A stretch of 30,804 nucleotides of DNA, taken from a virus. The translations under genes and the position numbers were made by a program. The DNA lies in the IMG/VR virus record IMGVR_UViG_3300028840_004389, positions 1-30,804 of that record; one strand, given 5' to 3'. The first letter of the stretch is position 1. Every line of letters begins with the position of its first letter. Under the pieces are notes generated by a model. That model ran no database searches and was not told where the DNA came from. It saw only the letters and a program-made list of their open reading frames with translations. Shown here piece after piece: positions 1 to 30,804 of this stretch.

Positions 1-144
1 AAGACTCGTTAAACTAAGGGATCACCTAGACTATATGAAGTTCCTAGTAAAAATCCGTAAAGCAAACGAGGAGAAGGACATAGAATGATTGTAGCTATTA
101 GTAAAGAAGAGGGCGTAGTATTGAATATTTTAAAAGATGTTTTT
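1..144. repeat. Terminal redundancy, left copy (circular join)
   Basis: These 144 bases recur base for base at the right end of the window. The open reading frame entering at base 2 is the tail of a small gene starting at 30641, so the repeat is most simply the overlap left when a circular or circularly permuted genome is assembled. It is not likely to be a biological terminal repeat, because it begins and ends inside genes. Confidence 0.9.
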
Positions 145-342
145 CCTTTAGGAACCAAAAAAATATCTGAATTATCTGAATCTCATATTACTAATACATC
201 TAAACGGCTTCATCGATTACAAGATGATGGGTATGTCTTAAAAACAGAAAATGGTTGGTTACTTACTCCTATTGGCGAACAGGCTGTTTGTTTAATTGAT
301 AAAATCCTTGAACTAGCCACAACTCAGGAGGAGACAGAATGA
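85..342 (+). CDS. Small winged-helix DNA-binding protein (MarR-like)
   Basis: 85 residues. Residues about 5-70 read as a winged helix: a helix with VVLNILKDVF, a second helix with KKISELSE, a recognition helix with NTSKRLHRLQDDGYV, then a short hairpin with TENGWLLTPIGEQA, which is the usual wing followed by a C-terminal helix. It is probably a transcriptional regulator. The ATG overlaps the TGA of the 35-residue gene upstream (ATGA), with GGACA about five bases before the start. The next gene starts in its own stop. Family-level assignment is good; the target is unknown. Confidence 0.75.
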   Translation: MIVAISKEEGVVLNILKDVFPLGTKKISELSESHITNTSKRLHRLQDDGYVLKTENGWLLTPIGEQAVCLIDKILELATTQEETE

Positions 343-566
343 TTCGGAGGTTTTGGTCTTTGCTCCAAGATGTAATTTATCACACTAGACTAGAGGCCAT
401 GATGGAAAACGAATTATTACTTGTGACACATCTTGAGGAAAAACACGGAGAAGATCAGGGTAAACTAATTGCTGAGAAAATGCAATCCATTCTTGATTGT
501 AGACAGCGACGCAAGAAAAGCGAATCCGAACTTTACCATTTAGTAAATAGGAAGACGGAAACATGA
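339..566 (+). CDS. Small hypothetical helical protein
   Basis: 75 residues with no family recognised. The sequence is amphipathic and charged, with an aromatic N-terminus (IRRFWSLLQDVIYH) followed by a long helix-forming stretch rich in Glu, Lys and Arg. The N-terminus could lie against a membrane but is not a clear transmembrane segment. A strong purine-rich site (AGGAGGAGA) stands just before the ATG, which overlaps the preceding TGA by four bases. The next gene overlaps its stop in the same way, so it is an internal member of the coupled operon. Confidence 0.6.
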   Translation: MIRRFWSLLQDVIYHTRLEAMMENELLLVTHLEEKHGEDQGKLIAEKMQSILDCRQRRKKSESELYHLVNRKTET

Positions 567-715
567 GTCTAGCTTCTGAAGAACATAGATGTTACTATTG
601 TGGAAATCACAAAAACATCATTTTGATCCCCGTCTGCAAAGAATGTTTGGATTCGTTCAACAAATATATGGATGAGGAACTAGACCAGAAACGGGATGGA
701 AACACGGACACATGA
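563..715 (+). CDS. Small zinc-ribbon protein
   Basis: 50 residues. Two CxxC knuckles (CYYC at residues 10-13 and CKEC at about 28-31) are separated by about 15 residues, the layout of a compact zinc ribbon; a charged tail follows. Such proteins often act as DNA- or protein-binding adaptors in archaeal mobile elements, but nothing here names the partner. The ATG sits in the ATGA overlap with the preceding gene, and its own TGA overlaps the ATG of the MT-A70 methyltransferase, suggesting co-expression with that enzyme. Confidence 0.7.
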   Translation: MSLASEEHRCYYCGNHKNIILIPVCKECLDSFNKYMDEELDQKRDGNTDT

Positions 716-1257
716 AAAAAACATACGATATTATTTACGCCGATCCTCCTTGGAGATATGAAGGCGGTACAATACGCCCAAGTGATAGAATAGAAAAACA
801 TTATCCTACTATGAGTCTTGAAGAAATAAAAGACATGGAGATCCCCGCATCTGATAATTGTATTCTGTTTTTATGGACTACGGCCCCCAAAATTGAGGAA
901 TCTTTGGAGGTCTTAAATGCTTGGGGATTTACTTATAGAAGTCAATTAATATGGGATAAAAAACGATTGGGTCTTGGTTGGTGGTTTAGGATTCAACATG
1001 AAATATTACTTATTGGAATAAAAGGGAATCCTAAATGCCCTCCTGAGAAGAAAAGGGTAAGATCTGTTTATAGAGAAACCCGAGGAAGACATAGTAAAAA
1101 ACCTGATTCTATTAGAAGATTAATTGATGAATGGTATCCAGGTAAAACTAAACTTGAATTATTTGCTAGAGATACCTTCAATGGGTGGGATGTTCATGGA
1201 AATGAGGCTTCTACTCAAAAACAAATGTATTTGGATGCTGAAAACTTTGTCCATTAA
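712..1257 (+). CDS. MT-A70-family adenine-N6 methyltransferase
   Basis: 181 residues, the usual size of prokaryotic and phage MT-A70 enzymes. The catalytic DPPW motif is at residues 11-14 (YADPPWRYEGG). It is followed by LFLWTTAP, the conserved strand after the first substrate helix, WGFTY, and a C-terminal EWYPGKTKLELFAR that matches the family's closing strand. It should transfer methyl from S-adenosylmethionine to the N6 of adenine, most likely in the element's own DNA. The GGACA box precedes the ATG by one base, and the start overlaps the zinc-ribbon stop. No restriction partner is adjacent. The family call is firm; the recognition sequence cannot be read. Confidence 0.92.
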   Translation: MKKTYDIIYADPPWRYEGGTIRPSDRIEKHYPTMSLEEIKDMEIPASDNCILFLWTTAPKIEESLEVLNAWGFTYRSQLIWDKKRLGLGWWFRIQHEILLIGIKGNPKCPPEKKRVRSVYRETRGRHSKKPDSIRRLIDEWYPGKTKLELFARDTFNGWDVHGNEASTQKQMYLDAENFVH

Positions 1258-1390
1258 CAGTATCAGCGAATGGAAATGCACCCACCCCAAGAGAAGATCA
1301 TCGGCATGTATAGGTGAGGATTGCACTCACTGGTTTCTTTATGATGGTGAATGCCCTTTCATCCTAAAACGTAGTAACCCAACGGATTAG
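1235..1390 (+). CDS. Small cysteine-rich hypothetical protein
   Basis: About 51 residues if the ATG inside the end of the methyltransferase gene is used; a TTG eleven bases further on is an alternative. The unique part carries four cysteines (WKCTH, SACIGEDCTHW, DGECPF), suggestive of a zinc-binding fold. The part overlapping the upstream gene is not informative. No clear ribosome site is visible for either start, so the exact N-terminus is uncertain. It ends just before the repeat-flanked TATA element, so it is the last gene of this transcription block. Confidence 0.5.
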   Translation: MLKTLSINSISEWKCTHPKRRSSACIGEDCTHWFLYDGECPFILKRSNPTD

Positions 1391-1423
1391 GTAGGTAGTA
1401 AACCTTATATATTAGGTAGGTAG
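1386..1423. repeat. 13-base direct repeat flanking a TATA-like box
   Basis: ATTAGGTAGGTAG occurs at 1386-1398 and again at 1411-1423, a spacing of 25 bases. The AT-rich element CTTATATATTA lies between and partly within the copies, about 37 bases before the ATG of the next gene. The layout suggests an operator around a promoter: a dimeric repressor bound to the two copies would cover the TATA box. The function is inferred from position only. Confidence 0.6.
1402..1413 (+). promoter_or_regulatory. Candidate archaeal TATA promoter
   Basis: ACCTTATATATT resembles an archaeal TATA box and its distance to the ATG at 1444 (about 37 bases) allows a short leader. It restarts transcription after the cysteine-rich gene. 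The flanking 13-base repeats make it likely to be regulated. Confidence 0.45.
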
Positions 1424-1443
1424 GTAATATTAATTGACTCAAA

Positions 1444-1587
1444 ATGCGTGAGGAAGAAACAATAAAAAACTTCATTGAGTGGGCAGAGGCAAACCGAGAC
1501 TTCGATAACCCCTGGTTTGAAGACCAATGCCTAGCCTTATTGGCTAGGTATATAAAAGAACAATTTGGGAGGGACTTTCACTATTGA
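1444..1587 (+). CDS. Small acidic hypothetical protein
   Basis: 47 residues, not recognised. It reads as two helices rich in Glu, Trp and Phe (NFIEWAEANRDF, CLALLARYIKEQF). It is the first gene after the repeat-flanked TATA element. The next gene begins with a TTG that overlaps its TGA (TTGA), so the two are probably translated together. Codon use and the coupled layout support a real gene despite the size. Confidence 0.55.
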   Translation: MREEETIKNFIEWAEANRDFDNPWFEDQCLALLARYIKEQFGRDFHY

Positions 1588-1856
1588 TAGGCTTCCCAAA
1601 AGGAACACCACCAGAAATCTCTGTAAAAGAGCTGGATCTGCTTTGGAAACATCCGAACTATAAGACAAACACAAGGGTAGTTCATTGGGCTGGAGCAGAC
1701 TTAGAGGAAAATGACGATTTCAAGTCACCTAGAGAAATCCTTGAGATAATCAAGGAGAAGAACAAAGAGGAATGGACGGGTGATCTGGCCTTCTGGGCTA
1801 GAGGAAATCGCTTCGTAATCGCCCACGTTCTTCTAACAGACCCGGAGAACAACTAA
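1584..1856 (+). CDS. Hypothetical protein
   Basis: 90 residues beginning with TTG in a four-base overlap with the previous stop; GGGAGGGA lies eight or so bases upstream and supports this start. No family is recognised. The protein is soluble and mixed alpha/beta, with aromatic blocks (LDLLWKHPNY, RVVHWAGAD, DLAFWARGNRFVIAHVLL). The last of these looks like a buried strand-helix. The following zinc-ribbon gene starts one base after its stop codon. Confidence 0.6.
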   Translation: MIGFPKGTPPEISVKELDLLWKHPNYKTNTRVVHWAGADLEENDDFKSPREILEIIKEKNKEEWTGDLAFWARGNRFVIAHVLLTDPENN

Positions 1857-1857
1857 A

Positions 1858-1992
1858 ATGAAATTGAAATGTAATCACTGTGGCTATACCTGGGACTATG
1901 GCGGCAGCCAAAAATTCTACGCTACCTGTCCTCAGTGTAGGTACAAGGTGCCCGTCCGTGAAGTTGATGATCAAGAGGAGATAGAAAAATGA
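1858..1992 (+). CDS. Small zinc-ribbon protein
   Basis: 44 residues. CNHCGYTW near the N-terminus and CPQCRYKVPV about 15 residues later form a classic four-cysteine zinc ribbon, like those of transcription-factor and rubredoxin-like knuckles. It has an acidic C-terminal tail. It lies directly beside a second zinc-ribbon gene with a similar end (DQEEIEK against DQEEVKK), so the pair may be an ancient duplication. The start overlaps nothing but follows the previous stop immediately. Confidence 0.7.
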   Translation: MKLKCNHCGYTWDYGGSQKFYATCPQCRYKVPVREVDDQEEIEK

Positions 1993-2180
1993 CTGTAGAA
2001 GAAAAAGAGATGATTAGTTGTCCTGCATGTGGACATACAGACTATGAGGAAAAATTCAAGGTATCAGAGAAAATGGCGAACTTTACAAACACATATCCTG
2101 GGGAGCTTGTCTGTCCTATCTGTAGAAGAAAATTAAGAAGTATCCGTGAATTGGGCGATCAAGAGGAAGTGAAAAAATGA
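1989..2180 (+). CDS. Small zinc-ribbon protein
   Basis: 63 residues with CPACGH at residues 10-15 and CPICRRK about 28 residues later: a four-cysteine ribbon with a longer loop than its neighbour's. The spacing is typical of small archaeal zinc proteins. The ATG overlaps the previous TGA (ATGA), with GAGGAGATAG upstream as ribosome site. Its own stop overlaps the start of the 263-residue gene. No specific role can be assigned. Confidence 0.7.
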   Translation: MTVEEKEMISCPACGHTDYEEKFKVSEKMANFTNTYPGELVCPICRRKLRSIRELGDQEEVKK

Positions 2181-2968
2181 CACACTATCATAACGTATTC
2201 TTAGTAAGGGCCTCAAACAAGATTAGTGCTTTAAAGCTAACTCAGATGTTTTTAGCTCCATTCGATGAGAACTTGGAGGTAAAGCCTTATCGAGAATATC
2301 TTAATGAAAATGATATAAAACACATGGCTGAATACTACAAAGTTGACCCAACAGATCTAGACAGCCTTCTTTTAAAGCTAAAAGATTGGGATGGAGACTC
2401 AGGAGGAATACAAGAGGGGCGGCTATTCTATGTTAGAACACAGAACCCCGAGGGACAATGGGACTATTATCAGTTTGGGGGCCGCTGGATGTGGTCAAAC
2501 CTGATAAAAGACAATATGGATAAAATAGTAAAACCTGGTACAAACCATTATTGGAACCGATTTCATGATAACGAAGTCAAAGGGAAAACATGGACCATAA
2601 CTTATCCCGATGGGACAGTCCACCTTTTAGAATATGGACAAGACTTTGAAATAAGAAAATGGGTATCTAACCATCCCGAACTTAGTGAGGTAGTTGATGC
2701 AACCGAGATAGACTTCACTCCCATAATAGAAAAATTAAAACAATCATATAGAAAATCAGTCAAGTTCTGGGGTGAACAAAAGGATAACGAAGAAACAAGC
2801 GAAGACATAAAAAACTTGTACAAAAAAAAGATTGATCAAGGATTAACAAAGTGGACTGCAGACTGTCACTTTTGGAATATTACCGATAATAGCTATAACT
2901 ATGATGTGGGAGAAATAAAAACCGAGCCTAAAAGATGGTATCTAGTAAACGTTGACTTGCATTCATAA
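2177..2968 (+). CDS. Phage/plasmid-type hypothetical protein with YQFGGRW motif
   Basis: 263 residues. The central DYYQFGGRWMW (about residues 97-107) resembles a motif seen in uncharacterised phage and plasmid proteins. The C-terminus is rich in aromatics and acids (DCHFWNITDN, RWYLVNVDLHS). No transmembrane segment or known catalytic motif is visible. The N-terminal HNVFLVRASNKISALKLTQMF looks like a ferredoxin-like strand-helix start. It closes the coupled operon; the gene beyond is convergent, with 33 bases between them. Confidence 0.6.
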   Translation: MTHYHNVFLVRASNKISALKLTQMFLAPFDENLEVKPYREYLNENDIKHMAEYYKVDPTDLDSLLLKLKDWDGDSGGIQEGRLFYVRTQNPEGQWDYYQFGGRWMWSNLIKDNMDKIVKPGTNHYWNRFHDNEVKGKTWTITYPDGTVHLLEYGQDFEIRKWVSNHPELSEVVDATEIDFTPIIEKLKQSYRKSVKFWGEQKDNEETSEDIKNLYKKKIDQGLTKWTADCHFWNITDNSYNYDVGEIKTEPKRWYLVNVDLHS

Positions 2969-3001
2969 CACGCCGTCCATTTTTGGTACAGGCTGACGGA
3001 A

Positions 3002-4210
3002 TTATAGGTGTTGGGTATATATTTTTTCCAAGTGACTTGCACAGTTTTTCCATGAGTGTCTTTGCGCTTTTTTTAATGCGTTTTCCCCCATCGTTTCACA
3101 TAGTTCAGGGTTGTTTATTGCATAGACTATTTTTTCAGATAGTTCTCTTGGTTCAAATGAGGGGTTAATAAAAAAACAGCAGTCAGCCCCAATTTTCAGG
3201 TTTTCTGGTAAGGATGTTGTAATTATCGGTCTACCTGCTGCCATATAATCCATAAGGCGTTGAAGAGATCTGGCCCTATTGAATATGGTATCACCGAGGG
3301 GTAATAGGAAGAAGTTAGAAGAGGATAAATATTTGCCGAATAAACGAGAAGGCTGATACCCAACGTAGATGATGTTTTTATTTATTTTTAATAGTCTGGC
3401 TTCAGCGATCCATCTTTCACGCCCACCTTCTCCCATCAACATTAACTTTGCTTCCGGTTTTGATTCCAACACATGTTTATGAGCTAATAGTATTGGGTTT
3501 ATTTCGTTGAAGGTCTTTGTGCCAAACGATGTTTTTTTAATGTTGCTTGTGTAGATAAATGCGTCTTTTGGGAGGTTTAGATCTTCTCGGGCTTTATTCA
3601 TGTCAAAGTTATGTATATCTTCAGTGTTCGCCCCGTTTGGTATTATATGTATTTTTTTATCACATATACCAGTCATTAATGCTCTTTGTCCTATGGTGTT
3701 ATTTGTGATAGTACAGGCATCTGCACATAAAGGGACTTTTTCCTCTAAAAAAGTAAGCATTGGTATAGCTATTTTGTATGCCCCTGAAAAAAACAGGTCT
3801 AAGCTACCGCCTTTTCCCCACCAATCATCCCAGTCAACAAAAACCTTTTTTCCAGTGAGTTTAAAGAAAAACGTAGGAACCGCGTTCTGGGGGAATAGTG
3901 CATCGAAAGTATGTAAAACATCTATATCTGAGTTTAATATATAAAAAAGATTTAATCCTATATGCAGTAATAGTGTTATAGCCTGGGATAATACGTTATA
4001 AAATAGATTTTTTCGAGAGGTAACTAAAGAAGGTAGTAATAAGATGTTCACGTTATCGGCTCTCTTTTTTACCATTTTTATAGATGGGGTTCTATTATGG
4101 CATATAACCATAGTTTCGTGACCAAACTCGGATAAATATCTTGCCAGGAAAAACGCCCTCCAGTAACCTGCTTTTCTCTCAATGGCTGATGTTAAAAAAA
4201 TAATTTTCAT
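3002..4210 (-). CDS. Family GT4-like glycosyltransferase
   Basis: 402 residues, a full-length GT-B enzyme. The N-terminal domain begins KIIFLTSAIERKAGYWRAFF with the donor/acceptor-side Rossmann fold (LARYLSEFGHETMVICHN) and includes DVLHTFDA and VDWDDWWG. The C-terminal domain carries KLMLMGEGG, IIYVGYQP, and RLMDYMAAGRPIITT, the nucleotide-sugar site. The usual E-x7-E is not intact (D and R stand near the first position). It probably decorates a virion or cell-surface glycan. The gene is visibly more AT-rich than the neighbouring spike gene, which suggests separate acquisition. A TATA box lies about 27 bases before the ATG. Confidence 0.85.
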   Translation of the reverse strand: MKIIFLTSAIERKAGYWRAFFLARYLSEFGHETMVICHNRTPSIKMVKKRADNVNILLLPSLVTSRKNLFYNVLSQAITLLLHIGLNLFYILNSDIDVLHTFDALFPQNAVPTFFFKLTGKKVFVDWDDWWGKGGSLDLFFSGAYKIAIPMLTFLEEKVPLCADACTITNNTIGQRALMTGICDKKIHIIPNGANTEDIHNFDMNKAREDLNLPKDAFIYTSNIKKTSFGTKTFNEINPILLAHKHVLESKPEAKLMLMGEGGRERWIAEARLLKINKNIIYVGYQPSRLFGKYLSSSNFFLLPLGDTIFNRARSLQRLMDYMAAGRPIITTSLPENLKIGADCCFFINPSFEPRELSEKIVYAINNPELCETMGENALKKAQRHSWKNCASHLEKIYTQHL

Positions 4211-4224
4211 TTTAATATCCTATT

Positions 4225-4245
4225 TCATATATTTTTATATAAAAC
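4225..4245 (-). promoter_or_regulatory. Archaeal TATA promoter for the glycosyltransferase
   Basis: Read on the minus strand, TTTTATATAAAAAT is centred about 27 bases before the ATG at 4210, the spacing of a leaderless archaeal transcript. This gives the glycosyltransferase its own promoter, independent of the spike gene upstream. Confidence 0.6.
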
Positions 4246-4279
4246 TTATGGAACAAATTGTAAGTCACCCTTGATTTGA

Positions 4280-6595
4280 TTACACATACTCCACTTCTAT
4301 TGAGGTTATCAAAACATTAGTTGCTATCGATGGTCCGGATGCTGCTTCGTGTAGAACCTTTATTTCCATCCAGTCGTCGCCGTTGAGGTCGTCTATGTCT
4401 GCGTCGTCTGATGCTGTTGCTACCCAGTATATTCTGTCGTTGACTGCGAAGTTTGTAGTGGTGCTGTTGAGGGTCGCTATTGCGATGGTTTCTGTGGTGT
4501 AGACTTCGTTATCTGTGCCTCCATAGCCTTCTATCTCTATCGTCATCTGTTCTGTGTCTGAGCCGAGGGAGATGCCGTATATTTTTAGTTGTATGACATA
4601 GTCGGCGTCATTGGGGATTTTGCATGAGCCTAGTACGTAGTCTGTTGCGTCGTTAACTAATCCTCCAAACGGTGCTGCGGTTTGCCACTCTGTCGCTGAT
4701 ACGAGGCTTAGTGCCTTGGTGTCGAACAGGGTGTTTGTGCCGTCATCGGTTACGGCTACTGTGCCAGTCAAGTCGTTTCCGTGGAACTGGTTTTCTGTTC
4801 CCGACTGTATTCTTATATGTGAAAGCGCGTCGGTTATCGCGTTGTCTCTAAAAATATTATAGTTTCCTCCCTGAACGTGGATTCCTCCTTCAACGAAGGC
4901 TGAATATGTTATGTTGTAGATTTCGTTTGCCTGTATCGTGTTATAGTCTCCGTCTACGCGGATTCCCGCCCTCATTACTGCGTATTGATCAGAAATGTAG
5001 TTGCTAGTTATAAGGTTGTAGTCCCCCGTTACTTGTATTCCCCGTGGTTGATGAACCGAGGCGTCGTCCCCACCATCATATATCTGGTTTCCATCTACTA
5101 GGTTATAATTTCCTACAACCCTTATGCCCCTTGACTGCCCAGAGATATAATCATAGTTTTTACAGTAAATATGGTTATCGTTAACAATATAGTGATTACT
5201 ATTTACTTCAATGCCTGTCATTACACCAGTTATCGTGTTATCGGTAATCCTACCTTCGTTTGAATATGTGTCAGTATAAACCCCGACATTGCTGTTGTTC
5301 ACATAGTTGCTCTCAACTACGGCTCGATACGAGAATTGAAGGAGTATCCCTTGAGTGACAGTGTCTCGGGTTTCACATCCCTTCACATAGCAATCAACTG
5401 AACGTTGCCCACTCGTACCCGTTATCTCGAACCCCGTGCTGCCGCCGAAAAGCCACGAATTATTATTCTTGTCGGCTATGCTATCGATGAATCCACAGTT
5501 CTGGGCTTGGTAGACGCTATAACACGTATCCGCATCGGTTCCATAACAGTTCACAGCCCGAGCATACGTTGTGTCCCCAGTGGCCTGTGCGCTAAATATA
5601 ACAAAGTTGTTGCCGAACCCCTCCCCGTGACAGTCTTTAACAAGGATATTCCAGCTCTGGCGTCCTGCCGCCGAATTTCCCTCGACGAGTATGCCGTTCC
5701 TCAGACAGTTCTTCACGTAGACTCTTTCAATGAGTACGTTGTTTACACCGGCAAGCTCTATCCCGTTAGGGTGCCTATTGGCGACATCCCCGTTTCCTCC
5801 CAGGTAGTTGCCGTCTATCATGAGGTCTCTGATCGTTATGTTCTCGTTGTGCCCTAAGTCGTGGTTCACGTTCTCTATGAGACCGTTACGATCAGGTATG
5901 TCCGTGGGCGCGACAAGGACCGTGTTGTTCATACCCTCTCCGACTAGGTAATCGTTATCCCCGAGGGTCGTGATCTGGTCCCGGCAATAATAGACGCCTT
6001 GAGAAAGGTGAACCACGCCAGTCACGTTCCCCAACGCCCATTTAACCAAGTTTGTTGTCGGCGTGGACTCGGATATGACGCCCACGCCTAGTATGTTGGC
6101 GTAATATGTCCCTGCGTCTATCCAGAGGTACGCGCTGAAGGTCTCGTTATCGTTTGTGCCGCCTCCCGAGGGCCATGTGTTCCGGGCTACCCCGCCTAAC
6201 GTGATTAAGTCAGTGGCTGTGATGTTATCAAAGGTAACATCATCGGTAGTTTCGAGGTCTTGGTTCATCGCGTAGAGTTCGTTGTTTCCATGCCCTGTGT
6301 TAACGGTCAAGAATGTAACCGCGTCGGTATTCTCTACATCTTGATTCATGGCATATAGCTCATTGTCTCCCTGCCCTGTGTTGAGTGTAATGCCTGTGAA
6401 GGCTCGGGTGTTCGATATTACCTGGTTAGTACCTATCCAGTACCCGTAATGCGTGGCATTCCACGATGGCATAACGCCGCCCGCGTTCTGCCGGAGCGTG
6501 TTCTGCGGGATAGCCGCCCATCCTATAGCGGTTCCTGCCAAGAGGAGGAATATAAAAGCGAACCAGACAACCCGATTATTTTGTCGTGAGGGCAT
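4280..6595 (-). CDS. Membrane-anchored right-handed beta-helix spike/adhesin
   Basis: 771 residues. Residues about 8-30 are a single hydrophobic signal-anchor (VVWFAFIFLLLAGTAIGWAA). Next comes a twice-repeated unit of about 29 residues with NELYAMNQD and TDxVTF, like the shaft repeats of phage tail fibres. Residues about 150-620 are a right-handed beta-helix of the NosD/pectate-lyase kind, with many N-x-I and G-N-x-N turns (ENITIRDLMIDGN, DYNTIQANEIY, NYNIFRDNAI). The last 130 residues look like a separate beta-sandwich. It is likely the receptor-binding or glycan-degrading spike. No catalytic residue can be pinned down. The start follows a palindromic TATA box shared with the divergent gene. 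Confidence 0.85.
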   Translation of the reverse strand: MPSRQNNRVVWFAFIFLLLAGTAIGWAAIPQNTLRQNAGGVMPSWNATHYGYWIGTNQVISNTRAFTGITLNTGQGDNELYAMNQDVENTDAVTFLTVNTGHGNNELYAMNQDLETTDDVTFDNITATDLITLGGVARNTWPSGGGTNDNETFSAYLWIDAGTYYANILGVGVISESTPTTNLVKWALGNVTGVVHLSQGVYYCRDQITTLGDNDYLVGEGMNNTVLVAPTDIPDRNGLIENVNHDLGHNENITIRDLMIDGNYLGGNGDVANRHPNGIELAGVNNVLIERVYVKNCLRNGILVEGNSAAGRQSWNILVKDCHGEGFGNNFVIFSAQATGDTTYARAVNCYGTDADTCYSVYQAQNCGFIDSIADKNNNSWLFGGSTGFEITGTSGQRSVDCYVKGCETRDTVTQGILLQFSYRAVVESNYVNNSNVGVYTDTYSNEGRITDNTITGVMTGIEVNSNHYIVNDNHIYCKNYDYISGQSRGIRVVGNYNLVDGNQIYDGGDDASVHQPRGIQVTGDYNLITSNYISDQYAVMRAGIRVDGDYNTIQANEIYNITYSAFVEGGIHVQGGNYNIFRDNAITDALSHIRIQSGTENQFHGNDLTGTVAVTDDGTNTLFDTKALSLVSATEWQTAAPFGGLVNDATDYVLGSCKIPNDADYVIQLKIYGISLGSDTEQMTIEIEGYGGTDNEVYTTETIAIATLNSTTTNFAVNDRIYWVATASDDADIDDLNGDDWMEIKVLHEAASGPSIATNVLITSIEVEYV

Positions 6596-6627
6596 ACCTG
6601 CTCAAGTATAGATATATAAATCTGATA

Positions 6628-6643
6628 GTATAAATATTTATAC
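6628..6643. promoter_or_regulatory. Palindromic bidirectional TATA box
   Basis: GTATAAATATTTATAC is a perfect 16-base palindrome. Its centre is about 38 bases from the plus-strand ATG at 6674 and about 40 bases from the minus-strand ATG at 6595. The TATA box reads identically in both directions, so it can serve the spike gene and the structural operon together. The flanking GATA and CCTTTAAA recur at 8671-8698. Confidence 0.75.
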
Positions 6644-6673
6644 CTTTAAAGCATAAAAGATAGTGAGCCACGG

Positions 6674-7306
6674 ATGAAGGCCGTTAAACTTGCTTTACTC
6701 ATGATTATAGCCTTCTTCATCTGCATACCACCCGTCTATAGCATTGACTTCTCGGCAGGAGTAATCTTTCAAGGCGGGGGCGGTAACGTAACCTTCGCCC
6801 AAGATTTCTCAGCGACTCGGGTGGTGCTAGGGCCTAACCGTTTCTACGTTTTAGTGTGGGGCGGCCATAACCGTGGAACCCTTGGGTTTGACGTAGACGC
6901 TGGATCTAATATGACGGTTACAGGCGTCACGGAAAGAGCCATAACCTATACCATCGACCCCGGCGGCGGAGCTCCGCTTCACTCTCAAGTATATTGGGAT
7001 GCCTATAGCAGTCCTACTCGGGTGACGGGAGCAGATAATATGAATTATGATGAGACAACCGGAGTCACTACCATTACCTCAACGGGGGTCGCCGCCGTTA
7101 CCCTGTTCTACGCGGATATAAGCCATGATATGAGAACAGCAGGGAAAAGCATGACGAACCTATTTACATTATTCGCGGTTATGTGTGTCTTCGCGGTCCT
7201 TGATGAAGCCCGAGGCGGTTTTGAAAACGGTAAACTAACAGCTTATCTAATAGGTCTAGCCGTGGTTATGGCTATTGCCGCCGTCATATCTGGGTGGGGA
7301 TACTAG
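6674..7306 (+). CDS. Secreted/membrane beta-rich structural protein, paralog 1
   Basis: 210 residues. It has an N-terminal signal peptide (about 1-23, KLALLMIIAFFICIPPVYS) and a beta-rich ectodomain of about 130 residues with SAGVIFQGGGGNVTFAQDF, VLGPNRF, VWGG and GAPLHSQVYWDAYSSP. Two C-terminal transmembrane segments follow (about 155-175 and 190-208). The ectodomain matches the next gene along its whole length, so the two arose by tandem duplication. It is probably a virion envelope protein. It is the first gene after the palindromic promoter and has a short leader with GTGAG before the ATG. Confidence 0.75.
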   Translation: MKAVKLALLMIIAFFICIPPVYSIDFSAGVIFQGGGGNVTFAQDFSATRVVLGPNRFYVLVWGGHNRGTLGFDVDAGSNMTVTGVTERAITYTIDPGGGAPLHSQVYWDAYSSPTRVTGADNMNYDETTGVTTITSTGVAAVTLFYADISHDMRTAGKSMTNLFTLFAVMCVFAVLDEARGGFENGKLTAYLIGLAVVMAIAAVISGWGY

Positions 7307-7822
7307 GTGAAACGATTAATCTTTTTTCTATTCTTAATCACTTTAACATCTATCCCCGTAGCTTATGGCATCGACATCTCAACAGGCATGATTTTTAGTG
7401 GTGATAGTGGCGGCCTCGTCACGTTTAGTCAGAACTTTGTAGTACAACACATATTACTCGGTCCCACCCAGTTTACAGATCTAGAGTGGGGTGGAATAGA
7501 CTACGGGGGCTTCATTTTTGACGCTGATACAGGGGTTAATGTTACAGTCATTCAGATAGCCGACAGAAGCATCACCTACGATGTAGCAACAGGCATCGGG
7601 GCTCCGGTTCAGACGGAGGTATCATACACGGCGTATGGAGCCCCAGTAACGGTAGCAGGCGCAGACTCCTATGACTATAATTCCAGCACCGGGATAACCA
7701 CCGTAAACTCCACCGGGGCTTCTACTATCACAGTCATCTACGGAGGCCGACATACAAGCCCCCTGTTATTAATCATAGTAGCGATATTAAGCATCGTAAC
7801 ATATTTAGGAGCTAAACGATAG
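7307..7822 (+). CDS. Secreted/membrane beta-rich structural protein, paralog 2
   Basis: 171 residues from a GTG immediately after the previous stop. It has a signal peptide (about 1-21), the same ectodomain as the upstream gene (STGMIFSGDSGGLVTFSQNF, LLGPTQF, EWGG, GAPVQTEVSYTAYGAP, YDYNSSTGITTVNSTG) and one C-terminal transmembrane segment ending in a basic KR. The shared skeleton and different anchors suggest two versions of one envelope subunit with divided roles. No known family is recognised. Confidence 0.75.
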   Translation: MKRLIFFLFLITLTSIPVAYGIDISTGMIFSGDSGGLVTFSQNFVVQHILLGPTQFTDLEWGGIDYGGFIFDADTGVNVTVIQIADRSITYDVATGIGAPVQTEVSYTAYGAPVTVAGADSYDYNSSTGITTVNSTGASTITVIYGGRHTSPLLLIIVAILSIVTYLGAKR

Positions 7823-8190
7823 TGGGAAGAAAAAACCAGATGAAATACGTGTTAACTGGCGCAATAATCCTATTCGCCTACATATTCCTCGTCATGTACC
7901 CCGACGTTGCAGGACTCCCCGCAGACAGCGCAGACACCATGATCACACTGTTCCCCGGTCTCTTTATCATCATAATAGCCATATATGCATTCAGCGACAG
8001 CCGGGGAGTAGGCCGCGTAGCCTGTATGATAGGCATAGGCTTAGGACTCTGCTATTTCATAGATAGTGCAAACACAGCGGGCCTCGTGACGATAGAGATG
8101 CTAAGCGGGCTAACCGTGGGTCAGCTACAGATATGGATCATGGGCCTAAGCACGATCCTCGGCGGCATCAGCTACGCCTACAGCCGCTAG
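7822..8190 (+). CDS. Small polytopic membrane protein
   Basis: 122 residues, starting at a GTG that shares its first base with the preceding TAG. Four hydrophobic segments are evident (YVLTGAIILFAYIFLVMY, TLFPGLFIIIIAIYAF, VACMIGIGLGLCYFI, and a C-terminal one with IMGLSTILGGISYAY). It has no enzyme motif. Coupling to the two paralogous envelope proteins suggests a structural or assembly role in the virion membrane. Confidence 0.65.
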   Translation: MGRKNQMKYVLTGAIILFAYIFLVMYPDVAGLPADSADTMITLFPGLFIIIIAIYAFSDSRGVGRVACMIGIGLGLCYFIDSANTAGLVTIEMLSGLTVGQLQIWIMGLSTILGGISYAYSR

Positions 8191-8206
8191 GTATAAACTT
8201 TTATAC
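8191..8206 (+). promoter_or_regulatory. Archaeal TATA promoter for the capsid candidate
   Basis: GTATAAACTTTTATAC begins directly after the stop codon of the previous gene. It resembles the palindromic promoters at 6628 and 8674 but has an imperfect centre. Transcription should begin near 8225, about 28 bases before the reading frame of the two-helix protein opens. GTATAAACTTTTATAT before the basic gene at 12345 is the same element. Confidence 0.7.
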
Positions 8207-8252
8207 TCATACAAACAAATAACAATTAACCGTGACTAGGAGCTGAAAAAAA

Positions 8253-8435
8253 GTATCTAAGAGCATCCTGGCGAACCCAACCGTCCAAACCTCGCTTGTG
8301 ATCGCGGTGATCCTTACCCTCGCGGGAATCGCGTTCATGGCCAGCGTCCAGACGGAGCTGTGGGACGCCGCAGACGCGATAGCCGGGCTTCTAGTCCTCA
8401 TCGCACTCGTCGCTGTCTTCAAGCAGTTGAAGTAG
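8253..8435 (+). CDS. Two-helix hydrophobic protein, candidate major capsid protein
   Basis: About 60 residues. The reading frame gives VSKSILANPTVQTS, a first membrane helix (LVIAVILTLAGIAFMA), a polar turn (SVQTELWDAADA), a second helix (IAGLLVLIALVAVFKQLK) and a stop. Two membrane helices in so short a protein is the form of the major capsid protein of spindle-shaped archaeal viruses. It has its own TATA box and is followed at once by a strong hairpin terminator, as expected for an abundant product. The start is unresolved: the frame opens after an in-frame TGA at 8244, and GTA (8253), CTG (8268) or GTG (8298) are the only candidates. GGAG lies ten bases before 8253. The capsid role is inferred. 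Confidence 0.6.
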   Translation, partial: VSKSILANPTVQTSLVIAVILTLAGIAFMASVQTELWDAADAIAGLLVLIALVAVFKQLK

Positions 8436-8439
8436 CCAC

Positions 8440-8471
8440 GGGCGGCATGAGCTAGAGCCGCGCCCCTTTTT
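8440..8471 (+). terminator. Intrinsic-type terminator after the capsid candidate
   Basis: GGG-CGGC pairs with GCCG-CG-CCC (a seven-pair GC stem with a two-base bulge and a loop of ten bases), followed by C and five T. It begins five bases after the stop codon, so the two-helix gene is a single-gene transcript. Confidence 0.65.
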
Positions 8472-8494
8472 ATTTACCCATCAATGGGGATACT

Positions 8495-8674
8495 ATGAGT
8501 CGTAGAAGAACGGAGGCGTTTCTAAAACGTCGATACATATACCTTCACCGGGGCATCCGTAGACACACGGATAAACTGGTAAAGAACACCCATAAAATGA
8601 GAATAAGCCCAGACCGGGCAGCCAAGGGAAAACAGGAGTTTATTAAAAGAATTAAAAACCTTTTCCGTGGATAG
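8495..8674 (+). CDS. Small very basic protein
   Basis: 59 residues with a high Arg/Lys content throughout (MSRRRTEAFLKRRYIYLHRG, KRIKNLFRG). It is probably helical and nucleic-acid binding. GGGGATACT precedes the ATG. It lies between the capsid-candidate terminator and the next TATA box, the first bases of which overlap its TAG. It could help compact the genome in the virion; no family is recognised. Confidence 0.6.
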   Translation: MSRRRTEAFLKRRYIYLHRGIRRHTDKLVKNTHKMRISPDRAAKGKQEFIKRIKNLFRG

Positions 8675-8689
8675 TATAAATATTTATAC
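8674..8689 (+). promoter_or_regulatory. Palindromic TATA box
   Basis: GTATAAATATTTATAC, the same 16-base palindrome as at 6628, with matching flanks (GATA before, CCTTYAAA after). It starts within the stop codon of the basic gene and lies about 37 bases before the TTG at 8719. There is no gene on the minus strand here, so only one of its two directions seems to be used. Confidence 0.7.
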
Positions 8690-8718
8690 CTTCAAACACC
8701 CTTAACTATTGAGCTGAA

Positions 8719-9003
8719 TTGCCCCGTAAAACCCCTATCCGCCACAAAGTACGCAGCCACACTCGAAGCGGAGTTACAGTAAAGTCCTATAAGCGGGGTC
8801 AAGGCGACAACCCCCATACACCACCCAAGACCCAGAGCCGCCGCGCTGGGACAGGGTACACGGTATCACTAATTTTCAGCAAAGGCAAGGAGAACTATAA
8901 CGTCGGCGGCGGCACCTACACGGGGGCCTTACGGACTGGGTTAACCCGCATCCAGAGGCCGGAAATACCGCAACGAGTCCAGATACGGAGGCTTAAACGG
9001 TGA
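8719..9003 (+). CDS. Basic hypothetical protein
   Basis: 94 residues from TTG; GAGCTGA just upstream is one base from a perfect GAGGTGA ribosome site. It is strongly basic, with Arg/Lys/Thr/Gly-rich low-complexity stretches (RKTPIRHKVRSHTRSG, KTQSRRAGTGYTV) and two short strand-like segments. Likely nucleic-acid binding or virion-associated; not recognised. It is followed by a membrane-protein gene whose GTG overlaps its TGA. Confidence 0.6.
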   Translation: MPRKTPIRHKVRSHTRSGVTVKSYKRGQGDNPHTPPKTQSRRAGTGYTVSLIFSKGKENYNVGGGTYTGALRTGLTRIQRPEIPQRVQIRRLKR

Positions 9004-9257
9004 CACCCTCCCGGTTTAAAGAGGTCATATTTGTCCTCGGTCTCGGGGTTATAGCTGGTTACTATGGGTTAACTTGCTTTGTTTTCATATTGGCTTCTCT
9101 TACGGGGTATGAGTCAGTTACTATTCACATGAATCTCTTTGGTGAGATGACCTTTGAGGTAATTATTACCGTTCTTTCACTACCCTGCGCTGTATATGCT
9201 ATAAAAGAGACAGTTAGACTCAAAAAAGCTGAAATAAAGGTGTTGAAAGGTGAGTAA
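9000..9257 (+). CDS. Small two-helix membrane protein
   Basis: 85 residues from a GTG in a GTGA overlap. It has two transmembrane segments (VIFVLGLGVIAGYYGLTCFVFILASL and FEVIITVLSLPCAVYAI) separated by about 20 residues, then a basic amphipathic tail (RLKKAEIKVLKGE). Its stop lies inside the start of the 645-residue gene, so the two are made together. It may anchor that large charged protein at the membrane; this is inferred from position. Confidence 0.6.
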   Translation: MTPSRFKEVIFVLGLGVIAGYYGLTCFVFILASLTGYESVTIHMNLFGEMTFEVIITVLSLPCAVYAIKETVRLKKAEIKVLKGE

Positions 9258-11187
9258 CTCAAGACGAAGACGGGAGGAGCGTCGAGAAGAGTTAAAGACC
9301 ATACGCACAGGACAAAAAACACCTGAAAAGAAAACAAGGCAATCCACGAAGGGCCGCGAGAGGCGGGAGGAACGGCGGTTCGGCCCTAAACGCACAGAGA
9401 AACCGAGGCGTGTGAAGGCTAAACCCATAAAGGATTTACATAGTGACCTAGACAAACTGAAAAGCGATACAAAGAAGCTGCAGAAACAAGCAAACCTTAC
9501 CCGAACACAGATAGACGATATCAAACAGATGGATAGAGAGATCAAGAAAGCCCATCAGAAGATAAAAAGTGGCAAAGTTAACGAAAAACGAGTTAAAGAG
9601 ATAAAGGAAACCATTGACAAGATCGAGAAGGTCAAAGAAGAAATAGAAACCCCTCCACGGGGCTCATGGTATGGTGAACGAAAGACTTTAGACTGGGAAG
9701 AACTGACACAACGACTTTATGATAAATCTAATTTCCCATCTCAAAGCGAGATGAGAAAAGCCCTTGAAGAGAAAGGCATGGCGGCTAAAGAAGATTTTAA
9801 ACCTAAGACAGTGGGGGAAGCATTAACTAGAGTAGCTTATGCAGCCGCTGAAATGATTGGCGGAGGGGTTCGTGAAGCCACCTTTGGAGCCACTGGATCA
9901 CTTGGGGCAGAGAAAAGACGGGGAGGCTTTGCTTTACAGGTTGTGGGTGGGTTGGCAACACCCACCCCAGCAGACTATGCGGCGGGGTACGTGATAGCTA
10001 AGGTTGCACCATTGAAACGGGGCCGCAAACTGCTGAAAAAACTAAATGACTATATGTACCCTGAAGAGATGTGGGCAAACCCACAGATGGCAGCCAAGAC
10101 TAAGAGAATATTTGAAGATATGGCTGGTCCGGGTCATTGGACCACCACGCAAATACGTGAATTAAAAGGCGCATTAAAACGACTTAACCCTAAAAAAGCG
10201 AAGAAAATAATCACCTTTGAAGATTGGAATGAACTTAACGAGATAGCTAAACAGGGAGAGAAAATCAAAGGAGTACATGGATACAGTACATACGATCTTA
10301 GAAACGCGAAAAAAGCATTAAAAAGACTAAGCCTATCAATGGATGATAAAGGATTACCTACCGAACTATTTACCCCCGCAGAGAGACGACAATGGGAGAA
10401 ACTGGCAAACAAAAACGGAATCAGCACACATGATCTACGATACGCAAGCCAAGAGAGACTTAGACGGCTGATTAATGAAGCTATAGAATACTATGAATCC
10501 CACCCCTACGAGACAAGGATGGTTCAAGTAAATGAAGTATATGATGAATATGTAAACACCTATTGGGATACTGACGAATATATAAACTTCTTAAAGAAAA
10601 ACAGGGACATCCCAGATCCAAACCTTGTAGCGTCTATTCTCATCAACCGTCCATTCAAGGATATACCCAAGATACTAGAAGACGTTGCAGACTATAACCT
10701 GAAGAAGCCAATTCCTAAGATAGTTGAAAGCGTGTCAGAGAAACGAAAACCCACAGAAGATGAAGATACTGGTGAGGATGTAGACGAGAAACCAGATGAC
10801 GAAACAGAGCCAACACCCTTTCCACCCAAAGAAGAACCAAAAGAAGAACCAAAGGATGAAACAGAGAAAACACCTAAAGAAGAACCAGACGAGGAGGATG
10901 AACCAGAACCACCGCCACCACCAGATGAGGACGACGAACCCGAACCAGAAACCAAGAAGAAGCCTCTCACAGAGGACCAGAAGATAGAGATCCGCCGCCA
11001 CCGCCTACAGCTATTCAACGGCCCTAAAACCATTTATAAAGTAAAGTACGTGTTCCCCCGTGGGAAAGGTCAAACCATACGCATAGAGGCACGGGGCTTT
11101 GTGGAGGCATTAAACAAGGCGCAGCGGCGACGCAGATCCAACAAGCACCATCCTAGCCTTGTGGATATAACGAGGATAAAGGGATGA
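9250..11187 (+). CDS. Large basic coiled-coil protein with Pro/Glu-rich linker (probable virion protein)
   Basis: 645 residues, GTG start with AAAGGTGA-type site. Order of parts: an Arg/Lys-rich head (1-65); a coiled coil with heptads of Leu, Ile and Lys/Glu (about 65-135); a Gly/Ala-rich, moderately hydrophobic stretch (about 195-255, AAEMIGGGVREATFGATGSL); a mixed helical domain with repeated HDLR/YDLRxAxxxLxRL segments (about 285-415); a low-complexity Pro/Glu/Asp linker (about 500-580); and a basic C-terminal domain (YKVKYVFPRGKGQTIRIEAR). No enzyme motif is visible. It is likely an internal structural or tape-like scaffold. The next gene overlaps its stop. Confidence 0.65.
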   Translation: MSNSRRRREERREELKTIRTGQKTPEKKTRQSTKGRERREERRFGPKRTEKPRRVKAKPIKDLHSDLDKLKSDTKKLQKQANLTRTQIDDIKQMDREIKKAHQKIKSGKVNEKRVKEIKETIDKIEKVKEEIETPPRGSWYGERKTLDWEELTQRLYDKSNFPSQSEMRKALEEKGMAAKEDFKPKTVGEALTRVAYAAAEMIGGGVREATFGATGSLGAEKRRGGFALQVVGGLATPTPADYAAGYVIAKVAPLKRGRKLLKKLNDYMYPEEMWANPQMAAKTKRIFEDMAGPGHWTTTQIRELKGALKRLNPKKAKKIITFEDWNELNEIAKQGEKIKGVHGYSTYDLRNAKKALKRLSLSMDDKGLPTELFTPAERRQWEKLANKNGISTHDLRYASQERLRRLINEAIEYYESHPYETRMVQVNEVYDEYVNTYWDTDEYINFLKKNRDIPDPNLVASILINRPFKDIPKILEDVADYNLKKPIPKIVESVSEKRKPTEDEDTGEDVDEKPDDETEPTPFPPKEEPKEEPKDETEKTPKEEPDEEDEPEPPPPPDEDDEPEPETKKKPLTEDQKIEIRRHRLQLFNGPKTIYKVKYVFPRGKGQTIRIEARGFVEALNKAQRRRRSNKHHPSLVDITRIKG

Positions 11188-12305
11188 TGAAGAGACAACT
11201 ACTCTTAACACTGATACTGGCCTCCCTGCTCACCCAGCCGGTTCACGGCCTCCAAAACAAGATCCTTGAACAAAGTAACGATAATGGGGAAGATATACTC
11301 ATTCAAGACCATCATCCAAGTGATGGAGCAAGAATAAGCGCGTATGGTACAACCTTTAATCTAAGCGAAACCGCGTGGATAACAAACATAACCCTCTGGC
11401 TACATCAAACCACAAACCCCACCTGTTACATGAATGTAAGACTCTATAACCACAACAATGGAACATATGGCGTTGACGGCATACCTGAAACCCCATCAAT
11501 AGCAAACAGCTCAATACTCATAGCCCCAATAGCCGGAGCATATACACCCTATACCTTCAACTTCTCAGATGATGATAGAATACAACTAGACGGAAACCAG
11601 ATCTACGTATTCGCATTAGTAGCGTGGAACGGAACCTTAAACGACGCAAACCGAATCGAGGTAGACGGACTACGGGCAGGAGCAGGACCAGCCGCGGGTA
11701 CATATGACGGAAACGGTGTAAACTATACTAACGGGGCATGGCTACCTATGCCGAACACTAACCCCTGTTTCATCATGCGCGGGGATGTACTTTGGAGTGG
11801 TACAGCCGATTTAATTGATGATGCTTTCAGCTACTTTGGGATACTCAACTACATGGCAAACGCCACAGCCTATGTCACCGGCATAGCTGCTCACTTCTCT
11901 TCAAGCATATCAAACATGATCACGTTGATCAACCAGCAATTCAGGATAATCTCAAACGTATTCACCTGGGTTATGCGGTGGGTAACACGGTTCACCGACA
12001 TGATCCTCACCCTCACAGGCTACGTAACCGGGATATTCGACGGCACCGCAGGAGTTGTAACTTACCTGGGGAACTGGTGGACCTTCATCGATCTTGCCTC
12101 ATGGTATCCACTAGTCACCCTCATCTGCGTATTGCTTTGGGTGGACAGCATAGTGAAGCGGGGCCGCACCCAGGGAGAAGTACAGGTAGCCATACGTGAC
12201 CTGCAGACTATCACAAGCATACTAAGCTACTTCGCCAGCATGTTCACCCTGGTCATAAACACCGTGGTAGACACCACGTTCCGCTTGTTCGACGCCATAA
12301 CCTAG
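11184..12305 (+). CDS. Secreted, C-terminally membrane-anchored adhesin-like protein
   Basis: 373 residues. The signal peptide (about 1-22, LLLTLILASLLTQPVHG) is followed by a jelly-roll-like ectodomain to about residue 205 (WITNITLWLHQTTNPTCYMN, YTFNFSDDDRIQLDGNQIYV, NPCFIMRGDVLW), similar in pattern to carbohydrate-binding sandwich domains. The C-terminal half holds amphipathic and hydrophobic helices, with a clear transmembrane segment (WYPLVTLICVLLWVDSIV) followed by the basic KRGR. Many N-x-S/T sites are present. It is a likely envelope spike, coupled to the 645-residue gene by ATGA. Confidence 0.7.
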   Translation: MMKRQLLLTLILASLLTQPVHGLQNKILEQSNDNGEDILIQDHHPSDGARISAYGTTFNLSETAWITNITLWLHQTTNPTCYMNVRLYNHNNGTYGVDGIPETPSIANSSILIAPIAGAYTPYTFNFSDDDRIQLDGNQIYVFALVAWNGTLNDANRIEVDGLRAGAGPAAGTYDGNGVNYTNGAWLPMPNTNPCFIMRGDVLWSGTADLIDDAFSYFGILNYMANATAYVTGIAAHFSSSISNMITLINQQFRIISNVFTWVMRWVTRFTDMILTLTGYVTGIFDGTAGVVTYLGNWWTFIDLASWYPLVTLICVLLWVDSIVKRGRTQGEVQVAIRDLQTITSILSYFASMFTLVINTVVDTTFRLFDAIT

Positions 12306-12320
12306 TATAAACTTTTATAT
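12305..12320 (+). promoter_or_regulatory. Archaeal TATA promoter for the 40-residue basic gene
   Basis: GTATAAACTTTTATAT starts at the last base of the preceding stop and is centred about 32 bases before the ATG at 12345, the spacing for a leaderless or nearly leaderless transcript. It is nearly identical to the promoter at 8191. Confidence 0.65.
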
Positions 12321-12344
12321 CCTATTCAATAAGGTGCAAATATA

Positions 12345-12467
12345 ATGAAGAAGAAGGGAGAACCTAAACGCGACGGCAGCGGAGGCGGCACCAGGAAGAA
12401 CAAGGGCCGCGGAGGCTGCAAAGACACCAAGCCCAAGGGTAGGGGCAGAAACCGCCGGAAGCCGTAA
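12345..12467 (+). CDS. Tiny Gly/Lys/Arg-rich basic protein
   Basis: 40 residues: KRDGSGGG, NKGRGGC and KGRGRNRRKP make up most of the chain. Similar short glycine- and arginine-rich peptides with KxDGSGxG and GRGGC occur in phages and environmental archaea. Probably disordered and nucleic-acid binding, perhaps a protamine-like genome compactor. It has its own TATA box and AAGGTG eight bases before the ATG. The single cysteine is unusual for so simple a protein. Confidence 0.65.
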   Translation: MKKKGEPKRDGSGGGTRKNKGRGGCKDTKPKGRGRNRRKP

Positions 12468-12521
12468 AGAAGATCCAAGCAAATACCCTAGCCTAAGTAA
12501 CCGAATTATGCTTGGTAAAAA

Positions 12522-13271
12522 CTACCATCTCTGTACCAATAGTTTTGGGAAGTATAGTCTCCAGTTAAGGTGGCTATATCTGTCATCTACGCCCTGGGTT
12601 GTGTGTCCTGTATAGATGTCTCGTTCCTCTTTGGTGAGTCCACATCGCTGCGCGAGCTCCATTGTTCGGTAATGCCTCATCGATCCGTGTAGGGCTAATC
12701 TTCTATAGTGGCGTGGGACTTTAGTTTCATTCACTATATTTGGTGGCGGCTTAATGAAGGGCTGAATCTCCTCTGGGACTTTGTTTTTAATTGCTTGATA
12801 TTTCTCTTGATCTATTTCTCTTATAGTGTATGGCTCAATGGGATAGATGTAACCATCAAACACTTTCTTGACCCCATTATATAGATCCTGTCTAGTATAA
12901 TGAAAAACGGGTTCATCCTTTAGGAACCCCTGGAAGTAATCATAAACGGGTTTAGCGAAAGGCTCTAACTCAGGGTCCAATGGTATCCCTATATCCCGAG
13001 GCAATCCATCCCGTTTACTAGTCTTAACATGCAATACCAGGGCTTCATGGCCTAGATGCTCTGCTATGCTAAAGTCACTCCCATAAGGGCCGTTAGGCGT
13101 GGTTCCTTCATCGCTAGGGCAAACCTTTGTAACAATTTCACTCACCCGCCCCGCTATCAGATACCCATACATCCCGCCCATTCGATGCCGTTTTTCAGGT
13201 ATACCTCGAATAAGACCTCGAACAGTCTTGTAATCCGGCAAAGTCCCGCTATCTTTGTCTAAAAACTTCAT
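12522..13271 (-). CDS. Tyrosine recombinase (integrase) catalytic domain
   Basis: 249 residues. Catalytic residues are present in order: Arg42 (AGRVSEI), a beta-hairpin Lys in VKTSKRD (about 83-86), the box II segment LHGSMRHYRT (His195, Arg199), His223 (TGHTT) and the nucleophile Tyr232 (RYSHL). This is enough for an active enzyme. The chain starts almost directly with the catalytic domain, so the N-terminal core-binding domain usual in XerC/D and SSV-type integrases is missing or very short. It probably integrates the circle or resolves dimers. A TATA box stands about 25 bases before the ATG, giving a leaderless transcript. Confidence 0.85.
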   Translation of the reverse strand: MKFLDKDSGTLPDYKTVRGLIRGIPEKRHRMGGMYGYLIAGRVSEIVTKVCPSDEGTTPNGPYGSDFSIAEHLGHEALVLHVKTSKRDGLPRDIGIPLDPELEPFAKPVYDYFQGFLKDEPVFHYTRQDLYNGVKKVFDGYIYPIEPYTIREIDQEKYQAIKNKVPEEIQPFIKPPPNIVNETKVPRHYRRLALHGSMRHYRTMELAQRCGLTKEERDIYTGHTTQGVDDRYSHLNWRLYFPKLLVQRW

Positions 13272-13290
13272 AACAAAACCCTTACCATGC

Positions 13291-13301
13291 GGTATAAATC
13301 C
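13291..13301 (-). promoter_or_regulatory. TATA promoter for the integrase
   Basis: On the minus strand GGATTTATACC is centred about 25 bases before the ATG at 13271. The 149 bases between the integrase start and the ATPase stop (13272-13420) hold no gene. Read downstream of the ATPase they contain pyrimidine-rich tracts (around 13358-13374 and 13394-13418) that may end the ATPase operon transcript. Confidence 0.55.
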
Positions 13302-13420
13302 TTAAACCCCTATAAAAGGTTTTACAGTTGTAAGTAAGTGTAGAATACGGGGAAAACGCGAGAAAAAGGGGGGTCTAATATACTATATATGTATAGGGCA
13401 GGGAGAGGGGGAAAAGGGTA

Positions 13421-14491
13421 TTATCGGCATTGTGGTATGGTTTTGATATAGTCGGGGTACTTCCTTGTAAAACCTCTCTGTACGGAACGGGCTGTGTTTT
13501 CTCCGCTAGGTTCATTGTTCTCTTCGAGTATTTCTTGTATAACAGATAAATCTATATTACCCTGAGAGGTAGTGCAAAGCCGTTCTTCATTATCTTTTAT
13601 TAGTTCAATTCTTTTAGTTAGTGTGCTACTATTCTCTTCCTCTTCTTTTTCTTTTTTTACGTGGTTTAGGAAGTATTCTTTGCGTCGTTCATAGATGGCT
13701 CTGATTGTCTCGCAGTGGTTTTCTGGGTCTTCGTTTTTGAGGTCTAGGTGTTTGCATTTGAAGCAGTCGATCCAGTTGCATATTCCTTCGTCGGGTAGTA
13801 GTAGGTTTACTTTACCGAGGCGTTTTACATAGGGCTCTTTAGCGAATCTGGGGAAGTGTTTTCGGTAGCAGATGGTTTGTCCTCGTTTGGGGAAATAGAA
13901 CTCGTAGTTGAACACAAATTTGCGTAGTATCTTGTCTATCATCTCTGTGTGAAGGACCACGAGGAAGAGTAGGAACCCCTTGGATCTTATGGCGGCTATG
14001 TGGTTTACGATTTCCTGTTGTTCTCGTTCTCCCCACCTTCTGGCACTTACACCGTAATGGGCCTCATCTATGACTATTACTTGCCCTCGTTTCAGTGGTG
14101 TGTGTTCCCCTGTGAGGTAGTCCAGGTGTTCACGGCTGAAAGCTATCTGTCCATCATCCTTGTTGCCGGGTGGTGGGGGCACGTCGTTTATGTGGAACTT
14201 GGGGTCTAGTTTCTGGGCGATCCTCATGACGCCATAGGTTTTACCTTTGCCTGGGTAGCCTGTGGCTGCCACCACTACGGACTCGTTATCTCGTCGTTTC
14301 TGTAGGATCTCATCAAATATCTTCGTGCTGTATCCCTCCCCTTGAAGTAACAAGGTGTGCCCGTATTTCACGCATTTAACCCCAGCTTTCTCCAGGTATT
14401 TGAAGCGGTCCGGCATAGGGTAAAGGCGTTCATCCTTACCCTTCGGTGTCCGGTATCCTTGGCCTTCTGAACGGCGTTTTTTTTCGCTCAA
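13421..14491 (-). CDS. P-loop ATPase, packaging/assembly type
   Basis: 356 residues. Walker A is GYPGKGKT (78-85) and Walker B is VIVIDEAHYG (about 138-147), followed by VSARRWGEREQQEIVNHIAA and FLLFLVVLHT, a sensor-like strand. This is the pattern of the FtsK/HerA- or Zot-like ATPases found in membrane-containing archaeal viruses. A cysteine cluster (CNWIDCFKCKH) follows at about 235-247, and the C-terminal 70 residues are probably helical (RSVQRGFTRKYPDYI). Probable role: genome packaging or virion morphogenesis at the membrane. The start overlaps the upstream gene by 56 bases. Last gene of a seven-gene minus operon. Confidence 0.8.
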   Translation of the reverse strand: MSEKKRRSEGQGYRTPKGKDERLYPMPDRFKYLEKAGVKCVKYGHTLLLQGEGYSTKIFDEILQKRRDNESVVVAATGYPGKGKTYGVMRIAQKLDPKFHINDVPPPPGNKDDGQIAFSREHLDYLTGEHTPLKRGQVIVIDEAHYGVSARRWGEREQQEIVNHIAAIRSKGFLLFLVVLHTEMIDKILRKFVFNYEFYFPKRGQTICYRKHFPRFAKEPYVKRLGKVNLLLPDEGICNWIDCFKCKHLDLKNEDPENHCETIRAIYERRKEYFLNHVKKEKEEEENSSTLTKRIELIKDNEERLCTTSQGNIDLSVIQEILEENNEPSGENTARSVQRGFTRKYPDYIKTIPQCR

Positions 14492-14966
14492 CTATATATT
14501 CCTCCGTGTCTCCTGCGTCTTGCTCTAAGGGGTCTATCTGCCATGTGAGGCCTGCGTATTGGGCGGCGTCCATAGCTACTTCGTTCATCTTCCGGTAGTC
14601 GATGGTGGTTACTTCGTTTAATGTGGGGCTCATTATGTTGGGGTCGCTCCAGTCTATTGACCCGTCTTCGAGGCGTTTCACGGGGTCCTCTTCGTCGAAG
14701 AGTACCGGGTTGTCCTTGGTGCCGATTCTTACGCCGCAGTTGTTACGGTAGAGAAGGGTGGGCTCGGTTGTCTGGTATGTGTCCTGGTGGTCATACACCC
14801 ACTGTCGCCAGTAGATAGGTAGGTTTGCTATTAACTGGTACACGCTCTCCTCGTGGTTTAGAGCTGCTACTTGGTTAGTCCGGTCTAGCTGCCGGATGAA
14901 CACTTGGCTTATGTCGGGTTTCTCCCTGAAACTGGATTCACCGAACGGTCTATCACTCATCTTCAT
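14436..14966 (-). CDS. Soluble hypothetical protein of the ATPase operon
   Basis: 176 residues, not recognised. It is acidic and soluble, with no transmembrane segment: DISQVFIRQLDRTNQVAALN, then LPIYWRQWVYDHQDTY, then a Pro/Asp-rich middle and a basic C-terminus (ERKKTPFRRPRIP). It begins inside the end of the 71-residue membrane-protein gene (overlap 14 bases; a second ATG two codons on is possible) and runs 56 bases into the ATPase gene, so the three should be made together. Perhaps a minor virion or ATPase-partner protein. Confidence 0.6.
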   Translation of the reverse strand: MKMSDRPFGESSFREKPDISQVFIRQLDRTNQVAALNHEESVYQLIANLPIYWRQWVYDHQDTYQTTEPTLLYRNNCGVRIGTKDNPVLFDEEDPVKRLEDGSIDWSDPNIMSPTLNEVTTIDYRKMNEVAMDAAQYAGLTWQIDPLEQDAGDTEEYIVERKKTPFRRPRIPDTEG

Positions 14967-15168
14967 CTATCTCCATGCCGAGGGCGTACTTCTGTATCGC
15001 TTCCATCGCCTCTAGGTTCTCTTCGCTGAGGGTTTTATGCAATAACCGGACCCACGCTACGCGGGGTTTCAGCCATCTGTATATCTTTGGGGCTAGGTAT
15101 AGGAAGACAATGAGCCCTAGAAGGGGGAGGATAAGGTAGGCGTCCCATTCAGGTGCGGTTAAACTCAT
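14953..15168 (-). CDS. Single-span membrane protein
   Basis: 71 residues. One transmembrane helix (about 10-30, AYLILPLLGLIVFLYLAPKIY) with a short outside N-terminus and a basic then acidic cytoplasmic tail (RWLKPRVAWVRLLHKTLSEE, EIDEDE). The stop and start of its upstream neighbour are adjacent. A typical minor membrane protein of enveloped archaeal viruses by layout, but no family is recognised. Confidence 0.65.
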   Translation of the reverse strand: MSLTAPEWDAYLILPLLGLIVFLYLAPKIYRWLKPRVAWVRLLHKTLSEENLEAMEAIQKYALGMEIDEDE

Positions 15169-15513
15169 TTATGGTTCTCCTCTTGCTTGTTTGGTGAGCC
15201 GGAAAAGGGTTAGGAAAAAGTCTGTCAATAATAGTAGCTGTAACATGATCAAGACCAGGAGGGCTCCCATGTATGGGAGGTTTGGCTCAGATATGATGAA
15301 GCCGCCGATGCCTACGAAGAACAATAGGTCCAGCACTACTATGAACATCTTAAAGTATCCCCAGCGGGGGAGGGCGCGGCGGGCTTTCTTCATGGTGTAA
15401 ATCTTTTTTATTAGATCCCTTTGGGTAGGCTGGTTCTCAGAGTCAGGTTGGTTCCACCATTCCTCGGGGTCTGTTTCCTCAGGTGTTGGGGTGGGGTCTT
15501 GTTCGTCACTCAA
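15169..15513 (-). CDS. Two-span membrane protein with charged N-terminus
   Basis: 114 residues. Residues 1-45 are acidic and Pro-rich (DEQDPTPTPEETDPEEWWNQ) and then basic. Two transmembrane helices follow at about 53-75 (MFIVVLDLLFFVGIGGFII) and 80-103 (MGALLVLIMLQLLLLTDFFL), ending in a short basic tail. The gene overlaps the upstream reading frame by eight bases. Membership of the ATPase operon suggests a virion membrane role. Confidence 0.65.
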   Translation of the reverse strand: MSDEQDPTPTPEETDPEEWWNQPDSENQPTQRDLIKKIYTMKKARRALPRWGYFKMFIVVLDLLFFVGIGGFIISEPNLPYMGALLVLIMLQLLLLTDFFLTLFRLTKQARGEP

Positions 15514-15916
15514 TGCCTAGTCTTTCCTTTTCTTTGTCTTCCCAGCGTCGGTTCCAGAGGTTTCTTTCAAGCCACCCAGGTTTCTCGATCTCTGGTTCAA
15601 GATCCACGACGCCTCCTTTTCTAACCGATTCAGCCCGTAGTAGGTCACGTCTTCCTCGACCTCGAATTGATACCAATAGATCCAGATAGTTGTCTACGAG
15701 GGTGCCTATGGCCTTGTCACCGAATACATCTGCGTAGCTCTGTAGGAGTACGAGGCTTCGCATCCCTTGAGGGATGTTCTTAGGGTCCGTGAGGACGGTG
15801 AGGATCTTCATGTTTATGCCGCCCTTCGCTAAGGTCTTGGAGTCGCTGCCTAGCTGGTTTGCCAGAGATGCCCCGGCCTCGTCTTCTAGGTCTTGCTCCG
15901 GGTAATCCACGCTCAT
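15506..15916 (-). CDS. Soluble hypothetical protein of the ATPase operon
   Basis: 136 residues from the ATG at 15916, which overlaps the preceding TGA (ATGA). The reading frame is open 24 codons further upstream, but those codons lie inside the neighbour and are not expected to be used. The chain is helical: an acidic N-terminus, then ILTVLTDPKNIPQGMRSLVLLQSYADVFG and DNYLDLLVSIRGRGRRDLLRAE, and a Trp-rich charged end. Not recognised. Confidence 0.6.
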   Translation of the reverse strand: MSVDYPEQDLEDEAGASLANQLGSDSKTLAKGGINMKILTVLTDPKNIPQGMRSLVLLQSYADVFGDKAIGTLVDNYLDLLVSIRGRGRRDLLRAESVRKGGVVDLEPEIEKPGWLERNLWNRRWEDKEKERLGIE

Positions 15917-16482
15917 ATTATCCCCTGTTTGAGGCCGAAATACATGATGAAGGCACCTAAGCCGAGCCAGAGAAGCCGGTTCATCCATACCTCTCCCGCG
16001 TCCTTCGTGGGCTCTGCAACGGCAAAGTCCCTGAATACGTTGATTACATGCTGTCTTAGTATCTGGTAGGCTGATACGCTGCTCAGGGTTTTCTCCTGTT
16101 CCTTTGTGAGTTGTACGGGTTCCACGGTGACGGTTGCCCCGTATGCGGTGCTTTCAATGGGTTCACTAAGGTGGGGAGGTAGTTTGTTGTATTCGTTTTC
16201 GCCCCAGGCGAATATTAGAAAGTCTTTCATGCTGGATTTAACTGGTTTCCCGGCATTGAGGTATGATGTTAAGGGTACTCCGGGGGATGCAAGCCATAGC
16301 CTCCTCTTATCGCTGTTCCACCCTGGGCCTTGTTTCTGGTATCGGTAGACCACGCCTTCATGTGGATGGCATATTAGGCCGATCTCGACTTCTTGATCAA
16401 CGGTGAGTGGATCAAAATTCAGGCTGTCTGGGTAGAATAGATACACTTCTTTACGGGTGCCCCGTTTCAGTCTATCACTCAT
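15913..16482 (-). CDS. Tail-anchored membrane protein of the ATPase operon
   Basis: 189 residues. A soluble beta-rich N-terminal domain (about 1-110: EVYLFYPDSLNFDPL, VEIGLICHPHEGVVYRYQKQ, RRLWLASPGVPLTSYL) is followed by a helical region and a single C-terminal transmembrane segment (LLWLGLGAFIMYFGLKQGII). The LICHPHEGVVYRY block looks like a conserved core. The start overlaps the end of the ribbon-helix-helix gene by eight bases. No family is recognised; possibly a virion surface or assembly protein. Confidence 0.65.
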   Translation of the reverse strand: MSDRLKRGTRKEVYLFYPDSLNFDPLTVDQEVEIGLICHPHEGVVYRYQKQGPGWNSDKRRLWLASPGVPLTSYLNAGKPVKSSMKDFLIFAWGENEYNKLPPHLSEPIESTAYGATVTVEPVQLTKEQEKTLSSVSAYQILRQHVINVFRDFAVAEPTKDAGEVWMNRLLWLGLGAFIMYFGLKQGII

Positions 16483-16606
16483 CTCTGTTTTCCTCTAGAT
16501 ATTTTTTTAGGAGCCCGTTTATTAGTGCAGAAACGTTGATGTGGGATCGCTGTTTTAGTTCATCGTTTATTTCTTTGTCTATGGTTATGTTGCGCTGCTC
16601 CTTCAT
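16475..16606 (-). CDS. Ribbon-helix-helix regulator
   Basis: 43 residues, the size of an Arc/CopG-type monomer. RNITIDKEINDEL gives the DNA-contacting strand, and the two helices follow: KEINDELKQRS and SALINGLLKKYLEENR. It should dimerise and bind a short palindrome. The gene is first in the minus operon, and the palindromic TATA box just upstream is a plausible target, giving autoregulation and control of the divergent operon together. The ATG is about 31 bases from the palindrome centre, so the transcript is probably leaderless. Confidence 0.8.
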   Translation of the reverse strand: MKEQRNITIDKEINDELKQRSHINVSALINGLLKKYLEENRDE

Positions 16607-16628
16607 CGAATAATTATGGGTATGTATA

Positions 16629-16646
16629 GGTATAAATATTTATACC
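16629..16646. promoter_or_regulatory. 18-base palindromic bidirectional TATA box
   Basis: GGTATAAATATTTATACC is a perfect palindrome whose centre is about 31 bases from both the minus-strand ATG at 16606 and the plus-strand ATG at 16668. Each side therefore has the spacing of a leaderless archaeal transcript from one shared TATA box. Confidence 0.8.
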
Positions 16647-16667
16647 TTTAACACACATTATTTGTGA

Positions 16668-17006
16668 ATGACGCATTTTGAGCCGAGGCCGAGCCAGATC
16701 AAGGAACACCGGCATAGTAATGCGTCCAAGGACACGGCGGGGGATCAGAGGTCGCCTTATACTTTATGGAGTTTAACCATGTTTCGCCCTCGGCTGCGTG
16801 ACCGGGCGGGGTCTTGTTTCCTCTCCACTCTTGAGCCTGTGGACTCTGAGTTGTTGCAGCGGTGCATGGACCTTGTTTTTCCTTGGCGGGTAGACTTGTA
16901 TATTGTCTCAGAGACTTTTTTCCAGGTACAGTTCCACGAGAAACAGGGCTGGCGGGATATAATCAACTACACGCGGCGGGCCTTCAAGGAGATGAACCTG
17001 AGTTGA
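16668..17006 (+). CDS. Hypothetical soluble protein
   Basis: 112 residues. The N-terminal half is polar and probably disordered (HFEPRPSQIKEHRHSNASKD). The C-terminal half is more structured (VDSELLQRCMDLVFPWRVDL, SETFFQVQFHEKQGWRDIIN), like a small alpha/beta domain. The ATG sits about 31 bases after the centre of the palindromic TATA box, so it is first in the plus operon, most likely leaderless. Its TGA overlaps the next ATG by one base. Not recognised. Confidence 0.6.
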   Translation: MTHFEPRPSQIKEHRHSNASKDTAGDQRSPYTLWSLTMFRPRLRDRAGSCFLSTLEPVDSELLQRCMDLVFPWRVDLYIVSETFFQVQFHEKQGWRDIINYTRRAFKEMNLS

Positions 17007-17608
17007 TGATCTGGCAACAGACGCCCCTTGGATACCTGGTTCAAGTCCTCATATTGGGGCAGCCGTTTCTCTGGATGCGGCTCTATGACTCGGAGTTATG
17101 CGTTTCAGAGTGGGTGAAATATCTCTTCTATATTGGGGGTATCGTTGCCTTAGAGGGTGTCTGGGTTTTCAAGGCAGGCATTGGGTTCTACTCCACGGCC
17201 TTGATTCTTCAGTACATCGTTTACGTCGTGGGGTCTACCTACCTCTATAATCAGCGGTACGGAATCAAGCAGGCGGTGTGTCTGGCGTTTCTCACCGTCT
17301 TTCTTAATAGTTATTACTGGGAGCTTCCGCTACACCTAGCCGAGTACATACAGGTTGGTATTTACCCTGCCCAGTTTGTGCAGCTCTGGCGGTTGACTCC
17401 GCTGGTCTTCTTCATACCCAGAGGTATGATAACGAAGAATGATTTTAAGCCGTTACTCGGTGGAGTCTTTTTCAGTATCGTTTTGATGGTTTACAGAAGC
17501 CAGCGATACCGTCAGCCCTTCCAGGCACTCACTCACCCGGTTAACCGGGTCGTATGCCTCGCGGTGCTTGTCTACGTGATAACGGGGAGGCTATATTTTG
17601 AAGATTAG
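17006..17608 (+). CDS. Polytopic membrane protein
   Basis: 200 residues from the ATG at 17006; the frame is open further upstream but that part lies inside the preceding gene. Five or six hydrophobic segments are visible, for example YLVQVLILGQPFLWMRLY, YLFYIGGIVALEGVWVF, ALILQYIVYVVGSTYL, LAFLTVFLNSYYW, LLGGVFFSIVLMVY and VVCLAVLVYVITG. No transporter signature is recognised. With a glycosyltransferase two genes on, it could help carry or modify a lipid-linked glycan, but that is only positional evidence. Confidence 0.65.
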   Translation: MIWQQTPLGYLVQVLILGQPFLWMRLYDSELCVSEWVKYLFYIGGIVALEGVWVFKAGIGFYSTALILQYIVYVVGSTYLYNQRYGIKQAVCLAFLTVFLNSYYWELPLHLAEYIQVGIYPAQFVQLWRLTPLVFFIPRGMITKNDFKPLLGGVFFSIVLMVYRSQRYRQPFQALTHPVNRVVCLAVLVYVITGRLYFED

Positions 17609-18062
17609 AAAAGTCTTGCTGCGGTTCCTCCGCAACGCCCGAGAGGATGTTTTCAGTAAGAAACTTACATGGTATGAACGGTTAAACAAGATATGGGATT
17701 ACTTTAAGCGTGGTAACGGGGAGATCCGTAACTTCCTCGCTATCTGGAACCTCATATTGTTGTTCGCTATAAACTTGAACTTCAAGCTAAGCATGACCAT
17801 CGTGTTGGTGTGGACGGTGTTGTTTATCCCCGTCTGCGTCTTGATCGGGCTCTTCTTCACTAAGAAGGTGAATATAGCTGCTGCCAAGACCAGCCCATTC
17901 ACCCAGGATAATATTTTGAGTGCTATAAGACTCCAGCAGAGCCTCATAAACCTTTATGAGTACCAGAAATCTGGCGACCCCACGTTACTGGATAAAGCCA
18001 TAGAAGAAATGAATGTCGCCCAGCATCTACGGGAGAAGTGGATTGATATATGCGTGTCATAA
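17598..18062 (+). CDS. Two-span membrane protein
   Basis: 154 residues from TTG, overlapping the polytopic gene by eleven bases. A basic amphipathic N-terminus (KIRKVLLRFLRNARED) precedes two transmembrane helices (about 47-65, FLAIWNLILLFAINLNF; about 67-88, MTIVLVWTVLFIPVCVLIGLFF). The C-terminal 60 residues are soluble and helical (AIRLQQSLINLYEYQ, LLDKAIEEMNVAQHLREKW). Thirteen bases overlap the glycosyltransferase start. Not recognised. Confidence 0.65.
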   Translation: MKIRKVLLRFLRNAREDVFSKKLTWYERLNKIWDYFKRGNGEIRNFLAIWNLILLFAINLNFKLSMTIVLVWTVLFIPVCVLIGLFFTKKVNIAAAKTSPFTQDNILSAIRLQQSLINLYEYQKSGDPTLLDKAIEEMNVAQHLREKWIDICVS

Positions 18063-19219
18063 TGCCCTTCAACTACATCGACGAATATTACTGGGAACGA
18101 TACAAGGACCAGATACAGCCCATCGCGGACAGGGTGGAGGGCTTCACCATAGTATCTAACACTGGCGTCACCCCGGAAAACACGGGCAAAGTCGAAGTAA
18201 TTATCCACGGCAAAGCACGCCGTCCCCGTGGGCTGCCTGAGATGGCGGTACGTCACTTCTTCTCGTTTCAGGGCCTCATCATAGCTCGGAAGATATGGCG
18301 TCGGCATAAGATAACTGAGGACTTGAAGAGTGTGGACGGGGATCTGGTTTACGGTTTTAGTGGGGGAGCCTATCAACAGTGTGTCCATATACTACTTAAA
18401 AATAAGAAGGGGGTCCCCGGAGTTCACCGTATGCGGGGTAACGCAAAGCTGGAGCTTAAACATGTCGTGAACGGCATTATGAAGATCGCCCTCGCCCATA
18501 TCTCAGACTGTACCATGCTGATGTATGACCGGCATGTACCAATCAACACCCACTACTATAAGTTGCTGCGCCTCTACGACATACCGAGGGAACAGATAAG
18601 CAGACCCATTGGCCTCGGGGTCGATACAGAATCCTTCACGCCTCGAAGCGAAAGCGACGGGTTCACCCTCGGATACTTTGGGCGACTCAGCCCAGAGAAG
18701 GGCACCCGCTTCATGCTGGACTTGATGAGGAAGACACCGGACACCCGTTACCTCGTCGTGGGTAAGAACATTATGGACGTAAAGTTCCCCAGAAACGTTG
18801 AGTATCATCGACCCGTCCACCACCGAGACATGCCAAGATACTATAGCAAGGTGGACGCGGTGCTGCTCCCCAGCTACGCTGAGGGTGTGAGCAACATATT
18901 CCCAGAATCCTATGCCTCGGGTAAACCAGTAATATGCAGCCACGCGGCCTACCCCGAGGACATACCCCTATACGGGGTCAAGCTACCCCACCGGCTGAAC
19001 GCTTGGATCGAGACAATCCGCAGCCTCGATAAACCAACAGCCCAAGAATGGGGAACCCGTGCCCGCGTATGGGCTGAAGGCTATACGTGGGACATTTTCG
19101 CGGAGAAGATGATCACTGAGTTTAAGAAAGTGATAAGACATGACGACACCCTGGACCGGGCGCATGGAATACCTGCACAACCTCTGGACATCGTTCCAAG
19201 GACGCGGAGTAATCCCTGA
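18050..19219 (+). CDS. Family GT4-like glycosyltransferase
   Basis: 389 residues. The C-terminal GT-B domain is clear: FTLGYFGRLSPEKGTRFMLD, then YLVVGK, RDMPRYYSKVDAVLLPSYAE and EGVSNIFPESYASGKPVICS, which holds the E-x7-E nucleotide-sugar motif of family GT4. The N-terminal domain (about 1-190) includes YGFSGGAYQQCVHILL and HRMRGNAKLELKHV. It should transfer a sugar from an activated donor onto a glycan at the membrane or virion surface. It is more GC-rich than the glycosyltransferase at 3002-4210, so the two probably have different origins. The start at 18050 overlaps the previous gene by 13 bases. Confidence 0.85.
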   Translation: MRVIMPFNYIDEYYWERYKDQIQPIADRVEGFTIVSNTGVTPENTGKVEVIIHGKARRPRGLPEMAVRHFFSFQGLIIARKIWRRHKITEDLKSVDGDLVYGFSGGAYQQCVHILLKNKKGVPGVHRMRGNAKLELKHVVNGIMKIALAHISDCTMLMYDRHVPINTHYYKLLRLYDIPREQISRPIGLGVDTESFTPRSESDGFTLGYFGRLSPEKGTRFMLDLMRKTPDTRYLVVGKNIMDVKFPRNVEYHRPVHHRDMPRYYSKVDAVLLPSYAEGVSNIFPESYASGKPVICSHAAYPEDIPLYGVKLPHRLNAWIETIRSLDKPTAQEWGTRARVWAEGYTWDIFAEKMITEFKKVIRHDDTLDRAHGIPAQPLDIVPRTRSNP

Positions 19220-19760
19220 GTACCGAAAATACATGACAATGCACATCAATGATGTGCTGATACACAACCCAGACTATACGCTGGTAGACTGCGGCTGTGG
19301 AACCGGACTAATCTACGAGCATCTACCCTATGAAGATTATAGGAGCCGGTACACTGGCTTCGACTTCACACAGGATGCTGTAGATTATTGCCTAGAAAAA
19401 TATCCCGAAGGAACCTTCTATCGGGGCGATCTGCTTGACCCTGAGAGCTTCAAACGTGGCGATCTCATGGTGACGCAGAACGTGATCCAGCATATCCTGC
19501 TCTGGCAGGAGGCCATACGGAACATATACAGCAAGAAGCCGGAAGTGATCTTAATGTGTGAGCGCACCCAGACACAGCCCACAGAGATCGCGGGGTACGA
19601 CCCCGCCGTAAGGTGGAGGTTCAACATAGACGATTACCGCAAAGTCCTAGAGTTCTACGGCGGTGACGATTACACACCCGTCGAGATCTTGGTACACCCA
19701 CGAACCACGAAAAACGAGTTAGATATGCTAACCATCTACAGAACCAGACGGAGGATCTAA
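19140..19760 (+). CDS. Class I SAM-dependent methyltransferase
   Basis: 206 residues. Motif I is LVDCGCGTGLIYEHL (about 46-60), the next acidic strand is YTGFDFTQDAVDYC, and motif IV-like GDLMVTQNVIQHILLWQEA follows, the arrangement of small-molecule or glycan methyltransferases of the Methyltransf_11/25 kind. It lies 80 bases inside the end of the glycosyltransferase gene, so it probably methylates the sugar that enzyme adds. An ATG at 19164 is an alternative start. The end overlaps the convergent minus gene by 33 bases. Confidence 0.8.
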   Translation: MTTPWTGRMEYLHNLWTSFQGRGVIPEYRKYMTMHINDVLIHNPDYTLVDCGCGTGLIYEHLPYEDYRSRYTGFDFTQDAVDYCLEKYPEGTFYRGDLLDPESFKRGDLMVTQNVIQHILLWQEAIRNIYSKKPEVILMCERTQTQPTEIAGYDPAVRWRFNIDDYRKVLEFYGGDDYTPVEILVHPRTTKNELDMLTIYRTRRRI

Positions 19761-19928
19761 AAGCTCCTCGGCCTCCATGACCTGAGTCAAGATATACAGC
19801 ACCGCCGCGCTGTTACTGCGAACCATACGGATCTCCAGCTCCTCCGCGTGTTTCTCACGGTACGCCTCGATTATCCGGTTCCACCCAGCCGGAACCTTCC
19901 AAGTCGTATAACGATCCTTATCACTCAA
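19728..19928 (-). CDS. Small ribbon-helix-helix-like protein
   Basis: 66 residues from a TTG that lies inside the end of the upstream gene; the frame is open further, but those codons belong to the neighbour. YTTWKVPAGWNRIIEAYREK looks like a ribbon strand and first helix, and SNSAAVLYILTQVMEAEELL like the second helix, though the linker is longer than in classic Arc/CopG proteins. Possibly a regulator. It converges with the methyltransferase gene and overlaps it by 33 bases. Confidence 0.5.
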   Translation of the reverse strand: MSDKDRYTTWKVPAGWNRIIEAYREKHAEELEIRMVRSNSAAVLYILTQVMEAEELLDPPSGSVDG

Positions 19929-20112
19929 CCCTATCCCTCGCCTTGTACCATTTATACAAGTGAAACACAACCCAGACTAGAAACAGATCACCAAAATAGG
20001 CACCGATAAGCTGAAACTTAGCCCCAGGACCATAGCAATACAAGATCACACTATAATGACGCACAGCCCAGAGAACAAAGGCAATAACATAGTATTTCCA
20101 AGTGAACCGCAT
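19921..20112 (-). CDS. Small two-span membrane protein
   Basis: 63 residues, mostly hydrophobic and aromatic, with two membrane segments (YYVIAFVLWAVRHYSVILY and FGDLFLVWVVFHLYKWY) and a basic end. First gene of a two-gene minus unit with a TATA box just upstream. Not recognised; it has the general look of the small membrane proteins scattered through the element. Confidence 0.6.
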   Translation of the reverse strand: MRFTWKYYVIAFVLWAVRHYSVILYCYGPGAKFQLIGAYFGDLFLVWVVFHLYKWYKARDRVE

Positions 20113-20118
20113 AGGTAG

Positions 20119-20143
20119 GCATAAAAATTTATACTATAAAACC
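20119..20143 (-). promoter_or_regulatory. TATA promoter for the two-gene minus unit
   Basis: On the minus strand GGTTTTATAGTATAAATTT contains two overlapping TATA-like boxes. The outer one (around 20137) is about 25 bases from the ATG at 20112, fitting a leaderless start. GTATAAATTTTTATGC inside it resembles the palindromic elements but is imperfect. Confidence 0.5.
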
Positions 20144-20174
20144 AATTCGTTAACTTAATCACTAACCCTGCTTT

Positions 20175-20249
20175 ATGCGTCGTTTTTCTCTTCTAACTGA
20201 CCCTTCAAAGCAGTTTTATTACTCTTCTTCCTTTTCTGTGTGGGGTTAG
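20175..20249 (+). CDS. Possible 24-residue peptide
   Basis: ATG to TAG, product MRRFSLLTDPSKQFYYSSSF plus four residues. It is in the same frame as the integrase-like fragment that starts at the next base after the TAG. No ribosome site is obvious. It may be the leftover front of a longer gene interrupted by the TAG, a leader, or chance. Confidence 0.25.
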   Translation: MRRFSLLTDPSKQFYYSSSFSVWG

Positions 20250-20369
20250 ATGTCGGCGTATGAGTATTGGTTGAATGAGCTTAGTTTGAAGGCTGAGGCT
20301 ACGCGGCTGAATTATCTGCGGTATTTTCATCGTTATCTGGGTGCGCGTGGGTGGTCGGCTGAGGCTTGA
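20250..20369 (+). pseudogene. Fragment resembling an integrase N-terminal core-binding domain
   Basis: 39 codons. YEYWLNELSLKAEATRLNYL followed by RYFHRYLGARGWSAEA matches the pattern of the first helices of the SAM-like core-binding domain of tyrosine recombinases (F/Y..WL...L...T...YL..L..FL). It then stops at TGA. The only integrase catalytic domain here lies 7 kb away on the other strand and lacks this domain. The fragment could be a decayed N-terminus, a split-integrase piece marking attP, or a small independent protein. The similarity was judged by eye. Confidence 0.4.
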
Positions 20370-20504
20370 CCGGGTTTAGGCATTGTCTCACCTATTTAGT
20401 GACTATGACTATTAAAGTAAATTGTTTAAAATAACTGTAACTATCACGGTGTTTGTAACCGTTACTGTTAAATAGTACCTATAACGGTTACTGTAACGGT
20501 GGAC
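20370..20504. other. Non-coding repeat-rich control region
   Basis: No gene is visible. The segment is AT-rich at 20400-20440 and then holds several copies of a TAAC-GTTAC motif in both orientations: TAACTGTAAC at 20432-20441, GTAACCGTTACTGTTA at 20455-20470 and TAACGGTTACTGTAACGG at 20482-20499. GTAACCGTT and AACGGTTAC form an inverted repeat. It ends five bases before a ribbon-helix-helix gene. It could be that regulator's operator, the replication origin, or both. Confidence 0.6.
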
Positions 20505-20651
20505 ATGCCTAAGCCAAGCCAAGCAAGCGTCACCCTAAACAAAAAAGTCTACAACATCGCTAAAGAAGCCGCAGAAGCCGAAGGAAAAAGCACAGCAGGC
20601 TACATCAAAGACCTAATCCTTGAAAACGTGGAGGTGCCCGCCAATGGCTAA
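20505..20651 (+). CDS. Ribbon-helix-helix regulator (CopG/Arc-like)
   Basis: 48 residues. SVTLNKKVYNIAKEAAEAEG gives the ribbon and first helix, and KSTAGYIKDLILENV the second helix after the typical G-x-S/T turn: a clear ribbon-helix-helix protein. It opens a very long coupled operon and stands immediately after a cluster of TAAC-GTTAC repeats, which is the natural operator for such a dimeric repressor. CopG-type proteins in plasmids control copy number, so a role in replication control is possible. The next gene starts within its end. Confidence 0.8.
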   Translation: MPKPSQASVTLNKKVYNIAKEAAEAEGKSTAGYIKDLILENVEVPANG

Positions 20652-20811
20652 GCAGTTACAGGAAACGACGCCGTTCCATGACGTCATAGACCCGGCGCAG
20701 GCCCGCAGCCGCACCCGAGAACTCGTAGACATCTTCATACAGAGATTCTGGACACCCTCTGAACGCAGCGAACTGAAAACCCTCGTCGAATACCTGGAGG
20801 CTGTGAAGTGA
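20644..20811 (+). CDS. Small hypothetical protein
   Basis: 55 residues from the ATG at 20644, chosen because GGAGGTG ends eight bases before it; a TTG eight codons upstream is also in frame. It is helical and charged (DVIDPAQARSRTRELVDIFI, SERSELKTLVEYLEAVK), with no membrane segment and no recognised family. It overlaps the ribbon-helix-helix gene by eight bases and the following gene by four (GTGA). Confidence 0.6.
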   Translation: MAKQLQETTPFHDVIDPAQARSRTRELVDIFIQRFWTPSERSELKTLVEYLEAVK

Positions 20812-21245
20812 CTACTCAACGTTATCATAAGATCGCTGAGGAACCAAAAATCAATTACGACCTAGCTGAACCGGAACGGCACCGTTATTCAGAGCTTGAC
20901 GTGGTGAACGAAGCCCTCCGCGAACTCCTATCACAACTCTACAGCGAACGAAGCGGCTACCTATGCAAAGACAAGGCCCACGTAGCCCTCAAGATACTCT
21001 ACCGACTCGAAGAACACCATAAGATGGCCCGCGACGGCAGACCCGACTACCCGCCCTTTAGCTGGGAGATGGTAAAACACTTCGCAACCACGCCGCCGTT
21101 CACCTACATCGAATACTCCACACCGCTTGCGGGTGGAGGCAAAAGGCCGGGGCAGCCCGCATGTATACCTAACTCCGGCGAAGCGTTCTCCCCCAGAGAA
21201 CCAAGCCAAGCTGCCCCGGCCCCACCCCAGGAGGACACCGCATGA
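20808..21245 (+). CDS. Hypothetical protein with Pro-rich tail
   Basis: 145 residues, GTG start in a GTGA overlap. Residues 1-105 are helical (LDVVNEALRELLSQLYSERS, AHVALKILYRLEEHHKMARD). The tail from about 105 is Pro/Gly/Ala-rich and probably disordered. No membrane segment or catalytic motif. Its end overlaps the next start (ATGA), with a strong GGAGGACA site inside its last codons. Not recognised. Confidence 0.6.
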   Translation: MTTQRYHKIAEEPKINYDLAEPERHRYSELDVVNEALRELLSQLYSERSGYLCKDKAHVALKILYRLEEHHKMARDGRPDYPPFSWEMVKHFATTPPFTYIEYSTPLAGGGKRPGQPACIPNSGEAFSPREPSQAAPAPPQEDTA

Positions 21246-21457
21246 CTGACTGGGAGCTAAGATACATCAACCTCCTAGAGATCACAGCCGCACAGCTCAG
21301 AGACATGGAACAGGAACTACGAGAACGCGCCCAGGACATCGAAAAAGAGATCCGAACCCACAAACACCAGCGCGAATTACAGTCACGCCAAAACGTGACC
21401 CCTCCAGAGGCCGCCACTGTCTCAGACCCAGCAAACGCCTCGGAGGGAACACGCTGA
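21242..21457 (+). CDS. Small coiled-coil protein
   Basis: 71 residues. Residues 1-50 form a probable coiled coil (LRYINLLEITAAQLRDMEQE, LRERAQDIEKEIRTHKHQ) with heptad-spaced Leu/Ile; the rest is polar. CAGGAGGACACCGC precedes the ATGA overlap. Near its end lies GGAGGG, properly spaced for a CTG that overlaps its TGA and is in frame with the next gene. Confidence 0.6.
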   Translation: MTDWELRYINLLEITAAQLRDMEQELRERAQDIEKEIRTHKHQRELQSRQNVTPPEAATVSDPANASEGTR

Positions 21458-21549
21458 ACCCGCATCCGGTAGCCCACACCCAGAAGCGGGAGCAGGAGGG
21501 CCAGGGACTCGCCACCCCTGCGCCCTCCAAAGGGGTTACTCTAGAAACT

Positions 21550-22140
21550 TTGAGTAACCTCCCAGATTATAAAGAAATGGTAAATCAGTTATTATTATAT
21601 TGTTATAATAACTATGGAATCTGCTCAGCCTCAAGTGTAGAACTTTTTTTTAGAAAATACAAAAAAATATTCGATCCAAATGCTCTTGCAGTAGCCTTTT
21701 ACGTAAGACAACATAACATGGTAACAGCTAATTTCATAGAAGAAGACCTTGAGTTAGCAGAAGCCACCGTTTACGTTATCCTAAAAAAACTATGTAAACT
21801 AGGCATAATCAAGAAAGGACGCACAATAACAAGAAGAAACGGTACGGGGGTTTTAGGTGGCCCAAGACCAAGAACCTATGTCTGGGGAGAAGTAACGCCT
21901 GAAGACGTTATTAAATGTAGAGAACGCCACTTTAAGGACTCTAAACCGGGAATAAAAGAAGCAAGCCGAATAACCCAATTAATAATAGAGGAATACTGTG
22001 AACCCAACCATGAAAACGAAATACAGTTCTCTAAAATTATGGATTTTGCTAAGGAACATGCTCCGGGGTTCCATCCACTACCAATAGCTGAGGAAGTAGC
22101 ATTCAATCTTCATAAACTAGAAGTAAAAATCTGGAGGTAA
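21550..22140 (+). CDS. Winged-helix DNA-binding protein
   Basis: 196 residues if read from the TTG at 21550, which has no visible ribosome site. The frame is open to a CTG at 21454 that has GGAGGG six bases upstream and overlaps the previous TGA, which would add 32 residues. The core (about 60-100: HNMVTANFIEEDLELAEATV, then ILKKLCKLGIIKKGRTITRR) is a winged helix. N- and C-terminal helical regions flank it. The gene is AT-rich compared with its neighbours, suggesting separate acquisition. It could be a regulator or, given the lack of any other candidate, a replication initiator. Confidence 0.65.
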   Translation: MSNLPDYKEMVNQLLLYCYNNYGICSASSVELFFRKYKKIFDPNALAVAFYVRQHNMVTANFIEEDLELAEATVYVILKKLCKLGIIKKGRTITRRNGTGVLGGPRPRTYVWGEVTPEDVIKCRERHFKDSKPGIKEASRITQLIIEEYCEPNHENEIQFSKIMDFAKEHAPGFHPLPIAEEVAFNLHKLEVKIWR

Positions 22141-22144
22141 CGCC

Positions 22145-22432
22145 TTGTCTCAGACTACTTTCACGGGTGACTCTATCCCGATAGAGAAGGAAACCGACGA
22201 CACACCCAAACCCATGACCGAATACGAGACAGTGATATACAACTACGTTATCCAGCGATTCCACAACCCACCCACCACCATCGAAATAGAAGACGCACTA
22301 CGCCACCGCAAACCACGCATAGAAGAGATCGGAAACAAACTACGCAGCCTACGACAGAAAAACAGACTACACAGCTACAAGGACAGACGAAAAAACCGGC
22401 TAGTCTGGGCCAAAAAGGAGGCGGGTGGTTGA
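22145..22432 (+). CDS. Small winged-helix-like protein
   Basis: 95 residues from TTG, with GGAGGTAACG just upstream. After a polar N-terminus, residues about 25-90 read TEYETVIYNYVIQRF, then PPTTIEIEDALRHRKPRIEE, then GNKLRSLRQKNRLHSY and RKNRLVWAK: helix, recognition helix and wing. It is probably a DNA-binding protein, related in layout but not in sequence to the neighbours at 21550 and 22557. The next TTG overlaps its TGA. Confidence 0.6.
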   Translation: MSQTTFTGDSIPIEKETDDTPKPMTEYETVIYNYVIQRFHNPPTTIEIEDALRHRKPRIEEIGNKLRSLRQKNRLHSYKDRRKNRLVWAKKEAGG

Positions 22433-22560
22433 AGCCATACATGGTGAACTTGATCAAAGCCCGTGAAGCCAAGAAGGTACAACCACCCATATCGGTACGG
22501 GCTGAGGAGCTACACAGGGCAGCGCGGGCATACCTGCTTAACGAGGAGGCGGTGGCTTGA
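22429..22560 (+). CDS. Tiny basic helical protein
   Basis: 43 residues from TTG in a TTGA overlap with GGCGGGTGG before it. Two amphipathic helices (YMVNLIKAREAKKV, AEELHRAARAYLLNEEAV) joined by QPPIS. Not recognised. The GAGGAGGCGG in its last codons is the ribosome site for the next gene, which starts with TTG in its stop. Confidence 0.5.
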   Translation: MKPYMVNLIKAREAKKVQPPISVRAEELHRAARAYLLNEEAVA

Positions 22561-22997
22561 GGCGTGAATGGGTGGATACCGTAATGGACATCTTCAACAT
22601 ACACCGGGTTCAAGGCGTAAGCTACATCGAAATAGTGTTACTGCTCCTCGAATCAGGAGAAACCTTCACCGTGAAAGAACTAGCGACCCGAACCCAGATA
22701 TACAAGAAAAACATCTACCGGATGATCGAGACACACCCCCAGTTCTTCGAGAAAACACCGACCCACACATTCCCAGACGACTACGAAGAATACAGCGTAA
22801 AAAGAAAAAGGCGGTACAGAAAAGAAAACGGCCTACCAGTTAAAGGCACCATACCCACAAGATATCGACTCATCAAAGACACGACACCAATAATCGAACA
22901 CATCAAAAAGAAAACCAGAGAAACCATACACCGACTCAACGAGCTACAGCAAACCTACCCACCCATACAGGAGAAACCCTTGGAGGCGGCGTATTGA
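22557..22997 (+). CDS. Winged-helix DNA-binding protein
   Basis: 146 residues from TTG. Residues about 20-75 are a winged helix: SYIEIVLLLLESGETFTVKE, then LATRTQIYKKNIYRMIETHP as the turn and recognition helix, then a wing around FFEKTPTHTF. A basic stretch (VKRKRRYRKENG) and a C-terminal helix follow. Probably a regulator. It is third in a run of three different winged-helix genes. Confidence 0.65.
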   Translation: MRREWVDTVMDIFNIHRVQGVSYIEIVLLLLESGETFTVKELATRTQIYKKNIYRMIETHPQFFEKTPTHTFPDDYEEYSVKRKRRYRKENGLPVKGTIPTRYRLIKDTTPIIEHIKKKTRETIHRLNELQQTYPPIQEKPLEAAY

Positions 22998-23131
22998 CTT
23001 GGATAAAAACACTGTACCATTATTACCGCCACAGCGACGGCTGGCTTAAACTCGTATTCCTCAGTTTCCTTGCCTCAATACTATGTGCCTGTGCCGTGGT
23101 CTACGGGCATTTCAAGGGGTGGTGGGTATGA
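22994..23131 (+). CDS. Small single-span membrane protein
   Basis: 45 residues from TTG in a TTGA overlap. A polar N-terminus (LTWIKTLYHYYRHSDG) is followed by one membrane helix (LKLVFLSFLASILCACAVVY) and a short end. Not recognised. Its TGA overlaps the ATG of the next gene. Confidence 0.5.
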   Translation: MTWIKTLYHYYRHSDGWLKLVFLSFLASILCACAVVYGHFKGWWV

Positions 23132-23286
23132 CTCAACGCAAATTATGTGCCAGAGAAGAGGCAACAAAACGGACTGATCCACAGGTGAATCCCTGTGCTG
23201 ACGAGCTGGAAACAGCGAAATCAGCCCGACCCACACAAGGTGAAAAAAGTGAGCGAGAGATTAGAGAAGGTACAGAAGTACGTTGA
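23128..23286 (+). CDS. Small polar hypothetical protein
   Basis: 52 residues, ATG in an ATGA overlap. Very polar and probably disordered (Glu, Lys, Arg, Thr-rich), with two cysteines 15 residues apart. The last third is overlapped in another frame by the next gene, so one of the two may be only partly as drawn. Kept because its start fits the coupling pattern of the operon. Confidence 0.4.
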   Translation: MTQRKLCAREEATKRTDPQVNPCADELETAKSARPTQGEKSEREIREGTEVR

Positions 23287-23485
23287 GTCCACAGGCGTAA
23301 CCCACAGCATAAAGAAATACGTTACTGAGGCTCATTTCCACTTCAGAAACCCACCCAAGGGCAACCTCAAGGACACCCTAGCCCTCATGGGCTTAACCCC
23401 ACACCCAGAGAACCCTCACTGTATGGTTCTTCTCGGGCTTACCGCTAACATGTCTGAAACACGGTCCCAGGAGGCCCCCAGATGA
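23249..23485 (+). CDS. Small hypothetical protein
   Basis: 78 residues from the GTG at 23249, preferred because AAGGTGA lies five bases before it; GTGs at 23240 and 23195 are also in frame. The sequence is helical (SERLEKVQKYVESTG, HSIKKYVTEAHFHF) followed by a Pro/Leu-rich part. Not recognised. The end overlaps the next gene by four bases. Confidence 0.5.
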   Translation: MSERLEKVQKYVESTGVTHSIKKYVTEAHFHFRNPPKGNLKDTLALMGLTPHPENPHCMVLLGLTANMSETRSQEAPR

Positions 23486-23607
23486 GCGAGAAGTACCCAC
23501 GGTACGCCGTTGAGCTCTGGCGGCAGGACGAGGAAGGCGGGTTCTGGACGCTTGAACGAGAGTTCATCCAATCCGGCAATACATCTGAAAGGAGGACACA
23601 GAAATGA
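23482..23607 (+). CDS. Tiny hypothetical protein
   Basis: 41 residues, ATG in an ATGA overlap with CAGGAGG upstream. YAVELWRQDEEGGFWTLERE suggests a small beta-hairpin domain. The last codons (AGG AGG ACA) are also the ribosome site of the next gene. Not recognised. Confidence 0.5.
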   Translation: MSEKYPRYAVELWRQDEEGGFWTLEREFIQSGNTSERRTQK

Positions 23608-23771
23608 TCTGGGCATGGATTATCGGACAACTACTAAACATCGCCTTGTACGAGACAGGAATTATTGATCTTGGCACCATGCTGATTCTGTTTGTTCTCT
23701 GGACAAACACCGCCTTACTATGGGAATTTACCATAAACACCCATGTCAAGAGGACGATGGAAACACCATGA
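23604..23771 (+). CDS. Small two-span membrane protein
   Basis: 55 residues, nearly all hydrophobic: WAWIIGQLLNIALYETGIID and then LGTMLILFVLWTNTALLWEF, ending in a basic tail. Start in an ATGA overlap with GGAGGACACAGAA upstream. The two-helix form resembles the capsid candidate at 8253 in size only; it sits in an early-type operon. Not recognised. Confidence 0.55.
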   Translation: MIWAWIIGQLLNIALYETGIIDLGTMLILFVLWTNTALLWEFTINTHVKRTMETP

Positions 23772-24169
23772 AAGACTACGGTACTTGGGCGCATCTCAAC
23801 GAAGAGGGCATGAAGGAACTTGGCGACATCTTCCCAGAGAAGACCATACCCATCGTAAGCCTAATCCAAATCAAATTCACACACCCGACACTCAACACAC
23901 CTGAAACGGCCTACATTCTCCAAGGTAGAGACCTTACTGAAACTGAACTTGAAAAACTCATCGACAAGACAGCTAAGAAGTTCAACGATGAATCGAAGAG
24001 AGACGAGATCAAGGACTGCATACTGAAAAACCAGATACCAGTCAGGACATGCCTAACATCAGGAGCTGGTACAAAGAATGTTCATCTCTATATGCTAGAT
24101 GATGGGTTCGATGAGGACGAGGATGATTGGGAACCAGACTATGACGAAGAGGAGGAGGAATGGTATTGA
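23768..24169 (+). CDS. Hypothetical protein with very acidic tail
   Basis: 133 residues from the ATG at 23768 (ATGA overlap); an ATG 16 codons upstream lies inside the neighbour. Residues 1-105 form a mixed fold (IVSLIQIKFTHPTLNTPETA, LTETELEKLIDKTAKKF, IPVRTCLTSGAGTKNVHLYM). The last 28 are almost all Asp and Glu with Trp/Tyr. Such acidic tails can mimic DNA, which would fit an inhibitor of host DNA-binding defence, but this is a guess. Confidence 0.6.
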   Translation: MKDYGTWAHLNEEGMKELGDIFPEKTIPIVSLIQIKFTHPTLNTPETAYILQGRDLTETELEKLIDKTAKKFNDESKRDEIKDCILKNQIPVRTCLTSGAGTKNVHLYMLDDGFDEDEDDWEPDYDEEEEEWY

Positions 24170-24213
24170 CATTGACCATTTTCCCCAACGAAACACGGAG
24201 GGATGAACAATAG
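24166..24213 (+). CDS. 15-residue relay minigene
   Basis: TTG in a TTGA overlap with the preceding stop, product MTLTIFPNETRRDEQ, ending in a TAG that overlaps the ATA start of the next gene. Its last codons hold the GGAGGGA site for that gene. It probably serves to carry ribosomes across the gap rather than to make a functional peptide. Confidence 0.4.
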   Translation: MTLTIFPNETRRDEQ

Positions 24214-24548
24214 ACCGCGAGGATCTATACTTCAACATATTCGTCCTCCTGATCGTTTGCCTTGGTGTACTTGCTCTAATTCCACCCTTCGATGGGCTGA
24301 TTACAACGCAGAGAGGGATAATAATAAAGGTAAAAGAACAAAATTGGCCTTACCCTTACACCCAAATACAGCTTACAACCTTCTCCGAATCCACCACAAG
24401 CATAACCATAGAGGGAAACAACTTTGGCTTCCAGATAGGGCATGTCATCGAGATAACTTACCAACATAAAGCGTTTCACTTCTATGATACCATGCGTTCC
24501 TTCAGAGATCTAGGGCCATCCGCACTATACACGGGAAGGCGGCCATGA
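24210..24548 (+). CDS. Membrane-anchored protein with probable ATA start
   Basis: 112 residues from ATA at 24210. The frame has a stop (TGA) two codons before and no ATG, GTG or TTG until residue 91. GGAGGGA ends six bases before the ATA, and ATA overlaps the preceding TAG (ATAG) just as ATG overlaps TGA elsewhere in the operon. The product has an N-terminal membrane helix (FNIFVLLIVCLGVLALIPPF) and a beta-rich ectodomain (GIIIKVKEQNWPYPYTQIQL, SITIEGNNFGFQIGHVIEIT). Its TGA overlaps the next ATG. The coding signal is good; the start codon is the open point. Confidence 0.6.
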   Translation: MDREDLYFNIFVLLIVCLGVLALIPPFDGLITTQRGIIIKVKEQNWPYPYTQIQLTTFSESTTSITIEGNNFGFQIGHVIEITYQHKAFHFYDTMRSFRDLGPSALYTGRRP

Positions 24549-24826
24549 TGGAGTTCAAACTATCTGCTAAACATGAAGAATTTATCCTAACCTACATTGA
24601 TTCAAATGGTGCTGATGTTACCTATCAAACACCAAGCTTGGGCGACATATTCAACAGGATTCAAAGAGAATACAAAAACATCCTACCAATATGCGACATG
24701 CAGTATGAACCCCTCTGCCAATATTATAGAGGCAAATTATTTCCCTGTAGGTATGGGCAGGTTCACGGTGTTTTCTGCCCTTACGTTCACGGTGAATCCA
24801 TTAATAACGGTGGTAAAAGGTCATGA
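24545..24826 (+). CDS. Small hypothetical protein
   Basis: 93 residues, ATG in an ATGA overlap (a second ATG follows directly). MEFKLSAKHEEFILTYIDSN looks like a small strand-rich start, and four cysteines and two histidines occur in the C-terminal half (ICDMQYEPLCQYYR, LFPCRYGQVHGVFCPYVHG), which may bind metal. Not recognised. Its stop overlaps the next gene. Confidence 0.55.
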   Translation: MMEFKLSAKHEEFILTYIDSNGADVTYQTPSLGDIFNRIQREYKNILPICDMQYEPLCQYYRGKLFPCRYGQVHGVFCPYVHGESINNGGKRS

Positions 24827-25053
24827 GAGAATGCGATAGATGCGGAGATAAGGTAGAGTACACAGAACCCATCGAGTTCACCGACGATTTCGGGGATCAC
24901 GAACTATGGGAGATCTGTATAGAGTGCATCAACGAGATCGCCAACGGTGAACCAGTCCAGGCAGATGATTATGATATTTTCTGTCATAGAATGGCCCAGC
25001 TCTACGTTGAAGACCCAGTGAACAACTCGCACCTATGGAGGTACGCGATGTGA
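24823..25053 (+). CDS. Small zinc-binding protein
   Basis: 76 residues. CDRCGDK at residues 4-10 and CIECINE at about 33-39 form a four-cysteine zinc site; the middle is acidic (EPIEFTDDFGDHELW) and the rest helical. Start in an ATGA overlap. The next coding unit is a 13-codon minigene starting in its stop. Role unknown; zinc ribbons of this kind are frequent in this element. Confidence 0.65.
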   Translation: MRECDRCGDKVEYTEPIEFTDDFGDHELWEICIECINEIANGEPVQADDYDIFCHRMAQLYVEDPVNNSHLWRYAM

Positions 25054-25091
25054 CCGTTTGCTGCGCCGAACTCAGGAGGGAGACAAAATGA
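25050..25091 (+). CDS. 13-residue relay minigene
   Basis: GTG in a GTGA overlap, product MTVCCAELRRETK, TGA overlapping the next ATG. The AGG AGG GAG in its 3' end is the ribosome site of the next gene. Same design as the units at 24166, 26724 and 27877. Confidence 0.4.
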   Translation: MTVCCAELRRETK

Positions 25092-25330
25092 GTGTTGAAA
25101 AACCTGAACGAGTATGCCACTTCCAAAAACTTGAGGAAACAAAAACACTATTGGGTAAAATAACTGAATATAAAATTAAATGTGAACTAACCGCCAGGAA
25201 ATCCTCTTGGATAGAGCTTTTCCTTTTTCATTTTAGTTCCACTGAGTTTAGGGACTGTGACCCAGAAAAATGTCCCATTTTTCAGACATATTCCATTGTA
25301 TCCCAGCAACCACGGACGGAGGAAAAATAG
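25088..25330 (+). CDS. Small cysteine-containing hypothetical protein
   Basis: 80 residues from the ATG at 25088, chosen for the GGAGGGAGA site seven bases before it. Cysteines occur at C-x-H-F near the N-terminus, KCEL, and RDCDPEKCPIF, with the last resembling half of a metal site. The middle has an aromatic hydrophobic stretch (SWIELFLFHFSS). Not recognised. It ends immediately before the metallopeptidase gene. Confidence 0.55.
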   Translation: MSVEKPERVCHFQKLEETKTLLGKITEYKIKCELTARKSSWIELFLFHFSSTEFRDCDPEKCPIFQTYSIVSQQPRTEEK

Positions 25331-25888
25331 ATGCCTCCATGTAATATTTGTGGGAAAATACAATATAGACGAAGAAGATGGGATGAAAACACCCTCGTTT
25401 GTTTTTCATGCTATTGTTTAATGAAGTTCCCCAAGAACGCGGCTCATGAGGTCAAGAGACTAGAAAAAATAATAGAGAAATATAAACAAAACTTCAAAAT
25501 CAGAACACCGGATATTCAATATAGATTTAACTCACCCTTTAGCGCGATTCCACCGTTTCACATTCTAACAAACGCAATATATGGATTAGAGATAGATGGA
25601 TATTATCACTCATTTTCAAAGGTATTAGCTGATTACTATGGCATTGAGTATCCTAAATACTATAGAGATCCAGAGAAGGTTCCAGATAATGCCATAGCTT
25701 GTTATCATCGTTCAACAAATGAAGTTTATAGTAAAAACAGCATCAATAGGAAAACAGCTTTTCATGAGATGTGGCACGCTTTAGAAAGTTTTGGTATAGT
25801 GCCTTATGATCCTGAAGCCTCAGAAAGAGATGCTGATCGATACGCGGAGGGGTGCGTTTCCAGATTATCTAAAGGTGAACGGACATGA
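25331..25888 (+). CDS. Zinc metallopeptidase with N-terminal zinc ribbon
   Basis: 185 residues. Residues 4-27 hold two cysteine pairs (CNIC, CFSC), a zinc ribbon. A helical linker follows. The catalytic HEMWH is at 145-149 (AFHEMWHALE), the HExxH zinc site, and ASERDADRYAEG at about 163-174 supplies an acidic third ligand in the place seen in ImmA/IrrE-like and related phage metallopeptidases. Substrate unknown; ImmA-type enzymes cut repressors, which would fit a lysogeny switch with the many regulators here. The gene is AT-rich relative to its surroundings. Next gene overlaps by ATGA. Confidence 0.75.
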   Translation: MPPCNICGKIQYRRRRWDENTLVCFSCYCLMKFPKNAAHEVKRLEKIIEKYKQNFKIRTPDIQYRFNSPFSAIPPFHILTNAIYGLEIDGYYHSFSKVLADYYGIEYPKYYRDPEKVPDNAIACYHRSTNEVYSKNSINRKTAFHEMWHALESFGIVPYDPEASERDADRYAEGCVSRLSKGERT

Positions 25889-26148
25889 AGTATGAAGAAT
25901 GGAAAGAAATCGGTAAAAAACTGATGATAGCGAGGGATCTAATTCTCACAGAATCACTATTCCATAAAAAAACAAGCCCAGCGGGTGTAGCCATAAGAAG
26001 AGGACTACGACACCTTGATGAAGCAAGAAATAATTTGGATGATGCTGTCTGTGAACTATATCCAGATCCAGAACTAAAGGCTGAGGCTATTTTCTATCCT
26101 GGAACCATTAAATCAGATATTTCACGGTCAAAGGAGGTGAAGACATGA
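25885..26148 (+). CDS. Small helical hypothetical protein
   Basis: 87 residues, ATG in an ATGA overlap with GGTGAACGGAC upstream. Mainly helical (EEWKEIGKKLMIARDLILTE, RRGLRHLDEARNNLDDAVCE), ending in a polar tail. Coupled to the metallopeptidase, so it might be its partner or regulator. Not recognised. Confidence 0.55.
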   Translation: MKYEEWKEIGKKLMIARDLILTESLFHKKTSPAGVAIRRGLRHLDEARNNLDDAVCELYPDPELKAEAIFYPGTIKSDISRSKEVKT

Positions 26149-26312
26149 CACTAAGCCCAAATTGTCCTTTAAGAGTGTGGGCACGACCCTTCGGTGGCGA
26201 TGAATTAGACGACACCACCCTTGAGAAGCTATGGAGTGACACTCTTGATAGGGTAAAATTCCAAGAAAAGGTATCCCAAGAGAAACACAGCGTTAGGAGG
26301 GAGAAGAGTTGA
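26145..26312 (+). CDS. Small hypothetical protein
   Basis: 55 residues, ATG in an ATGA overlap with a strong GGAGGTGAAGAC site. Polar and charged (DELDDTTLEKLWSDTLDRVK). Not recognised. TGA overlaps the TTG of the next gene, with GGAGGGAGAAGAG in the last codons. Confidence 0.5.
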   Translation: MTLSPNCPLRVWARPFGGDELDDTTLEKLWSDTLDRVKFQEKVSQEKHSVRREKS

Positions 26313-26551
26313 TTGTCACTTGTCCTGCTTGTGGTAGAGAGGTAGATACCGATGAGTGTGTCTATACTTCAATCAGCCTAGAGGGAACACATCCTTATCT
26401 GTTAAGCTATGCCCCAACCTGCGAATGTAGCCATAAGATAATGACCCTAGATCTGCTATGTCACCCTACCGTAATCCCTGATGCTATTCTCGGGGGGCTT
26501 ATGCTTTTCTCCATAAGAAAACACACTAAACGGAAGGACAGTCCAAAATGA
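26309..26551 (+). CDS. Small zinc-ribbon protein
   Basis: 80 residues from TTG. CPACGREVDTDEC opens a zinc site and CECSH about 27 residues later closes it. The C-terminal part is hydrophobic (DAILGGLMLFSI) and then basic. Member of the coupled operon. Role unknown. Confidence 0.6.
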   Translation: MIVTCPACGREVDTDECVYTSISLEGTHPYLLSYAPTCECSHKIMTLDLLCHPTVIPDAILGGLMLFSIRKHTKRKDSPK

Positions 26552-26721
26552 CATGGGAAAACGACACATGCGGGTTCGCTCTGAATAGGCTTAGGTGCGA
26601 ACTCTCTGAAATTGACTCTCTGGTGAGATTCCTAGAGGGGCAAGAACGTACCAAGAAGATTGATGACTTGATCGACGAAGATGTTAAGGAGTCAATCTGG
26701 GCATACTTGGGGGAAACCTGA
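26548..26721 (+). CDS. Small acidic coiled-coil-like protein
   Basis: 57 residues, ATG in an ATGA overlap, GGACA box upstream. Acidic helices with heptad-like hydrophobics (LNRLRCELSEIDSLVRFLEG, IDDLIDEDVKESIWAYLG). Its stop falls inside a hairpin followed by T residues, so it may be the last gene before a terminator. Not recognised. Confidence 0.5.
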   Translation: MTWENDTCGFALNRLRCELSEIDSLVRFLEGQERTKKIDDLIDEDVKESIWAYLGET

Positions 26722-26736
26722 GTATGCTCCTTTTTT
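26701..26736 (+). terminator. Hairpin and T-tract, possible terminator or attenuator
   Basis: GCATACT (26701-26707) pairs with AGTATGC (26721-26727), followed by TCC and six T. It lies across the stop of the preceding gene and the start of a 13-codon minigene, before the two DNA methyltransferases. It may reduce their expression relative to the upstream operon. Confidence 0.5.
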
Positions 26737-26765
26737 CCCGAGTAGAAACCAAAAAGAGGACATAA
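26724..26765 (+). CDS. 13-residue relay minigene
   Basis: Product MLLFSRVETKKRT. The ATG lies in the descending arm of the hairpin, and the TAA directly abuts the methyltransferase ATG. The last codons (AAG AGG ACA) form the ribosome site. Translation of it would open the hairpin, so it may act as a leader peptide for the methyltransferase. Confidence 0.4.
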   Translation: MLLFSRVETKKRT

Positions 26766-27884
26766 ATGAACAAGTTACCGCTGAATCAAGTCCTATGCGG
26801 GGATTGCCGGGAAGTAATGGCTTCGTGGCCTGAGGCAGGCATAGATTTAGTGGTAACAAGCCCACCATATTGGGGACTTAGAGATTATGGGCATGAAGAT
26901 CAGATAGGATTAGAACCCCATCCCCAGAAGTACATTGATAATCTTGTCAACACTTCCCAGGAGATAAGGAGAATACTAAAGCCCAAGGGAAGCTATTGGT
27001 TAAATCTTGGGGATACTTACTTTTCTAAACAAGGTAACAATTCTACATATAATAAAGATACAACATTAAAAGGGAATAATGAACGATGGCATTATGAAAG
27101 AGAAAGCGACGGCTCTAACTGGCTTCAGCCTAAGCAGCTCCTAGGAATACCTTGGCGAGCAGCCACAGCCCTTCAACATGACGGGTGGATTCTACGCAAC
27201 TGCGTGATCTGGTACAAACCAAACCACATGCCCTCTTCAGTAAAAGATAGATTAACCACTTCCTATGAATTTATTTTCTTTCTAGTTAAACAAAAAAAAT
27301 ATTATTTCAACCTTGATAGAATTAGAGTACCACATCAAACAAAGGGAGATTATAAAGACTATACTGATAAAATTCATATAAGTGAAAGAAGTAAAAGGGA
27401 TGAAGTTTTAACAAGAAATAGTTTAGGAAAACCCAATCACCCCATAGGGAAAAACCCCGGAGATACTTGGCCGGCCCATGGGCCCAATACTGGATCAAAC
27501 AACAAAGAGCCATACAAACAAAACAATCCCCATCTTTCAAGAATATTACATGGAACCGAAGCAGGGCACATTAAAGGAAAGAATCCAGGCGACTTTTGGG
27601 AGATACCCACTTACCCCTTCCCGGGGGCGCATTTCGCAGTATTCCCGCCAGCTCTTATAGAGCCAATAATAAAAGCCGCGTGTCCTAAAAACGGCGTCGT
27701 TCTTGACCCCTTCGCAGGATCCGGCACAGCCCTCCGAGTAGCCCGTAAGCTAGGGCGTCGTTTCATTGGCATTGATATTAACTCTGAATATGTGGAGATG
27801 AGTGAAAGAAGGGTAAGAGCTGATAGCTATTCTCCACCGCCAGAAGGCGTACCGACTTTAACGGAGCTGCTAGACCGTGAGTAA
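26766..27884 (+). CDS. DNA methyltransferase, amino (N4-cytosine/N6-adenine) beta class
   Basis: 372 residues. The catalytic motif TSPPYWGLRDYG is at residues 31-42 and the SAM-binding motif DPFAGSGTALRVARKLG at about 314-330, followed by FIGIDIN. Catalytic motif before SAM motif is the beta order, and SPPY favours N4-cytosine. The middle (about 170-290) is the target-recognition region and is AT-rich and irregular. It should protect the element's DNA from host restriction; no endonuclease gene is near. A minigene stop abuts the ATG. Confidence 0.9.
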   Translation: MNKLPLNQVLCGDCREVMASWPEAGIDLVVTSPPYWGLRDYGHEDQIGLEPHPQKYIDNLVNTSQEIRRILKPKGSYWLNLGDTYFSKQGNNSTYNKDTTLKGNNERWHYERESDGSNWLQPKQLLGIPWRAATALQHDGWILRNCVIWYKPNHMPSSVKDRLTTSYEFIFFLVKQKKYYFNLDRIRVPHQTKGDYKDYTDKIHISERSKRDEVLTRNSLGKPNHPIGKNPGDTWPAHGPNTGSNNKEPYKQNNPHLSRILHGTEAGHIKGKNPGDFWEIPTYPFPGAHFAVFPPALIEPIIKAACPKNGVVLDPFAGSGTALRVARKLGRRFIGIDINSEYVEMSERRVRADSYSPPPEGVPTLTELLDRE

Positions 27885-27909
27885 GCAAACAAAACGGACA
27901 GAAACATAG
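27877..27909 (+). CDS. 10-residue relay minigene
   Basis: GTG eight bases before the end of the methyltransferase gene; product MSKQTKRTET; the TAG abuts the ATG of the C5 methyltransferase. It spans exactly the 25 bases between the two enzymes and carries the GGACA box. Probably a translational bridge. Confidence 0.4.
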   Translation: MSKQTKRTET

Positions 27910-28542
27910 ATGAAAGTGCTGAACCTCTACGCGGGCATCGGTGGAAACCGGAAGCTATGGGAAGACGTAGAGGTAACAGCAGTTGAGATCGTGCCTGAAA
28001 TAGCGGCTATTTACCAGGATTTCTTCCCAGATGATAAAGTCATAATAGGTGACGCACACCAGTATCTATTAGATCATTACAAGGAATTTGATTTTATATG
28101 GTCCTCTCCACCATGTATCACTCACAGCAGATTTAAAGAGTGGGCAATAAAAATTGAAAAACAGAACCCAGTTTACCCTGATCTAGTTCTTTATGAGGAA
28201 ATCATTTTTTTAGAAAAATTCTGTAAGTCTAAATGGTGTGTTGAAAACGTAATAGGTTATTACAACCCATTAATTAGACCTCAGAATGTAGGTAGGCATT
28301 ATTTCTGGGCTAATTTTCTAATAACAGATAAATACATACCATCAAGTGACATTCAATACGGCACTATTGATGATTGGGAACGAATCTCAGGATTTGATTT
28401 ATCAAAATATACCGGCATAGATAAAAGAGCAATCCTAAGAAGCTGTGTAAACCCCATATTAGGAAAACACGTTCTTGACTGTGCTAGAGGAAATACCCAG
28501 GTTCCTTTAACCAAGTTTAGTGAGGTAAAAGTCCATGAATAG
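27910..28542 (+). CDS. DNA cytosine-C5 methyltransferase-like protein, small phage type
   Basis: 210 residues. NLYAGIGGNRKLW (about 5-17) is the SAM-binding motif I, GDAH the next acidic site, SSPPCITHS (about 65-73) the catalytic PPC loop with Cys69, and VENV (111-114) the ENV motif; CVNPILGKHVLDC near the end matches the closing motif. It is much shorter than bacterial Dcm (over 400 residues), with almost no target-recognition domain, as in small phage enzymes. Together with the MT-A70 and N4/N6 enzymes this gives three methylation chemistries. Confidence 0.85.
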   Translation: MKVLNLYAGIGGNRKLWEDVEVTAVEIVPEIAAIYQDFFPDDKVIIGDAHQYLLDHYKEFDFIWSSPPCITHSRFKEWAIKIEKQNPVYPDLVLYEEIIFLEKFCKSKWCVENVIGYYNPLIRPQNVGRHYFWANFLITDKYIPSSDIQYGTIDDWERISGFDLSKYTGIDKRAILRSCVNPILGKHVLDCARGNTQVPLTKFSEVKVHE

Positions 28543-28585
28543 CAAATCTAAAAGGATGGCAGAATACGACGGGGGTAAGACTTAA
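28535..28585 (+). CDS. Possible 16-residue minigene
   Basis: ATG eight bases before the end of the C5 methyltransferase; product MNSKSKRMAEYDGGKT. It runs into the TATA element of the next gene, so it would be the end of this transcript. It may be a relay remnant or chance. Confidence 0.25.
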   Translation: MNSKSKRMAEYDGGKT

Positions 28586-28592
28586 ATAGTTA
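28579..28592 (+). promoter_or_regulatory. Archaeal TATA promoter for the AbrB-like gene
   Basis: GACTTAAATAGTTA contains a TATA-like box about 36 bases before the ATG at 28622. A new promoter here separates the methyltransferase operon from the regulator and zinc-ribbon operon that runs across the circle join. Confidence 0.5.
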
Positions 28593-28621
28593 CCTGACAG
28601 TTAATAAGACGTGAATAAGAC

Positions 28622-29002
28622 ATGGTAAAAGGGGTGTTTGAACAAATCGTAAGAACAAGCGGGAATAGCCTAGTTGCTACGATCCCGAAAGAAGTCGTAG
28701 ACGGTATGAAAATATCAAGCGGTGTGAGTGTTCGGTTTTTGATAGAATATGCACCACCTGAGATAGAGTTTTCAACCGAAAAGGATGGTCACAAATACAG
28801 TGTTTCCTTATTCGATGATGGTGGTCTAGCTACCTTCCTAGATGATAGCATTCAAGAAACCTTAGAATTATCGAGCCCACCACATCTATTAGCTCTATAC
28901 GACTTTATACAGAAAATTGTACACGATCCTGAACTCATAGAGAAAGCACACGAATTCGATTATAGCGACGAGGAAATGGCATTCGACGAAGACGAGGAAT
29001 AA
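28622..29002 (+). CDS. AbrB/SpoVT-like transcription regulator
   Basis: 126 residues. VRTSGNSLVATIPKEVVDGM and KISSGVSVRFLIE (about 10-42) form the swapped-hairpin AbrB DNA-binding domain seen in many archaeal regulators and antitoxins. The remainder is helical and acidic (DFIQKIVHDPELIEKAHEFD), ending in DEDEE. No toxin gene is adjacent. It probably regulates its own operon, which it opens from its own TATA box. Confidence 0.8.
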   Translation: MVKGVFEQIVRTSGNSLVATIPKEVVDGMKISSGVSVRFLIEYAPPEIEFSTEKDGHKYSVSLFDDGGLATFLDDSIQETLELSSPPHLLALYDFIQKIVHDPELIEKAHEFDYSDEEMAFDEDEE

Positions 29003-29007
29003 ATTTC

Positions 29008-29304
29008 ATGAATAGTGAAAAACTAAGGTATTGGGCTAGTCTAATTTACATCCCCGATAACCTACATCTACGGGATGCACCCGGGAGCAGCAAGCACCAA
29101 GAGAAGATCAAGGAGATACTAGAGCTGGTGAGAGAGGCGAGTGAAAACCCTACCGTGGAGGTCTATGAACGCCTCCGTTCTGTACGGCCTATCGCCTGCC
29201 CAGACAACGAACCCGGCTTCCCAAATTACTGCAAGTATCTACAGTATGTCATAACGCAGCTTGATGGATTCATCCATTTAAATGAGGGGCAAGAGGATGG
29301 ATGA
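29008..29304 (+). CDS. Small helical hypothetical protein
   Basis: 98 residues. Helical and charged (QEKIKEILELVREASENPTV, YERLRSVRPIACPDNEPG, KYLQYVITQLDGFIHLN). Two cysteines (IACP, YCKYL) lie 11 residues apart. Not recognised. It follows the AbrB-like gene by five bases and overlaps the next by eight. Confidence 0.55.
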   Translation: MNSEKLRYWASLIYIPDNLHLRDAPGSSKHQEKIKEILELVREASENPTVEVYERLRSVRPIACPDNEPGFPNYCKYLQYVITQLDGFIHLNEGQEDG

Positions 29305-29473
29305 AATAAAATCTGTAGAGGATTTAATGGCTTTATACGACAAGCCCCGGCCTTCATTAATGCTTTATGAGGCTGATCTAAAACCCACAGAAGTCTATGT
29401 TAAAGAACTTCTTGATAAACTTGGTATAGATCCCGTTGAATGGGACCGTAAATACGGAGGCCAAGAGGAATAA
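29297..29473 (+). CDS. Small acidic hypothetical protein
   Basis: 58 residues from the ATG at 29297, which has GGGGCAAGAGG before it; an ATG five codons upstream is also open. EIKSVEDLMALYDKPRPSLM and VYVKELLDKLGIDPVEWDRK suggest short helices with a proline turn. Not recognised. Its TAA shares a base with the next ATG. Confidence 0.55.
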   Translation: MDEIKSVEDLMALYDKPRPSLMLYEADLKPTEVYVKELLDKLGIDPVEWDRKYGGQEE

Positions 29474-29745
29474 TGGATATGGAATTTATAGAAAAAGAGG
29501 ATCCAAGACCACCTGAAAAACGGCGACATGGCGGGATTCACTATTGTAGTAAGTGCGGGCATCCTAATAACTTAGGTCAACAGCGAAGAAAAAGATACAA
29601 ACTTGGGGAAAAACAGTGTAAACTTGGTGAAGAACCAAAATGCATCAAATGCGGTCACGGTTTATGGACCGATTTTGAACCGAAGTACAGACAAGGGATC
29701 TTAGGATCTATCCAGAAAAAGGAGAGTCAAGAGGATGCAGACTGA
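29473..29745 (+). CDS. Zinc-ribbon protein
   Basis: 90 residues. CSKCGHPNN (about 25-33) and CIKCGHGLW (about 56-64) are two matched knuckles of one ribbon, with a basic Lys/Gly stretch between them (RRKRYKLGEKQCKLGEE). The C-terminus is polar. It overlaps the radical-SAM-like gene by eleven bases, so it may be that protein's partner. Confidence 0.65.
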   Translation: MDMEFIEKEDPRPPEKRRHGGIHYCSKCGHPNNLGQQRRKRYKLGEKQCKLGEEPKCIKCGHGLWTDFEPKYRQGILGSIQKKESQEDAD

Positions 29746-30508
29746 GATACAGAAACGCCTCGCACCAGTCAAAGTAAACTACAGTCTTGGTCCCTATAAC
29801 AAGGTTAAGGGAGATCAACAGTGGATCCGCATTACTGAGGGGTGTCCTTGGAACCATGAATACTGTTACGAGCCGACAGAGATCAAGGTATTTGGTATCC
29901 CAGAGATAGTTCGCAATAAAGTCGGTGTAATGGACATGAATCTTCTCTGCAAACCTGAGTCACTAGATATAATCAATGAACTTAGAGAAAAACAGGTGAA
30001 CGGTAAGGTAGTTCATTATGAAATGTTATGCGGCATCGACTACAGATTCCTTACTCCAGAGATAGCTCAAGCTCTCTATGATGCCCGTTTCGGGGCCTTC
30101 AACAAGAAAGGTGAATGGTATCGTTCCATGCGGTTTGCCTGGGACATGGACTTTGGTGAACAGAGAGACATACGAGAAACAATCAAGATCCTAGAGACAG
30201 CGGGCTACAAAAACGAGGAATTAATGGTCTTTATGATCTGCAACTGGAGGATCCCATATTCAACAAATCTCCGTAAACTCGATTTATGTAAAGTCTGGGG
30301 CGTAAAGGTAGCCGACTGTTACTATGATAACCAGACTGGGCCACAGTTCATACCGCTTCACTGGACCCTTGAACAGATATATGATTTTAGGCGAAAGGCA
30401 AGGAAACACAACCAGATGATACGATTCAAGATAGACCCTCAGACATCAATTAACCAACATAGCGAGATTATCCATGTCCATTTAAAGGGAGAACCGAAGG
30501 ATGAATGA
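29735..30508 (+). CDS. Radical-SAM-like protein with a Cys-to-His change in the cluster motif
   Basis: 257 residues. The start resembles a short radical SAM enzyme: a basic N-terminus, WIRITEGCPWNHEYCYEP at 30-47, and then alternating strand and helix blocks of a partial TIM barrel (VVHYEMLCGIDYRF, FAWDMDF, LMVFMICNWRIP, VWGVKVADCYY, MIRFKIDP). The [4Fe-4S] motif CxxxCxxC appears as C37-xxx-H41-xx-C44: the middle cysteine is histidine (codon CAT). The enzyme may hold an unusual cluster or have lost the chemistry. Substrate unknown. Coupled to a zinc-ribbon gene on one side and a membrane peptide on the other. Confidence 0.7.
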   Translation: MQTEIQKRLAPVKVNYSLGPYNKVKGDQQWIRITEGCPWNHEYCYEPTEIKVFGIPEIVRNKVGVMDMNLLCKPESLDIINELREKQVNGKVVHYEMLCGIDYRFLTPEIAQALYDARFGAFNKKGEWYRSMRFAWDMDFGEQRDIRETIKILETAGYKNEELMVFMICNWRIPYSTNLRKLDLCKVWGVKVADCYYDNQTGPQFIPLHWTLEQIYDFRRKARKHNQMIRFKIDPQTSINQHSEIIHVHLKGEPKDE

Positions 30509-30644
30509 ACTACATTTGTTTCTCGGCCTGTTTTGTATTTGGACTTGGTGGGTCTATGTTTCTCATAGACAAAATAAACGATTTGAAAAAGAAATAGATG
30601 AGCTGTGGCGTGCAGTCCTAAAAGCGGAGGACACTAAGGAATGA
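30501..30644 (+). CDS. Small single-span membrane protein with charged tail
   Basis: 47 residues. One N-terminal membrane helix (LHLFLGLFCIWTWWVYV) and a charged helical tail (NKRFEKEIDELWRAVLKAE). The ATG overlaps the previous gene by eight bases; GGACA lies near its end, and its TGA overlaps the next ATG. Not recognised. Confidence 0.55.
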   Translation: MNELHLFLGLFCIWTWWVYVSHRQNKRFEKEIDELWRAVLKAEDTKE

Positions 30645-30748
30645 AGTACTTAGATACTGTAAGACTCGTTAAACTAAGGGATCACCTAGACTATATGAAG
30701 TTCCTAGTAAAAATCCGTAAAGCAAACGAGGAGAAGGACATAGAATGA
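30641..30748 (+). CDS. 35-residue peptide gene crossing the circle join
   Basis: ATG in an ATGA overlap, product KYLDTVRLVKLRDHLDYMKF plus a charged end (KANEEKDIE). Its downstream part is the same sequence as bases 2-88 of the window, where the left copy ends at TGA 86-88. Probably one amphipathic helix. It couples the 47-residue gene to the winged-helix gene, so the operon runs straight through the join. Confidence 0.55.
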   Translation: MKYLDTVRLVKLRDHLDYMKFLVKIRKANEEKDIE

Positions 30749-30804
30749 TTGTAGCTATTAGTAAAGAAGAGGGCGTAGTATTGAATATTTTAAAAGATGT
30801 TTTT
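30661..30804. repeat. Terminal redundancy, right copy (circular join)
   Basis: Exact copy of bases 1-144. The ATG of the winged-helix gene appears here again at 30745. The window should be closed into a circle of 30,660 bases by removing one copy. Confidence 0.9.

Follow-up and report, generated by a model that had tools for sequence, protein, structure and literature searches.

The described viruses closest to the one considered here are spindle-shaped archaeal viruses and inoviruses. SSV1 (Fuselloviridae) has a circular dsDNA-type genome of 15.5 kb, with a two-helix capsid gene and a basic protein nearby, and its A154 gene (annotated A-153 in X07234) lies directly before B251, with the integrase adjoining; A154 and B251 both belong to the absolute core of fusellovirus genes and have been linked to replication and packaging (PMC9608457). 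His1 (Halspiviridae) is linear, with a type-B DNA polymerase, and places a two-helix capsid gene (ORF21) and membrane-protein genes on one strand and an ATPase operon on the other. Published descriptions of the Nipumfusiviridae, Thaspiviridae, Huangdiviridae and Eurekaviridae, which are metagenomic or cultured spindle-shaped viruses, likewise feature a small helical capsid protein and an ATPase (PMC10866085, PMC10848311, PMC12451623). Inovirus structural proteins are of 30-90 residues, and archaeal inoviruses exist (PMC6813254).

The window, meaning the whole stretch of 30,804 bases that was analysed (IMG/VR virus record IMGVR_UViG_3300028840_004389), carries a perfect 144-base direct terminal repeat and is thus a circular genome, complete at about 30.66 kb. 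As judged from sequence, a two-helix protein encoded in it marks out a small group, not described before, with at least four member viruses, namely the window and three IMG/VR contigs: L002, found via the ATPase, and L004 and L005, found via an alignment of the 94-residue basic protein at 8719..9003 (L012 is the L004 record and L011 the L005 virus record). The genomes of this group are of 30-41 kb and encode many membrane and signal-peptide proteins. In all four viruses the protein displays a general spindle-virus feature, that of a small, highly hydrophobic two-helix candidate capsid protein, and it is likely to serve as major capsid protein in a new group of spindle-shaped archaeal viruses, probably of family rank and known here from its genes. 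The features of its gene are as follows.

8191..8206, plus strand: capsid-gene promoter GTATAAACTTTTATAC, a palindromic TATA element specific to the virus and a site of GTATAAANATTTATAC
8232..8246, plus strand: possible leaderless 4-codon leader ORF (GTG ACT AGG AGC TGA), with similar mini-ORFs in L002 and L004
8238..8246, plus strand: Shine-Dalgarno sequence AGGAGCTGA, at a spacing of 6 to the GTA at 8253
8253..8435, plus strand: candidate major capsid protein, 60 residues, with a putative GTA start (stop-to-stop frame 8247-8435)
8466..8475, plus strand: T-tract that may act as terminator, as TATA box for the following gene (8495), or as both; not reported by the terminator scan

The stop-to-stop frame (62 residues) contains two strongly hydrophobic segments, with Kyte-Doolittle values of 2.57 and 2.63. 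Two hydrophobic segments occur in 9 of the 177 window ORFs of 50-95 codons, and both exceed 2.5 in the capsid candidate only. Both are present in all four homologues, and the original prediction of a coding frame for a protein of about 60 residues with two membrane helices is thus borne out, the architecture being kept in the three relatives. Over 60 residues the window protein aligns ungapped with the L005 copy (35% identity, pairwise E=1e-11) and likewise with the L004 copy (E=3e-6); local shuffles give P<=0.0005 in both cases, so that the similarity is not accounted for by shared hydrophobicity. The L002 copy is clearly linked to that of L005 (local-shuffle P<=0.0005) and marginally to that of the window in pairwise comparison (P=0.03). 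Each of the L002, L004 and L005 records holds one match, and in each the two-helix gene adjoins homologues of window genes 7822-8190 and/or 16862-17608. As a single-sequence query against IMG/VR, the capsid frame found no relative. The use of ATC and C-ending codons by the candidate ranks 1st of 48 in the window, 1st of 38 in L002, 2nd of 24 in L004 and 5th of 16 in L005, where the bias is not significant; C-ending codons are a usual mark of high expression, and the top ranks are the pattern expected for a very abundant protein.

In agreement with the proposal that the gene has its own TATA box, the element at 8191-8206 is one of seven sites in the window of the palindrome GTATAAANATTTATAC, which with up to 2 mismatches gives 13 matches against 0.12 expected in shuffles. 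These sites lie at 6628, 8191, 8674, 12305, 13292, 16630 and 20119, and the two that are found between divergent genes may fire in both directions; the palindrome at 12305 belongs to an extremely basic ORF of 40 residues (12345-12467, MKKKGEPKRDGSGGG...). Leader mini-ORFs occur at leaderless distance from the TATA box in the window (8232-8246), in L002 (6662-6636, minus strand) and in L004 (about 15524-15553), and end at or a few bases from the capsid start, with a 2-base overlap in L002. Their position before the capsid gene in these three viruses makes translational coupling possible. The GC hairpin described after the gene does not hold up, since 8440-8467 folds no better than shuffled sequence (z=0.08) and is absent from the terminator scan, and the T-tract taken as the gene end does exist but also fits as the TATA box of gene 8495. 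From promoter spacing, the capsid gene unit is probably monocistronic.

The start of the gene appears unusual. In the window the capsid frame has no ATG, GTG or TTG upstream of GTG 8298, which falls inside helix 1, and the homologous N-terminus, with its NP or SP motif, reaches upstream of this codon; a start at GTG 8298 was rejected on both grounds. Among canonical genes of these viruses with a clear Shine-Dalgarno sequence, the start most often follows the TGA register at a spacing of 6 (9 of 32), and 24 of 32 have spacings of 4-7. At a spacing of 6 the codon is GTA (8253) in the window and ATA in L002, while the genes of L004 and L005 start with ATG and TTG. Given this commonest spacing and the codons found at it, we infer non-canonical initiation placed by the Shine-Dalgarno sequence, with a product of 60 residues, and translation of the capsid gene appears to begin at a non-canonical start in two of the four viruses. 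The predicted length of about 60 residues is therefore retained from GTA 8253, but with no canonical start codon to give it. Readthrough from GTG 8232 was rejected because L002 has no in-frame upstream start, and a homopolymer sequencing error because the same error would be needed in separate contigs and the Shine-Dalgarno spacing fits already; an NTG start with a +1 frameshift is possible but disfavoured, as a start 6 bases past the Shine-Dalgarno TGA already explains the in-frame TGA. The translational start of SSV1 VP1 is likewise unclear (PMC5748691). The absent normal start codon explains why gene callers truncate or miss the capsid gene, and these genes allow non-canonical initiation placed by a Shine-Dalgarno sequence to be tested directly. 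A basic-protein frame unrelated to the capsid frame (L004 10272-10439, KKTAKNKTRKGKK...) has a strong Shine-Dalgarno sequence with only ACG (10284) at a spacing of 6, and is a third candidate for such initiation.

One would not expect a non-canonical start in the most abundant protein, and this counts against the capsid reading. A start codon that looks weak would suit the tightly limited expression of a small non-capsid membrane protein, such as a holin- or pore-like lysis protein, a superinfection-exclusion protein or an A82-like toxin, and the two-helix proteins of SSV1 include non-capsid ones, for example the A82 toxin (PMC9608457). Such a function is nevertheless quite improbable for a gene that has its own promoter and the strongest codon optimisation in the genome, and that sits among putative structural genes in four viruses. 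In the window, the neighbouring genes and further membrane-protein genes are the following.

4280..6595, minus strand: right-handed beta-helix adhesin-like protein (NosD 1.9e-11, Beta_helix 1e-10)
6674..7306, plus strand: signal-peptide protein with two C-terminal helices
7307..7822, plus strand: tandem paralogue of 6674-7306 (41-45% identity)
7822..8190, plus strand: multi-helix membrane protein, 122 residues, adjoining the capsid gene, with homologues in L002 and L005
8495..8674, plus strand: very basic protein, 59 residues, pI 11.9, a possible DNA-binding virion protein, with a basic 55-residue counterpart at the same place in L002
8719..9003, plus strand: basic protein, 94 residues, pI 11.9, conserved in all four viruses
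about 9000..9257, plus strand: second two-helix membrane protein, 85 residues, in the window and L002 only
9250..11187, plus strand: basic protein, 645 residues, coiled-coil-like, similar to L002
11184..12305, plus strand: 373-residue protein with a conserved C-terminal membrane region, in all four viruses
15169..15513, minus strand: protein of 114 residues with a pair of helices at the C-terminus; conserved in all four viruses
15913..16482, minus strand: 189-residue protein, conserved in all four viruses, with a C-terminal membrane helix in the homologues
16862..17608, plus strand: multi-helix membrane protein; in L004 and L005 its homologue is next to the capsid gene, in L002 one gene away

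The tandem paralogues at 6674-7306 and 7307-7822, with a signal peptide and a C-terminal anchor, are probable spikes. The presence of other two-helix proteins (about 9000-9257 and 15169-15513) counts against the capsid reading, as one of these, or the C-terminal pair of 6674-7306, which also has two hydrophobic helices, could be the major capsid protein and the 60-residue protein a minor virion component. The universal conservation of 15169-15513 within the group and a weak match of the capsid profile to 6674-7306 (E=0.003) speak for this arrangement, which we consider very unlikely: 15169-15513 has a long hydrophilic N-terminus and sits in the ATPase operon, about 9000-9257 has no homologue found beyond L002, and no alternative two-helix gene is among the most codon-optimised genes of the window. 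The 189-residue protein (15913..16482) was also modelled as an alternative capsid, and its model was too poor for use (pLDDT 51).

Comparison of the candidate with the capsid proteins of Fuselloviridae and His1, proposed as a check by the original prediction, revealed no homology: with a profile of four sequences, hhalign probabilities were 2.6% for SSV1 VP3, 0.5% for SSV1 VP1 and 2.4% for His1 VP21, and the PHROG search gave no match to phrog_11172 or phrog_5402. Tests of this kind have little power with four sequences; spindle-virus capsid genes are known to escape sequence search, and published spindle capsids also fail such tests (PMC10866085). The expected fold had been an alpha-helical hairpin. 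The AlphaFold model, built from only four sequences, consists of one continuous helix (11-61; mean pLDDT 80.6, pTM 0.40) rather than a hairpin, which by the refuting criterion of the original prediction counts mildly against the latter. Foldseek of this model against the PDB and a PDB sequence search returned no match, and the BFVD fold search gave only matches of E=8.8.

A single long helix is also what would be expected of an inovirus-like coat, in which helix 1 would be a cleaved signal, the mature protein one long helix with an acidic N-terminus and a basic C-terminus, and the virion a filament extruded by a Zot/pI ATPase. This is the main rival because the ATPase of the window also matches phage protein I/Zot, and the very small hydrophobic coat candidate adds to the resemblance to Inoviridae and archaeal inoviruses. 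Both hydrophobic segments are, however, conserved, with no conserved signal-peptidase motif by eye (none in L004), and while the L005 capsid homologue matches phrog_1859, ‘major head protein’, the match is weak (E=0.018) and is made by one of the four homologues. Typical inovirus genomes are far smaller than 30-41 kb, and the genome size of the group and its many membrane and signal-peptide proteins set it apart from them. Among the window proteins scanned, no match to inovirus families other than pI/Zot was obtained. Taken with the two relatives of fusellovirus core proteins listed below, these differences make an inovirus-type coat unlikely.

12522..13271, minus strand: tyrosine-recombinase-like protein, from a motif recognised by eye (Pfam and PHROG gave no match)
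13421..14491, minus strand: ATPase with a Zot/pI-type match, an apparent distant relative of SSV1 B251 and His1 ORF16 (Pfam, PHROG, hhalign)
15506..15988, minus strand: distant relative of fusellovirus core protein A154, with a GRGRRD motif (profile, hhalign, phrog_6627)

The ATPase has counterparts in L002 (91% identity) and L005 (34%), whereas L004 has a different ATPase. It matches Zot (PF05707) above the Pfam cut-off, and its best PHROG is phrog_1675, M13 protein I (4.5e-6); the second is phrog_5484, the family of SSV1 B251 (5e-101) and His1 ORF16 (3e-62), a weak link that recurs in all three members carrying the ATPase (E=0.0014-0.0072). That phage M13 protein I ranks above the weakly linked B251 family counts against the spindle reading. 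The ATPase aligns with His1 ORF16 over 159 columns (hhalign probability 54%, E=1.3e-4). The p160 profile, which represents the 15506-15988 family, matches SSV1 A154 at E=1e-3, with the GRGRRD motif common to both; by hhalign this comparison reaches 72% (E=3.5e-5), while the other 223 of 224 comparisons remain at or below 12%, and in PHROGs the window protein matches the A154 family, phrog_6627, and no other. As in SSV1, the A154-like gene precedes the ATPase gene, here within the same strand cluster, and the recombinase-like gene follows the two; the four-member integrase-like family is not alignable with the D335 integrase (hhalign probability 0.1%). A distant relative of one absolute-core fusellovirus gene (A154) and a weakly linked relative of another (B251) lend independent support to the virion assignment. 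The window proteins that were scanned matched no capsid, portal or terminase family, in keeping with the claim that a recognisable standard capsid gene is lacking.

The original proposal of a spindle-virus-type capsid protein is accordingly upheld in part, by conservation, codon use, promoter, the lack of a standard capsid gene and the ATPase and A154 relatives, but not by capsid homology or a predicted hairpin. Starting from the sequence statistics, that is, a conserved two-helix coding frame with highly optimised codons behind a virus-specific promoter, 8253-8435 would be translated at a high level, from a Shine-Dalgarno-positioned non-canonical start (GTA in the window, ATA in L002), into the major capsid protein of an archaeal virus with a spindle-shaped or closely similar membrane virion. 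The two hydrophobic helices would lie against each other in a hairpin, packed with host lipid, and numerous copies would assemble into a flexible helical shell; the DNA inside it would be condensed by the small basic proteins 8495-8674 and 8719-9003. Genome packaging or extrusion would fall to the A154-like protein together with the ATPase; spikes or a tail that binds the host would be made up of the membrane-anchored, signal-peptide and beta-helix proteins. A more far-reaching proposal, in which a spindle-type membrane virion with GTA/ATA capsid initiation set by Shine-Dalgarno spacing alone is extruded by a near-protein-I ATPase, and so links spindle-virus and inovirus assembly, is doubtful.

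Compared with SSV1, the window differs in its capsid protein, which is not alignable with VP1/VP3, its genome size (30.7 versus 15.5 kb), its beta-helix adhesin, DNA methyltransferases and glycosyltransferases, an ATPase closer to Zot/pI, and an integrase-like protein that does not align with D335; in common with SSV1 it has a circular genome and a two-helix candidate gene near one for a basic protein, and the core gene A154 is represented by its distant relative. The window resembles His1 in the distribution of capsid, membrane-protein and ATPase genes over the two strands, but is circular. Of the inovirus features, the pI/Zot ATPase is present and a small genome with inovirus gene content is not (30.7 kb). 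For each of Fuselloviridae, Halspiviridae and Inoviridae a defining feature was looked for and not found, so the window should be assigned to none of them. The group is probably new at the family level, the comparison by sequence having covered these three families. The predicted new membrane-virion lineage is narrowed to a new group within the spindle-shaped archaeal viruses rather than a new kind of virion. Sequence searches miss short, divergent spindle-virus capsid genes, which leaves whole archaeal virus groups unclassified; here a capsid candidate is named for four otherwise unannotated viruses that two core genes tie to the fusellovirus world, and profiles from the four can be used to find more such viruses.

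An archaeal host is suggested by the TATA-type promoters and by genes that are leaderless or have a Shine-Dalgarno sequence. When the ATPase and the 94-residue protein were used to look for proviruses or hosts in 84,980 species genomes, no match was obtained; GenBank phages searched with the ATPase, the capsid candidate and conserved proteins gave no informative match (one partial), and tblastn of the window structural proteins against a phage collection gave none. A radical-SAM protein (29735-30508) shares 47.5% identity with a gene product of a Methanofastidiosa virus, a similarity that serves as a host hint only. The L005 virus record contains a Cas12f1-like TNB / OrfB_IS605 (TnpB-like) gene (L011 405-1523, minus strand) and a D5/DUF5906 primase-helicase-like protein of 853 residues (L011 8402-10963, minus strand); the L004 record has instead a 780-residue protein with an MCM winged-helix match (L012 9816-12158), which looks unrelated to the latter. 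The window encodes three DNA/RNA methyltransferases (712-1257, 26766-27884 and 27910-28542; MT-A70, N6_N4_Mtase and C5 DNA methylase), as well as a glycosyltransferase recognised by Pfam (18050-19219) and an ORF at 3002-4210 that by eye resembles a second one, both of which may decorate the virion or the host surface.
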